Below are positions 1-59,219 of a DNA stretch of 59,219 bases, in pieces (position 1 is the first letter of the stretch; each line of letters starts with the position of its first letter). The position numbers and the translations under genes are program-made. Under the pieces are notes generated by a model. It saw only the letters and a program-made list of their open reading frames with translations, made no database searches and was not told the origin of the DNA. The stretch is from Muribaculaceae bacterium. GTDB taxonomy: Bacteria; Bacteroidota; Bacteroidia; Bacteroidales; Muribaculaceae. The stretch lies in NCBI GenBank assembly GCA_022509125.1, contig JAFLTU010000011.1:1-59219 (forward strand), written 5' to 3'.

Positions 1-49
1 GACTCCCTGATTATGAGTCAGGTGCTCTAACCAACTGAGCTATGGGACC
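1..49 (-). tRNA. tRNA-Met (CAU anticodon), 3' part missing
   Basis: Read on the minus strand, the sequence gives a 7-nt acceptor strand (GGTCCCA, 49 to 43), U8/A9, a D arm with GCTC/GAGC, and an anticodon stem CCTGA/TCAGG enclosing the loop CTCATAA, so the anticodon is CAT. The window edge removes most of the T arm and the 3' acceptor strand. CAU can belong to elongator Met, initiator Met or lysidine-modified Ile2. The GGTCCCA acceptor suggests elongator Met, but the missing half prevents certainty. Confidence 0.9.
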
Positions 50-66
50 CCGCTTGTTTGCAAGTG

Positions 67-98
67 CAAATTTAACACTTTCTTCACTTATTTCCAAA
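67..98 (-). promoter_or_regulatory. Bacteroidetes-type promoter for the tRNA
   Basis: On the minus strand TTTG (98-95), a 20-nt spacer and TAAATTTG (74-67) match the Bacteroidetes primary sigma pattern (-33 TTTG, -7 TAnnTTTG). The -7 box ends 17 nt before the tRNA 5' end, so a short leader is expected. This is one of the best promoter matches in the window. Confidence 0.75.
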
Positions 99-388
99 TT
101 ATTTTGGTTTTTTAATTCCAATTTTAATTCCAATTATACCACCGTATCTCCTCAATAAGCTTATTTTGAATTTTTTACTTAAATTTGCTTTGCTTATTCA
201 TTAATCTTACCAACCAACTCCTCTTTTGCATGTAGTAAATAATGGGTAATCCTAAGATCCTGCCGCAGCGCGAGGACCCGCCATTAAAGATTTGTTCTAC
301 CTGCTAAAGATAAGTAAAAGAATAGCTTTCATCATTTAAAATGAGAGAACCCTTCTCTATATTCAAGAATTATATTGATCAGAGATTT
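99..388. other. Intergenic region with no recognised gene
   Basis: About 290 nt between the divergent tRNA promoter and the first protein gene. It is AT-rich apart from a short GC-rich patch near 260-282. No convincing ORF, RNA or full promoter was seen. It presumably contains the promoter of the downstream five-gene operon, but no clear TAnnTTTG box was found. Confidence 0.4.
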
Positions 389-931
389 ATGAAGATATTT
401 TTTGCTTTTTCATTTCTTTTGGCTTTAATCACAGGTTGCACGGCCGTAAATAGTAAAGCAATGAAACCAATTCCAGAGGTTGGCATTAAGGACACAATTC
501 TACAAAATGCACTTGAGGACAGCGTATGCCACATAATACTTGAGTCGAAAAAAATAACGATAACTCAATTACCCTTTCAGTCTGACTCTACAATCCCCCT
601 ATCTTCTAAAAAAATTAAACAGAAGAACTTAAGTCTTATTAGGTTTATAGTGAATAACCCGGAAAACTATTTAAGCAACAAGCCGGTTTATGGAGAATTC
701 ATTCCCCAAATCGAAGTGAAATACAATCTTAAAAAAAGAATTATCGTTTTAAAATATGATTTCGGATTACGTAAGTGGGGCGTCTTCGATCATGAGGAAA
801 AATGCATAGCAATGTTTGATCTTGCATCAGATGATATGCTGCGTTACGCTTGCCAACTTTTCCCCGATAATACTTTCTTCTCCGATTTATTACTTTCGAG
901 ATTGTCCTCAAATGATTTTCAAACTAATTAA
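389..931 (+). CDS. Putative lipoprotein of unknown function
   Basis: A 180-residue protein. The ATG at 389 is preferred over the upstream ATG at 341 because it puts a lipoprotein signal at the N-terminus: MKIFF, a hydrophobic stretch, then the lipobox LITGC with Cys17 as lipidation site. The rest has no family I recognise; it is mixed alpha/beta with a region near residues 90-140 rich in beta-forming residues. It is the first of five closely spaced genes (6 nt to the next), all with export signals, so it likely acts in the envelope with the caspase-like protein that follows. Function unknown. Confidence 0.75.
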   Translation: MKIFFAFSFLLALITGCTAVNSKAMKPIPEVGIKDTILQNALEDSVCHIILESKKITITQLPFQSDSTIPLSSKKIKQKNLSLIRFIVNNPENYLSNKPVYGEFIPQIEVKYNLKKRIIVLKYDFGLRKWGVFDHEEKCIAMFDLASDDMLRYACQLFPDNTFFSDLLLSRLSSNDFQTN

Positions 932-937
932 TAATTT

Positions 938-2122
938 ATGAAACGATATTTATTATCTATTATAATCGCCATTCTTCCTGTTTTAGCCTCTGCACAAACT
1001 ATCCATTGGCTCACTTTCATAGACACGGAAGACAAGAATGTAGGCCAAATGGATGTCAATGGAAGAGAGATTCTATACAATCATTTTGTCAACGTAGTCA
1101 ACTCAGCTCTTGCTGAAAAGGGAATTAAAAGCAACATTCAAGATATCTATGGCACTGACCTAACTCCCGAAAAATGCAAAGAGATCGTCTCCAATTTGAA
1201 ATGCGGGCCCAACGATATTGTCATATTTTATTATATCGGCCATGGCACCCATGGCACTGAGGGAGGAGATAAATGGCCAATGATGTTTATGGGAGCTAAC
1301 TATGTCGATACTCTAATACCTTTGGCTTGGGTGCATGACCAATTGAAATCAAAAGGTGCCAAACTTACAGCCACAATAGGAATGTGTTGCAATGTATATC
1401 AAGGTATCAGCCGAAGAGACGCTCCATCGTTTAAAGTGAACTATGGCAACATTTCTATCTCTGACACTGAAAAGGAAGCGATACAAAGAATGTTTTTGGA
1501 AAATAAAGGCGACATTCTTATCACTTCTGCATCTCCCGGACAATCTTCTTACGGCGATATGACACCTCTGGGACCTGTTGATTTTTTCACCTTCTCTCTT
1601 GTGACATTATTTGAAGATTCGGCTTATGAGGGCAATCTTAATTGGTCTCCGCTTATTAAAGACGTATCTTACATGGTGGATTTAATTAATAACGGCAAAC
1701 AGACGCCTGTTTTTGATTCCAACATAAATGCGGCTCCCACCACCCAAGGGGCTCCCCCCGCTTCAAAACCTATAACAGTTTCTCCTGTGGCACAAACCAC
1801 TTCTACAGCTCCTTCTGAACCAACTGCTAAACAAGAAGTGCTAAACCATCTTGGGGTTGCTTTAGATAATCTCATAGATCTTCGTCAGACTGAATCCAAC
1901 CGAATTCAACAGGCTTTAGCCTTGGAAAAAATTTTCGCTCCCGATGCAATGGTAAAAGTGTTAAGTCAGGATGGAAACCATGTGATCGACAAGTCGGCCC
2001 CTGATGCTTTCTTTGGTCGGCTCGCTACATCGCGAATTCTTCTTAAGGTCACTCCTGTGAATTTTAAAGTCAGAGACAATCAAATCGCTGAACTGGAAGT
2101 AAAAGAGGCTTATAAAAAATAA
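938..2122 (+). CDS. Exported caspase-fold (peptidase C14-like) protein
   Basis: A 394-residue protein with a Sec signal peptide (residues 1-20, ending ASAQ). Residues 21-260 resemble the caspase/metacaspase fold. A hydrophobic strand (IVIFYY) runs into GHG with His102, and a second strand ends in IGMCCN with Cys150/Cys151, the order and spacing expected for the His-Cys dyad. A Pro/Thr/Ser-rich linker (about 262-300) leads to a C-terminal domain of about 95 residues that may be NTF2-like. C14-like proteases cleave substrates at specific residues; being exported, this one would act in the periplasm or outside. Cys150 aligns best with the nucleophile, but the usual Asp before it is replaced by Gly. 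Activity is inferred. Confidence 0.78.
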   Translation: MKRYLLSIIIAILPVLASAQTIHWLTFIDTEDKNVGQMDVNGREILYNHFVNVVNSALAEKGIKSNIQDIYGTDLTPEKCKEIVSNLKCGPNDIVIFYYIGHGTHGTEGGDKWPMMFMGANYVDTLIPLAWVHDQLKSKGAKLTATIGMCCNVYQGISRRDAPSFKVNYGNISISDTEKEAIQRMFLENKGDILITSASPGQSSYGDMTPLGPVDFFTFSLVTLFEDSAYEGNLNWSPLIKDVSYMVDLINNGKQTPVFDSNINAAPTTQGAPPASKPITVSPVAQTTSTAPSEPTAKQEVLNHLGVALDNLIDLRQTESNRIQQALALEKIFAPDAMVKVLSQDGNHVIDKSAPDAFFGRLATSRILLKVTPVNFKVRDNQIAELEVKEAYKK

Positions 2123-2131
2123 ATTATAACC

Positions 2132-2749
2132 ATGAAGATTGTTAAACAACTTCTTTGCCTTGCATTTCTGGCATGTGGATGCTTGGCTTATGCTCAAACA
2201 GAATATTCAGCTCAAGACGACGGACTGTCGGAGCTGCTCAAACAAAGGGCCCAACAAAAAGTGGCACAACTCACCGACAACATTTCTTTCATGGCAGACA
2301 AAAGTAAAGATCTCAAAACCAGAGAATTTTATAAGAAAATGGCTTTGAAACTATTTGTTGCGGAAGGCGAACCGTTTGAAGAAGACGGGGTCACGAATTC
2401 CGGTGTTAAGATGGAGACAACTTCGAAATATCGTAAAAATCCATCTCGAAAATTAATGAAAGATTATTTCAACGGCCTTATTAATCTTAGATATTCCAAA
2501 GTGGACATTCAGTCGACTAAGGTACAGGATATCAAGGTGAGCGACCTTCAAAAGATTGGTGATAATCAATATGTTTGCACTGCTTATTTCGAGCAAGTGT
2601 TTCGTGGATTCCGAGATGGGGTCCCGGTCTATTCAGATCGAACAAAAAAGAAGGTTAAAGTCTATATTTTGGGAGATGAAACCTTAGACCGTATGGAATA
2701 TCTTGTTTTATTAGGGGATGTAACAGCCCTTGAAACCCTTCCTTATTGA
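2132..2749 (+). CDS. Exported protein of unknown function in the caspase operon
   Basis: A 205-residue protein with a clear signal peptide (MKIVKQ, hydrophobic core with two Cys, AYAQ near residue 22). The C-terminal two thirds is predicted alpha+beta and may be NTF2-like: helices rich in Lys and Asp, then strands ending in KVKVYILGDE and MEYLVLLGDV. Its middle resembles, by eye, the C-terminal domain of the upstream caspase-like protein. It lies 9 nt downstream of that gene, and its stop overlaps the RBS region of the next. A role as cofactor or substrate of the protease is possible but not shown. Confidence 0.7.
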   Translation: MKIVKQLLCLAFLACGCLAYAQTEYSAQDDGLSELLKQRAQQKVAQLTDNISFMADKSKDLKTREFYKKMALKLFVAEGEPFEEDGVTNSGVKMETTSKYRKNPSRKLMKDYFNGLINLRYSKVDIQSTKVQDIKVSDLQKIGDNQYVCTAYFEQVFRGFRDGVPVYSDRTKKKVKVYILGDETLDRMEYLVLLGDVTALETLPY

Positions 2750-2769
2750 TCAGGAGATACATAGACAGT

Positions 2770-4101
2770 ATGTTAAAACACTCCGTCTCGGTTTTTGTCG
2801 GCTTATTGGGATTATTCTCTTCCGCTTCAGCTCAAATCAATAATTTGATTGATGAGGAGGCATATAAGGCGCAGGTGAAATTTGTCTCGGAGTTTTTCAA
2901 CAGATTTAACGGTCGGGAATTTCACCCAGGCATAGACTCTAAAGATCCCGAGAAATATACCCAAAATCTAAGGTATCTTTTTGATATCGATTTCATTAGC
3001 TCAAATAGAGAAACGAATCAAAAGCGAGCCTTATCATTTATCGATTCCGTAGTAGAAAATCGTGTTTCCATACATTTTGAAGACCCCTCTTGGTTTGCAA
3101 AAGCCAAATGTCATGCTATATTGAAAGGCCATGAAGTGGATTTCGATATTATATTAACTGTTGAGTCTCGGGGTCTCGAAATGTATAAATGGGTGATCAC
3201 TGATGTAGAAGGTTCAGAATTCCTTCTGACCCCCTCTACTTGCAGCCGGGATATTTTCATCTTGCCCAATGAACATGAATCTAACTTCATGAAACTTCAT
3301 GAATTAACAAAGGGGAAAGACGACTATATTTCCTTGTATTCATCCGTTCAACATCCTGTTGATCCTCTTTCGGTTTTTAATACCCTGGTTTATTACGGTT
3401 TACTGGAAATTGAGTATGTATATGATATTGAATTTCATTTCCTCCAGGTGCCGGGATATATTTTCATTATAAAAGAGAAAGAGCGTGACTCATTTAATTC
3501 CGGATGGTTGATTACAGAATTATCAGAAGCTACAAGTGGTGATAAAACTCAGATCTTAGAAAAGTTATATCCTCTTGAATATAGGAAAAGTGGATTTGAA
3601 ACAAATCCACAACAGATTGCTAATCTTACGGAAACAAAAATTCCCGATATTGAGACCGCTAAAGAAAAGATAGAAGGTTTTTTTAGGACGATCAATCAAT
3701 TCATCCAGCAACCTGAAAAACTGAATTCTAACCCCAATCTTCTTACCTCTTCCTATCCGAAACAATTTGAAGAATTTGTTAAAGGGAGATATTCCTTCAC
3801 TATTCATGACAAAATTTCCAAATTAATAGCCGAAAAATACGAATTAAAGTCAGAAAATGATTGCAAACTCGATATTCTTTTGTCATGGTTAAGTCTCCCC
3901 GACTCCGGCGTAGAATCAGTTAACGTTTCTAATCTTCATTTTTTTAATGATGAAAAAATAAATCCACGCTATAGGGATAAGTTTCTGCTGCTTAAGGGGA
4001 TAATCAATACTGAAGGGGAAAAGAAAATTTCCGAAGAAGCCGTATTTTTTATTTATAACGATCAGATCGCAGGAATAAAAGAAATTTCTGAATGTTATTG
4101 A
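2770..4101 (+). CDS. Exported protein of unknown function, two related halves
   Basis: A 443-residue protein. The open frame begins at a TTG at 2746 inside the previous gene, but ATG 2770 is preferred: AGGAG lies at 2752-2756 and the N-terminus then becomes a standard signal peptide (MLKHSV, hydrophobic core, ASAQ). The protein seems to contain two copies of a roughly 150-residue alpha+beta unit (about 30-180 and 285-443), each beginning with a helical segment containing a Phe-rich FF pair and ending in strands. No catalytic motif is visible. It is the fourth gene of the operon, with 7 nt to the next gene. Confidence 0.7.
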   Translation: MLKHSVSVFVGLLGLFSSASAQINNLIDEEAYKAQVKFVSEFFNRFNGREFHPGIDSKDPEKYTQNLRYLFDIDFISSNRETNQKRALSFIDSVVENRVSIHFEDPSWFAKAKCHAILKGHEVDFDIILTVESRGLEMYKWVITDVEGSEFLLTPSTCSRDIFILPNEHESNFMKLHELTKGKDDYISLYSSVQHPVDPLSVFNTLVYYGLLEIEYVYDIEFHFLQVPGYIFIIKEKERDSFNSGWLITELSEATSGDKTQILEKLYPLEYRKSGFETNPQQIANLTETKIPDIETAKEKIEGFFRTINQFIQQPEKLNSNPNLLTSSYPKQFEEFVKGRYSFTIHDKISKLIAEKYELKSENDCKLDILLSWLSLPDSGVESVNVSNLHFFNDEKINPRYRDKFLLLKGIINTEGEKKISEEAVFFIYNDQIAGIKEISECY

Positions 4102-4108
4102 AATTAAG

Positions 4109-5563
4109 ATGTTGAAAAGATATATATTTTTAATTTTTACCGCTCTTATCATAACTACTGTCAAAGGTCAGGATCTCGAAACTGTCACCCGTTTCGGCAA
4201 TATCCTGAGCAATTGGAGCATTTCAAGTTCTCCCGATCTCATGCAATTGCAAGAGCTTTGCAGCAATGACCCCTCTTTTCGAGCAGCAAGCGGGTTTATT
4301 CAAAATCTTGCTCAAAAAAACAATCTTGCCATAACAGAGAGCTACGACCTGGCAAATTTCATCACTTGCCTGCAAAAAGAAATCGATGCCGGAAATTCAA
4401 TGATTATTTCCGGATTTAGTTACGTTCCTGAGGAATATGTTGAATTTTCTTACCCCGGGGTTGTATATGTATCCGCCAATGTGAAGTTTATTGGACAGCC
4501 GGACTATAATAGAAAAGATCTTTTTATTTTAAAAGGTGGAAAAATTGCTAAAATTTCAGATTATTTAGAATACACAGATTCTGTCACCGGAGAATTGAGA
4601 ATCGATCAAGATCTGTTAGAACTTGCCCGTTACGCCTTTTTAGAGGGGGATTATCTAAAATGTTATGATTATTATAAAAATGGGGGCTTAAAAGATATCA
4701 AAAAGAGGATAAAAGAAAATGGCTTTGCCACTATTGCTGAAAAGCCTGCCATCATCCCCTATGTGGAATCCTGCTTTGCACTGAATAAATGGACCGAAGC
4801 ATGGCATGGGATAATCGACGACGATATGATAACCCATAGAAAAACCTGGGTCAATGGTAAAGAATGGACATTGGATGCAAAAGATCTCGAGACTTGGAAT
4901 CCGGATAAAGCATCTCTGCTGAATTACATATTGGAAAAGTTTGAAGACTATTACTATGCCGGAAACTCTAACTTGAAGCAGAAGTCTCCAATTTTTCAAC
5001 ATGCAGAAAAAATGAATTCGCTCTCTCGAGGGAAATCCAAAGTCATTAAGCCTGAAAGTTCACATCCTATTTGGGAAGAAGGTATGGAAATGATTAATAA
5101 GGCTTCTGAAAATAATGACGGGAAGGCTTATAATGATGGCATTGTGTTTTTGGAAGCGGCGATAAAGAAGATTGGGAAAACTCCGGGTCGTTGCAGGGAT
5201 TTGGGTGATCTTTGTGGGTCTTATGTCTTATTGAATGGTTATTTCATCCGATTTGATGAGAAAAGAGCCGAGAAGTGGTGGAAGGAAGGTGCAAAACTCG
5301 GAGACATCTATTGCTCTCTTCGGCTTTACAAGATTTATAAACCTGAAAGTTTTCCCGGAATCGGGGCCCCACAAAAGGAAATAAAGGAATATTATAAAGC
5401 GCGTGATAAATGTTGGGAATATGCTGCTATTGCCCTAGAGGCAGAAATTCCTGAAAATTTTGACGATTTTGAGACTTTGGCAGACGCGGCAAGTTTCACG
5501 GGAAATAAACGATTGAGCGACATTTATAAAGCCAAAGCTGAAGAAAGGGCCTCCAATCGCTAA
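4109..5563 (+). CDS. Exported Sel1/TPR-like repeat protein
   Basis: A 484-residue protein with signal peptide (MLKRYIFL to VKGQ, about 1-21). The N-terminal part (30-155) is alpha+beta like its operon neighbours. The C-terminal part (about 165-484) is helical, with Sel1/TPR-like units such as AEKWWKEGAKLGD near residue 390 followed by repeated short helices and Tyr/Trp-rich turns. Such solenoids usually mediate protein contacts. It closes the five-gene run, and the next gene is 143 nt away behind its own promoter candidate. Role inferred as scaffold or adaptor for the exported caspase-like protein. Confidence 0.7.
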   Translation: MLKRYIFLIFTALIITTVKGQDLETVTRFGNILSNWSISSSPDLMQLQELCSNDPSFRAASGFIQNLAQKNNLAITESYDLANFITCLQKEIDAGNSMIISGFSYVPEEYVEFSYPGVVYVSANVKFIGQPDYNRKDLFILKGGKIAKISDYLEYTDSVTGELRIDQDLLELARYAFLEGDYLKCYDYYKNGGLKDIKKRIKENGFATIAEKPAIIPYVESCFALNKWTEAWHGIIDDDMITHRKTWVNGKEWTLDAKDLETWNPDKASLLNYILEKFEDYYYAGNSNLKQKSPIFQHAEKMNSLSRGKSKVIKPESSHPIWEEGMEMINKASENNDGKAYNDGIVFLEAAIKKIGKTPGRCRDLGDLCGSYVLLNGYFIRFDEKRAEKWWKEGAKLGDIYCSLRLYKIYKPESFPGIGAPQKEIKEYYKARDKCWEYAAIALEAEIPENFDDFETLADAASFTGNKRLSDIYKAKAEERASNR

Positions 5564-5624
5564 AATTAACTTTTTGTAATGTTATTTTTTAAGAGTCTAT
5601 TTAGGCTTTTATCGTTAAAATTAT

Positions 5625-5632
5625 TAATTTTG
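5625..5632 (+). promoter_or_regulatory. -7 box (TAATTTTG) upstream of the TPR gene
   Basis: TAATTTTG at 5625-5632 fits TAnnTTTG exactly. At the expected -33 position (5601-5604) there is only TTAG, so the upstream element is weak. The predicted leader is about 65 nt. It separates transcription of the TPR gene from the caspase operon. Confidence 0.45.
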
Positions 5633-5706
5633 CCTTTGGGGTGGGATTTTAACTTTCGATACCCGTTGCGGTCAATATTAATAATGACAATTAAAACCAA
5701 CATGAT

Positions 5707-7392
5707 ATGAAACTTAACCTTATTCTTTCAGCGGCTATATTGGCCGGCTCGTCTCTCCTCTCAGTGGCTCAGACCCACAAGGAAGGTGTGGAATACTACC
5801 GCGCCGACCAACTCTCGAATGCTAAGGAACTCCTGCAGAGAAACTACAACAATGCCGGGACCGATAAGGCTGTCAGTGAATACTACCTGGGCTTGATCGC
5901 ACTAGACAACAATAACATCGCTGAAGCGCAAGACCACTTCAACAAAGGTGTCTCCTTAAATCCGGATTATGCCTTAAACTACGTTGGTCTCGCTGAAATC
6001 GCCCTTAGAAACGGGGATAAAAAAGGAGCTGAAACTTTCTTCAAGGATGCCAAAAGCCATGCCGGCAAAGAAAAAGATGAAAAAGCATCTCTCGATATTG
6101 CAATAGCTCGTGCATATTATAATGTAGATCCGACTCTTTATGCAAAGGAGATTGATAAAAATCTGGCGCAGGCTCAAAAAGACTCTCCAAAACAGGGCAC
6201 AGCCTACACCAACGCTGATATCTATCTCTTTGAAGGCGACCGCAAAAGAGACCTCAAAGATTTTGGAGGAGCGGGCAACCAATATGAAATGGCAACAACC
6301 TATAATCCCAATGCCACTGAGGCTTATGTGAAATATGCGGAACTCTTCACTCAGGTTAACCCCCAGTATGCCATCAACATGCTCAACAATCTCTTGCGTG
6401 TTAATCCTCAGTCGGCTCTCGGACAAAGAGAACTCGCTAAGGCCTATCTGAATGCTAAAGATTATAAGAATGCTGTGGCTCAATATGAGAAATATGTGAA
6501 AAATCCCAACCACTTTAAAGATGATGAAGTGCAGTTGGCCTACCTTCTTTTCGTTGACGGAGATTACCAACAGGGTTATGATTTCGCTACCCAACTTTTG
6601 AATCAAAACCCCGATAATTTCACGGCGCAGAGATTCCAATTTCTCAATGCAGCCAATATCGACGCTCTCAAAGACCAGATGCTCCCCATGGCCGAAGCTT
6701 TGATTGCAGCCAACAAAGCAAAACCCGACACCAACAAGTTTGCGCAGATTGACTACATCCTTATCACCCCGGAACTCTTGAGCGCCAACCGTCCTGAAGA
6801 AGCTCAAGCTCTCGTGGAACAAGCTATAGCTAACGATCCCGAAAATCCTGAATACTATAGAATTCTCGCTACAGTTTACACTAAAGAAAAGGATTTCGTT
6901 AAAACAGCTCAAGCCTACGATCAGTATATTGAAAAGAAAGAAAAACCGGGTTACAACGATATAGTGCAACAGGCAAGATATAATTATTATGCCGGAGCCA
7001 GCCAACTTATCGACAATCCCGAATTGTCTCAACAACTTTTGAATAAAGCCACCGACGTGGCAGATCAGGCATTGGCAATCTCTGCCGACTACCCCACTCC
7101 TTACATAATCAAAGGACAGGCTGCCATAGCTTTGGCTCCAACAGATCAAGACCGTTTGTCGGCTGCAGTGCCTTTCTACACTCAGGCTATGGAAATTATC
7201 GAAAGTTCAAGCGACCCCTCTCGTTACACCAGCGACCTGCGTGACCTTTACACATATCTTGGCAATTATTATCTCCAAGATCAAAACGACATCCCCTCTG
7301 CAATCCCATATTTTGAAAAATATGTGGAACTGACGCCCAACGATCAAGACACAAAAGCCTATATCGAAACTTTAAAAAGCAAAGTAAAATAA
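5707..7392 (+). CDS. Exported tetratricopeptide repeat protein
   Basis: A 561-residue protein with signal peptide (MKLNLIL to SVAQ, about 1-22) and TPR units along nearly its whole length, for example the early block with YYLGLIALDNNN and later blocks around AEEAQALVEQAIANDPENPEYY and IPYFEKYVELTPND at the C-terminus. Helix pairs with Ala, Gly, Tyr and Pro at TPR positions are evident throughout. TPR proteins of this size in Bacteroidales are common periplasmic or outer-membrane-associated scaffolds; no enzymatic domain is present. ATG 5707 is preceded by the AT-rich Bacteroidetes-type leader. It is monocistronic: promoter candidate upstream and strong terminator downstream. Confidence 0.88.
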   Translation: MKLNLILSAAILAGSSLLSVAQTHKEGVEYYRADQLSNAKELLQRNYNNAGTDKAVSEYYLGLIALDNNNIAEAQDHFNKGVSLNPDYALNYVGLAEIALRNGDKKGAETFFKDAKSHAGKEKDEKASLDIAIARAYYNVDPTLYAKEIDKNLAQAQKDSPKQGTAYTNADIYLFEGDRKRDLKDFGGAGNQYEMATTYNPNATEAYVKYAELFTQVNPQYAINMLNNLLRVNPQSALGQRELAKAYLNAKDYKNAVAQYEKYVKNPNHFKDDEVQLAYLLFVDGDYQQGYDFATQLLNQNPDNFTAQRFQFLNAANIDALKDQMLPMAEALIAANKAKPDTNKFAQIDYILITPELLSANRPEEAQALVEQAIANDPENPEYYRILATVYTKEKDFVKTAQAYDQYIEKKEKPGYNDIVQQARYNYYAGASQLIDNPELSQQLLNKATDVADQALAISADYPTPYIIKGQAAIALAPTDQDRLSAAVPFYTQAMEIIESSSDPSRYTSDLRDLYTYLGNYYLQDQNDIPSAIPYFEKYVELTPNDQDTKAYIETLKSKVK

Positions 7393-7414
7393 TCTTCTGA
7401 TTATCAAATAGAAT

Positions 7415-7438
7415 AAAGCCGGGATCCTTCCCGGCTTT
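7415..7438 (+). terminator. Rho-independent-type terminator after the TPR gene
   Basis: A perfect 10-bp stem, AAAGCCGGGA (7415-7424) with TCCCGGCTTT (7429-7438) around the loop TCCT, followed by a T-rich tail (ACTTTTTCTTT). It insulates the TPR gene from the nqr operon. Confidence 0.75.
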
Positions 7439-7509
7439 ATCCACTTTTTCTTTACCACTCCTCCTCATAAGTCTCTTAAATCCACTATTTATCTAAACAA
7501 ATTTACGGA

Positions 7510-8838
7510 ATGTCTGAAAAGATCCGTATTAAAAAAGGCCTCGACATCCCATTGGCTGGCAGACCATCCGAAAAGGTGACTACCGACACCTCTTCTAAAA
7601 TTTTTGCCATTTATCCCGACGACTTCCCTGGTCCGGTTTGGAAAACTTCTCTGAAAGTAGGCGACGTTTTAAAAGCGGGCGACGTGATTTTCTTTGACAA
7701 AAACAATCCTGAAATTTCACTCGTATCACCGGTTAATGGCACCGTTAAGGAAATCAATAGAGGAGAACGTCGCCACATCAATTTTTTAAGTATCGCGAAA
7801 TCCGATAAACCGGAGGAAACCTCCCAAGGAAAGCCCTTAACTTCTCCTGAAGAAATACTTGAGGCCTTAAAACACTCAGGACTTTGGGCAATGATGAGGC
7901 AAAGACCTTTCGATATTGTGCCTGATGCCGAAAAGAAACCGCGGGATATTTTTGTGACGGCTTTCGATTCCGCTCCTCTCGCCGGTGAGATAATATCATC
8001 GGAAGAAGCCTCTTGTCTTGAGAAGGGTCTCGAAGCTCTTGCTAAGCTAACAGAAGGGAAAGTCTTCCTAAATATCCGTTACGGCCAAAACCTGTCATCA
8101 AAAATTGCTATTGTCACGGAATTTGAGGGTCCTCATCCCTCAGGAAATGTCGGCACTCAAATAGCTGCCCTTAAGCCTATCAATAAAGGGGAGACTGTGT
8201 GGACGCTCGATGCACGCACTGCTGTTAGAATCGGACGACTTTGCGAGGGAATCGCCGATTTCGAAACTCTTATCGCTGTCACAGGACCCGAAGTTTCCAA
8301 TCCTCATCTTGTAAAAACAATCGTCGGTGCCTCAATTGAGGGTATTTTAAAAGGTTTTAAATACGAGGAAAAAGGATTAAGAATCATTTCCGGAAACGTT
8401 CTGACAGGGGTAAAAGTGGCTCTTGATGGTTTTATCCATTATCCTTATAGACAAATCACTGTCATTGCTGAAGGCGACGATGCCGACGAGTTCATGGGTT
8501 GGGCTTCAATGAGCCCCGGGAAATTCAGCGTAAAAAGAAATTTTCCTGCTTTTCTCAAAGGCCTCTCAAAACCATTCCTTTTTGATGCCAGAATAAAAGG
8601 TGGAAGGCGTGCAATGATCCTGAGCGGAGAATATGACAAAGTGTTCCCCTTCGATATCTATCCGGAATATCTTTTAAAAGCCATTATGGCTAAAGACATT
8701 GACCGCATGGAAAAACTGGGCATTTATGAGGTGGCCCCGGAGGATTTCGCTCTTCCTGAGTTTGTGGACACTTCTAAACAAGAGCTTCAAAAAACGGTTA
8801 GAGAAGGTCTCGATTATTTAAGAAAAGAACTCAGCTGA
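7510..8838 (+). CDS. nqrA: Na+-translocating NADH:quinone reductase subunit A
   Basis: A 442-residue protein, matching the usual length of NqrA (about 445). The N-terminus (IRIKKGLDIPLAGRP) is the conserved NqrA opening, followed by a biotinyl/lipoyl-like fold with SLVSPVNGTVKEI. NqrA is the soluble cytoplasmic subunit lacking redox cofactors and is associated with quinone binding. First gene of a complete nqrABCDEF operon in standard order; nqrB follows after 47 nt. The complex pumps Na+ while transferring electrons from NADH to quinone, the main respiratory entry in many Bacteroidales. Confidence 0.97.
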   Translation: MSEKIRIKKGLDIPLAGRPSEKVTTDTSSKIFAIYPDDFPGPVWKTSLKVGDVLKAGDVIFFDKNNPEISLVSPVNGTVKEINRGERRHINFLSIAKSDKPEETSQGKPLTSPEEILEALKHSGLWAMMRQRPFDIVPDAEKKPRDIFVTAFDSAPLAGEIISSEEASCLEKGLEALAKLTEGKVFLNIRYGQNLSSKIAIVTEFEGPHPSGNVGTQIAALKPINKGETVWTLDARTAVRIGRLCEGIADFETLIAVTGPEVSNPHLVKTIVGASIEGILKGFKYEEKGLRIISGNVLTGVKVALDGFIHYPYRQITVIAEGDDADEFMGWASMSPGKFSVKRNFPAFLKGLSKPFLFDARIKGGRRAMILSGEYDKVFPFDIYPEYLLKAIMAKDIDRMEKLGIYEVAPEDFALPEFVDTSKQELQKTVREGLDYLRKELS

Positions 8839-8885
8839 AATTCTTGAATTTCATTTCTAAATCTTTTTTCATCTACTGTTGCTGC

Positions 8886-10076
8886 ATGAAAGGTTTAAAG
8901 AAACAGATAGACAAAGTCAAACCACATTTCGAAAAGGGTGGAAAATATTCCAAACTGCATTCCGTTTTCGACGGTTTCTACACGTTCTTGTTCACCCCTA
9001 ATGAAACTTCGAAATCTGGAGTGCACATTCATGACTCGAATGATTCCAAACGCACGATGATCACCGTGGTAATCGCCTTGCTCCCCTGCGTGCTTTTTGG
9101 AATGTGGAACATTGGATTGCAACACAATCTTGCCATAGGAGATCCCGACAGAGCATTCTTTCGAATGTTTTTCTATGGTTTTTTTGCCGTATTGCCTCAG
9201 ATTCTGACAGCTTACATTGTGGGATTAGGCATCGAATTTATAGTGGCACAAATCCGGGGACATGAAATCCAGGAAGGGTTTCTTGTCTCAGGCATATTAA
9301 TTCCAATGATTTGCCCTGTCGATACTCCCTGCTGGATGCTCGCTGTCGCTGTGGCTTTCGCCGTGATTTTCGCCAAAGAGGTATTTGGAGGTACTGGATA
9401 TAATTTCCTCAACATAGCCTTGGTGACCCGAGCTTTTCTCTTCTTTGCATATCCGTCAAAGATGAGTGGAGACAATGTCTTTGTGTCGCTTGGAGGAGAC
9501 AAAGCATTAGATGGTTTTTCCGGAGCTACACCGCTGGGACAACTCGCGGCCTCTTCCGGAGGGGATGCGCAGGTGTTAAATGTGGTCGGGGATCCCTTAT
9601 CATTCACCGACATGTTTTTTGGTTTCTATCCAGGTTCATGGGGTGAGACCTCAACTTTCTGTATTCTTTTGGGCCTTGGCATACTGCTTGCCACAGGGAT
9701 TGCTTCATGGAAAATCATATTTTCAGCAGTCTTTGGAGGGTTCTTCATGGGAGTCGTGGCCCATCATTTCGCTAATGAGCTTTATCCGGTGACCTATCTG
9801 CTTCCCTGGGAACAACTAAGCCTTGGAGGATTCGCCTTCGCAGTCACATTTATGGCCACTGACCCGGTGACAGCTTGTAGAACAGAGGTCGGGAAATATA
9901 TCTATGGCTTCCTGATAGGCGCCATTGCCATCCTTATTCGCTGCTATAACACGGGATATCCGGAAGGAGCTATGCTCGCTGTCTTGCTAATGAATTGCTT
10001 CGCTCCTCTGATAGACCATATTGTAGTCAGTGCAAACATCAACAGGCGTATGAAACGTTTGGTAGCTAACGATTAA
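8886..10076 (+). CDS. nqrB: Na+-translocating NADH:quinone reductase subunit B
   Basis: A 396-residue integral membrane subunit. The frame extends upstream to a TTG at 8844, but ATG 8886 gives the typical NqrB N-terminus (MKGLKKQIDKVKPHF). Several hydrophobic segments are visible, and the flavinylation motif DGFSGATPLG is present, with Thr215 as the expected covalent FMN site. NqrB carries covalent FMN and riboflavin and forms part of the Na+ path. The RnfD-related motif and full length support an intact protein. Followed by nqrC after 12 nt. Confidence 0.96.
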   Translation: MKGLKKQIDKVKPHFEKGGKYSKLHSVFDGFYTFLFTPNETSKSGVHIHDSNDSKRTMITVVIALLPCVLFGMWNIGLQHNLAIGDPDRAFFRMFFYGFFAVLPQILTAYIVGLGIEFIVAQIRGHEIQEGFLVSGILIPMICPVDTPCWMLAVAVAFAVIFAKEVFGGTGYNFLNIALVTRAFLFFAYPSKMSGDNVFVSLGGDKALDGFSGATPLGQLAASSGGDAQVLNVVGDPLSFTDMFFGFYPGSWGETSTFCILLGLGILLATGIASWKIIFSAVFGGFFMGVVAHHFANELYPVTYLLPWEQLSLGGFAFAVTFMATDPVTACRTEVGKYIYGFLIGAIAILIRCYNTGYPEGAMLAVLLMNCFAPLIDHIVVSANINRRMKRLVAND

Positions 10077-10088
10077 TTCTCTCTTACC

Positions 10089-10901
10089 ATGAACAAAAAC
10101 AGCAATATCTACACGGTCATTTATTCTATTGTGCTCGTTGTGGTGGTAGGAGTGGTCCTCTCTGTAGTCTACCAGGCTCTCCGGCCCAAACAATTGGAAA
10201 ATATCGCCAACGACACAAAGAAACAGATTCTTGCCTCGGCACATATATCCCCGGAAAAGGGGCAAAGCGTCTCCGAACTTTTCGACAGCCATATCGTGTC
10301 AAGCTACATCGTCGACAATTCAGGGGAAAGGATCGATAATTCCCAGAACCCCTTCGACGTTAATATGGCTCTTGAAATAAAAAAACCGGCCGGCGAGCGC
10401 CTTCTTCCTGTCTATGAATGTTCCACCCCCGACGGAATGAAATTCATAGTTCCGGTGTATGGCGCCGGGCTTTGGGGCCCGATTTGGGGCTATGTTGCTT
10501 TTGATGCAAACGGAAATACTATTTATGGCGCTTATTTCAGCCACGAAGGTGAAACCCCCGGACTCGGAGCTGAAATCGAAAAACCTGCCTTCCAAAATCA
10601 ATTCGAAGGGAAAGATATATTCGCAAAAGATGGAGAATTCACATCAATTGCAATCGTAAAAACCGGGAAAGAACCTCAAGGTAAAGCTTGGGTACACGCC
10701 GTTAGTGGTGGCACTATTACCAGTCAAGGTGTGCAGAAAATGCTTTATGACTCTCTTCTCCCCTACTGCGCTTTCTTCTCAAACCTTGCGGATGGACAAA
10801 GTGTGGTGGACAACGAAGGCAACAGCGAAATATCTCCCGAAGGATTTTCCGGCTCACAAGACACCTCTACAGGATTGGAGCTTCAACCTCAAGAACTTTA
10901 A
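10089..10901 (+). CDS. nqrC: Na+-translocating NADH:quinone reductase subunit C
   Basis: A 270-residue protein with one N-terminal membrane helix (about 8-28) and a large periplasmic FMN-binding domain. The flavinylation motif SGGTIT (206-211) corresponds to the SGATxT consensus with Gly in place of Ala; Thr211 is the predicted covalent FMN attachment site. The C-terminal tail (about 235-270) is acidic and Ser/Gly/Gln-rich and longer than in many homologues. Modification needs an ApbE flavin transferase, which is not encoded in the window. nqrD starts 4 nt after the stop. Confidence 0.95.
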   Translation: MNKNSNIYTVIYSIVLVVVVGVVLSVVYQALRPKQLENIANDTKKQILASAHISPEKGQSVSELFDSHIVSSYIVDNSGERIDNSQNPFDVNMALEIKKPAGERLLPVYECSTPDGMKFIVPVYGAGLWGPIWGYVAFDANGNTIYGAYFSHEGETPGLGAEIEKPAFQNQFEGKDIFAKDGEFTSIAIVKTGKEPQGKAWVHAVSGGTITSQGVQKMLYDSLLPYCAFFSNLADGQSVVDNEGNSEISPEGFSGSQDTSTGLELQPQEL

Positions 10902-10905
10902 GACG

Positions 10906-11529
10906 ATGAAAATAAATAAATCATGGTTCCCATTGGTTAATCCTTTGTCAAAGGATAACCCCGTGATTGTGCAAGTATTGGGAATTTGCTCGGCACTTGC
11001 AGTCACTGCGAAACTTGAACCCGCCGTTGTCATGACGATTTCTGTGGCCGCGGTTTTGGCTTTCGCAAATGTCATCATTTCCCTCCTTAGGAAGACGATT
11101 CCAAATTCTATACGTATTATTGTGCAACTGGTTGTCGTGGCTGCTCTTGTGGTAATTGTCGACCAAGTGTTGAAAGCCTGGAATTATGAAGTTTCTAAAG
11201 CTCTGTCAGTCTTTATTGGATTGATAATAACCAACTGTATAATAATGGGTCGACTGGAGGCCTTTGCCATGAGCAACCGGCCTTGGCCTGCCTTCCTTGA
11301 TGGCATAGGAAACGCATTGGGTTATGGAATTATCCTTATAATCGTGGCTTTCATTAGGGAATTGCTCGGTTCAGGCTCTATTTTCGGTTATCAAGTGATT
11401 CCCCAATGGTGGTATGATGCAGGCTACCAAAACAATGGTATGATGATTTTGCCTCCTATGGCCCTTATCACAGTGGCATGCATTATATGGTTCCACAGAG
11501 CAAGGAATAAAGACCTTCAAGAAAAATAG
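10906..11529 (+). CDS. nqrD: Na+-translocating NADH:quinone reductase subunit D
   Basis: A 207-residue protein starting at ATG 10906 (MKINKSWFPLVNPLSKDNPV); the open frame extends further upstream into nqrC but that extension has no coding sense. It has six predicted membrane helices and the family motif around GICSALAVTAKLEPA. NqrD pairs with NqrE as inverted-topology membrane subunits holding an intramembrane iron-sulfur centre; the Cys in GICSAL and in TNCIIMGRLEA are the expected ligands. Length equals the family norm. Confidence 0.95.
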   Translation: MKINKSWFPLVNPLSKDNPVIVQVLGICSALAVTAKLEPAVVMTISVAAVLAFANVIISLLRKTIPNSIRIIVQLVVVAALVVIVDQVLKAWNYEVSKALSVFIGLIITNCIIMGRLEAFAMSNRPWPAFLDGIGNALGYGIILIIVAFIRELLGSGSIFGYQVIPQWWYDAGYQNNGMMILPPMALITVACIIWFHRARNKDLQEK

Positions 11530-11594
11530 GAAGAGGGGATTAGACTTAAGAATTTAGATTTAAGGTTAGGGATGAGGTAATTAAATTTAGAAGA

Positions 11595-12209
11595 ATGGAA
11601 AATCTCAATATATTTATCAGGTCGATTTTTGTCGACAATATGATATTTGCATATTTCCTGGGAATGTGCTCCTTCTTGGCAGTCTCGAAAAATGTCAAGA
11701 CTTCATTTGGTCTGGGAATAGCAGTGAGTTTCGTCCTAATCATTGCCTTGCCTGTCACTTGGTGTATCAATCAATACATTCTAGTGCCGGGTGCCCTTTC
11801 TTGGCTTGGAGAGCATTATAAAGATGCCGATCTAAGTTTTCTCGGCTTGATACTTTTTATTTCGGTAATTGCCGCTTTGGTGCAGATTGTTGAAATGGTG
11901 ATAGAAAAATATTCCCCTTCTCTCTATGCCTCCCTAGGTATTTTCCTTCCATTGATTGCCGTAAACTGTGCAATTCTCGGAGCTGTATTGTTTATGCAAC
12001 AAAGGGATTTCCCGAATCCCTGGACAGCTACAGTCTATGGAGCCGGATCCGGTGTGGGATGGCTTGTCGCCATAACCTGTCTTGCTGCGATTAGGGAACG
12101 CCTCGACCAATCAAAAATTCCCGCCCCTTTAAGAGGTATCGGTATCACGTTTATAATCACCGGTCTTATGGGGATAGCTTTCATGAGTTTCCTGGGAATA
12201 AAAATCTAA
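11595..12209 (+). CDS. nqrE: Na+-translocating NADH:quinone reductase subunit E
   Basis: A 204-residue membrane protein, paralogous to NqrD. Conserved NqrE features are visible: N-terminus MENLNIFIRSIFVDNMIF, GMCSFLAVSKNVKT, VNCAILGAVLFMQQRDF, with the Cys in GMCSF and VNCAI as probable Fe-S ligands, and a long hydrophobic run near the C-terminus. A 65-nt gap separates it from nqrD. That gap contains AT-rich repeated segments but no obvious terminator. Confidence 0.95.
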   Translation: MENLNIFIRSIFVDNMIFAYFLGMCSFLAVSKNVKTSFGLGIAVSFVLIIALPVTWCINQYILVPGALSWLGEHYKDADLSFLGLILFISVIAALVQIVEMVIEKYSPSLYASLGIFLPLIAVNCAILGAVLFMQQRDFPNPWTATVYGAGSGVGWLVAITCLAAIRERLDQSKIPAPLRGIGITFIITGLMGIAFMSFLGIKI

Positions 12210-12272
12210 TCAGATATGACTCCTGTTATCCTTTCTCCTTACCATCTAATCTTTCTCCTTTCTCCATACCAA

Positions 12273-12300
12273 AAACTATAAACAGAAAACCGTAAACACA
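12273..12300 (+). repeat. Short heptamer array before nqrF
   Basis: Four 7-nt units in exact register: AAACTAT, AAACAGA, AAACCGT, AAACACA, ending 5 nt before the nqrF ATG. The same unit type forms longer arrays before the rhomboid gene and the M3 peptidase gene. Confidence 0.6.
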
Positions 12301-12305
12301 AAGAT

Positions 12306-13598
12306 ATGACTGTCTTAAATATGGTGCATTGGAACGGGGTCGTAGTGGCTGCCTTGATTTTTCTCTCAATTGTCATGGTGCTGGTCATTATTCTTTTATT
12401 GGCAAAGAAATGGCTCGTGGCGGGAGGTGACGTCATGATCACTATAAATGGCGGGAAAAAAGAGTTGCCGGCTCAGGCAGGGAAAACTCTTCTTGCCACT
12501 CTCGCAGAAGGAGGAGTGCATCTTTCCTCGGCTTGTGGTGGAAAAGGGAGTTGCGGACAATGTCGCCTGCAGGTCACTGAAGGAGGCGGTGATATGTTGC
12601 CAACGGAAGCTGTGCATTTCACTCGCAAACAAATCAAAGATCATTGGCGCCTAGGCTGTCAGGTAAAGGTTAAAAACGATCTTCATATCGAAATAGACGA
12701 GGCGGCACTAGACGTCAAAGAATATGAATGTGTTGTGATTTCTAATAAGAATGTAGCAACATTTATGAAAGAATTTATCGTGCAGCTCCCTGAAGGGGCC
12801 CACATGAACTTTATCCCCGGTTCCTACTCCCAAATCAGGATTCCAAAATATGAAATAGACTATGATAAGGACATTGACAAGGCCCTTATTGGCGATGAAT
12901 ATCAGCCCTCTTGGGAAAAGTTCGGACTCTTTGCTCTTAAAGCCAAAAACACAGAAGAGACTGTGAGGGCATATTCAATGGCAAACTATCCTGAGGAGGG
13001 CGACAGGTTTATGCTGACTGTCAGAATAGCCACTCCTCCTTTCAAGCCAAAGCCTCAGGTTGGCTTCATGGATGTGCCCCCGGGTATTGCCTCCTCTTAT
13101 ATCTTTTCTCTCAAACCCGGCGATAAAGTGCTGATGAGTGGTCCTTATGGAGATTTTCATCCCATCATAAACTCTAAAGCCGAAATGATTTGGGTTGGCG
13201 GAGGCGCCGGCATGGCTCCCTTAAGGGCTCAAATCATGTGGATGACCAAGACCCGTCATTGCACCGACCGTAAGATGAGCTATTTTTATGGGGCAAGAGC
13301 CCTCAATGAGGTGTTCTATCTCGAAGATTTCCTGGCTCTTGAAAAAGAATTTCCCAATTTCAAATTTTATCTCGCTCTCGACCGTCCTGACCCGGCTGCC
13401 GATGCTGCAGGTGTGGAATATACACCGGGGTTTGTCCATCAAGTCATGTATGAAAAATATCTTAAAGATCATGAAAATCCGGAGGATATCGAATATTATA
13501 TGTGTGGCCCGGGACCTATGAGCAATGCCGTAAACAATATGCTTTATAATCTTGGTGTGGAACCCGAATCTATCCACTATGACAACTTCGGTGGCTGA
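12306..13598 (+). CDS. nqrF: Na+-translocating NADH:quinone reductase subunit F
   Basis: A 430-residue flavoprotein. One N-terminal membrane helix (about 10-33), then a [2Fe-2S] ferredoxin domain with Cys77, Cys83, Cys86 (CGGKGSCGQC) and Cys118 (LGCQV), then an FAD domain with RAYSMAN and an NADH-binding domain with GGGAGMAPLR and, near the C-terminus, CGPGPM. It accepts electrons from NADH and feeds them into the complex. Somewhat longer than the Vibrio enzyme (about 408) owing to an insertion around DIDKALIGDEYQPSWEK, usual in Bacteroidetes. Last gene of the operon. Confidence 0.97.
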   Translation: MTVLNMVHWNGVVVAALIFLSIVMVLVIILLLAKKWLVAGGDVMITINGGKKELPAQAGKTLLATLAEGGVHLSSACGGKGSCGQCRLQVTEGGGDMLPTEAVHFTRKQIKDHWRLGCQVKVKNDLHIEIDEAALDVKEYECVVISNKNVATFMKEFIVQLPEGAHMNFIPGSYSQIRIPKYEIDYDKDIDKALIGDEYQPSWEKFGLFALKAKNTEETVRAYSMANYPEEGDRFMLTVRIATPPFKPKPQVGFMDVPPGIASSYIFSLKPGDKVLMSGPYGDFHPIINSKAEMIWVGGGAGMAPLRAQIMWMTKTRHCTDRKMSYFYGARALNEVFYLEDFLALEKEFPNFKFYLALDRPDPAADAAGVEYTPGFVHQVMYEKYLKDHENPEDIEYYMCGPGPMSNAVNNMLYNLGVEPESIHYDNFGG

Positions 13599-13647
13599 CA
13601 CTCGGTCCATCCATTGAGAACAAAACAATATGAATGGATCTCATTAA

Positions 13648-13675
13648 TTTGTATAATATATTACTTTTACCTTTG
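13648..13675 (+). promoter_or_regulatory. Candidate promoter of glyA
   Basis: TACCTTTG at 13668-13675 is an exact -7 match, 14 nt before the glyA ATG. The nearest TTTG (13648-13651) lies only 16 nt upstream of it rather than the 20 seen elsewhere in this window, so the -33 element is doubtful. Confidence 0.5.
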
Positions 13676-13689
13676 TAAAAACAATAAAT

Positions 13690-14970
13690 ATGAAAAGAGA
13701 TAACGAAATTTTTGATATTATCGACCGTGAGCATCTGCGCCAACGTCGTGGCATAGAGTTGATTGCAAGCGAAAATTTTGTAAGCGACGAAGTCATGAGA
13801 GCCATGGGTTCGTGCCTCACCAATAAATATGCCGAAGGATATCCTGGCCATCGTTATTATGGTGGTTGCCAAGTGGTGGATGAAGCGGAAAACCTCGCAA
13901 TCGATCGTGCAAAAAAACTTTTCGATGCCGAATGGGTAAACGTCCAACCCCATAGCGGAGCTCAGGCAAACATGGCTGTTTTCCTGGCCTGCTTGCAACC
14001 CGGAGACACTTTCATGGGAATGGACCTCTCTCATGGCGGCCATCTTAGCCATGGAAGCCCCGTCAATTTCTCAGGCCTCCAGTTTAAGCCTATAAGTTAT
14101 TCGGTTGACGCCGAAACAGGTCTCGTGGATTATGATGAGATGGAGAAGAAGGCTCGGGAACATAAGCCTAAATTGATTGTGGCCGGAGCCAGTGCCTATA
14201 GCCGCGAATGGGATTATGCTCGCATACGCAAACTTGCTGATGAAATCGGAGCCATCTTTATGGTCGACATGGCTCATCCTGCAGGACTGATTGCCGCCGG
14301 CCTACTTGAAAATCCTCTCAAACATGCTCACATAGTCACTACGACTACCCATAAGACCCTTCGCGGTCCGAGAGGCGGTATGATCCTTATGGGTAAAGAC
14401 TTTGATAATCCCTGGGGAAAGACCAATCCGAAAGGTGAAATCAGAAAAATGTCTGCTCTGCTCGACTCCGCTGTATTCCCCGGAGTGCAAGGGGGTCCAC
14501 TCGAACACGTAATCGCTGCAAAAGCAGTAGCCTTCGGAGAAGCTCTGCAGCCCGAATGGAAGGAATATGCAATTCAAGTGCAAAAGAATGCAAAGGCTCT
14601 CGCTGAAGCACTTATCAAACGAGGTTACAAAATCATTTCCAACGGAACGGATAACCACTCTATGCTCGTAGATCTGCGGCCAAAATTCCCTGAAATGAGC
14701 GGCAAGAAAGCCGAGAGAGTGCTCGTGGATGCTGACATTACGGCTAACAAGAATATGGTGCCCTATGATAGCAGAAGTCCTTTCCTTACATCAGGTCTGC
14801 GTTTCGGCACTGCTGCTATCACAACTCGTGGTGCGAAAGAAGATATGATGGAGAAAATCGCCGAATTAATTGACAGAGTACTCTCAAATGCTGACGACAC
14901 CGAAGTTATAGCGAAGGTTCGTTCAGAAGTAAACGAAATGATGAACGATTATCCGATGTTTGCTTGGTAA
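13690..14970 (+). CDS. glyA: Serine hydroxymethyltransferase
   Basis: A 426-residue PLP enzyme of normal length. It interconverts serine and tetrahydrofolate with glycine and methylene-THF in the cytoplasm. Conserved blocks: SENFVS near residue 27, [14 protein letters not shown] (46-59), and [11 protein letters not shown] with the PLP-binding Lys222. It is monocistronic, with a close -7 box upstream and a strong hairpin downstream. It supplies glycine and one-carbon units and thereby fits beside the methionine genes that follow. Confidence 0.98.
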
Positions 14971-15002
14971 TAACCAAATCTCTTATGATTCGGATTTTAT
15001 AA

Positions 15003-15043
15003 TTAGGGAGGAGTTGAAATTTCAGCTCCTCCCTAAATTTTTA
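15003..15043. terminator. Bidirectional terminator between glyA and the patB-like gene
   Basis: Stem TTAGGGAGGAG (15003-15013) pairs with CTCCTCCCTAA (15026-15036). The loop region itself is the palindromic TGAAATTTCA. A T-rich tail follows on the plus strand. The position between convergent genes suits both directions. Confidence 0.8.
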
Positions 15044-15069
15044 TTTTTCTTTAAATCTTCATCACTTTT

Positions 15070-16254
15070 TTATTTAACCTGTTTAACGGCATCACTGATC
15101 CTGCCGACCACTTCCATCACTTTTGAACGCGGCATGCCTACATTCAGGCGCATAAAACCCTCGCCGCCTTCTCCAAACATGCTGCCATCGTTGAGAGCTA
15201 CATGGGCTTTATTTATAAACAGATTAACCAGATCCTTTTGTGAAAGCCCCAGCTCTCTACAATCCAGCCAAACTAAAAAAGATGCATCGGGACGCAATGC
15301 CTTGATTCGGGGCTCTTCCCTGCGAAAATATTCTTCTACAGTCTTGATATTCTCTTCCACATACTCAAGCATTTCTTTACGCCATTCATGCCCTTCCCGA
15401 TAGGCTGCACACGTGGCTATATAAGAAAATTCAGGAGCCTCATTAAATTCATTTGCTGAAAGCCATTTATAAAATTTATTACGAAGAACTTCATTAGCCA
15501 CCACTGAAAATGAAGCGACTATCCCGGGAATGTTAAACACCTTTGAAGGAGCGCAAAATGTGATGCTGATGGCTTCAGCCTCCTGACTTACAGTCATGAA
15601 GGGCACATGCTGCTTTCCCCATAAAACCATGTCGGCATGTATTTCATCAGAAACTACGATAATATGCTTTTCATGGCAAATATGAGCCAATTCTCGAAGT
15701 TCCTCTTTACTCCACACAGTCCCTCCTGGATTATGAGGATTGGATAAAATCAAAACCCCCGGGCCATTGCCCTCCGCCACCTCCTTAAGTTTATCAAAAT
15801 CCATCTTAAAGCGCCCTTCTGAATTCAACTTCAAGGGAACATTTACAACCTTTCTCTCATTCATTTCCGTTGAAATACGGAAAGGATGATAGACCGGAGG
15901 GAGGATATAGACAGGGTCGCCCGGCTTAGTGAAAACATTAATGACCATTCCTATACCCTTGACTATCCCCGGGATATAACTTATCCAATCTGGCTCTATA
16001 CGCCATTTATGGATACTCCATTCCCATTCGCATATCAGTCTTCGGTAATCCTCAGGTTCAGTGCAATAACCAAATATCGGATGGTCAAGCCTTTTTTTCA
16101 GGGCATCTATGATAAAGGGAGGGGTGGCGAAATCCATATCGGCAACCCAGGCTGCCAATAGATCTTCTCGACCGAAGCGTTCTTTTAGGCGGTCGGTTTT
16201 CAGGGCACCGCTCCCCCTGCGCTCTATTTCTTCGTCGAAATTATATTTTCCCAT
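15070..16254 (-). CDS. patB: MalY/PatB-family C-S lyase (cystathionine beta-lyase type)
   Basis: A 394-residue fold-type I PLP enzyme. The N-terminus has the family signature AAWVADMDFATPP, then the cofactor motif SNPHNPGGTVW (171-181), SDEIHAD (202-208) and the PLP lysine in APSKVF (Lys238). MalY/PatB enzymes cleave the C-S bond of cystathionine or cysteine conjugates, giving homocysteine or thiol, pyruvate and ammonia. The gene overlaps the 3' end of the metY-like gene by 14 nt, so the two are translated from one mRNA, consistent with a joint role in sulfur amino acid metabolism. A general class I/II aminotransferase role cannot be excluded. Confidence 0.88.
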   Translation of the reverse strand: MGKYNFDEEIERRGSGALKTDRLKERFGREDLLAAWVADMDFATPPFIIDALKKRLDHPIFGYCTEPEDYRRLICEWEWSIHKWRIEPDWISYIPGIVKGIGMVINVFTKPGDPVYILPPVYHPFRISTEMNERKVVNVPLKLNSEGRFKMDFDKLKEVAEGNGPGVLILSNPHNPGGTVWSKEELRELAHICHEKHIIVVSDEIHADMVLWGKQHVPFMTVSQEAEAISITFCAPSKVFNIPGIVASFSVVANEVLRNKFYKWLSANEFNEAPEFSYIATCAAYREGHEWRKEMLEYVEENIKTVEEYFRREEPRIKALRPDASFLVWLDCRELGLSQKDLVNLFINKAHVALNDGSMFGEGGEGFMRLNVGMPRSKVMEVVGRISDAVKQVK

Positions 16255-17443
16255 CTTTGATCATTTCTTTTCCCTTGAGTGCCTGCACCAGGTCTTCCTT
16301 CAAGTCTTCAATATCCTCAAGGCCTATAGAGAGACGGATGGTGGTTGGTTTCACATCCATCTCTTCCTTTTCCGCATCGCTCAAAGTGCCGAAAATCGTA
16401 CTGTGGGGATGGATTGCTAACGACCGATTATCAAACAGATTGGTGGCTCGGTGGATCAATTTCAAATTATTAAGGAAATTATAACAAGCATCGATATTTT
16501 CAAGATCGAATGTCACCATGGCTCCTGAAGTATCCCCGTAAAGCTCCTTGGCAAGATGATAGTTAGGATGGGATTCAAGTCCTGTGTATCCCACTTCCTT
16601 CACCTCCGGCAAATCTTTTAGGAATTCCGCAATCTCTTTTGCTGTCTTAGCCTGGCGTTGATATCTGGCATCGAGTGTCTCAAGGCCGATTATTTGCATA
16701 TAGGCTGATTGGGCCGGCATGTAACCTCCAAGATTGAAGACTGCTTCCTTCTTTATTCTCTCAGATATTTCCGGGAAATTTCCATAGTCAATAATGAGGC
16801 CGCCAAGACTTGTAGCTCCTCCGGATATATATTTCGTAGATGAGACAACCTGGAAATCAAGTCCTATGGCTTTTCCGTCAAACTCTGTGAAGGGTATCAT
16901 TGTGGTGTCAGCAATCAACGGGATTCCCCATTTTTTCGCTATTTCACTCAAAGCCCTGGTATCGGCCACTTCTGTCTGAGGATTTGTGACGCTCTCCAGA
17001 AATATGCAACACGTGTCTTTGTCAACCACCTTCTCCACTTCCTCTATATTGCAGAGATCAACGAGCCTGGGTTCTACTCCAAAACGGGCCAATGTGCGTG
17101 ACACAAGTAGATAGGTGTTGCCGAACATGTGGCGCGATGACACAATATTTTTCCCGGCTGCTGCTGTGCTAAAAAGCATCGCCGAAATGGCTGCCATCCC
17201 GGAATTAAAGGCGCTCACCTCCTTGGCTCCGGTCAGATGAGCCACTCTTTCCTCTAAATGCATCACCGTCGGGTTTAAAACCCTGGAATAGTCTGGCACT
17301 ATAACTCGCCCACTAAATACGTCTGACATATAGGCCGCATCGTCGAATTCATAGGCCATGCAGTTATAGACCGGGATTTGCAATGCATCCCAGGCATCCC
17401 GACGTCCATAGGGGGTATGTATAGCTTTGGTTCTATTTTTCAT
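16241..17443 (-). CDS. metY: Cys/Met-metabolism PLP enzyme (O-acetylhomoserine sulfhydrylase / cystathionine gamma-synthase type)
   Basis: A 400-residue PLP enzyme. The frame starts with TTG at 17452, but ATG 17443 (MKNRTKAIHTPYG) matches the family opening. Blocks: YSRVLNPTVMHLEERVAHL near residues 52-70, FNSGMAAI, the PLP motif SSTKYISGG with Lys204, and the C-terminal RLSIGLEDIEDL. The family condenses an activated homoserine with sulfide or cysteine. The divergently placed metX supplies O-acetylhomoserine, which favours O-acetylhomoserine as substrate. Its length is closer to cystathionine synthases than to classical MetY (about 430), so the exact reaction is uncertain. Confidence 0.82.
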   Translation of the reverse strand: MKNRTKAIHTPYGRRDAWDALQIPVYNCMAYEFDDAAYMSDVFSGRVIVPDYSRVLNPTVMHLEERVAHLTGAKEVSAFNSGMAAISAMLFSTAAAGKNIVSSRHMFGNTYLLVSRTLARFGVEPRLVDLCNIEEVEKVVDKDTCCIFLESVTNPQTEVADTRALSEIAKKWGIPLIADTTMIPFTEFDGKAIGLDFQVVSSTKYISGGATSLGGLIIDYGNFPEISERIKKEAVFNLGGYMPAQSAYMQIIGLETLDARYQRQAKTAKEIAEFLKDLPEVKEVGYTGLESHPNYHLAKELYGDTSGAMVTFDLENIDACYNFLNNLKLIHRATNLFDNRSLAIHPHSTIFGTLSDAEKEEMDVKPTTIRLSIGLEDIEDLKEDLVQALKGKEMIKDGKI

Positions 17444-17456
17444 AACTCTCAATTTT

Positions 17457-17488
17457 CTTGTGAATTTACTTTAGAAAATTTAATTTTG
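17457..17488 (+). promoter_or_regulatory. Promoter of metX-hom
   Basis: CTTG (17457-17460), a 20-nt spacer, then TAATTTTG (17481-17488), 14 nt before the metX ATG. The spacing equals that of the best promoters in this window. No SAM riboswitch-like structure fits in the 59-nt gap between the divergent genes. Confidence 0.65.
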
Positions 17489-17502
17489 CAATAGTTTTTA
17501 TT

Positions 17503-18567
17503 ATGGATAACAACGCAAGAGTTTCAACATTCCATTACCCCCACCCCTTTCCCCTCGAAAGAGGTGGCGAGCTCCCCTCTTTATCCATTACCTACCACAC
17601 TTACGGGAAGTTAAACCCTGAGCGAAACAACTGCATATGGGTTTGTCATGCTCTGACGGCCAACAGTGATGCAGCCGATTGGTGGCCTAATACAGTCGTA
17701 GCCGACGGATTTCTCGACCCCAACCGTTATTTCATTGTTTGTGCCAACATTTTAGGGTCTTGCTACGGTTCTACAGGACCTCTATCCATTAATCCCGCTA
17801 CAGGAGAACCATGGTATGACTCTTTCCCGAAAATGACCATCAGGGATATTGTCAATGCCCACATCCTGCTGGCAGACCACCTTCAACTCTCTTCCATTTT
17901 CTCTCTAATCGGAAGTTCTGTGGGGGGATTCCAAGCCGTAGAATGGGCTATCATGCAGCCTGAAAGGTTCCGAAGCCTCGTCTTGATTGCCACCTCGGTC
18001 TATGCATCTCCCTGGGCCATCGCGATCGACGAAACTCAACGCATGGCTATCTTTGCCGACAAATCTTTTGGAGAAAAAAGGCCCGACGCCGCACAAGCCG
18101 GACTTGCAGCGGCAAGAGCTATCGGGTTGTTGACATATAGGGGTGAAAGAGGTTACAATATCACTCAACAAGACAATCCCTCCGATGATAATAAAGTCCC
18201 CGATTACCATCGCGCTTGTTCCTACCAGCGTCACCAGGGAGACAAACTTATCAAAAGATTTGACGCTTATTCCTACGTCACAATCCTCGACACGTTCGAC
18301 ACCCATAATATTGGCCGAGGAAGAGGAGGAATAAAAGCTGCTCTTGCCATGATTAATTGTCCCACTCTTTGTGTCGGAATAACTACCGACATGATTTTCC
18401 CTCCCGATGAAATTAAAGAATTCTCTCTCTCGATCCCCCATGCTTACTATAAAGAGATATCCTCTCAATTTGGCCACGACGGATTTCTCGTGGAAAATGA
18501 TCTCTTAAATTCTATCATTAAAGATTTCTTCTCCACTGCGGTTAAAACAGAAAATAAGAAATCATAA
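17503..18567 (+). CDS. metX: Homoserine O-acyltransferase (MetX family)
   Basis: A 354-residue alpha/beta hydrolase. The nucleophile elbow GSSVGG contains Ser139; the distal Asp (GITTDMIFPPDE) and His (FGHDGFLVE) complete the triad near the C-terminus. N-terminal YHTYGKLNPERNN and the NILGSCYGSTGP block are typical of MetX. It acylates homoserine (usually with acetyl-CoA) as the first committed step of methionine synthesis; acetyl versus succinyl specificity cannot be told by eye. Followed after 25 nt by homoserine dehydrogenase and divergent from metY-patB, so all three methionine steps lie together. Confidence 0.95.
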   Translation: MDNNARVSTFHYPHPFPLERGGELPSLSITYHTYGKLNPERNNCIWVCHALTANSDAADWWPNTVVADGFLDPNRYFIVCANILGSCYGSTGPLSINPATGEPWYDSFPKMTIRDIVNAHILLADHLQLSSIFSLIGSSVGGFQAVEWAIMQPERFRSLVLIATSVYASPWAIAIDETQRMAIFADKSFGEKRPDAAQAGLAAARAIGLLTYRGERGYNITQQDNPSDDNKVPDYHRACSYQRHQGDKLIKRFDAYSYVTILDTFDTHNIGRGRGGIKAALAMINCPTLCVGITTDMIFPPDEIKEFSLSIPHAYYKEISSQFGHDGFLVENDLLNSIIKDFFSTAVKTENKKS

Positions 18568-18592
18568 ATTTAAAAATTAAATTCCATTAAAA

Positions 18593-19798
18593 ATGGCTGA
18601 TATAAATGTAGGTCTTTTCGGTCTTGGTGTTGTGGGCGAAGGCATCGTAAAGGTGATTTCAAATGCCAAAAATGCTAACGCCGAAATCAAAAGGATTTGT
18701 GTCAAAGACTCTTCGAAAAAAAGAAATGTGGAGCTTAAACCCGGAATGATCACTCAACAACGAGAAGACATTTTCAACGATCCGGAAATAAATCTCATTG
18801 TGGAGGTCATCAACGACCCGGATGCAGCATATGAAATTGTCTCAGAGGCTCTAAAAAAGGGGCTGTCTGTGGTCAGTGGCAGCAAAACAATGATAGCACG
18901 CCATCTTCCCGAACTAATCGAGCTGCAACGAAAACATGGAGCATCTCTCCTCTACGACGCCTCTTCTTGCGGTTCAATCCCGGTGATCAGAAACCTGGAG
19001 GAATACTACGACAACGACCTTCTTCTGGAAGTGAAGGGTATTCTTAACGGTTCCTCCAATTTCATCCTCTCCCGGGTCTTCGACCATAATGAAAATTATG
19101 AAAATGCTCTCCAAACAGCTATTGATCTTGGGTTTGCTGAAACCGATCCTTCCTTCGATATAGAAGGATTCGACTCGCTTTATAAATTGATTATAATCAC
19201 TGTTCATGCCTTAGGCGTCTATGTGAAGCCAAGCGATATCTTCACCTACGGCATCACCCATATCTCCGATTTCGATATTAATTTCGCTAAAGAGAAAAGG
19301 GTAAAAATCAAGCTTGTTGCCCAAGTTGTGAAGATTTCAGAGTCGAGGTTCACAATGTTTGTGATGCCTGAATTTGTGCCAAAATCCCGATATATCTATA
19401 GCGTTGACGACGAATATAACGGTGTCGTGATCCGTGGCGAATGCTACGACCGACAATTCATGTTTGGGAAAGGGGCCGGTTCGCTTCCCACTGCCTCCTC
19501 TATCCTTTCCGACGTGGTGGCCCACCATCACGGTTATAAATATGGATATAAGAAGATGGGTTATAAAGACACCCCGGTTTACACCACCGACGTCTTGCTC
19601 AAGGTTTATGTCAGGTTCTCAGACACTCCGATTCCTGATTTGCTCCCATTCCATTCCATTCTTGAAAGATATTCTTCGCAAACCCTCAACTATGTTGTGG
19701 GAGAAATAAAGCTTAAAGACCTTATCGAATGTGATAAGATTTTGCGAAACCCGGATGTCTTCGTAATAAACATCCCTCGTTTCTTTGAAGACAACTAA
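18593..19798 (+). CDS. hom: Homoserine dehydrogenase
   Basis: A 401-residue monofunctional enzyme. N-terminal Rossmann motif GLFGLGVVGEGI (7-18), the central signature GILNGSSNFILSRV near 148-161, and DPSFDIEGFDSLYKL for the substrate domain. It reduces aspartate semialdehyde to homoserine, the substrate of the neighbouring MetX. It lacks an aspartokinase fusion, and the C-terminal stretch shows no clear ACT domain despite its length. Co-transcription with metX is likely (25-nt gap, no terminator). Confidence 0.95.
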   Translation: MADINVGLFGLGVVGEGIVKVISNAKNANAEIKRICVKDSSKKRNVELKPGMITQQREDIFNDPEINLIVEVINDPDAAYEIVSEALKKGLSVVSGSKTMIARHLPELIELQRKHGASLLYDASSCGSIPVIRNLEEYYDNDLLLEVKGILNGSSNFILSRVFDHNENYENALQTAIDLGFAETDPSFDIEGFDSLYKLIIITVHALGVYVKPSDIFTYGITHISDFDINFAKEKRVKIKLVAQVVKISESRFTMFVMPEFVPKSRYIYSVDDEYNGVVIRGECYDRQFMFGKGAGSLPTASSILSDVVAHHHGYKYGYKKMGYKDTPVYTTDVLLKVYVRFSDTPIPDLLPFHSILERYSSQTLNYVVGEIKLKDLIECDKILRNPDVFVINIPRFFEDN

Positions 19799-19812
19799 TT
19801 ATCCTGCCCTTC

Positions 19813-20733
19813 ATGCATTTTCGGATCCTTTTCTCTTTTGTTTGCTTGGCTTTGACCGGAGCTTTTGCTATGGCAACCGATATAATCATCGGTGGCGACA
19901 CTGTGGCTGTTTACAATGAAAACCTTAAAGTTATCGTCTCGGTTGATTCAACGGAGTCAGAGCAAGAGAAAGATTCCATCTCTTTGAATGAAGTTGAGGT
20001 GGAGGAAGCCGTCAATCCCGAAATCTTGCCTGATTCAATTGTTGCTTCCCCCTATAATTTCCCGGTATATGAGCCTTGGAGGGTGGCCTCCTTGAAAGGC
20101 AAATTGAAAATGCAGGGACTCCCGATCAGCCCTTCAGTGAAAATATTCATGAAGAAGGATTCTTTGATCTCTCTCTCTTTAAGCGCTCCTTTTGTGGGAG
20201 AGGCGGGGCGGCTTGAACTTACACCGGATTCGGTCACTGTGGTCAACAAAATGAAAAAGACATTCGTTAAAGAGGGCTACAGGCAATGGATGGATAAAAT
20301 CGGTTATGGAATGTTGGGAATCTCAGAGGTCCAGAATCTTCTCCTTGCACGTTTCTTTCTGCCAGGGATAAATCTGGATGAAGTGGAAATTGACGACGTG
20401 GTGGAGGTTTTTAATGAAGGGCAACAGCTAAATGTCGTGCCAAAAGGAATTGCAGAGCTTCCAGGCATTAAATACGGCTTTGTGGTCGACAATCTCTTCA
20501 ATCCTGTTATGCTGGTCGTTATACCCTCTGATTCTCCTGACACTGAAGTTGATGCTATTTACACTCCCTCTCTCGACGGGTATAATATCGATATCAATTA
20601 TATTGACAGTGTTAAGAACATGGGGATTCGGCTTGACTTAAAGAATCCGGAATGGTCCGGAGAGGCACCAAAACCTATCGATTTGCGAAAATATCGCCAA
20701 CTCTCCTTCCCTGATTTTATGAAAAAACTTTAG
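19813..20733 (+). CDS. DUF4292-family exported protein
   Basis: A 306-residue protein with an N-terminal signal (MHFRILFSFV to AFAMA). After an acidic Ser/Glu-rich spacer (about 45-75) the domain begins at EPWRVASLKGKLKMQG and continues with SLSAPFVGEAGRLELT and a beta-rich body, matching DUF4292, a LolA/LppX-like envelope family of Bacteroidetes. No Cys lipobox is evident, unlike many relatives. It starts 14 nt after hom and precedes the EnvC-like gene, its usual genomic partner. Proposed role: envelope biogenesis, perhaps lipid or lipoprotein handling. Confidence 0.78.
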   Translation: MHFRILFSFVCLALTGAFAMATDIIIGGDTVAVYNENLKVIVSVDSTESEQEKDSISLNEVEVEEAVNPEILPDSIVASPYNFPVYEPWRVASLKGKLKMQGLPISPSVKIFMKKDSLISLSLSAPFVGEAGRLELTPDSVTVVNKMKKTFVKEGYRQWMDKIGYGMLGISEVQNLLLARFFLPGINLDEVEIDDVVEVFNEGQQLNVVPKGIAELPGIKYGFVVDNLFNPVMLVVIPSDSPDTEVDAIYTPSLDGYNIDINYIDSVKNMGIRLDLKNPEWSGEAPKPIDLRKYRQLSFPDFMKKL

Positions 20734-20812
20734 TATCGCCTCCATAGTTTCTTTGTTTCTCTAACCCTTTTCCCCATATTATAATTTGTAGAAAAATCCT
20801 ATTCCTTTAGTA

Positions 20813-22417
20813 ATGAGATTTTTTATTCTTTGGTTTATCTCCCTTTTTCTTTTCGTTCCAATCCATGGATCCGCTTTCATTGACCAGACAGAGAAAGTAA
20901 GTTCAACTGTGGATCAAACATCGCAAACAAAGAAAACCACACCCGCAAGAAAAAGAAAAAAATCCCAGCCATCTTCTCCTCAAAAAAACAACTCTAAAAC
21001 CTCTTCATCAAAAGCGCAAGCTCCTAAAACCTCTGCCGAGGCTAAGAAAAAGCAGGCTGAAACCCAAAACGAGATTAAGCTGACTGAGCAACAAATCAGG
21101 GAAAATGAGGCCAAAGTTTCCAAGTCTTTGTCAGATCTTGGGAAAATCGACCAGGAAATCGATAAAACATCTTCCCAGATTAAAGACATCAACGCCAATC
21201 TCAAAAAAATCGATGCCGAAGTCTCGTCTCTTGAATCAGGTATTGCGTCCAACGAATCAGAGCTCGCAAAACTTCGGGAGGAATACCTCAAGGCCGTCAA
21301 AAAAATGAGGGTAACCAAAAAAAATAAAACTTCTCTGGCATTTATTTTCTCTTCCAAGAGTCTTAATCAGGCTATGCGGAGAATGAGATACCTTCGTGAA
21401 TTTTCCTCCTGGCGTGAAAACCATTCGAGAGAAATCAACGCCAAAGTCGAAGCTCTAAAAAAACAAAAGGAACAACTTGCTATCGCTCGCGACGAACAAG
21501 CAAAATCGCTCGCGTTGCGAAAGGCAAGCCAGGAAAAACTCGCGCTTCAGCATCGACAACAGGAATCTATCATCAATGATCTGAAGCAAAATGGCAAAGC
21601 CCTCCAATCTCATCTTCAGCGTAAACAAGCCGAGGCAAAAGAATTGGGCGATATGGTGTCGCGACTTATTGCTGAAGAGCAGAGGAAAGCGGCTGAAGAA
21701 GAGGCTCGCAGAAGAGCTGCCGAAGAGGAGGCCCGTCGCAAAGCCTTAGAAGAAGAGTCTCGTCAAAAGGCTCTCGAAGAGCAAGCCAAGAAAGAACAAC
21801 AGCTTCTTGCCAATTCCGATCAGAAGGAAAACAAAAACTCCAAAAAATCAGATTCTAAAGCCTCAAAAAAAGCGGAATCTAATCCATCTGCAAAAAACGA
21901 CACCAAAACGTCCACTCTTTCCACAGACTATGCTAATGCCCGGAAACGCGCTCCAAGAGGGGAGTCGAAATCTTCATCAAATTCTCAATCCACTCCTGTT
22001 TCCGATTCATTCCAGGATATGAGAGGCAAACTTCCTAACCCCTCTTCCGGTTCTTTCGTAATAACTTCGAGATTCGGCAGGCAGCACCTCCCCGATCTCC
22101 CCGATGTGGAATACGATAACCCCGGAATTGATGCTGAATCGGATCCCGGCGCTTCCGCTAAAGCTGTTTTTAAAGGTAAAGTTTCCGGAGTCTATCTTCT
22201 ACCTGGATATAACACCGTAGTAATCGTTAACCATGGCAACTATTACACGGTCTATGGCAATATCGCAAATCCGGCCGTAAAAAATGGCGACAATGTTGAA
22301 GCCGGAACTTCCCTCGGTACCCTCGCTCTAAAAGACGAAGATTCCTCTCATTCGGCTATTCATTTCGAAGTGTGGAAAAATCGGGAGAAACTCAACCCTC
22401 AAGACTGGCTCCGATAA
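20813..22417 (+). CDS. EnvC-like murein hydrolase activator (degenerate M23/LytM)
   Basis: A 534-residue exported protein: signal peptide (about 1-21), a Lys/Ser/Pro-rich linker, two long coiled-coil regions (about 80-330, including the repeated A/E/R-rich stretch near 290-320), a second low-complexity linker, and a C-terminal LytM domain (about 425-534). The zinc ligands of active M23 enzymes are missing: the HxxxD motif reads NPGIDAESD, and the HxH motif reads AIHFE. That pattern is typical of EnvC-type activators of amidases in daughter-cell separation. It ends 7 nt before the convergent TPR gene. Confidence 0.9.
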   Translation: MRFFILWFISLFLFVPIHGSAFIDQTEKVSSTVDQTSQTKKTTPARKRKKSQPSSPQKNNSKTSSSKAQAPKTSAEAKKKQAETQNEIKLTEQQIRENEAKVSKSLSDLGKIDQEIDKTSSQIKDINANLKKIDAEVSSLESGIASNESELAKLREEYLKAVKKMRVTKKNKTSLAFIFSSKSLNQAMRRMRYLREFSSWRENHSREINAKVEALKKQKEQLAIARDEQAKSLALRKASQEKLALQHRQQESIINDLKQNGKALQSHLQRKQAEAKELGDMVSRLIAEEQRKAAEEEARRRAAEEEARRKALEEESRQKALEEQAKKEQQLLANSDQKENKNSKKSDSKASKKAESNPSAKNDTKTSTLSTDYANARKRAPRGESKSSSNSQSTPVSDSFQDMRGKLPNPSSGSFVITSRFGRQHLPDLPDVEYDNPGIDAESDPGASAKAVFKGKVSGVYLLPGYNTVVIVNHGNYYTVYGNIANPAVKNGDNVEAGTSLGTLALKDEDSSHSAIHFEVWKNREKLNPQDWLR

Positions 22418-22424
22418 ACCTTAT

Positions 22425-24152
22425 TCAATCTTTCTTCAATCCCTCTATTGCCCCTTTGATAGCTTCAAAGTGGGTGTGATATTCTTCGTTGTCATCTCCC
22501 TGTTCTTCTGCCATCTGGAGCGCCTCCTCCATAAAAGTCAGGGCATTTTCATATTCCCCGATTTTATAGAGTATCCAAGCATAGGTGTCAAGATAAGTCG
22601 GATTGTTGTCTACAAGTTCCAGAACCCTGTGGCTCATTTTCTTCGCCTTCTCGAGCTCTCTGCCCTCTTCACTAAGAAAATAGGCATAGTTATTGAGAGT
22701 CAAAGCGTTGTCTGGCAAGAAATAGAGAGATTTCTCATATTCTGCAAAGGCTTTGTCAGCCTCTCCTCTTTTGTAGTATATGTCACCCAGAATGCAGTAA
22801 AGCGAACTCGCCCATTGCAAGCCCTCATAATCGAGTCTATGGCGCAACGTGTCGTCATCCTCTGTAAGGCCCAAGGGGGGTTCTGAAAGAAGCTCTCGGA
22901 TTATTCGCTCTGCCTCCTGAGAATCTTCCAGCATGGAAGCCGAAGCTGAATATAAATTCTTCAGACTTTGACTCGGCTCTAAATATTCCTTTGCTTTGTT
23001 GTAATTTTTCACTGCCCCCTCATAATTTTTATCCATCATGTCGAAACTCACCAACATCAGCCAATAGTTCTCGTTGGTGGGATCAACATCTATTGCGTAG
23101 CCGATAGCCTCTCCCGCTGCTGCGTAATCCCCCTTAGCGGCTTCATAACGGGCCGACATCTCAAGCACCTGTGGCTCATGTAAATACTGACTCTGGAGCA
23201 CCGAAAACAAATGATCACCTCTTTTCCTGTCTCCCTCTTCATCAAGAAGTTTCTGAAGATAGTCACCCAAAATCCCCAATTTGTCTTCGAGCTCAAGATC
23301 TTCCGACAAAAGAGCCGAATAAACCATATTATCGAGCATCACACTATCACCGGTAGCCCTATAATACTGGGCCAGGCTCATTTTAACGGCTCCATTCTCA
23401 GGCGCCAAAGCCTCGGCCTCCTTGTAGGCTTTGACCACAGAATCCATATTTCCGACAACCTCGTAGAGATTTCCCTTCAAGATCCTCGCATAGGGATCTC
23501 CCGGATGGGCCTCTATCAGAAGATCTGCTTCCTGAAGCGCACCCACGGTGTCTTTATCGGCTAATTTAAATGTGATTTTCTTAAGGCTTATATCTTTGCT
23601 TTTTCCCTCTATTCCTTCATACCTCTCCAGAGCCTCGATGGCCTTCCCCGGCTCCATTCTTCGCATATAGGCATCTGCCATCGCCTGAAGCAACTGAGTC
23701 TCCCCCGGCAAAATATTATAGGTGTTTTCATAGACTCTCACAGATTCCTCCACTGTGTCGAGAGCCGTTGTGAGATATCCGTAAAGCTGGGTCGCATAGA
23801 GATCTCGGGGATTTGCGTCAACATATTCCTGCATCATCCGAAGGCTCCGCAATAACTCTGGCTCGCTCTGCATCGTGTCGGTGCGCAGAAATAGCCGCTG
23901 GCTCCCATAGGTAAAGCCTGCGTCGCCATATCCCGGATCAAGCTCATAGGCCCTCTTGAAATATTCATAAGCCTTGGCCATCTCTTGGCGCGAAGCCTCA
24001 AGGCTCCCTTGAAGAAAATAATAGCGTGCCTTTTGCCGTCGAGCCAAATCCGTCTCTCCTTGAGCCGATCCTCCCCAAGCCAACGATGTGGCTGCAAGAA
24101 CTAGCAACCCAATCAAAAATCCTCTTCTCTCTCTCCTTACAAATCTTCTCAT
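22425..24152 (-). CDS. Exported tetratricopeptide repeat protein
   Basis: A 575-residue protein with signal (MRRFVRRERRGF then a hydrophobic core to WGGSAQG) and TPR units throughout, for example KAYEYFKRAYELDPGYG, AIEALERYEG, AFAEYEKSLYFLPDNALTLNNYAYFLSEEG and YLDTYAWILYKIGEYENAL. The last blocks are canonical TPRs. Its ATG overlaps the dut stop (ATGA), so it is translationally coupled to dut. In other Bacteroidales dut, this TPR gene, DUF4292 and EnvC are neighbours, suggesting an envelope or division-linked role. Confidence 0.87.
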   Translation of the reverse strand: MRRFVRRERRGFLIGLLVLAATSLAWGGSAQGETDLARRQKARYYFLQGSLEASRQEMAKAYEYFKRAYELDPGYGDAGFTYGSQRLFLRTDTMQSEPELLRSLRMMQEYVDANPRDLYATQLYGYLTTALDTVEESVRVYENTYNILPGETQLLQAMADAYMRRMEPGKAIEALERYEGIEGKSKDISLKKITFKLADKDTVGALQEADLLIEAHPGDPYARILKGNLYEVVGNMDSVVKAYKEAEALAPENGAVKMSLAQYYRATGDSVMLDNMVYSALLSEDLELEDKLGILGDYLQKLLDEEGDRKRGDHLFSVLQSQYLHEPQVLEMSARYEAAKGDYAAAGEAIGYAIDVDPTNENYWLMLVSFDMMDKNYEGAVKNYNKAKEYLEPSQSLKNLYSASASMLEDSQEAERIIRELLSEPPLGLTEDDDTLRHRLDYEGLQWASSLYCILGDIYYKRGEADKAFAEYEKSLYFLPDNALTLNNYAYFLSEEGRELEKAKKMSHRVLELVDNNPTYLDTYAWILYKIGEYENALTFMEEALQMAEEQGDDNEEYHTHFEAIKGAIEGLKKD

Positions 24153-24595
24153 TCTGTCCCTGTATGCCCGAAGGCCCCTTTTTCTCGTTGAGTATGGTCA
24201 AGTTCCTTGGCCGGTTCCCAAGTCACATGGCTATATTTGGTTATCACCATCTGGCAGATCCTCTCTCCGTCGTTCACAGTGAAATCTTCCTCACCAAGAT
24301 TTATTAAAATCACCCCGATTTCTCCCCTATAGTCAGCATCCACTGTCCCCGGAGTGTTCACAATTGACAGGCCATAGTTCAAAGCCAGTCCCGACCTCGG
24401 TCTAATCTGACATTCATAACCCTGTGGCAACTGTATGTAAAGCCCTGTCGGTATTAAGGCCCTCTGCAGCGGTTTCAACACCACCGGCCCCATCGGAAGA
24501 TAAGCCCTCACATCCATGCCGGCCGCCTCAAACGTCCCATAGTCAGGCAAGTCATGATGGCTCCGGTTGATCACCTTAACTTTCACTCTGTCCAT
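24149..24595 (-). CDS. dut: Deoxyuridine 5'-triphosphate nucleotidohydrolase
   Basis: A 148-residue trimeric dUTPase. All five family motifs are present: AGMDVRA, RPRSGLA, GTVDADYRGEIGV, the block GERICQMVI, and the C-terminal glycine-rich arm REKGAFGHTGTE. It hydrolyses dUTP to dUMP and PPi, limiting uracil in DNA and supplying dTMP synthesis. Full length for the family. It is followed by the overlapping TPR gene. Confidence 0.97.
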   Translation of the reverse strand: MDRVKVKVINRSHHDLPDYGTFEAAGMDVRAYLPMGPVVLKPLQRALIPTGLYIQLPQGYECQIRPRSGLALNYGLSIVNTPGTVDADYRGEIGVILINLGEEDFTVNDGERICQMVITKYSHVTWEPAKELDHTQREKGAFGHTGTE

Positions 24596-24666
24596 TCCTC
24601 TATCCTGTTTATAAAACCTTCAATCCAACTTTAAACTTTCAACTTCCCAACCCTCCCCCTTAATTC

Positions 24667-24692
24667 AAAAAAAGCCGCCTCTCAAGGCGGCT
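24667..24692 (-). terminator. Terminator of the ferredoxin gene
   Basis: On the minus strand a perfect 8-bp stem AGCCGCCT/AGGCGGCT with a 4-nt loop is followed directly by seven T residues. It lies 12 nt after the ferredoxin stop and before dut. Confidence 0.88.
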
Positions 24693-24704
24693 AACTCTTT
24701 GTGG

Positions 24705-24875
24705 TTATTCTCCCGGATGGATTGCATCGTTGGGGCAAACCTCTGCGCAACTACCGCAGTCGATACATGTGTCGGGATCGATATGATAGATGTCTCCCTC
24801 ACTGATTGCCTCAACCGGGCAGACAGATATGCATGTCCCGCAGGCTATGCAATTGTCATTGATTACGTATGCCAT
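24705..24875 (-). CDS. 2[4Fe-4S] ferredoxin
   Basis: A 56-residue protein reading MAYVINDNCIACGTC at the start. Two clusters of the form CxxCxxCxxxCP are present: Cys9, Cys12, Cys15, Cys19 and Cys37, Cys40, Cys43, Cys47. The two halves show the internal symmetry of bacterial ferredoxins. It is a small cytoplasmic electron carrier for anaerobic enzymes such as pyruvate:ferredoxin oxidoreductase. It has its own near-consensus promoter and a strong terminator, so it is expressed as a single short transcript. Confidence 0.97.
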   Translation of the reverse strand: MAYVINDNCIACGTCISVCPVEAISEGDIYHIDPDTCIDCGSCAEVCPNDAIHPGE

Positions 24876-24915
24876 AATTCTCTCGCGTTTTTGTTTAGTT
24901 TTTGTTATTTCAAGG

Positions 24916-24947
24916 CAAATTTATATCATATTGACTTCTCTTCCAAA
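24916..24947 (-). promoter_or_regulatory. Promoter of the ferredoxin gene
   Basis: Minus strand: TTTG (24947-24944), 20-nt spacer, TAAATTTG (24923-24916). Identical -7 box and spacing to the tRNA promoter at the left edge. The predicted leader is about 35 nt. Confidence 0.75.
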
Positions 24948-25034
24948 TTTCGAGTCATAATTCTCTCGCCTCTTCCCTTTTAACTTTCCCTATATCCTGA
25001 TAGTCTTGTGTCGAAGGTGTTTATATTTCTACTT

Positions 25035-26564
25035 TCAATTTTTGCCAATTTCCGGCTCTTTTGTCCCTCCCTCAGGCGGATTAAGCGGCACCCCGTCTGT
25101 CCCCAGGAAGAAAGGCCACGGCATGCCAAATATCTGAGCCGGCGTTTTTCCCGGACAGATATAGCCGTCGATCACTGTGTCTCTGCCGCTCGGACTCTCG
25201 TAGGTGTATAATCTGAACCGGTAAAGCATCACGGCTATGTGTTCAAAAACTTTACTCTGGATTGCCTCGTAGGTAACCCAGTCTGAAGTTGCCGTGAAGC
25301 AATAAACTTCCAAGGGTATTCCATTGGCTGTCTGGGCTAATGTCCTCACGAAAATTGGATCGTTGTCTGTGGATTTGGCTATCATCGGATTCGCCTGCAG
25401 CCACATCTTTAAATAGGCACGGAAACATCCTAAATTCGTGTCGATACTCCCGTTGGCGAGTCCATCCGGATTGCCCGCATCCACTTCCTTGCCTGCTTGT
25501 TTCTGCTCGATTTTCTTCGCGATCCAATCCTTCATCAGCGGGATTGCTGAAAATTCGTTTAATAAAACTTCATCACATTCCACCACACTGTCAGCATCTA
25601 TCATATAGCTCCTTTGTATTCTCCGGGTGTTGGAATTACTCATGTTTTGATAGTTGGTAAATCCTTGGCTCACAAGATTATAAGGAGGAAGTGTTGTCAC
25701 CGTCTTGTCCCAGTTTAGCACTTTTACTGCCGTCAGGCTCACTTCGGTCACAATTCCATTGGCATTGGTCCCGGCTACGCTGATCCAGTCTCCTTCATGC
25801 AATGAGTCGTTTTCGCTAAGCTGCACTCCCGCCACAACTCCCAGAATACTGTCGCGAAACACCAACATTAAGACGGCCGCAAACGCACCAAGACCTGCCA
25901 AAAGGCTGCCCGGACTCTTGTCCAGAATTATAGCCACAGTGATGATAGCAAAAACTATCCACACCAGACCCTTCACAAGCTGCACCAAGCCCTTCAAAGG
26001 AAGCTTCCTCTTGTTCTCTCGCTGGTCTATCTTTGTCCAAGTCACGTCGGCCAATACGCATATCGCAACTCCCAAAACATAGCTGAGATAAACCCAAGTC
26101 AATCTTGTGAGCCACGACGCCAAGGTTGCCTTGCTGTTAAGGGTGAATTCTATCAATATCAAAAATACTATGGGAGGCACCACCCTCACGCATTTCGAAA
26201 AGAAATGATAGTCTGTAAGAATATCGTAACTGTGGCCCTGGTAATGTTTTCCTATAAGCCTGACAATCCCCAACACTATCCATTGCAATATCCAGCCTAT
26301 CCCAAAGGAAATGATAAACACCAATACTGCATACACGAAAGTGAATAGCGTGGCGTCATGGTCGGCATGAAACAAGCCTAAAAACCATTTCACCAACTCC
26401 ATCAGCCAATGGGCCACTGCGAAAGTGCCCTGGTTCTCCCCGTGAAGTCCTATGGTCGCAATCGTCGGATCGGGCGCTTCCGACAACCTGTCTGCATCAT
26501 TCACAAACATATAGTCATATAATACGTTATCTGTTGTTAGATCCTTCGTTTCCTCAACTATCAT
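25035..26564 (-). CDS. MscS-family mechanosensitive ion channel
   Basis: A 509-residue membrane protein with about five hydrophobic segments between residues 70 and 230, followed by the MscS pore helix and beta domain: GLGAFAAVLMLVFRDSILGVVAGVQL, then DWISVAGTNANGIVTEVSLTAVKV and the motif with LPPYNLVSQ. Family members open under membrane tension and release solutes on hypo-osmotic shock. The cytosolic part is longer than in E. coli MscS (286 residues), as in YbdG-like members. ATG 26564 lies almost on the predicted transcription start, so an internal start at Met19 (26510) is possible. Confidence 0.93.
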   Translation of the reverse strand: MIVEETKDLTTDNVLYDYMFVNDADRLSEAPDPTIATIGLHGENQGTFAVAHWLMELVKWFLGLFHADHDATLFTFVYAVLVFIISFGIGWILQWIVLGIVRLIGKHYQGHSYDILTDYHFFSKCVRVVPPIVFLILIEFTLNSKATLASWLTRLTWVYLSYVLGVAICVLADVTWTKIDQRENKRKLPLKGLVQLVKGLVWIVFAIITVAIILDKSPGSLLAGLGAFAAVLMLVFRDSILGVVAGVQLSENDSLHEGDWISVAGTNANGIVTEVSLTAVKVLNWDKTVTTLPPYNLVSQGFTNYQNMSNSNTRRIQRSYMIDADSVVECDEVLLNEFSAIPLMKDWIAKKIEQKQAGKEVDAGNPDGLANGSIDTNLGCFRAYLKMWLQANPMIAKSTDNDPIFVRTLAQTANGIPLEVYCFTATSDWVTYEAIQSKVFEHIAVMLYRFRLYTYESPSGRDTVIDGYICPGKTPAQIFGMPWPFFLGTDGVPLNPPEGGTKEPEIGKN

Positions 26565-26569
26565 ATCCG

Positions 26570-26577
26570 CAAATTTA
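26570..26577 (-). promoter_or_regulatory. -7 box of the mechanosensitive channel gene
   Basis: TAAATTTG on the minus strand is an exact -7 match, but it ends only 6 nt before the first ATG of the channel gene. At the expected -33 position there is no TTTG. If it is used, the mRNA would be leaderless or translation would start further in. Confidence 0.4.
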
Positions 26578-26607
26578 GCTAAAATTCCTTAAAATTGATT
26601 CCCCCCT

Positions 26608-26639
26608 TTTGTCTTTATCCTCAAATTTTCCTACCTTTG
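26608..26639 (+). promoter_or_regulatory. Promoter of ndk
   Basis: TTTG (26608-26611), 20-nt spacer, TACCTTTG (26632-26639). Predicted leader about 30 nt. Divergent from the channel gene. Confidence 0.72.
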
Positions 26640-26674
26640 AACCATAAAGCAAAATTATTTTATAAAGATTTATT

Positions 26675-27136
26675 ATGGAGCAGACTCTTGTTCTTCTTAA
26701 ACCTTCTTGCCTCGAGAGAGGACTTGTTGGCCAGGTGATTACTCGTATTCAAGAAAGAGGAATAATTATCGCCGGAATGAAAATGATGCAGCTCGATGAA
26801 AAAATCCTGCGCGAACACTACGCCCACCTCGTCGACAAGCCCTTCTTCCCCTCGCTTGCCGCTTCTATGATGGCTTCCCCTGTGATTGCCATGGTCCTTA
26901 AAGGTGTAGATATTGTTGAAGTGTTCCGCAAAATGACCGGTGTCACCAACGGTCGCAAAGCTGAGCCAGGCACTCTTCGCGGTGATTTCTGCATGAGCGG
27001 ACAGGCCAACATTATCCATGCTTCCGATTCTGTGGAAAACGCTAAGATTGAAATCAACCGATTCTTCAAACCCGAAGAAGTGTTTGATTACTCTCCTGTG
27101 ACCCTCCCATTCATCTACGGTGACGGCGAAGCATAA
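26675..27136 (+). CDS. ndk: Nucleoside diphosphate kinase
   Basis: A 153-residue enzyme that transfers the gamma phosphate between nucleoside triphosphates and diphosphates through a phosphohistidine. The active site is His115 in NIIHASDS, preceded by the conserved RGDFC and followed by a C-terminus with EEVFDY. The N-terminus TLVLLKPSCLERGL matches the KPD(A/G) start of the family. Length is slightly above the usual 140-150, as in Bacteroidetes homologues. It has its own promoter. Confidence 0.97.
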   Translation: MEQTLVLLKPSCLERGLVGQVITRIQERGIIIAGMKMMQLDEKILREHYAHLVDKPFFPSLAASMMASPVIAMVLKGVDIVEVFRKMTGVTNGRKAEPGTLRGDFCMSGQANIIHASDSVENAKIEINRFFKPEEVFDYSPVTLPFIYGDGEA

Positions 27137-27144
27137 TTAATTTT

Positions 27145-27177
27145 AATGAGAATCCTCTATTTTCCCCAAAGCATAAT
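27145..27177 (+). repeat. Solitary copy of the head of the 54.8-55.1 kb repeat
   Basis: This 33-nt stretch just after ndk matches the first 33 nt of the repeat unit at 54939 at all but about five positions, including the block ATCCTCTATTTTCC. The palindromic part of the unit is missing here. It may be a decayed or partial copy. Confidence 0.6.
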
Positions 27178-27228
27178 CATTTAATTTTTTTTGACTTTGT
27201 GTTTCAAACCCAAAGTTTAATTAAAGAA

Positions 27229-28005
27229 ATGCGGAAAAAACTAACCTATTTATTTATAGCCTGTGTTGCAGCAATCCCGATGCTGGCACAGACAATCACC
27301 TCAAAATCCCCCCATTCCCAGATGCATCAGGAGCTGCTCGCAAAGCAGGCTTCTCATGCCGACGAACAGGTGCAACTTGTGGAACATTACACATTTATTG
27401 ACCTCCTCGAAGAAGACCTCGAACCCGAGCCTGATATCTACACTGAAGGATGGAACTCCCAGTCGGTTAATCCCTTCAAGGAGGCGGATGTGCCTGAAAC
27501 ACAGGTAATCGACGTGACAGGACATTATATGCCCTGCCCCGGTTTCATAACATCAAACTACGGTTACCGTCGCAAATTTGGCCGTATGCATAAGGGGGTC
27601 GATCTTAAAATCAATCGCAACGACACAATCTATGCAGCCTTCGACGGCAAAGTGCGCCTGACGGCCTATGAACGTAAAGGATACGGATACTATATCATAA
27701 TTCGCCATCCTAACGGACTCGAAACTGTTTATGGCCACTTAAACAAACACCTCGTCAAGCCCGACCAGGTTGTCCGTGCCGGAGATCCCATCGCCCTGGG
27801 CGGCTCCACAGGTCGCTCCACCGGCCCTCACCTCCATTTCGAAACCCGCTTCATGGGCTATGCTATCAATCCATGCGCTATATTCGATTTCGAAAACCAG
27901 ACGACACATACCGACTCTTACACATTCACCAAGAAATCATTCACTCAACCGCGCAACTACGCTCCGGCCAAATCCACAACAGCCTCCAGGCGTAAAAAAC
28001 GATAA
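27229..28005 (+). CDS. M23-family metallopeptidase (peptidoglycan endopeptidase)
   Basis: A 258-residue exported protein. ATG 27229 gives a clean signal peptide (MRKKLTYLF to PMLAQ); the upstream extension to 27199 is not supported. The LytM domain retains all zinc and catalytic residues: His121 and Asp125 (HKGVD), His170 (YGHLNKH), His201 and His203 (HLHFE). M23 enzymes cut peptide cross-links in peptidoglycan. A basic C-terminal tail (after residue 230) is low in complexity. In contrast to the EnvC-like protein in this window, this one should be catalytically active. Confidence 0.93.
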   Translation: MRKKLTYLFIACVAAIPMLAQTITSKSPHSQMHQELLAKQASHADEQVQLVEHYTFIDLLEEDLEPEPDIYTEGWNSQSVNPFKEADVPETQVIDVTGHYMPCPGFITSNYGYRRKFGRMHKGVDLKINRNDTIYAAFDGKVRLTAYERKGYGYYIIIRHPNGLETVYGHLNKHLVKPDQVVRAGDPIALGGSTGRSTGPHLHFETRFMGYAINPCAIFDFENQTTHTDSYTFTKKSFTQPRNYAPAKSTTASRRKKR

Positions 28006-28049
28006 ACCTCTTCCTCCCCTCGAAAAAGGCCTCACCAGAAACCTGGTAT

Positions 28050-28143
28050 CTCAGAAGAAAGGCCTTCCAGATTCAAAGCCTCAGACAGGCAAAAGTAGAA
28101 TATCCCCGGGCAAGCGTCTCGAAGAGGCCTTCAGCCCGGGGAT
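28050..28143 (+). repeat. Dispersed palindromic repeat, left flank of the polysaccharide locus
   Basis: A segment beginning TCTCAGAAGA and ending in a hairpin with arms CCCCGGGC (28104-28111) and GCCCGGGG (28134-28141). It shares its opening decamer, the CGGGCAA block, the TCG-AGAG core and the final CAGCCCGGGGA with the copies at 35.2-35.4 kb. It lies between the M23 gene and the promoter of the polysaccharide locus and could also act as the M23 terminator region. Confidence 0.6.
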
Positions 28144-28154
28144 TAAGATATTTT

Positions 28155-28186
28155 TTTGCAATTTCCCCCCATTTTCCTTACTTTTG
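28155..28186 (+). promoter_or_regulatory. Promoter of the polysaccharide locus
   Basis: TTTG (28155-28158), 20-nt spacer, TACTTTTG (28179-28186). It is a near-perfect match and the only good one at the head of the cluster. It predicts a leader of roughly 230 nt before the first start codon. Confidence 0.72.
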
Positions 28187-28192
28187 CACAAC

Positions 28193-28422
28193 CCTCTCCT
28201 CCTTGTTCCAACAAGCCCCGTCTCAAGGGCGTCTATAAACATTATATTAAGCACTCGTCTTGGTTACAAAATCTTTGTAACCCGTTCTTTTGCACCCATT
28301 TACACCATATTAATCCGAAAGATTTCCTTAACCCTGGGATATCTAGTCTTAGAGCACCTCAAAACGCGGTTCCTTTCTGTGTCTAAAATTCATATTCAAC
28401 ATTAAAACTCTTTTTTCCTCTT
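28193..28422 (+). other. Long untranslated leader of the polysaccharide operon
   Basis: About 230 nt with no convincing coding frame. It contains a perfect 9-bp inverted repeat with a 3-nt spacer: GGTTACAAA (28262-28270) and TTTGTAACC (28274-28282). As DNA this could be an operator for a dimeric regulator; as RNA it could form a hairpin. No UpxY-type antiterminator gene is in the window. Confidence 0.45.
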
Positions 28423-29901
28423 TTGCCTGAAGAAAATCTAAAGAAAAAGACCGTAAAAGGCACATTCTGGAGCTCAGTCGAACGCTTCTCCGTTCAAGCT
28501 ATCCAATTCGTTGTCATGATTTTCATGGCACGAATCCTTACTCCGGCCGATTATGGTATCGTCGGAATGTTGGCCGTTTTTCTTGCAGTTTCTCAATCCC
28601 TCATCGACTCAGGGTTTTCCCAGGCTCTTATTCGTAAACAAAACCGCACTCAACTCGACAATTCCACTGTGTTTTATTTCAACATCATTGTTGGGTTGAC
28701 AATGTATTTCACTCTATTCTTTTGTGCGCACCCAATCGCACGGTTTTACGACCAACCCATCCTGATTCCCATAACTCGGATTATGGCAATCTCCCTCCCC
28801 TTGAACTCTCTTGCAGTGGTTCAAAGGGCAATCCTCACTATAAATCTCAATTTCAAGACCCAAGCGGCGGCTTCTCTGGCCTCTGCTGTTGTCACAGGGA
28901 TTGTCGGGCTCTCACTCGCCTATACTGGTTACGGAGTCTGGGCTATTGTTTGGGCTTCATTGGCCGGAACTTTTGTCAACGTTCTGGTTTTATTCTTTAT
29001 AGCCCATTGGCGACCATCCTGGGAATACTCCTGGGATTCCTTTAGAGAGATGTTTCGTTTCGGCTCTAAATTGCTCGCTTCTGGTCTGCTTAACACAGTT
29101 TACGTTAATATCTACCCAATCGTAATCGGTAAGATATTCAAGGCTGCTGACCTGGGTTTTTACACACGGGCTTACAATTTTGCAAACCTTCCATCTTCTA
29201 ACCTCACCGGTATTTTTCAAAGGGTTTCCTTTCCCGTGCTATGCACCATCCAGGATGATGATCAGCGGTTGACGGATGTCTACCGACGTATGCTTCGAGT
29301 TTCCGCCTTCATTATCTTTCCTCTCATGACAGGCCTCGCAGCTGTGGCGGAACCTCTTATCGTTTCCATCCTTACTGATAAATGGTTATATTCCGCTGTC
29401 CTTCTTGTTCCGATTTGTCTCAATTTCATGTGGTATCCCATTCATGCCATAAACCTCAATCTGCTTCAAGTGAAAGGCCGGTCCGATCTTTTCCTTAAAC
29501 TCGAAATATGGAAAAAATTGCTCGGTGTAGCAGTTCTCATAGGAAGCATTCCTCTGGGGTTGTATTGGATGTGTTGGGGAGGGGTTATTAGTTCTCTTAT
29601 CGCCCTTGTAATCAATACTTACTACACAGGTGTTTTAATCCAACTCGGCTTTTTCCGTCAAATGCGCGACCTCTTGCCTACCCTTATCCTGAGCCTCGCG
29701 ATGGGAGTCGGGGTTTGGGCTCTGGTATCCTTCGTACCAATGCCCTCTGGAGGCGCTCTGGCAGCCGGAGTTGGAGCGGGATTAGTCTTTTATATTGGAG
29801 TTGCCAAATTGTTAAGATTCTCTGAATTCTCAGAAGTTTTGTCGCTTATCCCTCAACGAGTTAGAAATAAAATACCTCTCCTTTCTCCCTCCTCTATCTA
29901 A
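28423..29901 (+). CDS. wzx: Polysaccharide/oligosaccharide flippase (Wzx type)
   Basis: A 492-residue membrane protein of the polysaccharide-synthesis/MATE-like superfamily, with about 12-14 hydrophobic segments. The N-terminus KKKTVKGTFWSSVERFS and ARILTPADYGIVGMLAVF are typical of Bacteroidetes Wzx proteins. It flips undecaprenyl-linked repeat units across the inner membrane. The start codon is TTG at 28423; no ATG lies near, and homologous sequence begins at once, so a non-ATG start is accepted. First gene of the locus, behind a long leader. Confidence 0.9.
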   Translation: MPEENLKKKTVKGTFWSSVERFSVQAIQFVVMIFMARILTPADYGIVGMLAVFLAVSQSLIDSGFSQALIRKQNRTQLDNSTVFYFNIIVGLTMYFTLFFCAHPIARFYDQPILIPITRIMAISLPLNSLAVVQRAILTINLNFKTQAAASLASAVVTGIVGLSLAYTGYGVWAIVWASLAGTFVNVLVLFFIAHWRPSWEYSWDSFREMFRFGSKLLASGLLNTVYVNIYPIVIGKIFKAADLGFYTRAYNFANLPSSNLTGIFQRVSFPVLCTIQDDDQRLTDVYRRMLRVSAFIIFPLMTGLAAVAEPLIVSILTDKWLYSAVLLVPICLNFMWYPIHAINLNLLQVKGRSDLFLKLEIWKKLLGVAVLIGSIPLGLYWMCWGGVISSLIALVINTYYTGVLIQLGFFRQMRDLLPTLILSLAMGVGVWALVSFVPMPSGGALAAGVGAGLVFYIGVAKLLRFSEFSEVLSLIPQRVRNKIPLLSPSSI

Positions 29902-29931
29902 TCAAACATTCCTCCTCGCCATATCAAACTT

Positions 29932-31038
29932 ATGGATAAACAGATCACAGTCACCTCTCCTCTCCTTCCCGATCTCGATGAGTTTCATGATCTCCTTAAA
30001 GATATCTGGAAAAGCAAATGGATCACCAATAACGGGTCCTTCCATCGTCAGCTCGAAAAAGAGCTCGCCGATTATCTTAAAGTGCCTTATATATCTCTCT
30101 TCACTAATGGCACTCTCCCCCTTATCACAGCTCTTCAAGCTTTAAGAATCACAGGCGAGGTAATTACAACCCCTTATAGTTTTGTGGCTACCACCCACGC
30201 GCTCTGGTGGAACGGCTGCAAACCCGTCTTCGTAGACGTCGACCCTTCCACTTGCAATCTTGACCCCGCAAAAATAGAAGCCGCCATTACCCCGAAGACT
30301 ACAGCCATTATGCCCGTGCATTGTTACGGAAAACCCTGTGACACTAAAGGGATTCAGGAAGTGGCCGACAAATATGGCCTTAAAGTTATCTACGATGCAG
30401 CCCATGCCTTTGGAGTAGAGGTCAACGGAGAATCTATACTGACTGCAGGGGATATGTCGACCCTTTCTTTCCATGCCACTAAAGTTTATGACACAATCGA
30501 GGGAGGTGCCATGGTGATGCACGACGAAAAAACAAAACAACGCATCGATTATCTTAAGAATTTCGGCTTTGCCGGAGAAATCACGGTTGTTGCACCAGGC
30601 ATCAACTCAAAGATGGATGAAGTCCGCTCTGCCTTCGGCCTTCTAAATCTTCGCCAAGTAGATGATGCCATTGCCCGGCGTCGGGAAGTGGCCGTGAAAT
30701 ACCGTGAGGCGCTTAAAGACCTGCCCGGTGTGACATATTTTGAAGATATGCCCGGAGTGCGTCATAACTACTCATACTTCCCTATATTTATCGACGCAGA
30801 AAAATTCGGTCGCACCCGCGATCAACTTTACGAAGATATGAAAGCTAACAATATACTCGGTCGCCGTTATTTTTATCCCCTCATATCCGAATTCTCCACT
30901 TATCGCAACCTTCCCTCTGCCGGTAAAGAAAACCTACCGATTGCCAACCGCCTCGCTGATACAGTACTCTGCCTCCCCATGCACCACGAACTCTCCCCTT
31001 CCGACATCGATCGAGTCGTCTCAGTTATTCTCCCCTGA
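29932..31038 (+). CDS. DegT/DnrJ/EryC1/StrS sugar aminotransferase (VioA-like)
   Basis: A 368-residue PLP enzyme. Asp155 (YDAAHAFG) and the PLP lysine Lys184 in SFHATKVYDTIEGGAM are clear. The SFHATK form of the lysine motif is that of nucleotide-4-keto-6-deoxyhexose C4 aminotransferases such as VioA, which form dTDP-Qui4N. It probably makes the amino sugar to which an acyl or amino-acid group is then joined. A 30-nt gap follows wzx. No dTDP-glucose synthesis genes (rmlA, rmlB) are in the window, so the substrate would come from elsewhere. Confidence 0.88.
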   Translation: MDKQITVTSPLLPDLDEFHDLLKDIWKSKWITNNGSFHRQLEKELADYLKVPYISLFTNGTLPLITALQALRITGEVITTPYSFVATTHALWWNGCKPVFVDVDPSTCNLDPAKIEAAITPKTTAIMPVHCYGKPCDTKGIQEVADKYGLKVIYDAAHAFGVEVNGESILTAGDMSTLSFHATKVYDTIEGGAMVMHDEKTKQRIDYLKNFGFAGEITVVAPGINSKMDEVRSAFGLLNLRQVDDAIARRREVAVKYREALKDLPGVTYFEDMPGVRHNYSYFPIFIDAEKFGRTRDQLYEDMKANNILGRRYFYPLISEFSTYRNLPSAGKENLPIANRLADTVLCLPMHHELSPSDIDRVVSVILP

Positions 31039-31097
31039 ACTTCACAAATTTCATTTCAATTTTCAACTCTCCTCTCCCTTCCCAAAAATCTAAATCA

Positions 31098-32318
31098 ATG
31101 AAAAAGGCTATTGTCCTCGCCGGCGGTTTTGATCAAATTGCCCTAATCAAGGAATTACAAAGCCGGGGATACTATTGCATCCTTATCGACTATTTCCAGT
31201 CTCCTCCGGCAAAAAACGTAGCCGACCAACACATTATCGGAAGCACTCTTGACGAAGAATTCGTAAAAAAAATTGCATCTCAAGAAAAGGCCGATCTTAT
31301 TGTCACAGCATGCACAGACCAGGCCCTCTTGACTATGGCTAAAGTCTCTCAACAATTGGGTCTCCCCTCATATATTGATTATTCCACTGCTCTAAATGTC
31401 ACAAATAAGTCATATATGAAAGATATTTTGCTCAACCATCAAATTCCTACAGCAAAATATCTCCATATTTCAAATGAAGAAGACATCGATAAAATATCAG
31501 ATTTGGAGTTTCCTCTCATCGTTAAACCCGCCGACTGCAACAGTTCAAAAGGTGTTAAAAAAGTAGACTTTGCGGAAGAATTGCTCCCCGAGATCAGAAA
31601 CGCATTGAAGTTGAGCCGCTCCCATACTGCAATTGTAGAAGAATTCAAGCAAGGAAGAGAACTCTCCGCCGATCTATTTATTGAAAATGGCGTGGCAAAA
31701 CTCCTCTCCGTTACTCAGTCAAATAAAATCCCCCATAATAATGGAGCGTTCACTATTATGCAAAGCCAATATCCTGTATCGGATGATAATCTCAACGAAA
31801 AAATCACCCTGATCGGTCAACAAATTGCTTCAGCATTCAACCTTAAAAACACCCCTCTTTTAATTCAATTGATACATTCCGATCCCGAACTTTATGTCAT
31901 TGAATTTAGTGCTAGAATGGGTGGTGGAACAAAATATGAATTGATCAAACAAATTTCAGGGGTCGATATAATGAAAGAATACGTCAACCTGGTTTTGGGA
32001 GATAGAGTGAAAATAGAGCCTGTGCTTTCCAAAAAGTATATTAATCTTAATTATCTTTATTGCCGACCGGGCACCCTGGCCAGTTTCGCCAACTTTGAGG
32101 AAAACAGAAATAACGCCACCATTGAAGACTTCTTCCTGTATAAAACTCCCGGAATGACATTCGACAAAGTCGAAAATAGTGGTGACCGCGCCGCCGGTGT
32201 TTTGCTTATCGCTGATTCCTCAGAAGAATTAGAGCGCAAGACAAAAGATTACGACAATTCCCTGAAGGTCCTTGACCCCTCAGGAAACGACCTCCTGATT
32301 CATAATCTAATACAATAA
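31098..32318 (+). CDS. ATP-grasp ligase (amino-acid or carboxylate-amine type)
   Basis: A 406-residue protein with ATP-grasp architecture: N-terminal Rossmann-like domain (AIVLAGGFDQIALI), a central domain with FPLIVKPADCNSSKGV (residues about 136-151) for ATP binding, VEEFKQGRELSADLF, and the metal-binding FSARMGGGTKYEL near residue 275. Such enzymes activate a carboxylate as acyl phosphate and join it to an amine or thiol. Placed between the aminotransferase and an opine-dehydrogenase-like gene (1 nt before the latter), it most likely forms the amide between a modified amino acid and an amino sugar or second amino acid. The substrate is unknown. Confidence 0.87.
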   Translation: MKKAIVLAGGFDQIALIKELQSRGYYCILIDYFQSPPAKNVADQHIIGSTLDEEFVKKIASQEKADLIVTACTDQALLTMAKVSQQLGLPSYIDYSTALNVTNKSYMKDILLNHQIPTAKYLHISNEEDIDKISDLEFPLIVKPADCNSSKGVKKVDFAEELLPEIRNALKLSRSHTAIVEEFKQGRELSADLFIENGVAKLLSVTQSNKIPHNNGAFTIMQSQYPVSDDNLNEKITLIGQQIASAFNLKNTPLLIQLIHSDPELYVIEFSARMGGGTKYELIKQISGVDIMKEYVNLVLGDRVKIEPVLSKKYINLNYLYCRPGTLASFANFEENRNNATIEDFFLYKTPGMTFDKVENSGDRAAGVLLIADSSEELERKTKDYDNSLKVLDPSGNDLLIHNLIQ

Positions 32319-32319
32319 A

Positions 32320-33345
32320 ATGAACTTCGCTGTTATTGGTGCAGGAAATGGAGGACAAGCTATGGCAGCCCATCTCTCTATGATGGGCCATTCTGTCGCT
32401 CTTTTCGATAGAAATCCTGATAAACTGAAAAACCTGAGCGAAATCACTCTTTCGGGCAGAATAAATTCCACTGTAAAAATCCATAAAGTCACCGACTCAA
32501 TACCCCGGGCCATTGAGAATGCCGATGTGATTATGGTTACAACCGTTGCAACCGCTCATGCCGATGTGGCAAGGCAGATGGCCCCATTCCTCAAAGAAAA
32601 TCAAATAGTTATCTTAAATCCGGGCCGAACCGGTGGAGTATGGGAATTTAGAAATGTGCTCGATAAGCTCAATTTCTCTAAAAAAATTTACCTTGCGGAA
32701 GCTCAGACTCTTTTATATGCCTGCCGTATTATTCAAGACGGAAGTGTTAATATAATCGGCATAAAAGATTCTGTCCTTTTAGCCGCAGAATCGCAGGCCG
32801 ACACAGATCATGTTCTTTCTATAATTACCCCTGTTTTCCCAGCGTTTAAAAAAGCCCAAAGCCTGTTTCAGACAGGATTGGAAAACATCGGTTGCATCTT
32901 CCATCCCTGCGTGGTTTTATGCAATGCCGCAGCAATTGAAAGAGGAGAAAGATTTTATTTCTATAGGGATATGACGCCTCAAATTGCCGACTTTATACAA
33001 AAAGTTGATAAAGAAAGAATTGATGTCGGAAATGCCTATGGAATAAAATTGCAAAGTGCCACGGATTGGATCTCCTCTGCTTATGACGGCGTCAAAGGCG
33101 AAACCCTTTGTGAGAGAATGAGAAATAATCCCGCCTACTATGATATAATAGCCCCGGCTTCTATCTACACCCGACAGATGTTTGAAGACATTCCCACAGG
33201 ATTGGTGCCAATTAGCCAGCTGGGTAAATTGAAAGGGGTTAATACTCCCCTCATGGATTCGATTATTGACATTTCAGGAGCTCTCCTTAATCAGGATTTC
33301 AGAAAAACCGGCCGAAAAATTTCTAATTGCAATATCCCCAGCTGA
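32320..33345 (+). CDS. NAD(P)-dependent octopine/opine dehydrogenase family protein
   Basis: A 341-residue protein. The Rossmann motif VIGAGNGGQAMAAHL begins at residue 5, and the second domain holds NIGCIFHPCVVLCN, matching the N..HP..LLN block with the catalytic His of opine dehydrogenases. The family reductively joins the amino group of an amino acid to a 2-oxo acid, giving N-(carboxyalkyl) amino acids. Such opines (for example alanopine, carboxyethyl-lysine) are known O-antigen constituents. It is separated by 1 nt from the ATP-grasp gene, and its stop overlaps the next ATG (TGATG), so the three genes are tightly coupled. Confidence 0.87.
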   Translation: MNFAVIGAGNGGQAMAAHLSMMGHSVALFDRNPDKLKNLSEITLSGRINSTVKIHKVTDSIPRAIENADVIMVTTVATAHADVARQMAPFLKENQIVILNPGRTGGVWEFRNVLDKLNFSKKIYLAEAQTLLYACRIIQDGSVNIIGIKDSVLLAAESQADTDHVLSIITPVFPAFKKAQSLFQTGLENIGCIFHPCVVLCNAAAIERGERFYFYRDMTPQIADFIQKVDKERIDVGNAYGIKLQSATDWISSAYDGVKGETLCERMRNNPAYYDIIAPASIYTRQMFEDIPTGLVPISQLGKLKGVNTPLMDSIIDISGALLNQDFRKTGRKISNCNIPS

Positions 33346-35210
33346 TGTATCTCCCTTTGAATGAAAATGAGGTCTTTGGCCTCATAAAACCTATTAACGA
33401 TGTTCACACTTTAGGGATTTCAATGATCTCTAATTTGCTGAAAGCTTCCGGTTTTAAAGTTCTGATTGCTCCCAAAGAAATTCAAGAGGCTGTTAGAAAT
33501 ATTGCGAAAGTCAACAATCTATCAAGAGTCCAACGTTGGATTAAAGATAACAAAATCACCAGATTGGGGTTCAGCTATAGGCTTGATCCAGTCGATGGCG
33601 TCGATTTCTTTATGCGGTTGATTCATCAATTGGCCTCTCTGAAACTCCTCCCCGAAGACAACGGACCCCTACGAGGTATTTTTTTCGCTGGTCTTCCTGA
33701 TGCTTGCGATATCATTCAGAAGAAGCTCCACGGCTCCGTGGTATGTTTCCCAGGCGACGAGACTCCTTTTCAATCTCTCTCTAAACTTCTTGTAGATCCA
33801 AAGTTTTTCCCAAAAGATATCAAAGAGTCTCATGAATACGACGACATGCGGTGGCAATTTGCTTCAACTTACGTCGAAAGTGAAAAATATCTTAAAGTTA
33901 CCCCTCCTAATCACTCCGGTTATCCCTCTTTTGGTAAAGATGATGACTCAGTGGCCAAACGCCTCGAATTTGCTAAAAGCAATCATTCCCTTCCCCTCAC
34001 AAGAGTTCATGCCGGGCCTTATTCTTCCGATCGGCTCGAAGCTATAAATCTTTTCATTTCATGGACTAAGGATTTAGCCAAAGGAGGTTTCCTCGACATC
34101 CTCTCCATTGGTTCCTCCCAGCTTTCTCAATCTAAATTTGGAGAAAATTGGGACGGTCTTTCAAACGGTGGCGGAGTTCCTGTAAACTCAGAAATTGAAT
34201 ACCATCTTATAAAGGAAGCTGCCAAACCAATGTTGGTTCGCACCTATGCAGGCACAAAAAATATTAAAGACCTTGCAGCTATGTATGAGCGTGCTTTAAA
34301 CATTTCTTGGCACGCCCTCTCCTTCTGGTGGTTCTGCGAAATAGATGGTCGAGGCGACAATTCTTTGCTCGAAAATCTTACTGAACATTTCGACACAATA
34401 AGATTTATCGCGTCAACCGGCAAACCTCTCGAACCTAATGTGCCTCATCATTTTGCGTTTCGTGGCGCTGATGATGCCACCTTCGTTATCTCTGGCTTTC
34501 TTTGTGCAAAAGCTGCCAAAATCTTAGGAATAAAAGATTTGATTCTGCAGATGATGCTGAATACTCCCAAATACACCTGGGGCATTCAGGATCTCGCGAA
34601 AGCCCGCGTTTTATTAAAACTAACTAAATCCTTAGAAGACGAAAACTTCCATGTCCATCTGCAAACCCGTGCCGGGCTCGACTACTTCTCTCCCGACATC
34701 GAAAAAGCCAAAATTCAACTCGCCGCTGTCACTGCTTTAATGGACGATATAGAACCCGAAAATCCCGACAGCCCTGAAATAATTCATGTGGTCAGCTATT
34801 CGGAAGCCGTTAGACTCGCAGATCCCGATATTATGGAAGAAAGCTTGAAAATCACTCTCGGAGCTTTAAAGGAATATCGAAATTTAAAGAAACAAAACAA
34901 GCTAAGTATTCATGATTTCGACAAAGACATAAACCTCCACTACGAAGATCTTCTTCAGGAATGTAAAGAGGCCATTGATTTCCTTGAGCAAAAGTTCCCA
35001 GACCTATATACTCCTCAAGGCTTCTACCGCCTATTTGAGCAAGGATACTTCCCTCTTCCCTTCTTGCTCGATGAGAAAAATAAATTCCCATTTGTCACTC
35101 AACAATCCACCACTCTTCGCAATGGAGGTATTAAAGTAATAAAAAATGGGAAAATTATTCCCACAAAAGAGCGTTACGAGCAAATCTTCAACGCCACCTA
35201 TTTCCAATAA
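33345..35210 (+). CDS. Cobalamin-binding mutase-like protein (glutamate-mutase type, fused)
   Basis: A 621-residue protein. The frame reaches back to a TTG at 33327, but ATG 33345 overlaps the previous stop and is preferred. The N-terminal domain (about 8-150) shows the B12-binding signature: NDVHTLG with DxHxxG at residues 19-24, a later SYRL (77-80) for SxL, and FFAGLPDA near the expected glycine-rich turn. The central part (about 210-430) looks like the barrel of glutamate/methylaspartate mutases, with GGGVPVNSEIEY and a strand ending LVRTY (Arg299). There is no Cys motif for radical SAM. Such enzymes rearrange carbon skeletons using adenosylcobalamin. I infer supply of a branched amino acid; the exact reaction is unknown. 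Confidence 0.68.
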   Translation: MYLPLNENEVFGLIKPINDVHTLGISMISNLLKASGFKVLIAPKEIQEAVRNIAKVNNLSRVQRWIKDNKITRLGFSYRLDPVDGVDFFMRLIHQLASLKLLPEDNGPLRGIFFAGLPDACDIIQKKLHGSVVCFPGDETPFQSLSKLLVDPKFFPKDIKESHEYDDMRWQFASTYVESEKYLKVTPPNHSGYPSFGKDDDSVAKRLEFAKSNHSLPLTRVHAGPYSSDRLEAINLFISWTKDLAKGGFLDILSIGSSQLSQSKFGENWDGLSNGGGVPVNSEIEYHLIKEAAKPMLVRTYAGTKNIKDLAAMYERALNISWHALSFWWFCEIDGRGDNSLLENLTEHFDTIRFIASTGKPLEPNVPHHFAFRGADDATFVISGFLCAKAAKILGIKDLILQMMLNTPKYTWGIQDLAKARVLLKLTKSLEDENFHVHLQTRAGLDYFSPDIEKAKIQLAAVTALMDDIEPENPDSPEIIHVVSYSEAVRLADPDIMEESLKITLGALKEYRNLKKQNKLSIHDFDKDINLHYEDLLQECKEAIDFLEQKFPDLYTPQGFYRLFEQGYFPLPFLLDEKNKFPFVTQQSTTLRNGGIKVIKNGKIIPTKERYEQIFNATYFQ

Positions 35211-35223
35211 CACCTTCTCAGAA

Positions 35224-35377
35224 GACAGAATTCCCTTTTACACTGCATCGGAGATGCCCAAGCTATCCAACACCGGGCAAAAAATTTCGTAGAGTCTACA
35301 GACAGAATTCCCTTTTGCAAAGCATCGGAGATGCCCAAGTTATCCAACCCCAGGAAAAGAATCTCGTAGAGATTCTC
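35224..35377 (+). repeat. Tandem 77-bp repeat, two copies
   Basis: Copy A at 35224-35300 and copy B at 35301-35377, both starting GACAGAATTCCCTTTT and containing GCATCGGAGATGCCCAAG. They are clearly related over the full 77 bp. Each ends in the CTCGTAGAG-type core also found at 28.1 kb. They follow the stop of the B12 protein gene within 14 nt. Confidence 0.8.
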
Positions 35378-35388
35378 CAGCCCGGGGA
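35347..35388 (+). repeat. Hairpin with CCCC...CGGGG ends (palindromic repeat)
   Basis: The end of tandem copy B forms a hairpin with the perfect stem AGAATCTC/GAGATTCT around the loop GTA, flanked by C-rich and G-rich ends and closing with CAGCCCGGGGA. The last motif is identical to the end of the copy at 28143. It may terminate transcription between the cassette and the next gene. Confidence 0.6.
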
Positions 35389-35473
35389 ACATCCAAACAA
35401 AAAAAATTCCTCTCTCCCCGAAGGGGGTTTAAAATTCCATCAATCCCAAACCCAAACCTCTTAATTCTTAAAA

Positions 35474-37030
35474 GTGCGTTATCCCATAGGTCGACAAGAT
35501 TTCCAAACCCTGCGCGAAGATGGATGCGTCTACATAGACAAAACTCGCCTTGTCTATGAATTGGTGCAAAATCCTTATGTCTTCCTCTCTCGACCTCGCC
35601 GGTTCGGGAAATCACTCCTCCTATCCACGATTAAAGCCTACTTCGAAGGGAAAAAAGAGCTCTTTGAAGGTCTCGAAATAGAACGCCTCGAAAAGGATTG
35701 GGCCCCACATCCCGTCTTCCTCATCTCGCTTGCAAGGGTGATGGACAATTCTAATCAATCTCTCAGAGATCTTCTCAACCAACAATTCTTTTTATGGGAA
35801 AAAGATCTCGGGATCAACAATCAGAATCCGGATTTCGGTTCCAGGTTTTCCTCCATCCTTCAAGAATCTTTCCGACAATCCGGTAAAAGAGCAGTGGTAT
35901 TGATAGATGAATACGACAATCCGCTGATCAATTCTCTCTCGGATTCTAAAATCCACGAAGCCAATCTCTCCCTCCTCAAATCAATCTATACAAACCTTAA
36001 AGACCTCGATGCTTATATTCGTTTTGGGATGCTTACCGGTGTCTCCCGATTTTCCAAAATGTCTATCTTCAGCGGTCTAAACAATCTAACCGACGTTTCC
36101 TTCGACCCAAAATTTGCTGCAATCTGCGGGATAACAGAAAACGAACTCCTGAACGATCTTTCCCATGGCATCGAAAACCTTGCAAAACACCTCAATTCCT
36201 CCCCTCAGGAGGCATTCTATGTCTTAAAAAAACACTACGACGGCTACCATTTCACCTTTCCTTCCCCTGATATCTATAACCCTTTCAGCCTCCTAAGCGC
36301 TCTCGATGCCCTAAACATTAGTGATTACTGGTTTGCTACCGCCACTCCCACATTTCTAATTCAAAGGCTGTACGAATCTAACGTCGACATTCCCTCTCTT
36401 CTTAACCCGGAGGCTCCCTCTGCGGCTCTCTCGTCCTCCGACGCTAACCATGATTCCCCCGTTGCCCTCCTTTTCCAGACAGGATATCTCACGATTAAAG
36501 ACTTCGATTCCGAATGGGAGCTTTACCGGCTCGGGGTTCCTAACCTTGAGGTGAAAAAAGGCCTGATGTTTGACATGGCCAAAATCTTCCAGAAAAAAGA
36601 CGAGGCTCAGAGCCTGAAACTCATCAAGCAATTAACCCTGGCATTAAGGCAAGGGGAACCGGAAATTTTCTTGACTTCTCTCCAAAGTTATCTTGCCTCT
36701 ATCCCGGCGAATATCACCCAAAACAAATCAGAATTATATTTTGAAAATAATATATATATAATTTTATCCCTTTTGGGGATTTACATACAAACCGAAACAG
36801 TGATTTCAAAAGGGAGAATAGACATTGTCATTCAATCAGATAAATACGTCTATGTCATAGAATTGAAACTCGATAAGACACCCGAAGAGGCTCTGCGCCA
36901 AATCAATGAAAAGGAATATGCCCTCCCATTCCTTCATTCAGGCAAACAAGTTTTCAATATCGGCATAAACTTCTCCTCCGAAATCCGAAACATTTCCTCT
37001 TGGCTAATCCAACCCTCCAAACCTTCTTAA
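35474..37030 (+). CDS. AAA-ATPase-like / PD-(D/E)XK nuclease family protein
   Basis: A 518-residue protein starting at GTG. The N-terminus (YPIGRQDFQTLREDGCVYID) is the hallmark of the large AAA-ATPase_like/PDDEXK_9 family of Bacteroidetes. Walker A RRFGKS has Lys46, a Walker B-like VVLIDEYDNPL lies near residue 140, and the C-terminal domain (about 440-518) has GRIDIV and VIELKLDK, the PD-(D/E)XK nuclease core. The family is usually present in many copies per genome, and its function is unproven (possible mobile or defence role). It splits the polysaccharide locus and stands just behind the palindromic repeats. Confidence 0.9.
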   Translation: MRYPIGRQDFQTLREDGCVYIDKTRLVYELVQNPYVFLSRPRRFGKSLLLSTIKAYFEGKKELFEGLEIERLEKDWAPHPVFLISLARVMDNSNQSLRDLLNQQFFLWEKDLGINNQNPDFGSRFSSILQESFRQSGKRAVVLIDEYDNPLINSLSDSKIHEANLSLLKSIYTNLKDLDAYIRFGMLTGVSRFSKMSIFSGLNNLTDVSFDPKFAAICGITENELLNDLSHGIENLAKHLNSSPQEAFYVLKKHYDGYHFTFPSPDIYNPFSLLSALDALNISDYWFATATPTFLIQRLYESNVDIPSLLNPEAPSAALSSSDANHDSPVALLFQTGYLTIKDFDSEWELYRLGVPNLEVKKGLMFDMAKIFQKKDEAQSLKLIKQLTLALRQGEPEIFLTSLQSYLASIPANITQNKSELYFENNIYIILSLLGIYIQTETVISKGRIDIVIQSDKYVYVIELKLDKTPEEALRQINEKEYALPFLHSGKQVFNIGINFSSEIRNISSWLIQPSKPS

Positions 37031-37047
37031 CTTTTTAAATCCCAATA

Positions 37048-38061
37048 ATGATTTCCTTGGAGGTACTTTCTCAAATTCAACATATCAAGGAGCGTTGCGC
37101 TGAAATCAAACCACTCGTGGCTATAAAATGTATCACTTATAACCAGGAACTTTATCTCCGTGATGCGCTCGAAGGATTCGTAATGCAAAAAACAGACTTT
37201 CCTTTCGTCGCCTTAGTTCACGATGACGCATCCACAGATACCACTACCAAAATCCTAAAAGAATATGCAGAAAAATATCCAAATATAATTTTTCCCATTT
37301 ACGAAACCGAGAACCAACATTCTAAACATGACGGTTCCCTCGATAAAATTCTTTTTTCAGCATTAGAAGCTACGAAAGCAAAATACATAGCCCTATGCGA
37401 AGGCGATGACTACTGGATCGACCCTCTCAAACTCCAAAAGCAAGTCTCCTTCCTTCAATCTCATTCTGAATATGGAATGGTGTATGCAATCGCTAAAAGG
37501 TATTCCCAAGAAAAAAAAGAGTTTATGGAACCAATGGGTAGACCTTATAAGGACATTGAAGAAATGTTGTTAGAGAGTTATCAAGTTCCTACTGCATCCA
37601 TTCTTTATCGAGCTGATATTTATAAAGAAATATATAATAAATATATCAAGGGTAAAAATTGGTTAATGGGAGACTATCCCTTATCCTTAGGATTTATGAC
37701 AATTTCTAAGATTAAATTTATTCCAGAGGAAATGTCGGTTTATCGAATTCTTTCCAACTCAGCCTGCCATTTTACCTCTTTTGATAAGTTAGAAAGATTT
37801 TGTAAATCGTCCTACGAAGTCGAAAAATTTTACGCTTCTTTAAATAAGCTTAATATTTTAAATAAACTTGAAGAAAATTTCAACACCTCATTATATTTTA
37901 AAAGTCTGTCTTATCCAAACAAGGTAATTAGCTACAATTATTATAAAAAAATTAAACCTAAATCACTGAAAGAAAAATGTAAAAGAATTTTATGTTCCTC
38001 ATATTATTCCTACATTGTATTTCAAAAGATTAATAATTTTAGATTAAAATTAATTAAATAG
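37048..38061 (+). CDS. Glycosyltransferase family 2
   Basis: A 337-residue GT-A enzyme. The N-terminal half shows VAIKCITYNQELYL, the nucleotide-binding VHDDASTDTTTK near residue 57 and the DxD-equivalent CEGDDYWIDP near residue 115. The first two thirds has ordinary composition, but from about 37500 onward the sequence becomes markedly AT-rich, with Lys/Asn/Ile-heavy protein. It is probably cytoplasmic and adds one sugar to the lipid-linked repeat unit. Follows the AAA/PD-(D/E)XK gene by 17 nt. Confidence 0.9.
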   Translation: MISLEVLSQIQHIKERCAEIKPLVAIKCITYNQELYLRDALEGFVMQKTDFPFVALVHDDASTDTTTKILKEYAEKYPNIIFPIYETENQHSKHDGSLDKILFSALEATKAKYIALCEGDDYWIDPLKLQKQVSFLQSHSEYGMVYAIAKRYSQEKKEFMEPMGRPYKDIEEMLLESYQVPTASILYRADIYKEIYNKYIKGKNWLMGDYPLSLGFMTISKIKFIPEEMSVYRILSNSACHFTSFDKLERFCKSSYEVEKFYASLNKLNILNKLEENFNTSLYFKSLSYPNKVISYNYYKKIKPKSLKEKCKRILCSSYYSYIVFQKINNFRLKLIK

Positions 38062-38076
38062 AGACAATTAATAGAC

Positions 38077-38688
38077 ATGTTTCTTTTATCGTTATTAAAA
38101 AAATTCTACTGGAAAAAAAAATTAAAATTCTTTAGACAATTTTATAAAATTGGTGAAGGGACAATAATTCAACCGACCTTTAATATGAATTTAGTTGATC
38201 CCGTTAAAAACCATACATATCTGGAAACCGGGAAAAATTGTTTATTGGCCGGCAATTACGTATTCGAATCTCAAGGAGGCAAAATTGAGATTGGGGATAA
38301 CTGTTATATAGGAAATAGCTCTTTTATCTCAGTATCTGAAATTATAATTGGAAATAATGTGACAATAGCATGGGGATGCACAATATATAATCATAATTCT
38401 CACTCTTTAGATTATCTTGATCGTAGAAAAGATCTTATTGATCAAAGAAATGATTATTTTAATAAAAAACCTTTAACTCGAAGTAAAGATTGGTCTAAAG
38501 TTATAACAAAACCCATCATTATAGAGGACGACGTTTGGATCGGCTTTAATTGTATAATCTTAAAAGGCGTTAAAATTGGCGAAGGGGCCATTGTAGCAGC
38601 CGGATCGGTTGTAACTAAAGATGTTCAGCCATGGACTATGGTTGGAGGAAATCCGGCTAAGTTAATCAAACATATCAAAAATTCATGA
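38077..38688 (+). CDS. Hexapeptide-repeat O-acyltransferase
   Basis: A 203-residue left-handed beta-helix protein. Hexapeptide turns occur around [20 protein letters not shown] and again in [32 protein letters not shown], with the catalytic His in NHNSHS near residue 109. It resembles maltose/WbbJ-type acetyltransferases that O- or N-acetylate sugars of surface polysaccharides. Its stop overlaps the next start (ATGA), so translation is coupled. AT-rich. Confidence 0.9.
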
Positions 38689-39830
38689 AAATCCTATTTG
38701 ATTTAATTTCTCTACAAGGAGCTCATAATGGAGGGGAGGAATATACCCGTGCTGTCTTATTAGAATTAATTCAAAGGCACTCCGACATTGTTGGCATATA
38801 TGACTCTAAAATTCAATTTCTTGATAATGATTATGATTATTTTAAAGGACTTTTCCCAATTTTTGATATCAATATTACAAAAATAGAAGAGATTATAAAT
38901 AGTCAAAACATTGATTTCTTTTTTATAGGTATTGGACAAAGATTCATGAATTATGATTTAAAAAATATAAATTGTAAAACTATATGTGTTATTCACGATA
39001 TATGTTATTTAGAAATAGTATCTAATAAGATTATTACCCTTTATCCTCAAATTCAACAAAAACCTAATTTTGAACTAAAATTGAGAAGAGCCTTTAGGGC
39101 CCTTTTCCCTAGGAAACCCAATAATGATATCAAAGAACAATTTAACAATTTAATCAATTTCATCTCTCAAGAAAATGTAAAAATTATTACTGTTTCCAAT
39201 TACTCTAAAAATGCACTGAAATATTATTTCCCAAAACTTAAAGACAAAGAAATAACCGTTTTATATCCACCTGTAATTCGAGTTGAAGTAGATAAAAATC
39301 ATAATCACGCAGAATTTAAAAAATATCTAAAAAAGATTTCGCCCTACTTTCTTTTGCTTAATGCAAATAAACCTAATAAAAATCCTTCTTTCGTCTTTGA
39401 TGTTTTTAAAAATTCTCCGGATTTAACGCAAAATTTTAATTTACTTGCAACTAATTGTCCTCCAGATATTGTAGCGCCATATATTATTCATTCTCCTTAT
39501 CTTTCAGATGAAGAAATGGAATTAGCTTATCAAAATGCCTATGCTCTTCTGTATCCCTCATATGGAGAAGGATTCGGCTATCCTCCTGTTAGGGCAATGA
39601 AATATGGGGTTCCCGTTGTTTGTGCCAATGTCACCTCAATTCCGGAAGTAGTGGGTGATGGTGGACTTTTGTTTTCACCATTTTATCAAAGTGATCTTTC
39701 TGAAAAAATTCATATTCTAATAAAGTCATATAACTATTATTCCGATTTAAGTTTAAAAAGGTTTCCTTTAATTAATAAGAAACAAATTGACGACTTCCAT
39801 AAATTAATTGAACTTATCGTTAATACCTGA
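38685..39830 (+). CDS. Glycosyltransferase family 4 (GT-B)
   Basis: A 381-residue GT-B enzyme. The C-terminal nucleotide-sugar domain has the family block with [41 protein letters not shown] split across residues about 285-325, including the conserved Glu of the EGFG motif. The N-terminal domain ([12 protein letters not shown]) is the acceptor side. Very AT-rich coding. It overlaps the acyltransferase by 4 nt. Confidence 0.9.
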
Positions 39831-39834
39831 AAAA

Positions 39835-40707
39835 GTGATAAAATTACTAGTCATAGTTGTTACTTACAACGGAATGAAATGGATTGAGAAATGCCTCTCC
39901 AGTGTTTTCAACTCATCAATACCTAATAAAGTTATTGTGATTGATAACGGATCCACTGATGGCACAATCAATTTTTTGGAAGCTCTCGGAAAGAAAATAA
40001 TTTTTTATAAGACAGATCAAAATCTTGGTTTTGGTAAAGCAAACAATATTGGGCTTAAATATGCAATAGATAATAATTATGATTATGTCTATCTTCTAAA
40101 TCAGGACGCTTGGGTTTTTCCAGACACTTTTGAAATTTTAATTAAAGAATTATCAACTAATCCAGAGCTTGCTCTTATTAGTCCACTTCAACTTACAGCT
40201 TCTTTAAATTCCTTAGATAAGAATTTTTTACAATTGGCCTGCCCATTGGAAATATTGTCAGATGCCCTTTGTGCGCATATTAAACCTTTTTATCATTCTA
40301 ATTTCATAATGGCGGCTCACTGGCTTTTAAAAACCGAAATTATAAAACAGATAGGGGGGTTCTCACCTGCCTTCCCACATTATGGGGAGGATGATAATTA
40401 TATTCAAAGACTTTTCTTTAATAATTATAAAATAGGAATATCTACTGAAGCTAGAGCGATTCATGATAGAGAAGAAAGAATCCGGTCAAAAGCATTTGAA
40501 TACTATTATAATTATATCTACTCTATTATATTAATTGAAAATCCTTTACTAAAACATAGATTTTTAAAATCATTAAAACATTATATTAAAATCATAATTT
40601 TTCACTTTTCTATTCCTAACTTTAAATACTTTATGAAATTCTTTTGCAATCTTTTTTATTACAAAAAAATATTTAAACAGAGCTTACAAAAAAAAGCTTT
40701 TCTATAA
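39835..40707 (+). CDS. Glycosyltransferase family 2 (rhamnosyltransferase-like)
   Basis: About 290 residues. The frame opens with TTG at 39808 inside the previous gene, but GTG 39835 lies 4 nt after the previous stop and begins VIKLLVIVVTYNG, the usual GT2 start. Motifs: VIDNGSTDGT, NLGFGKANNIG, LLNQDAWVFPD and PHYGEDDNY, which resemble rhamnosyltransferases of the WbbL/RfbF type. The C-terminus is Lys/Phe-rich. AT-rich DNA. Confidence 0.86.
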   Translation: MIKLLVIVVTYNGMKWIEKCLSSVFNSSIPNKVIVIDNGSTDGTINFLEALGKKIIFYKTDQNLGFGKANNIGLKYAIDNNYDYVYLLNQDAWVFPDTFEILIKELSTNPELALISPLQLTASLNSLDKNFLQLACPLEILSDALCAHIKPFYHSNFIMAAHWLLKTEIIKQIGGFSPAFPHYGEDDNYIQRLFFNNYKIGISTEARAIHDREERIRSKAFEYYYNYIYSIILIENPLLKHRFLKSLKHYIKIIIFHFSIPNFKYFMKFFCNLFYYKKIFKQSLQKKAFL

Positions 40708-40893
40708 TTAAAGAGAAAACACCAATTTTTCTTAATTTACCCTTAATATAACTATAATTTCTAAACATTTTTTAATCAGCGTTTCAATATACAGTAATAT
40801 TTTATTGTTATAAACCAAGAATATTGAAGAATAAAATTGATAAAAGTTAGTCTAATTGTTTATAACACTTATTCTTCTATAATATTTATTTTG

Positions 40894-41955
40894 ATGGAAT
40901 CAGAAAAGGTTAGCATAATTGTTCCTCTTTTTAATGCTGAAGTCTACCTAAAAGCATTCATTGATAGTGTCATTAATCAAACTTACAAAAACTGGGAATT
41001 AATTATTGTTGATGATGGTTCAACTGATAAAGGACCTGATTTAGTAAAAAAATACGAAGCTGTCGACAAGAGAATTAAATACATAAAAAGGGATTTATCT
41101 CGCAAAAAAGGGGGAAACACATGTAGAAATATAGGGTTTGAAAACGCTCAAGGGAAATTTATTATTTGGTTTGATGCTGATGATATTGTGGCTCCCTACG
41201 CACTCGAACAAAGAGTTAAATTCATGGAGAGAAACCCTAATTTGGATTTTGCTGTTTTTCCGGCTCTCGGTTTCAACGATAAATTACGAAATTGGAATTG
41301 GTTCTATTTCGGATATAATTCTGAAAATAAAGCATTAAACAATCTTATAAACAAATATATACCCTTTGCGGTCTGGACAAATATTTATAATAAAGATTCT
41401 TTAATCAAAAAAAAGATTCAATGGGATGAGAACTTAATTTCTCTACAAGATAGTGATTTTAATATTACATGTTTAACTAGTGGTTTATCCTTTAAAGAAT
41501 GTAAAGCTCCCGCTGATTATTTTTGGAGAAATACTGAAGGATCAGTAACACAAAAAATATTTAGTGAAAAACATTGTTTAAACCATATTTATTTATTAAA
41601 TAAATTATCTTCTAATAATTTAATAATAAACAAATATAAACATGATTTAAAATTTGCTACTTTATGGACAATTAACATACTATCTAATAATTCTCCTGAT
41701 TGGAAAAAATATTTGAATACCATTAAATTATTTAATAAAAATACTTATTTTACTAAAAAAGTATCTTTATTATTTTCAAATAAAATTAATATTAATAGTA
41801 AGAAAGGTATTATAAAAGCATTTTCACTCTTTCCAAAAACAATTCTTAAAACACGTAAAAACCAAGGTAACTTTCCTTTTCACAATGCACACAATCAAAA
41901 TCGAGATGAATTAATTAATATTACTGAAAGAATGTTATCCCAATATAACCTGTAA
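40894..41955 (+). CDS. Glycosyltransferase family 2
   Basis: About 353 residues from ATG 40894 (MESEKVSIIVPLFNAE); the upstream extension to 40837 has no support. Motifs: VDDGSTDKGPDLV near residue 40 and WFDADDIVAPYAL near 92, typical of GT2 with a DxD-type motif. The C-terminal third is extremely rich in Asn, Lys and Ile. A 186-nt AT-rich gap precedes it, larger than others in the cluster; it may hide an internal promoter, but none fits the consensus. Confidence 0.87.
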   Translation: MESEKVSIIVPLFNAEVYLKAFIDSVINQTYKNWELIIVDDGSTDKGPDLVKKYEAVDKRIKYIKRDLSRKKGGNTCRNIGFENAQGKFIIWFDADDIVAPYALEQRVKFMERNPNLDFAVFPALGFNDKLRNWNWFYFGYNSENKALNNLINKYIPFAVWTNIYNKDSLIKKKIQWDENLISLQDSDFNITCLTSGLSFKECKAPADYFWRNTEGSVTQKIFSEKHCLNHIYLLNKLSSNNLIINKYKHDLKFATLWTINILSNNSPDWKKYLNTIKLFNKNTYFTKKVSLLFSNKININSKKGIIKAFSLFPKTILKTRKNQGNFPFHNAHNQNRDELINITERMLSQYNL

Positions 41956-42069
41956 TTATATTACCAAAGGTTATCCCATCATTTCCTAATATCCTGTTTT
42001 AAACAAACTTGTAACATTATACACTTCTATTGTTATAACTTTATATTTTTTAAAGGGTTTAAAATTTTA

Positions 42070-42708
42070 ATGAAATCAATAATTAAAAGATATCTATTTA
42101 AAATCCTTCCAATATATAATAGATTTTTTGGAAGGAATATTATTCCTCTTAAATATAGATTATTCGGGAGAAAAAAATTAGGTCATGGTAATTTTCTAGA
42201 TATTCAATCCAATGTAATATTAAAAAATTGTAATATAAAAATTATAGGTCAAAATTGTAAGTTATTTATTGGTGATGGATGTAAGCTGATAGGAGCTAAA
42301 TTTTTGATAATGGGTAATGATTCTAAAATCATTATTAATTCAGGGACTACTATAAATGCTTCAAATACTCAACCCACTGTAATAAATGCCATCGAAGGGA
42401 AATCTATCGTTATAGGAAAAGACTGTATGTTATCTAATAATATAGAGATACATAATTCTGATTACCACACTATTCTTAATTCGGAATCTTTACGTATCAA
42501 TGATGCCGAAGATATTGTCGTTGGAAACCATGTGTGGATTGGATTTAGGTCTATTTTATTAAAAGGTACAAAAGTTGGAGACAATACCATTATTGCTTCC
42601 AATACTTTGGTGAATAAAAATTTTGAAAAAGAAGAAAATGTATTAATTGCAGGAATTCCAGGTAGAGTGGTTAGAAAAAATATAAATTGGTGTCGCCAAT
42701 TAATTTAG
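42070..42708 (+). CDS. Hexapeptide-repeat acyltransferase
   Basis: A 212-residue left-handed beta-helix protein with hexapeptide repeats (IIGQNCKLFIGDGCKLIG and IVVGNHVWIGFRSILLKGTKVGDNTIIAS) and a histidine in EIHNSDYHT that fits the catalytic His. The ending VLIAGIPGRVVRKNI is typical of sugar O-acetyltransferases. A second acyltransferase in the locus suggests two acylated positions, or a variable modification. Separated by 114 nt from the gene before. AT-rich. Confidence 0.88.
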   Translation: MKSIIKRYLFKILPIYNRFFGRNIIPLKYRLFGRKKLGHGNFLDIQSNVILKNCNIKIIGQNCKLFIGDGCKLIGAKFLIMGNDSKIIINSGTTINASNTQPTVINAIEGKSIVIGKDCMLSNNIEIHNSDYHTILNSESLRINDAEDIVVGNHVWIGFRSILLKGTKVGDNTIIASNTLVNKNFEKEENVLIAGIPGRVVRKNINWCRQLI

Positions 42709-42754
42709 CAACTTTAATTCTTCTATCTTATAAACCCTGCAAAATAATAAAAAA

Positions 42755-43837
42755 ATGTCTAAACCCAAAGTCATAGCATTCTATCTTCCTCAATATCATC
42801 CCACTCCTGACAACGATCGATGGTGGGGCAAAGGATTCACTGAATGGACCAACGTAGGGAAAGCCAAACCCCTCTTCCGTGGGCACTACCAACCAAAAGT
42901 CCCGGCCGACTTGGGTTATTACGACCTACGTCTTCCTGAAGTTAGGGATGCCCAGGCTGAACTCGCACGCGAAGCAGGCATCTACGGTTTTTGCTACTAC
43001 CACTATTGGTTCGGAAAAGGCAAGGAAGAACTCGAGCTCCCATTCAACGAAGTGCTCCGTCTTGGCAAACCAGATTTCCCTTTCATGCTATGCTGGGCCA
43101 ACGAATCCTGGCATAAAAAATTCTGGGATAAAGATGGAGTCGGCTCCTCCAAACAAGTGTTGGTGGAGCAAACCTATCCCGGAGAACAAGACCATATAGA
43201 TCATTTCTATCGCCTTCTTCCGGCCTTCAAAGATCCTCGTTATATCAGCATCGATGGCAAACTCGCTTTTATGATATATAAACCCCTTGAATTCCCCGAA
43301 GTTGATAAATTCATCTCACTTTGGAATTCATTAGCTGAAAAAGAAGGCCTAACTAGTTTCTATTTCATAGGATTCTCTTTCGACCCCGATTCGGAGGGGA
43401 AGAAAATTTTAGATGTAGGTTTCGACGCTGTTAATTCATGTAGACTTAATCGAAATAGCATAAGAAATCTCGGATGGGCCTTCAGAAAAGCCTTAAGTCT
43501 ATTGCTGAAAAGACCCCGCACCACAAAATATAAAAAATATTTCCCGAAATTCATTACCCTAAAAGAAAAAACTGACTCTCAATATATTCCTACAATTATT
43601 CCCAATTGGGATCACACTCCACGAAGCGGGTATAATGGTGACCTAATTACAGACTGCGAACCCAAATATTTTAAAGACCATTGTGAGGAGGTGATTGAGG
43701 CTATCAAAATCAAGAATCCCGATATAGCTTTTCTGAAATCTTGGAATGAATGGGGTGAAGGAAATTATATGGAACCTGACTTTAAATATGGGAAAGGTTA
43801 TATAAAAGCTCTTCGTGAAGTTCTAGAAAAACTTTAA
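42755..43837 (+). CDS. WbsX-like glycosyltransferase (GH99-like fold)
   Basis: A 360-residue protein. The opening KVIAFYLPQYHPTPDNDRWWG, then GFTEWTNVGKAKPLFRGHYQP, the YGFCYYHYWFGKG segment and the C-terminal SWNEWGEGNYMEP are the family signature of WbsX proteins, found in O-antigen and rhamnan-type loci and often fused to glycosyltransferases. The first half uses more GC-rich codons, like the housekeeping genes here, and stands out among AT-rich neighbours. Role: probably transfer or processing of a glycan within the repeat unit; the reaction is unproven. Confidence 0.88.
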   Translation: MSKPKVIAFYLPQYHPTPDNDRWWGKGFTEWTNVGKAKPLFRGHYQPKVPADLGYYDLRLPEVRDAQAELAREAGIYGFCYYHYWFGKGKEELELPFNEVLRLGKPDFPFMLCWANESWHKKFWDKDGVGSSKQVLVEQTYPGEQDHIDHFYRLLPAFKDPRYISIDGKLAFMIYKPLEFPEVDKFISLWNSLAEKEGLTSFYFIGFSFDPDSEGKKILDVGFDAVNSCRLNRNSIRNLGWAFRKALSLLLKRPRTTKYKKYFPKFITLKEKTDSQYIPTIIPNWDHTPRSGYNGDLITDCEPKYFKDHCEEVIEAIKIKNPDIAFLKSWNEWGEGNYMEPDFKYGKGYIKALREVLEKL

Positions 43838-43866
43838 TTGAAATTTCACAGTCATCAGATTCTTTT

Positions 43867-44994
43867 ATGTATTGGCTGGTCTTACTAATTTTATTAATCT
43901 TTTTATCAATTGAAATTAAATATAAACATATATTTAATTTTTCTTTTTATTTCGCTTATATTTTAATTTCTCTTCTTTTAATTCTTAGAAAAGGACAAGG
44001 CACAGACTTTTATAATTACAAAGAATTATTCGATGGTATTTCACAAGCCCCAAATTTTCTGTATGCTTTTATTGTTGGACATGGTGAAATTGGTTTTATA
44101 TTTTTCAATTATATTTTTATAAAATTAGGTTTATCTTTTGAGGCATTTATGATGTGTTTCTCTTTGGTAACCATGATATGTTATTTCCCTTTTTTCAAAA
44201 AACAATGCAACAAGAGTATAATACCTTTATTTATTTTCTTTAGTACTTTTTTTCTGATTTATGCTTTCAGTGCAATTCGGCAAGGACTCGCCATGGCAAT
44301 TGTACTTAGTTATCTTTTTCCTTTAGCAAAAGAAAAATATAGCCTTAAATTCTTTGTTGTTCTTTTAATCGCTGTAATGTTTCATACTTCTGCAATTATT
44401 TGCATTTTTTTACCTTTTGTATATAAAATAAGATATTCAAAAACAATCATTGGAATATTGATTGTAGTTTTTGCAGGAGTGTCAGTTTTAAGAATCAATT
44501 TTCTAAATTATCTACCTTTTATTAATCTATTTTACAAAGGTGAAACAGCGGGCTCTAATTCTATTTTCGCGTTATTTATACGTATCATAGCTTTATTACC
44601 TATCTTCCTAGTTAATAAAAGTGCTTACTTGAAAAATGATGAATTAAACGGAGTGAAAAATATTTTAGTCATGGGGTTCATTATTTATGCATTACTCAGT
44701 TTTAATGATCTTGTTTCAAGTAGAATAAATGTTTATTATAGAATGTTTGAAGGAATTTTCGTATATCTCCTTATATATAAATCTAATCTAAAAATAATTC
44801 CAAAACAAATAGCCGTTTACTATGCCTCAATTTGTATTGTTCTCTTTTATTTCAATATTATTGGCTTTTTAGATCAAGGAAAATATAAAAACTGTAATGT
44901 CTGGACATATCCTTATCTCTCGGTTTTTGATTCTGATAAAGAAATAAGATATTTCCGTTCAGACTTTGGGGCAAACCAACCCTCAACACGTTAA
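43867..44994 (+). CDS. wzy: EpsG-family polysaccharide polymerase (Wzy type)
   Basis: A 375-residue membrane protein with roughly ten hydrophobic segments. The motif RKGQGTDFYNYKELF (41-55) after the second helix and FSAIRQGLAMAIVLSYLF (134-151) identify the EpsG group of Wzy-like polymerases. It joins lipid-linked repeat units in the periplasm and pairs with the Wzx flippase at the start of the locus. AT-rich. Followed by a glycosyltransferase gene after 16 nt. Confidence 0.87.
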   Translation: MYWLVLLILLIFLSIEIKYKHIFNFSFYFAYILISLLLILRKGQGTDFYNYKELFDGISQAPNFLYAFIVGHGEIGFIFFNYIFIKLGLSFEAFMMCFSLVTMICYFPFFKKQCNKSIIPLFIFFSTFFLIYAFSAIRQGLAMAIVLSYLFPLAKEKYSLKFFVVLLIAVMFHTSAIICIFLPFVYKIRYSKTIIGILIVVFAGVSVLRINFLNYLPFINLFYKGETAGSNSIFALFIRIIALLPIFLVNKSAYLKNDELNGVKNILVMGFIIYALLSFNDLVSSRINVYYRMFEGIFVYLLIYKSNLKIIPKQIAVYYASICIVLFYFNIIGFLDQGKYKNCNVWTYPYLSVFDSDKEIRYFRSDFGANQPSTR

Positions 44995-45010
44995 GAAATT
45001 ATTGTAATAA

Positions 45011-46087
45011 ATGAGTGAAAAAAATATTATTGTTAATGCGACAGCTCTGCGTTCAGGAGGAGCTCTTTCCATCCTTAAACAATTCCTGGATAAAATCCCA
45101 CAAAATGATTATCATTGGGTTGTTTTCGTCAGCCCTGATGTTATCAATACCGAAAAGCTTAAAACAAATGTTAAAATCGAAGAAATTTTCGGTGTAACAT
45201 CTCTTCACAAAAGACTGTGGTGGGACTCAATCGGTTTAAAAAAATGGTTAAAGAATCACAATGTCCGACCAATCGCAACTATATCATTACAAAACACTGG
45301 ATTCAGAACTAATGTAAAAAATGTTCCAAATTTTATATACTATCATCAACCTTCTCCTTTTTATCCCTATTCTTGGAATCCTATAAGTAAATCAGAAAGG
45401 CATTTATGGTTTTACAAAAACATTTATCCTTTATTTGTTAAGCTTTTTCTAAAAAAGAATACTCAAATTCTTGTCCAATTAGATTTTATAAAGAAAGGCT
45501 TTCAAAAAAGATTTAATCATAATATAAATAATATTCATGTTTTCTCCCCTTCTTTTATAATCCCTCAAACAAACTCTTCACTCAATCTCTCTGATAAAAA
45601 TATTAATCTTTTTTATCCTTCTTCCAAGGTATTTTATAAAAATCATAATGTATTATTTAATGCATTACCCAAAGTTTCAAAACCCATCAAAGTTTATTTT
45701 ACTATTGACAATAACAATTTTTTAAATACAAGTCAAGATATAATTTTTTTGGGTTCTCAATCTTATGATAATGTATGCAAATATTACTATGCTTGTGATG
45801 CGGTTTTATTCCCGAGTTATATGGAAACTTTCGGTCTGCCTCTTCTCGAAGCAGCCTCATTAGGACTTCCTATCATTGCCGCCGATCTTCCTTATGCAAG
45901 AGAAGTTCTCAGAGGATATGAAGGTGTCACTTTTATTCCTCACGATGATCCTGAACTTTGGGCCAAGGCTATCAATAATCTGCAAAAAGACAAAAAATTC
46001 AAACCTTTTAATATAGAAAATCGTCCCGGTTGGACGGAATTATTTAACTTTGTATTTTCCAAAATTGAACACAATGTCAATATTTAA
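45011..46087 (+). CDS. Glycosyltransferase family 4 (GT-B)
   Basis: A 358-residue GT-B enzyme. The N-terminal domain has NATALRSGGALSILKQFL and the C-terminal domain VLFPSYMETFGLPLLEAASLGLP, with the Glu-containing motif (ETFG) and the DLPYAREVL block that binds the nucleotide sugar. Its 3' end overlaps the next gene by 14 nt. Composition is AT-rich in the middle, but the last 250 nt are less so, near the junction with the sugar-nucleotide genes. Confidence 0.9.
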   Translation: MSEKNIIVNATALRSGGALSILKQFLDKIPQNDYHWVVFVSPDVINTEKLKTNVKIEEIFGVTSLHKRLWWDSIGLKKWLKNHNVRPIATISLQNTGFRTNVKNVPNFIYYHQPSPFYPYSWNPISKSERHLWFYKNIYPLFVKLFLKKNTQILVQLDFIKKGFQKRFNHNINNIHVFSPSFIIPQTNSSLNLSDKNINLFYPSSKVFYKNHNVLFNALPKVSKPIKVYFTIDNNNFLNTSQDIIFLGSQSYDNVCKYYYACDAVLFPSYMETFGLPLLEAASLGLPIIAADLPYAREVLRGYEGVTFIPHDDPELWAKAINNLQKDKKFKPFNIENRPGWTELFNFVFSKIEHNVNI

Positions 46088-47147
46088 AGATAAAGTCTTG
46101 TTAATCACCGGAGGCACAGGCTCTTTCGGGAATGCCGTGCTTCGTCGTTTCCTTGATTCTGATATTAAGGAAATACGGATTTTCTCTCGTGATGAAAAAA
46201 AACAAGATGATATGCGCCATAGAATTCAGAATCCTAAGGTGAAATATTATATTGGGAACGTCCGTAATAAAGAATCTGTTGATGTAGCAATGCGAGGGGT
46301 CGACTACGTTTTCTCCGCCGCTGCCTTGAAACAAGTGCCGTCTTGTGAGTTTTTCCCTATGGAAGCAACCCGCACTAATGTTGAAGGAACTCACAACGTT
46401 CTTTTATCAGCTATAGAGCATGGGGTTAAAAACGTAGTGGTGTTGTCTACCGACAAAGCAGCATATCCTATCAATGCCATGGGAATATCAAAAGCATTGA
46501 TGGAAAAGGTGGCGATCGCAAAAGGACGAGAACTAGGAGAAGATGCAGAAACTACCATCTGTTGCACCAGGTATGGCAACGTGATGGCTTCTCGCGGCTC
46601 CGTTATCCCGTTATGGGTAGACCAAATGATGCAGGGAAAACCCATCACAATCACCGACCCCAACATGACGCGTTTCATGATGACCCTCGATGACGCCGTC
46701 GACCTCGTTATGTATGCTTTTGAACACGGCCATAATGGTGACCTTTTCGTTCAGAAAGCTCCCGCCGCCACTCTCGATACACTTGCCACCGCCCTGAAGG
46801 AGACTTACGCTAAAGTCGACCCTAAATATGCCGACACGGAGGTGAAGGTGATTGGTACACGCCACGGTGAAAAGCTTTATGAAACGCTCGTCACACGCGA
46901 AGAAATGGTCAAGGCCATCGACTGCGGCAACTATTTCCGCATCCCTTGCGATAGCCGCGACCTAAACTATGACAAGTATTTCAACGAAGGGGAAGGATCC
47001 CTGACCACTATTGATGACTACAACAGTCACAACACTAGGCGCCTTGACGTTGAGGAAATGAAAAAACTCCTTTTAAAACTAAACTTCGTGCAGGAAGACC
47101 TCGGATTGAAGGATAAGCAAAAGGTCACTGAGATTAGAAGCGAATAA
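46074..47147 (+). CDS. UDP-GlcNAc 4,6-dehydratase/5-epimerase (CapE/FnlA/WbvB type)
   Basis: A 357-residue SDR enzyme. ATG 46074 (MSIFKDKVLLITGGTGSFGN) is preferred to the TTG at 46050. GGTGSFG binds NAD(P); the active site reads STDKAAYPINAMGISKALME, with Met in place of the SDR Tyr as in this subgroup (MGxxK). It converts UDP-GlcNAc to a UDP-4-keto-6-deoxy-L-sugar, the first step toward UDP-L-FucNAc or UDP-L-QuiNAc. The two later enzymes of the pathway follow directly. GC content is near that of core genes. Confidence 0.93.
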   Translation: MSIFKDKVLLITGGTGSFGNAVLRRFLDSDIKEIRIFSRDEKKQDDMRHRIQNPKVKYYIGNVRNKESVDVAMRGVDYVFSAAALKQVPSCEFFPMEATRTNVEGTHNVLLSAIEHGVKNVVVLSTDKAAYPINAMGISKALMEKVAIAKGRELGEDAETTICCTRYGNVMASRGSVIPLWVDQMMQGKPITITDPNMTRFMMTLDDAVDLVMYAFEHGHNGDLFVQKAPAATLDTLATALKETYAKVDPKYADTEVKVIGTRHGEKLYETLVTREEMVKAIDCGNYFRIPCDSRDLNYDKYFNEGEGSLTTIDDYNSHNTRRLDVEEMKKLLLKLNFVQEDLGLKDKQKVTEIRSE

Positions 47148-47159
47148 TTTAAGGATATC

Positions 47160-48020
47160 ATGAAATTTTTAGTTCTCGGCTCTAATGGGATGGCCGGCCA
47201 TCTTATTGCTCTATACCTTCAGGAAAGAGGTTACGACGTCACAGGCTTTGCCAGACAAAAGTCGGGAATTCTTCAAAAATCTATTGTGGCGGATGCCTCC
47301 GATTTTGCCTCCCTTAAGTCTATAATTGAAGAGGGCAAATTTGACGTCATTATAAATTGTATCGGCCTACTTAATCAATTCGCTGAAAATAATAAGACCG
47401 ATGCTATTCTTTTAAATAGCTGGCTGCCTCATTTCTTAGCCGACTCAGCTAAAAAAGTTGGCGCTTACGTTATCCACATGAGCACAGATTGCGTCTTCTC
47501 CGGTAAAAACGGTAATTACACTGAGGCCGATTTCCCCGATGGAAAATCTTTTTATGACAGAACGAAAGCTTTGGGAGAACTTAATGATGACGCAAATTTA
47601 ACTTTAAGAAACTCTATCGTAGGCCCCGACATTAAAAAAAATGGCATAGGATTGCTAAATTGGTTTATGCAGCAATCAAGCGAAGTTAATGGTTTCACGA
47701 AGGCTATATGGACCGGTCAAACCACCCTTCAATTGGCTAAAACCATGGAGACGGCTGCAAAAGAACGGCCTACCGGCCTTGTTAATGCCGTGCCACCCTT
47801 TTCTATTAATAAATATGAGCTACTAAAGCTTTTTAACAAATATATCCGTAAAGAAAAGGTTAAAATCAATCCCGTAGAGGGCTGGAATATTGACAAATCT
47901 CTTATAAGAACCAACTTCAATCTTCAACTGCAAATCCCCGATTATGAGCTGATGATTGCCCAACTCGCCGATTGGATCGACCAACATAAAAATTTGTATC
48001 CCCACTATAATCTGAATTAA
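47160..48020 (+). CDS. RmlD-like SDR reductase for the UDP-L-amino-deoxysugar pathway
   Basis: A 286-residue reductase with LGSNGMAGHL at the N-terminus, MSTDCVFSG and FYDRTKALGE (the Tyr-xxx-Lys active pair), and a short C-terminus. It resembles RmlD and WbvR. The CapF/FnlB reductases of L-FucNAc synthesis usually carry an extra cupin domain (about 370 residues), which is absent here. That difference favours a WbvR-like 4-keto reductase and hence UDP-L-QuiNAc or a related sugar, rather than UDP-L-FucNAc. 12-nt spacing from the dehydratase. Confidence 0.88.
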   Translation: MKFLVLGSNGMAGHLIALYLQERGYDVTGFARQKSGILQKSIVADASDFASLKSIIEEGKFDVIINCIGLLNQFAENNKTDAILLNSWLPHFLADSAKKVGAYVIHMSTDCVFSGKNGNYTEADFPDGKSFYDRTKALGELNDDANLTLRNSIVGPDIKKNGIGLLNWFMQQSSEVNGFTKAIWTGQTTLQLAKTMETAAKERPTGLVNAVPPFSINKYELLKLFNKYIRKEKVKINPVEGWNIDKSLIRTNFNLQLQIPDYELMIAQLADWIDQHKNLYPHYNLN

Positions 48021-48031
48021 TTTTAAGATTA

Positions 48032-49159
48032 ATGAGAAAATTAAAGTTAATGACCATTGTCGGTACTCGACCTGAAATAATCAAAATGTCTGAGATTATT
48101 AAGAAGGCCGACATTTTTTTTGACCATATTTTAGTACACACCGGTCAAAACTATGATTACACTCTTAACGAAGTGTTTTTTAATGACCTGGGGATAAAAA
48201 AACCTGATTACTATTTGGGGGTAGTTGGTGAGAACCTTGGACAAACAATGGGTAACGTCCTTGCGCGTTCCTATGAATTGATGACGCAAGTTAAACCTGA
48301 CGCATTGATTGTATTAGGAGATACAAATTCTTGTCTTTGTGTCATATCCGCAAAAAGACTTAAAATCCCAGTTTTCCACATGGAGGCCGGGAATCGTTGT
48401 AAAGATGAGAATCTCCCAGAAGAAGTAATAAGAAGAATCGTAGACGTCACAAGTGATGTAAACCTTTGTTATAGCGAGCATGCTAGAAGATTTATACTTG
48501 ATACTGGTGTTAGACCTGAATACACTTATGTAGTTGGGTCTCCAATGGCAGAGGTTCTCATTAATTATAAAAAGGAAATCGAGGAAAGTCTTATTCTTCA
48601 AGATTTAAAGCTTTCTCCAAAAAATTATATTCTTTTATCAGCTCACCGAGAGGAAAATATTGATATAGAAAAAAATTTCTTTTCTTTGATGAATGCAATT
48701 AATTATATGGCTCAATTTTATAATATGCCAGTTTTATATTCATGTCATCCAAGATCCGAAAAAATTATAAAAGAAAGAAATTTTACTTTCGATAGTAGAG
48801 TAATTCAACATAAACCCTTAGGTTTCTTTGACTATAACAAATTACAAAAAAATGCATTTTGTGTAGTCTCTGATTCCGGGACTCTTCCCGAAGAAAGTGC
48901 TCATTTACATTTTCCTGCTGTTTCCATAAGGACTTCTACAGAACGTCCGGAAGCGATTGATAGCGGAGTTTTTGTAATAGGGTCTATTTCATCGGAGAGC
49001 ATTTGTCAAGCCGTTGACATGGCTGTCTCTTTGCAAGATAAAGGATTTATTCCTTCCCCAGTGCAAGCTTATGAGGATGAAAATGTATCGGCAAAAGTTA
49101 TTAGAATTATTCAATCTTACACCAATCTTATCAATAGGATGATATGGCGAAAAGATTAA
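48032..49159 (+). CDS. UDP-N-acetylglucosamine 2-epimerase-type enzyme (CapG/FnlC/WbvD)
   Basis: A 375-residue GT-B-fold epimerase of the WecB group: TIVGTRPEIIKMSEII at the N-terminus, VLGDTNSCL, HMEAGNRCKDENLPEE, LLSAHREENID, and VSDSGTLPEESAHL for the UDP site. The ENLPEEV variant is typical of FnlC/WbjD/WbvD enzymes acting on the 6-deoxy intermediates instead of plain UDP-GlcNAc. It performs the final C2 epimerisation. It overlaps the next gene by 16 nt. Confidence 0.93.
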   Translation: MRKLKLMTIVGTRPEIIKMSEIIKKADIFFDHILVHTGQNYDYTLNEVFFNDLGIKKPDYYLGVVGENLGQTMGNVLARSYELMTQVKPDALIVLGDTNSCLCVISAKRLKIPVFHMEAGNRCKDENLPEEVIRRIVDVTSDVNLCYSEHARRFILDTGVRPEYTYVVGSPMAEVLINYKKEIEESLILQDLKLSPKNYILLSAHREENIDIEKNFFSLMNAINYMAQFYNMPVLYSCHPRSEKIIKERNFTFDSRVIQHKPLGFFDYNKLQKNAFCVVSDSGTLPEESAHLHFPAVSIRTSTERPEAIDSGVFVIGSISSESICQAVDMAVSLQDKGFIPSPVQAYEDENVSAKVIRIIQSYTNLINRMIWRKD

Positions 49160-50358
49160 AAGCTCTAATTCTAACAAATCATTTCTATCCTGAAAATTTC
49201 AAATGCAACGATATTGCATTTGAACTTCAGAGACGAGGATATGATGTATCTGTAATGACTCCTATACCAGATTACCCAAAGGGGAAATTCTACGAAGGTT
49301 ATGGAATTCTAAAAAAAAGATATGAAGTAATCAAAGGAGTAAAGATCCATCGTTCTTTCCTCATTCCGAGAGGAAATGGTAAGGGATTTCGACTTATTTT
49401 AAATTATTTATCCAATACTATTTTTTCTACACTTAAAGGAATTTATTTTGCTTTCTTTAAAGATTACGATTTTGTTTTAGTGCATGAGACTTCACCAATA
49501 TTTGTAGGTATTCCTGCTACTATCATAAAAAAAGTCCAGAAAATCCCAATGTATTCTTGGATTCTGGATCTTTGGCCGGAAAGCCTTACTGCCGCAAGCA
49601 ACATTGATAATAAGTTCATTTATAATTCTATATTAAAAATAACTAAATGGATTTATAAAAACAGCAATAAAATTCTTATTGGGTCTAAAGGCTTTGAAAA
49701 ATCTATTTGCGAAAAAGGAAATTTCAAAAAGAAAATAGTTTACTTTCCTAACTGGGTTGAAAATGTTTTTAAAAGTTCCCCTAAAGAACCAAAACAAAAA
49801 CTTCCAGAGGGCTTCAATGTAATGGTTGCTGGGAATATGGGTGACGCTCAAGACCTCCCTCATGTTTTAAACGCTTTTCTTAAACTTAAGGATAAAAATA
49901 TTAATCTTATTCTTGTAGGAGACGGACGCAAAAAAGATTTCGTTGAAAAATTTATCAATGACAATGATTTAAACAATGTCTTTCTTCTAGGTTCATTTCC
50001 ACCTGATGAAATGCCTTCACTTTTTCAACAAGCAGATCTTTTGTTTATGGCCTTAACCAATAACGCCATTTTTTCTATAACAGTGCCATCGCGAATTCAA
50101 GCTTATATGTCATCTGGAAAACCCATTGTAGCTATGATAAATGGAGAAGGCGCAGCTCTTATCCATGCTGCAGATTGTGGGTGGAGTGTTGATTCGGAAG
50201 ACTCTGACGCCTTGGCTAATCTTCTCTTGAACCTTTCTAAAGAAAATCCTGAAATCCTTCACCAAAAGGGAGCAAATGGGAAAAAATTCAGCGAAGACCA
50301 TTTCGATTTCAAAAAAAGTATGGATAAACTCGAAGCCCTTATCTCTCAAGGTAAATAA
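49144..50358 (+). CDS. Glycosyltransferase family 4, WbuB-like
   Basis: A 404-residue GT-B enzyme. The opening LILTNHFYPENFKCNDIAFELQ split by the family turn, VMTPIPDYPKGKFYEGYG, SWILDLWPESL and the C-terminal GEGAALIHAADCGW are those of WbuB-like enzymes, which in E. coli O26 transfer L-FucNAc. Position directly behind the L-amino-sugar genes fits transfer of that sugar, possibly early in repeat-unit assembly. Translational coupling to the epimerase through the 16-nt overlap. Confidence 0.9.
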   Translation: MAKRLKALILTNHFYPENFKCNDIAFELQRRGYDVSVMTPIPDYPKGKFYEGYGILKKRYEVIKGVKIHRSFLIPRGNGKGFRLILNYLSNTIFSTLKGIYFAFFKDYDFVLVHETSPIFVGIPATIIKKVQKIPMYSWILDLWPESLTAASNIDNKFIYNSILKITKWIYKNSNKILIGSKGFEKSICEKGNFKKKIVYFPNWVENVFKSSPKEPKQKLPEGFNVMVAGNMGDAQDLPHVLNAFLKLKDKNINLILVGDGRKKDFVEKFINDNDLNNVFLLGSFPPDEMPSLFQQADLLFMALTNNAIFSITVPSRIQAYMSSGKPIVAMINGEGAALIHAADCGWSVDSEDSDALANLLLNLSKENPEILHQKGANGKKFSEDHFDFKKSMDKLEALISQGK

Positions 50359-50370
50359 AGAAATTCATAA

Positions 50371-50410
50371 GGAGAACTTGCACTCTCCATCTTTGTTGCT
50401 TTTTTCTCCT
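50371..50410 (+). terminator. Possible terminator after the WbuB-like gene
   Basis: Short stem GGAGA (50371-50375) with TCTCC (50384-50388) and a T-rich stretch ending in TTTTTTCTCC. The stem is only 5 bp, so termination would be partial. Confidence 0.35.
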
Positions 50411-50474
50411 GGAACTTCTTTTTTCCTGAATTCCATTTAATTCATAACTCTAAACTTTCCTTATCAATCTTTCC

Positions 50475-50750
50475 ATGTATATTGATCCTGAAATTCTGAC
50501 CCTCTTCCTCTGTCTTGACTTGGCCATCCTTGGGTTCGTGATAACCCTCGACCTGGCTCTTTATGCTATCAAGTCGGCTGATTCTAACCGATCGGATCCC
50601 GACCGGTCTCCATTCCTCGATGCCGATGGCGACCACTCCTACTATGAACGTTCACTCATCCAAAAGAAATCTTTTCTACGTAAAAACCCGGGAGTGCCTC
50701 TCCGAACCATAACACGTCTCTTCCGAAATCTCCTTCATCTCCATGAATAA
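50475..50750 (+). CDS. Small putative membrane protein
   Basis: A 91-residue reading frame with ATG 50475: one hydrophobic segment (about 8-32, [18 protein letters not shown]) followed by a charged Asp/Ser/Arg-rich tail. It overlaps the fcl start by 8 nt, as expected for a coupled gene, and its codon use is like that of core genes. No family recognised. It could be a chance frame; the overlap with fcl and the otherwise empty interval favour a real gene. Confidence 0.45.
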
Positions 50751-51696
50751 AGATTCCAAAATATTCGTAGCCGGCCATCGTGGGATGGTCGGTTCTGCTA
50801 TTGTTCGCGAACTACAAAAGCAGGGTTACACCAACATCATAACGAGAACCCACTCAGAGCTCGATTTAACCGATCAGGTAGCCGTAAATCATTTCTTCTC
50901 AACTGAAAAACCCGAATACGTTTTCCTTGCGGCAGCTAAGGTGGGAGGTATAATGGCCAATTCAAAGGCCCCGGCCGATTTCATGTATCAAAACATGATG
51001 CTTGAAATGAACACTATCCATGCCGCCTGGAAATCCGGCGTCAAAAAACTCCTCTTTTTGGGGTCATCATGCATCTATCCCCGCCTCGCTCCTCAGCCGA
51101 TGCCTGAATCTTGCCTCCTGACATCCTCTCTGGAACCTACCAACGAGGCATACGCCCTCGCTAAAATCTCGGGTCTGAAATATTGCGAATATCTCAACCG
51201 TCAATACGGCACTGACTTCATTTCCGTGATGCCTACCAATCTCTATGGCCCTAACGACAACTACCATCCCGAGAATTCCCATGTGCTCCCGGCTCTAATC
51301 CGACGCTTCCACGAGGCCAAAATCTCAGGTGCAGAAGCCGTCACTTGCTGGGGTGACGGATCACCCTTGCGTGAATTCCTTTATGTAGACGACCTCGCCA
51401 ATCTTTGCGTTTTTCTGATGAATAACTATTCCGGCAACGAAACTGTCAATGCCGGAACCGGAAAAGAGATAACAATAAAAGACCTGACTCGTCTCGTTGC
51501 AGATATCGTGGGTTATAAGGGCAAAATCGAGTGGGACACCTCCAAACCTAACGGCACTCCCAGAAAACTCCTCGACGTCTCTAAAGCCGCTTCTCTCGGC
51601 TGGACCTATTCCACCGAACTCCCCGAAGGAATCCAACTCGCTTACCAAGATTTTTGCTTCACGCAGACCCCTCCAATAGAAGCTACATCTGAATAA
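50743..51696 (+). CDS. fcl: GDP-L-fucose synthase
   Basis: A 317-residue SDR enzyme. [10 protein letters not shown] at the N-terminus binds [17 protein letters not shown] and [13 protein letters not shown] (Tyr-xxx-Lys pair) are characteristic, as is [22 protein letters not shown]. It converts GDP-4-keto-6-deoxymannose to GDP-L-fucose. Its usual partner gmd is not next to it; gmd must lie elsewhere if the pathway runs. GC-rich codon use like core genes, so it may be a chromosomal gene at the border of the variable locus. Confidence 0.96.
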
Positions 51697-51698
51697 AC

Positions 51699-52445
51699 AT
51701 GAGTTTTAAGGGTTTTCTGCAAAGGATAACAAACACCACCTTCTCCCGGCAAGGGGCCGCGGCATGGGGATGGGGACTGCTTGACCTAATCTACCCTCCT
51801 GAGTGTCATGTTTGTGAGTCGTCCCTTAGCCCTCATGAACGATTCATTTGCTCTTCTTGCATAGAAAACCTCCCTCGAACCGGCTATCACCGTAATTTCC
51901 GGAATCCTATGGAGGCTCGGTTTGCCGGACATTTCCCTTTTATCACCGCTACAGGCCATTTCTTCTATTCCAGGGATTCTTCGCTCGCCCAACTTATCCA
52001 GGACATGAAATATCGCGGGTTCCCCTCAATAGGAAATCTTCTGGGGGAAATTGCCGGAAAAGAACTTTTCATTTCCGGTTTCCTTAACGATATAGATACT
52101 ATAGTCCCTCTTCCGATGCATTTTCTTAAAAAGGCAAAGAGAGGCTACAACCAAACAGACCGTATCGCGGCCGGCATTTCAAAAGCTACAGGCATACCTG
52201 TGGTCGATGCACTAAAAATGGTGAGGCAACGAAAAACTCAAACAGCCCTTACAGGTGCCCAACGTATTGAAAATGCTAAAAATCTTTTTGAGCATAAAGA
52301 GGGTATCGACCTCAACGGAAAAGGAGTGCTGTTGGTAGACGATATTTGCACAACCGGCACAACCATGTCTTCGGCAGGCAAAGCTCTCACAGATGCGTTC
52401 CCCTCAATTCGCCTCTATCTATTCTCCTTAGGAGTAACTTTCTGA
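51699..52445 (+). CDS. comF: ComF-family phosphoribosyltransferase-like protein
   Basis: A 248-residue protein. The N-terminal zinc ribbon has Cys36, Cys39, Cys51 and Cys54 (CHVC, CSSC), and the C-terminal PRTase domain has the PRPP-binding VLLVDDICTTGTT near residue 210. ComF/GntX proteins are linked to DNA uptake or nucleotide salvage; the role in Bacteroidetes is not settled. It begins 2 nt after fcl and converges on recX. Confidence 0.93.
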   Translation: MSFKGFLQRITNTTFSRQGAAAWGWGLLDLIYPPECHVCESSLSPHERFICSSCIENLPRTGYHRNFRNPMEARFAGHFPFITATGHFFYSRDSSLAQLIQDMKYRGFPSIGNLLGEIAGKELFISGFLNDIDTIVPLPMHFLKKAKRGYNQTDRIAAGISKATGIPVVDALKMVRQRKTQTALTGAQRIENAKNLFEHKEGIDLNGKGVLLVDDICTTGTTMSSAGKALTDAFPSIRLYLFSLGVTF

Positions 52446-52509
52446 TTAGAGTCTTCCTATTAAAACTAACTTAATCCCCCTCCCGGCTAAGTTAGGGACA
52501 GGAGGTGGG

Positions 52510-53001
52510 TCAGGATCCGGAGTCAAGATTTTGGTCTCTCAGCCTCTTCCCAATCGCTCCCCCGGGAAAACCCCTTCCAATAAGATATCGATAAATCTTC
52601 TGGTTATCCTCAAAGGTTAGCTCCCCCTCTATTCTTAGGCTTCTCAATTTCGCTCTATAACTCCTCTCCAAACCATCTTTCCAAACCCCTTTCTCTACTC
52701 CATTCAAGGCTTCGGTTATTACCGGGGCCTTTATTTTTTTCTTGAACAACTCGGCCCGGATCTTGGCCGGACCCCATGCAGAAAACCGGGCTTTGTCGTT
52801 GGCGTAACTTCTCGCAAATCGGTTGTCGTCAACAAATCTCCCCTCCCTCAGGCGCTCGATAATCTCCCGACGGTCGGCCGCACTGATTTTCCAGTAGAAA
52901 AGCTTCCTCTCCAAGTCGCTCTCGCATTGCTCGCTTCGGCTGCATAGCCCTTCAAGCCGGCTCAACGCCTCCTCCTTTGTTATCTCTTTTTTGCTCCTCA
53001 T
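52510..53001 (-). CDS. recX: RecX regulatory protein
   Basis: A 163-residue basic helical protein; ATG 53001 is used, since the frame one codon upstream begins with TTG. Features: SRSEQCESDLERKLFYW, RFVDDNRFARSYANDKARFSAWGPAKIRAEL, and a final IYRYLIGRGFPGGAI. RecX binds and inhibits RecA filaments. The usual three-helix repeats are present, and the length is standard. No recA nearby. Confidence 0.92.
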   Translation of the reverse strand: MRSKKEITKEEALSRLEGLCSRSEQCESDLERKLFYWKISAADRREIIERLREGRFVDDNRFARSYANDKARFSAWGPAKIRAELFKKKIKAPVITEALNGVEKGVWKDGLERSYRAKLRSLRIEGELTFEDNQKIYRYLIGRGFPGGAIGKRLRDQNLDSGS

Positions 53002-53082
53002 CAAGGTTTTCTACTTTTTGAAAGATTTATGTGACAAATTCATCTATCCCTCTAATTCCTCATTTCTATGATACATTCGGTC

Positions 53083-53931
53083 TCAATTTTTCACACAGGA
53101 TAAAAACCTCTCATTCCCGAAGCTGTCTCTTATCAATCTAACATCCTCAAATCCCATCCTTTCAATCATTTCCTTTAGTTCCAGGGCTTTCAACGGGTTG
53201 ATCTCAAAATAAAGTCTACCTCCCTTTCGGAGCCGTTTTATCGCTATTTCCCCTATTCTCCTATAGAAAACAAGCGGATCTTCGTCCCTCACAAACAAAG
53301 CTTCGTGAGGTTCATAATCCAGAACATTCCGTTCCATTGTCAATGCCTCCCGGTCCATCACGTATGGTGGGTTCGAAACGATTATATCCCACATTTCTTC
53401 ACCTCTGAGCCAGTCCTCTCCCATAATATCCCCTTCCCTTATCTCTACCCTGGTCCGGAGCTTCTTTGCATTCTCCTTGGCTATCTCCACAGCCGTCTCA
53501 GAAATATCCAGAGCCGTCACTTTGGAAAAGGGAAGGTTACGGGCCAACGCTATGGCGATGCAGCCGCTCCCTGTGCATAAATCCAACACCCTTAAATCGT
53601 CCTTCCCCTTGTTTTCATCTATTATAAGATCTACCAACTCTTCGGTCTCCTGTCGGGGTATCAAAACTCCGGGCTTAACATCCAGCTCCATACCATAAAA
53701 GCGGGCCTCGCCCGTGATATATTGAATCGGCTCCCAGGCTTCCAATCTTTTCAGGATTTTTTCAATCTCTCCCTTCACAAAAGGCGACAATTCATCCTCC
53801 CGATGTATCAGCATGTCGGTGAGATTCCATCCCTTCACATAATGAAAGATGAGCCGGATGATAGCATCCGACTCTCCTTTTCCATACATAGGCTCCAAAG
53901 CCTCTCTCAGTTTCTTCAGTGTTTCCTTCAT
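53083..53931 (-). CDS. prmC: Peptide chain release factor N5-glutamine methyltransferase
   Basis: A 282-residue SAM-dependent methyltransferase. The frame extends to a TTG at 53946; ATG 53931 is used. Motifs: DLCTGSGCIA (117-126) for SAM and NPPY (187-190), the signature of N-methyltransferases acting on Gln or Asn. PrmC methylates the GGQ glutamine of release factors RF1 and RF2 to improve termination. It lies 78 nt from recX on the same strand. Confidence 0.95.
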   Translation of the reverse strand: MKETLKKLREALEPMYGKGESDAIIRLIFHYVKGWNLTDMLIHREDELSPFVKGEIEKILKRLEAWEPIQYITGEARFYGMELDVKPGVLIPRQETEELVDLIIDENKGKDDLRVLDLCTGSGCIAIALARNLPFSKVTALDISETAVEIAKENAKKLRTRVEIREGDIMGEDWLRGEEMWDIIVSNPPYVMDREALTMERNVLDYEPHEALFVRDEDPLVFYRRIGEIAIKRLRKGGRLYFEINPLKALELKEMIERMGFEDVRLIRDSFGNERFLSCVKN

Positions 53932-53960
53932 AATCTCTATTTCCAAGTGCCAAGTGCCAT

Positions 53961-54626
53961 TTACTTCTTCTGGTTCCGATATTGTGGCAGCAACGGCACC
54001 GGATATTTCTCAAACAGAGTTTGAACCGCCTCTGCTATCCCGGAAAGATTCCTGAATTGAGAGTCACCGTTTTCTAGGATCGTAGCAACCGACGATGAGA
54101 AGAGAGCCTCTTTGTCGGCCATGTCAACAATATCCATCGTCAAAACTCCCTCTTTGTATATTCCTGTCACAACCTGTGCGTTAGGATTCCAATAATAGGT
54201 GCGAGGCATCATGAAGAATGGTGCGTAGCCGGGAGGTGGACCAGGAGGCGGTCCTCCGTATGGGAACCAGTTCATCGGCGGTGGTCCGATCGGTCCCGGT
54301 GGAGGTGCCAGTGATGAGATAGGTTCTGTGTAAACCTGATTCTTCACTGTCAATCCGAGGTTGATTACAATCGGGGAGGCGGGATCTTCAACATATCCAC
54401 GCTCCACCATCTGTTCTCTCACGGCTGCCGCGATGTTATAATACGTCACGAGTTCCATCCCCGGTGGCAACTTTCCCTCTCCCGGAGTGATAATCCGGAA
54501 CGTATGGAAATCCGCAAGGTTTGCATTGTTGTAAACCTCCGAATTCACAAGCGAGAAGGTGCTACACGAACTCATCGTGGCCATCAAAACGGCACTCAGG
54601 GCTAACAGGCTTTTCTTTAGTCTCAT
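53961..54626 (-). CDS. DUF4136-family lipoprotein with proline-rich insert
   Basis: A 221-residue protein with lipoprotein signal (MRLKKSLLALSAVLM, lipobox MSSC, Cys21). The N-terminal part (30-100) has FHTFRIITPGEGKLPPG and ERGYVEDPASPIVINLGLTV, typical of DUF4136; the C-terminal strand-helix segment (DIVDMADKEALFSSSV) closes the domain. Between them is a loop of about 30 residues made mostly of Pro, Gly, Tyr and Phe (about 107-140). DUF4136 proteins are outer membrane lipoproteins of unknown role. Transcribed toward prmC. Confidence 0.85.
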   Translation of the reverse strand: MRLKKSLLALSAVLMATMSSCSTFSLVNSEVYNNANLADFHTFRIITPGEGKLPPGMELVTYYNIAAAVREQMVERGYVEDPASPIVINLGLTVKNQVYTEPISSLAPPPGPIGPPPMNWFPYGGPPPGPPPGYAPFFMMPRTYYWNPNAQVVTGIYKEGVLTMDIVDMADKEALFSSSVATILENGDSQFRNLSGIAEAVQTLFEKYPVPLLPQYRNQKK

Positions 54627-54798
54627 ATCCTTGATGTTGTCGTTAATTTCTTTTCTCTTTGTTGTCGCTGATTAAAGGTTGAAGGCCTTTTCATTATCTT
54701 AGCCTCAAAACCTCTTTAACATTCTAACACACTCTTTATCCCTTTTGTTCAATTAAAATCCGTAACTTTGCACATATTCCAAAAATAAAATCAGGAAT
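54627..54798. other. Intergenic stretch without a gene
   Basis: About 170 nt before the repeat block. A TAACTTTG box is present at 54763-54770 on the plus strand, but no TTTG is found 20 nt before it. No ORF or RNA seen. It is the likely upstream region of the DUF4136 gene on the other strand. Confidence 0.3.
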
Positions 54799-54918
54799 AA
54801 TGATTATCCTCTATTTTCCTCAGACACCGAATTGTAGTGACATCGCTTGCGATGTCTTACAGAAATTTACAAAATTATTAACCAATCAGACATGGCACGC
54901 CATGTCCCTACAATCCTC
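54799..54918 (+). repeat. REP-like repeat unit, copy 1
   Basis: The unit begins AATGATTATCCTCTATTTT and holds two perfect palindromes: GACATCGC-TT-GCGATGTC (54839-54856), extended by TGTA and TACA flanks, and GACATGGC-AC-GCCATGTC (54889-54906). The second is followed by CCCTACAATCCTC. The context resembles extragenic palindromes mobilised by TnpA_REP-type transposases, but no transposase is in the window. Confidence 0.8.
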
Positions 54919-54938
54919 TGATTCCAATTATAATTTTT

Positions 54939-55055
54939 AATGAGTATCCTCTATTTTCCTTAAAGCCTAATTGTAAGGACATCGCGTGCGATGTCTTACA
55001 ACTAGTTATGTAATATATTGTATCAGACATGGCACGCCATGTTCCTACAATCCTC
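54939..55055 (+). repeat. REP-like repeat unit, copy 2
   Basis: Direct repeat of copy 1, 140 nt downstream. Palindromes GACATCGC-GT-GCGATGTC (54978-54995) and GACATGGC-AC-GCCATGTT (55026-55043, one mismatch). The head is nearly identical, while the spacer between the two palindromes differs, so the palindromes are the conserved part. Confidence 0.8.
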
Positions 55056-55073
55056 CACAATCGAAAAAAACTT

Positions 55074-55206
55074 AAACTATAAACCCTAAACCATAAACCG
55101 AAAACCGAAAACTGAAAACCCCAAACCTAAACCCACAAACCATATACCATAAACCTTAAACCATAAACCATAAACCGTAAACCGTAAACCCTAAACCGTA
55201 AACCAA
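55074..55206 (+). repeat. Heptamer array, 19 units, before the rhomboid gene
   Basis: Nineteen consecutive 7-nt units in strict register, consensus AAACCNT/AAACCGA, for example AAACCCT, AAACCAT, AAACCGT, ending AAACCAA 4 nt before the ATG at 55211. Units vary mainly in the last two bases, while the AAAC core is nearly fixed. The array takes up the place where a leader and ribosome binding region would lie. Confidence 0.85.
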
Positions 55207-55210
55207 ATAA

Positions 55211-55978
55211 ATGTTTCGAAATGGATTCAGAGGTATGGTGGCTTCAATCCCACCAGTCACCAAAAACCTCATCATCATAAACATCATTGTCTGGGCTGTG
55301 GAAGCTATATTTCCCCGGTTCGGACAGACTATAATACGTGTCCTGGGCTTACATCTCTGGGGCGCTTCTCAATTTAACCCTATTCAATTTATAACTTACC
55401 TTTTCGTCCACGCACAAACTAACCCTTGGCATCTCCTCTTCAATATGTTTTCTTTGTGGATGTTTGGTTCGGTGCTGGAACGGGTATGGGGCTCCAAACG
55501 ATATTTCATGTTCTATTTCGTTTGCGGAATAGGGGCCGCATTGGTGCAGGAAATAGTATGGACCTGCACATGGATGCATGATTACGTCAGCGGCATAGCC
55601 CAACTTAACGGTCTCACCTACGACCACATGAAAGAAATAGTAGACCAGGCTCTGAGGGCCCACGACTCAGGCTTCTCTTCCGCTGTGGCCTCCTTCAAAA
55701 ACAGCTTCGTCACAATCGGTGCCTCGGGTGCCATCTACGGTCTCCTGCTGGGTTATGCTTTCGTTTTCCCCAACCAACCGCTCTATCTTTTCTTCATCCC
55801 TTATCCCATCAAGGCCAAATATATGATGATAGGCTACGGAGTCATTGAATTCTTCCTCGGATTCAACGCCTCCGATTCCGTTGCCCATTTCGCTCACCTC
55901 GGCGGTATGCTCTTTGGAATCATTATACTACTCATCTGGCGCAAAAACGGAACTCTCCGAGGAAACCCTTTCTATTAA
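55211..55978 (+). CDS. Rhomboid-family intramembrane serine protease
   Basis: A 255-residue membrane protein with about six helices. HxxxN is present as HLLFN (74-78), the nucleophile is Ser172 in GASGAIYG, and the catalytic His is His229 in AHLGG. The WR-like motif of loop 1 is weaker (RVWGSKR near 91-97). Rhomboids cleave transmembrane segments of membrane proteins. A 50-residue extracytoplasmic insertion (about 115-165) lies between helices and is longer than usual. The ATG is directly preceded by the heptamer array. Confidence 0.94.
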   Translation: MFRNGFRGMVASIPPVTKNLIIINIIVWAVEAIFPRFGQTIIRVLGLHLWGASQFNPIQFITYLFVHAQTNPWHLLFNMFSLWMFGSVLERVWGSKRYFMFYFVCGIGAALVQEIVWTCTWMHDYVSGIAQLNGLTYDHMKEIVDQALRAHDSGFSSAVASFKNSFVTIGASGAIYGLLLGYAFVFPNQPLYLFFIPYPIKAKYMMIGYGVIEFFLGFNASDSVAHFAHLGGMLFGIIILLIWRKNGTLRGNPFY

Positions 55979-56034
55979 AATCTTAAATCCATTCCCTTTT
56001 GCTTGCCTTTAAGCTCATATCGCCCTTCTTCTTC

Positions 56035-57120
56035 ATGGCCATGAGAATCATTTCCGTGATCGTCTATCTGGCCACTATCATTGCGGCTTTTGGTGGCAAG
56101 GTGAATCCCGACTATCTCACATTTCCCGCTCTTCTTTGTCTTGCTTTCCCTTTCTTGGCCATCCTCTCTATTGTTTTAATAATTTTTTGGGCTCTCTGCC
56201 GCAAAATCATCTTCTGCGCCTTCGGCATTTTCACAATTGTGATATGCCTCACTCCCATGAGCGATGCCTTCCCTCTTGGAAGTCCAAGAAATGCCGTAGG
56301 CAACGAACCGGTCTTCAAAATAATTTCCTGGAATGTGATCCATACGCGCGACATCCGTCAACCTAATTTCCCGGGCAACCGGGCTGTAGACTATATGATC
56401 AATTCCGGGGCCGATATTATTTGTCTCACGGAACTCAGATATTTTTCGCGCCGCGATATGCCAAATTTCTCCGACGCACTTAGAGACTCTCTTTTCTCTG
56501 TCTATCCCTTCCACGCCGGACTCAACTCAACAGATATTAAAATCCTTTCAAAGTATCCGGTGGAACGCCTCGGCAAAATCGGCTTTAACGACACCGGAAG
56601 CACAAGCTTCGATTTCTTCCTCGTGAAATTCCCTCAAGGAAGGGAGCTGGTCGTGGCAATGGCTCATCTTTATTCCTATGGCCTATCGGAGGAAGAACGT
56701 CAGGTGGTCACTGAAATTAATTCTATGCAGTCAGCCAAATCGAGCATGAAAGAGTTTAAAGGGTCAATTCGCCAGAAACTCCGAAAGGCCTTCAGAGGCC
56801 GTGCGGACGACGCCACTAAGCTGCGAGAAGAAATCGACGACATTTCTCCAGATGTCCCCCTAATTGTCTGCGGCGATTTCAACGATGTCCCGGCTTCATG
56901 GACCTATAATATTGTCAGAGGAGACGACATGAGAGACGCCTACGCTGAAACCAATTTCGGGCCGGCGATTACCTACAATCTTCATGCCTTCTATTTCCAT
57001 ATAGACCAAATGCTCTATCGAGGCCCCATTATGGCCCTCGACCTGACTGTAGGCAAAATTAACACTTCCGACCATTACCCTCTGATCGGCGAATTCCAAT
57101 TCCTAAACCCAAAACCATAA
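56035..57120 (+). CDS. Endonuclease/exonuclease/phosphatase-family membrane protein
   Basis: About 361 residues. The frame opens with TTG at 55999, but ATG 56035 fits better. Two to three N-terminal membrane helices (about 5-80) precede an EEP domain with ISWNVIHTRD, ICLTELRY (metal-binding Glu), CGDFNDVPAS and SDHYPLIGEF (catalytic His). Related proteins act on nucleic acids, phospholipids or inositol phosphates; the substrate is unknown. The last codons are made from the heptamer repeat that leads into the next gene. Confidence 0.9.
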   Translation: MAMRIISVIVYLATIIAAFGGKVNPDYLTFPALLCLAFPFLAILSIVLIIFWALCRKIIFCAFGIFTIVICLTPMSDAFPLGSPRNAVGNEPVFKIISWNVIHTRDIRQPNFPGNRAVDYMINSGADIICLTELRYFSRRDMPNFSDALRDSLFSVYPFHAGLNSTDIKILSKYPVERLGKIGFNDTGSTSFDFFLVKFPQGRELVVAMAHLYSYGLSEEERQVVTEINSMQSAKSSMKEFKGSIRQKLRKAFRGRADDATKLREEIDDISPDVPLIVCGDFNDVPASWTYNIVRGDDMRDAYAETNFGPAITYNLHAFYFHIDQMLYRGPIMALDLTVGKINTSDHYPLIGEFQFLNPKP

Positions 57121-57153
57121 ACCGTAAACCATAAACTGAAAACCATAAACCAA
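57105..57153 (+). repeat. Heptamer array, 7 units, overlapping the gene end
   Basis: Seven units in register (AAACCCA, AAACCAT, AAACCGT, AAACCAT, AAACTGA, AAACCAT, AAACCAA), ending 1 nt before the M3 peptidase ATG. The first two units lie inside the 3' end of the preceding gene and supply its final residues and stop. Confidence 0.8.
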
Positions 57154-57154
57154 C

Positions 57155-59219
57155 ATGAAAACATTTAAACTGGCATTGGCGGCTCTCTGCTGCCTCGCCG
57201 CAATCCCTCCGGCTATGGCCCAAGAAAGAAAAAACCCATTCCTCTCCCCTTATGAAAATGAATATCAAATCCCTCCTTTCGATCAAATCCAAGTCAGCGA
57301 CTTCATCCCGGCGATAAAGGCAGGTATCAAACAGCAGCAGGAAAACATCCGCTCAATCGTTGTCAAACGTTCTGTGCCCGACTTCGACAACACTATCCTT
57401 CCCCTCGAAAACATCTCTCCTATTCTCGATCGGGTTGCTCAAGTGTTCTACCACTACGACGGAGCGCTTTCCACCGATGAATTCGCTCAAATGGCAGAAG
57501 AGGCCATCCCTCTCCTAAATGAGGCTGCCAATCAAATCAATCTGGATCCTATGCTTTTCGACAGGGTGAAGGCCGTCTACGATCGCAGAAACGAAATGGG
57601 ACTGAATCCGGTGCAAATCCGTGTGGTGGAAAAATACTACCGTCAATTCGCAGAACAGGGCGCAGCTCTTCCGGAAGATAAAAAGAAGGAGCTGATAAAA
57701 GTGAACGACGAGCTCTCAAAGCTTTTCATTCAGTATAATAAAAACCTCCTCAACGCCACCAACAATTTCTTCGTGACGGTCTATGACGAGGCCGACCTCG
57801 CAGGCCTCCCGGAGTCATCCGTGGCTATGGCAGCTGACGAGGCAAAGGCCAGAGGTCTCGATGGCCTTTGGGTTTTCACTCTCCATGCTCCAAGCCGTCT
57901 GCCGGTGCTTCAAAATGCCGATAATCGGGGACTTCGCGAAGCCATCTATAAGGGTTATACTACTCTTGCTTCTTATGGCGACAACAACAACTATCCCGTG
58001 ATCGAGCAAATCATTAAACTCAGGGCAGAAAAAGCCAAAATCATGGGTTTTGACAATTTCGCCCAGATGATGACTTCACGCGTGATGGCCGGCACTCCCG
58101 AAGCTGCCACCAACCTTCTCCTCCAGGTATTTGAACCCGCAGTGAAACGCAGCCATGAAGAAGTGGCCGATATGCAGGCTATAGTTGACGAAGAGGGTGG
58201 AAATTTCAAAATCGCTCCCTGGGACTACTATTACTATGCCGATAAGGTGAAGAAAAAGAAATTTGACCTCGACGAGAGTGAAGTGAGACCTTATTTCACG
58301 CTCGACAATGTTCTTAACGGCCTCTTCACTGCTGCTGAAAAACTCTACGGAATCAAGATGGTGGAAATCCCCGATGCTCCCAAATGGATGGACGAAGTCA
58401 CTGTCTATAATGTCGTGGATTCAAAAACAGGGGAACACGTTGCTATATTTATGACCGATTATTTCCCACGGTCTACAAAACGCCAAGGAGCCTGGATGGA
58501 ACAGATGCAGAGTTCCGGCCTTTATGAAGATGGACCAAGACGCCCGATCGTCTATAACATCGGCAACTTCACTCGCCCGGCCGGCGACACTCCCGCTCTC
58601 CTGACAATTGATGAAGTGGAAACTACTTTCCATGAGTTCGGGCATGCTCTCCAATCTATGCTCTCCCAAGCCCCCTACCGTTCGATTGCCGGCACAAACG
58701 TAGATCGTGACTATGTGGAACTCTCATCTCAGTTCAATGAACACTGGGCTTTCGCTCCGGAACTCCTGAAAGTCTATGCCAAACATTACAAAACCGGTGA
58801 AACAATTCCCGATGACCTTATTGAAAAACTCAACAATTCATCCAAATTCAATCAAGGATTTGTGACCACCGAACTTGCGGGAGCGGCCCTTCTTGACTTG
58901 GAATGGGGTAAAAACGACGGCCAGAACGTCGATGTCCCGGCCTTCGAAGCTGCAGTGGCTGAAAAAATTGGAATGCCCGAAGAAATAACCTTCCGTTACC
59001 GTTCTCCATATTTCAAACATATTTTCGGCGATGATGGCTATGCTTCCGGCTACTATACCTATCTTTGGAGCCAGGTGCTCGAAGCCGATGCATTCGAACT
59101 TTTCGAACAAAACGGAATCTTCGACCCCGAAACTGCAGCTAAGTTCAAGGCTACAATCCTTGAGACCGGCGACACCGAAGACCCGATGGTGCTCTTCGAA
59201 CGTTTCCGCGGTCATAAAC
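57155..59219 (+). CDS. dcp: M3-family peptidyl-dipeptidase (Dcp-like), C-terminus missing
   Basis: 688 codons are visible, and the frame is open at the window edge. A signal peptide (MKTFKLALAALCC to PAMAQ) is followed by NPFLSPYENEYQIPPFD, the normal N-terminal Dcp block. The zinc site HEFGH is at residues 493-497, with Glu522 (YVELSS) as third ligand. M3 peptidases of this group remove C-terminal dipeptides from short peptides. The last residues seen (LFERFRGHK) are near the family end, so only about 15-25 residues should be missing. Exported, so likely periplasmic peptide degradation. Confidence 0.94.
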   Translation, partial: MKTFKLALAALCCLAAIPPAMAQERKNPFLSPYENEYQIPPFDQIQVSDFIPAIKAGIKQQQENIRSIVVKRSVPDFDNTILPLENISPILDRVAQVFYHYDGALSTDEFAQMAEEAIPLLNEAANQINLDPMLFDRVKAVYDRRNEMGLNPVQIRVVEKYYRQFAEQGAALPEDKKKELIKVNDELSKLFIQYNKNLLNATNNFFVTVYDEADLAGLPESSVAMAADEAKARGLDGLWVFTLHAPSRLPVLQNADNRGLREAIYKGYTTLASYGDNNNYPVIEQIIKLRAEKAKIMGFDNFAQMMTSRVMAGTPEAATNLLLQVFEPAVKRSHEEVADMQAIVDEEGGNFKIAPWDYYYYADKVKKKKFDLDESEVRPYFTLDNVLNGLFTAAEKLYGIKMVEIPDAPKWMDEVTVYNVVDSKTGEHVAIFMTDYFPRSTKRQGAWMEQMQSSGLYEDGPRRPIVYNIGNFTRPAGDTPALLTIDEVETTFHEFGHALQSMLSQAPYRSIAGTNVDRDYVELSSQFNEHWAFAPELLKVYAKHYKTGETIPDDLIEKLNNSSKFNQGFVTTELAGAALLDLEWGKNDGQNVDVPAFEAAVAEKIGMPEEITFRYRSPYFKHIFGDDGYASGYYTYLWSQVLEADAFELFEQNGIFDPETAAKFKATILETGDTEDPMVLFERFRGHK

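Follow-up and report, generated by a model that had tools for sequence, protein, structure and literature searches.

An opine dehydrogenase gene (OPDH) and the gene of a predicted B12-dependent mutase (MUT) form a core that is conserved by linkage, and the scope of this pair is wider than its use with sugars. We analysed the pair in the window, a 59,219-nt stretch of a Muribaculaceae genome (contig JAFLTU010000011.1), where it lies in a five-gene polysaccharide cassette. On balance, we consider it probable that this cassette rearranges an amino acid, makes an opine from it and amide-links the opine to a 4-amino surface sugar, and that the pair elsewhere makes a compatible solute. The latter role, which we regard as likely, did not figure in the initial annotation of this DNA.

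Gene content of the cassette

The cassette comprises the following features:

28423 to 29901, + strand: flippase, Polysacc_synt_3 (PF13440, E 1.3e-100); accessory, outside the conserved core
29932 to 31038, + strand: DegT-family sugar aminotransferase (AT) of predicted C4 type (4-amino-4,6-dideoxy sugar) (PF01041, E 3.1e-100)
31098 to 32318, + strand: ATP-grasp ligase with an L-amino-acid-ligase C-terminal domain (PF13535, PF18603); predicted amide former
32320 to 33345, + strand: opine dehydrogenase, OPDH (PF02317, E 1.8e-39)
33345 to 35210, + strand: MUT, fused B12-binding domain and glutamate-mutase-like barrel (from the predicted structure); predicted adenosylcobalamin-dependent mutase
33399 to 33416, + strand: DxHxxG cobalamin motif of MUT, DVHTLG, residues 25-30 (numbered from 33327)

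Each of the five genes was confirmed on the + strand with the coordinates of the initial annotation, and its intergenic gaps of 30, 59 and 1 nt were reproduced, as was the 1-nt overlap of OPDH and MUT when MUT starts at the ATG at 33345. The ORF list starts MUT at a TTG (33327), giving a 19-nt overlap with OPDH; we set the start at the ATG because the first residues of homologues align there. The motifs already named for these proteins were present in the translations, namely SFHATK in AT, GAGNGG and FHP in OPDH and DVHTLG in MUT.

AT combines PF01041 with the PLP lysine motif SFHATK, as a DegT-family member should. Its best PDB match was 2po3, with perosamine synthases next, and it scored 303.5 bits against the NCBIfam DesI equivalog TIGR04427, under the cut-off of 650. 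The ATP-grasp ligase matched PF13535 at 44.7 bits (cut-off 27) and PF18603 (LAL_C2) at 30.8 bits (cut-off 29.4), and two of its top three PDB matches (4dim, 4wd3 and 3vot) are L-amino acid ligases. The polysaccharide locus continues to ~51.7 kb with glycosyltransferases, hexapeptide transferases, an EpsG-family gene and sugar epimerase/dehydratase genes. Immediately 3′ of the cassette is an AAA-ATPase_like/PDDEXK_9 gene (35474-37030, + strand). The glycosyltransferase part of the locus (38000-46000) has a G+C content of 26-34%, against 42-46% round the cassette, as if it were of foreign origin.

The opine dehydrogenase

OPDH carries PF02317 (135.6 bits, cut-off 30) together with a Rossmann domain. 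Its initial assignment to the opine dehydrogenase family held up, as the closest PDB entry was N-(1-D-carboxylethyl)-L-norvaline dehydrogenase (1bg6), matched over the full length of OPDH (E 1.1e-67). His195 and Asp290 of OPDH fall at the positions of His202 and Asp297 of that enzyme and were invariant in 25/25 aligned sequences; we take this to be the catalytic pair of opine dehydrogenases. OPDH is predicted to form an opine. Unlike 1bg6, it is here paired with a predicted B12 mutase, and four loci encode it as a fusion with an EIIA-type domain: in L055 (8305-9825) a PTS EIIA type 2 domain is N-terminal (PF00359 checked for this locus), and likewise in L046, L059 and L071. Two loci (L015, L035) have a tandem OPDH pair 5′ of MUT (7835-8860 and 8922-9947).

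A predicted B12-dependent mutase

No Pfam or NCBIfam model matched MUT at E<=0.001, PDB searches with MUT or a MUT alignment returned nothing above chance, and a profile comparison of the MUT and glutamate-mutase alignments was not significant. Because these sequence routes failed, a predicted structure was required to place the family. This structure has a mutase-type barrel and a B12-binding domain with DxHxxG, bearing out the B12-mutase architecture first proposed for the fused protein. A structure search had been named as a possible source of refutation; with the predicted model, the fused protein falls within the B12 mutases and not outside them. Across 37 MUT sequences H27 and G30 of the motif are invariant, and D25 is kept in at least 90%. 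On this model, MUT is predicted to use adenosylcobalamin to isomerise a substrate.

It is very improbable that the fused protein is instead a corrinoid-dependent methyltransferase, by which the opine would be methylated rather than rearranged. Structure comparison does find the B12 domain similar also to those of MetH and MttC, and dihydropteroate-synthase-type barrels are in the barrel match list. Moreover, source databases give the name 'methionine synthase' to some proteins of MUT2, the second mutase subfamily (P0249, P0262, P0280 and P0296), which is likely a misnaming.

In one locus (L061) an adenosyltransferase gene lies 3′ of MUT, at most an indirect sign of adenosylcobalamin use. A search of the plasmid collection turned up no relatives.

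Substrate of the mutase

Glutamate had been put forward as a substrate to try with the purified mutase, and our comparison makes it doubtful. Glutamate mutase (GlmE/GlmS, PF06368 and PF02310) and MUT share 16% identity, and a PF06368 search with MUT gave no match above the cut-off; filing MUT as a glutamate mutase was rejected on this ground. Of eight MUT2 proteins compared with PF06368 (cut-off 26.6), six scored 18.0-24.3 bits and two gave no match. According to passages of PMC9545868, the claw of glutamate mutase consists of R66, R100 and R149, plus E171 and Y177, with E171 contacting the substrate amine. In a register set by eye, the profile alignment not being significant, Arg226 of MUT corresponds to R66 and Arg305 to R149, both invariant in the 37 sequences, while MUT residues 250-288, where R100 is expected, hold no Arg and an invariant Ser332 takes the place of E171. 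MUT, whose partner is OPDH, thus seems to lack the R100 claw residue, and with Ser332 at the E171 place glutamate itself is likely not its substrate.

These same residues would suit an N-substituted substrate, and the pair is nearly inseparable, both of which favour a reverse order in which OPDH makes the opine first and MUT, as an opine mutase, rearranges it. We consider this order unlikely; the residue mapping behind it was made by eye, and gene order gives it no preference over mutase first. We favour the mutase before the dehydrogenase, because the NAD(P)H-driven OPDH step would pull an unfavourable isomerisation. The equilibrium of glutamate mutase is itself unfavourable.

Conservation of the gene pair

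A scan of genome contigs confirmed 203 stretches, of which the best 80 were analysed; these lean to near relatives because they are the best of the 203. OPDH was present in 77 of the 80 loci, always on the strand of MUT (within 500 nt in 70 and within 3 kb in 77), and was not found in L047 (a 3.2-kb contig), L058 and L079. In all five MUT2 loci L102-L106 it adjoins MUT2 or lies one gene off, and in clostridial loci, MUT and MUT2 together, it was linked in 20/21, the mutase of L142 running to the contig end. MUT and OPDH distances were correlated (r 0.836 over 70 loci, 10 of the 80 having been dropped for want of a clean frame pair), the top value of 999 permutations being 0.155.

Whether the larger set recurs in other genomes had been left as a question. 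It does, beyond what chance would give: the order AT, ATP-grasp, OPDH, MUT was contiguous in 12/80 of the best loci, with the flippase directly 5′ in 4 of the 12. One of these 4 is Heminiphilus faecis (L018, on a contig shared with L110), of the window's family, which has the window's order of all five genes. An AT of the window's kind (>=250 bits) was not detected in 57/80 loci, some on short contigs, and the MUT-OPDH pair occurs in many phyla without sugar genes. The initial annotation had tied its reading to linkage with sugar aminotransferases, and these loci depart from it. Taken literally, this is one of the results that it had named as refuting its opine-sugar cassette; the enzyme families stood, and the sugar specificity did not. 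Because the pair is found without sugar genes, we regard mutase and dehydrogenase as the core, to which AT and ATP-grasp are added in polysaccharide loci.

Among genomes drawn for prevalence, MUT or MUT2 was present in 10/393 of the window's order and 4/296 of its phylum (its own genome counting in both), in 5/247 of the phylum of L040 and in 22/391 of the class of L074 (6 MUT, 16 MUT2). There were at least 2891 MUT hits and at least 7998 MUT2-type hits, bearing names such as 'hypothetical', 'cobalamin-binding' and 'methionine synthase'.

Partner ligases

A window-like ATP-grasp gene lay near MUT in 37/80 loci by ORF search, plus L031 by tblastn, mostly in Bacteroidales. A D-Ala-ligase-like gene was found in 9/80 loci and an Asn-synthase-like gene in 8/80 (L008 among the latter also having an ATP-grasp), and none of the three kinds was detected in 26/80. 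An ATP-grasp of a different kind occurs in L108 (contig of L039). In a quick tree without bootstrap, the ATP-grasp label changed 7 times, where shuffled labels averaged 28.6 changes; the window fell inside a set of 34 rows (SH-aLRT 99) of which 32 are ATP-grasp-linked. In L104, OPDH-MUT2 lies beside an ATP-grasp with Wzy and Wzx-like genes; MUT2 seems to have been recruited to polysaccharide loci independently of MUT.

Ten Asn-synthase-like proteins outside polysaccharide loci were inspected for a Cys after the first Met, which was absent in 7 (L046, L055, L071, L074, L075, L102 and L103) and kept in 3 (L041, L057 and L106). A reading of this partner as a glutaminase was rejected on these counts; with Cys presence mixed, neither Gln ammonia transfer nor a beta-lactam-synthetase-like use suits all 10. 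In L111 (9838-13277), OPDH and MUT are followed by D-Ala-ligase-like (58 bits), alanine-racemase-type and B12-radical-SAM genes, a set that perhaps makes a peptide-like product.

Riboswitches and channel genes

Riboswitches that sense c-di-AMP have been linked to osmotic stress. Searching the window and 66 loci with Rfam (1.03 Mb in total, gathering threshold) revealed the c-di-AMP riboswitch (RF00379) in 4/66 loci, on the operon strand, 66-283 nt 5′ of the first ORF and at 98-105 bits, but not in the other 62. The four arrangements are:

L074: RF00379, then OPDH, Asn-synthase-like, MUT
L145: RF00379, then OPDH, MUT2
L149: RF00379, then D-Ala-ligase-like, OPDH, MUT2
L154: RF00379, then OPDH, MUT2

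3′ of each lies a hairpin (-12.5 to -15.1 kcal/mol) with a T-rich tail, in stretches picked by eye. Mutase identity is 55-59% among L145, L149 and L154 and ~33% between these three and L074, so the four loci are not near-copies. Over 22 mutase-bearing clostridial genomes, 34 RF00379 matches passed the cut-off in 18 genomes, 4 of them at a MUT or MUT2 operon. Bound c-di-AMP switches expression off, according to a passage in a review (PMC5575661). The window itself gave a tRNA match only, with no c-di-AMP riboswitch before the operon. Neither there nor in the 66 loci did a cobalamin riboswitch reach the gathering threshold.

MscS-type genes lay within 4 kb of MUT in 13/42 loci without ATP-grasp (14 genes) vs 0/38 with it, as counted with queries derived partly from the same hits; the far flanks of the two sets (331 and 364 kb) held none. 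Of the 13, a full-length MscS gene is present only in L046, L057 and L059; the rest encode a small protein, one tested member of which matches the MscS TM-helix model only. L102 (MUT2) has a full MscS-like gene too. The window also has an MscS-like channel gene (25035-26564, - strand, PF00924), ~1.9 kb from the flippase; we gave it no weight as an osmotic link, as it lies on the opposite strand and beyond two other + strand ORFs.

Other riboswitches were seen near the pair. In L148 a fluoride riboswitch (RF01734, 4280-4341, 50.3 bits) lies directly 5′ of OPDH-MUT2 (OPDH ATG at 4457), occupying the place of the c-di-AMP riboswitch of the four relatives. L146 (5796-5909) and L147 (7310-7424) have FMN riboswitches shortly 3′ of MUT2 and 5′ of a gene for an ECF transporter; these likely belong to a unit of their own.

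Where the pair is under a c-di-AMP riboswitch or near MscS-type genes, it likely makes a compatible solute. Counting against an osmolyte are the 62 scanned loci that lack the c-di-AMP riboswitch, the fluoride riboswitch of L148, and a cyclase-family gene 3′ of MUT in L033, with a gene of the same cluster in L034. In addition, the titles of many genomes that carry the pair mark them as gut or rumen MAGs, from habitats where salt is no obvious stress. Outside polysaccharides the pair might rather serve a metal-binding opine, cell-wall modification or nitrogen storage, with c-di-AMP and membrane genes reflecting cell-envelope control. Passages of PMC5575661 and PMC10117811 place c-di-AMP riboswitches before cell-wall genes too, and the D-Ala-ligase-like partners, the alanine-racemase-type gene of L111 and the fluoride riboswitch of L148 point the same way. 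We judge such a role somewhat unlikely, however, since the MscS-type genes, EIIA fusion and c-di-AMP riboswitch fit osmotic control more simply.

Proposed pathway

Given a pair present in 77/80 loci and a c-di-AMP riboswitch in four relatives, an unusual amino-acid compound is the likely product, salt-protecting elsewhere and sugar-borne here. The N-terminal domain of MUT, in which the motif is observed, would bind adenosylcobalamin His-on, and the barrel would rearrange the carbon skeleton of an amino acid. OPDH would then use NAD(P)H to couple a 2-oxo acid to the amine, pulling the isomerisation. The ligase would form an amide, in the window with the 4-amino sugar built by AT and elsewhere with ammonia or an amine. 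From the families of the remaining genes, the decorated sugar would be incorporated into polysaccharide and then flipped.

More broadly, and at something short of an even chance, we propose a B12-radical route to opine-type compatible solutes that is c-di-AMP-switched, spans many phyla and two mutase subfamilies, and whose product Bacteroidales reuse as an amide ornament on surface amino sugars.

Relation to known systems

O-antigens bearing opines include those with N-carboxyethyl-lysine and alanopine, and the predicted product of the cassette is likewise a decoration by an amide-linked opine. We know of no B12 mutase in their pathways, and our search of the open PubMed Central literature found no paper on the genes of opine-bearing O-antigens. 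The same pair, matched by description only, is seen in the Halothermothrix orenii operon Hore_09740/09750, an octopine dehydrogenase and a B12-binding protein whose role a 2009 genome paper gives as unknown (PMC2626281); the passages on this operon do not speak of a mutase fold, a riboswitch, a ligase or a link to polysaccharides, and no later explanation was found in open PubMed Central literature. In Dehalobacter, genes for the osmolyte N-epsilon-acetyl-beta-lysine are under Na+ and c-di-AMP riboswitches (PMC9337991). An osmolyte-precursor gene under a c-di-AMP switch recalls our riboswitch-bearing relatives, but the enzymes differ and the relevant passages mention no opine dehydrogenase. 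As far as searched in open PubMed Central, the new elements are the fold of the mutase, the subfamily MUT with its use for polysaccharide, a ligase that is exchanged between loci, and the ties of the pair to c-di-AMP and to channels.

If our reading is true, it would offer a testable answer for the operon described, in the passages cited, as of unknown role (PMC2626281), and for thousands of vaguely or otherwise named proteins. Opines would then count among bacterial compatible solutes, and many anaerobes would have a hidden requirement for B12 in tolerating salt, as would Bacteroidales in building a surface polysaccharide.
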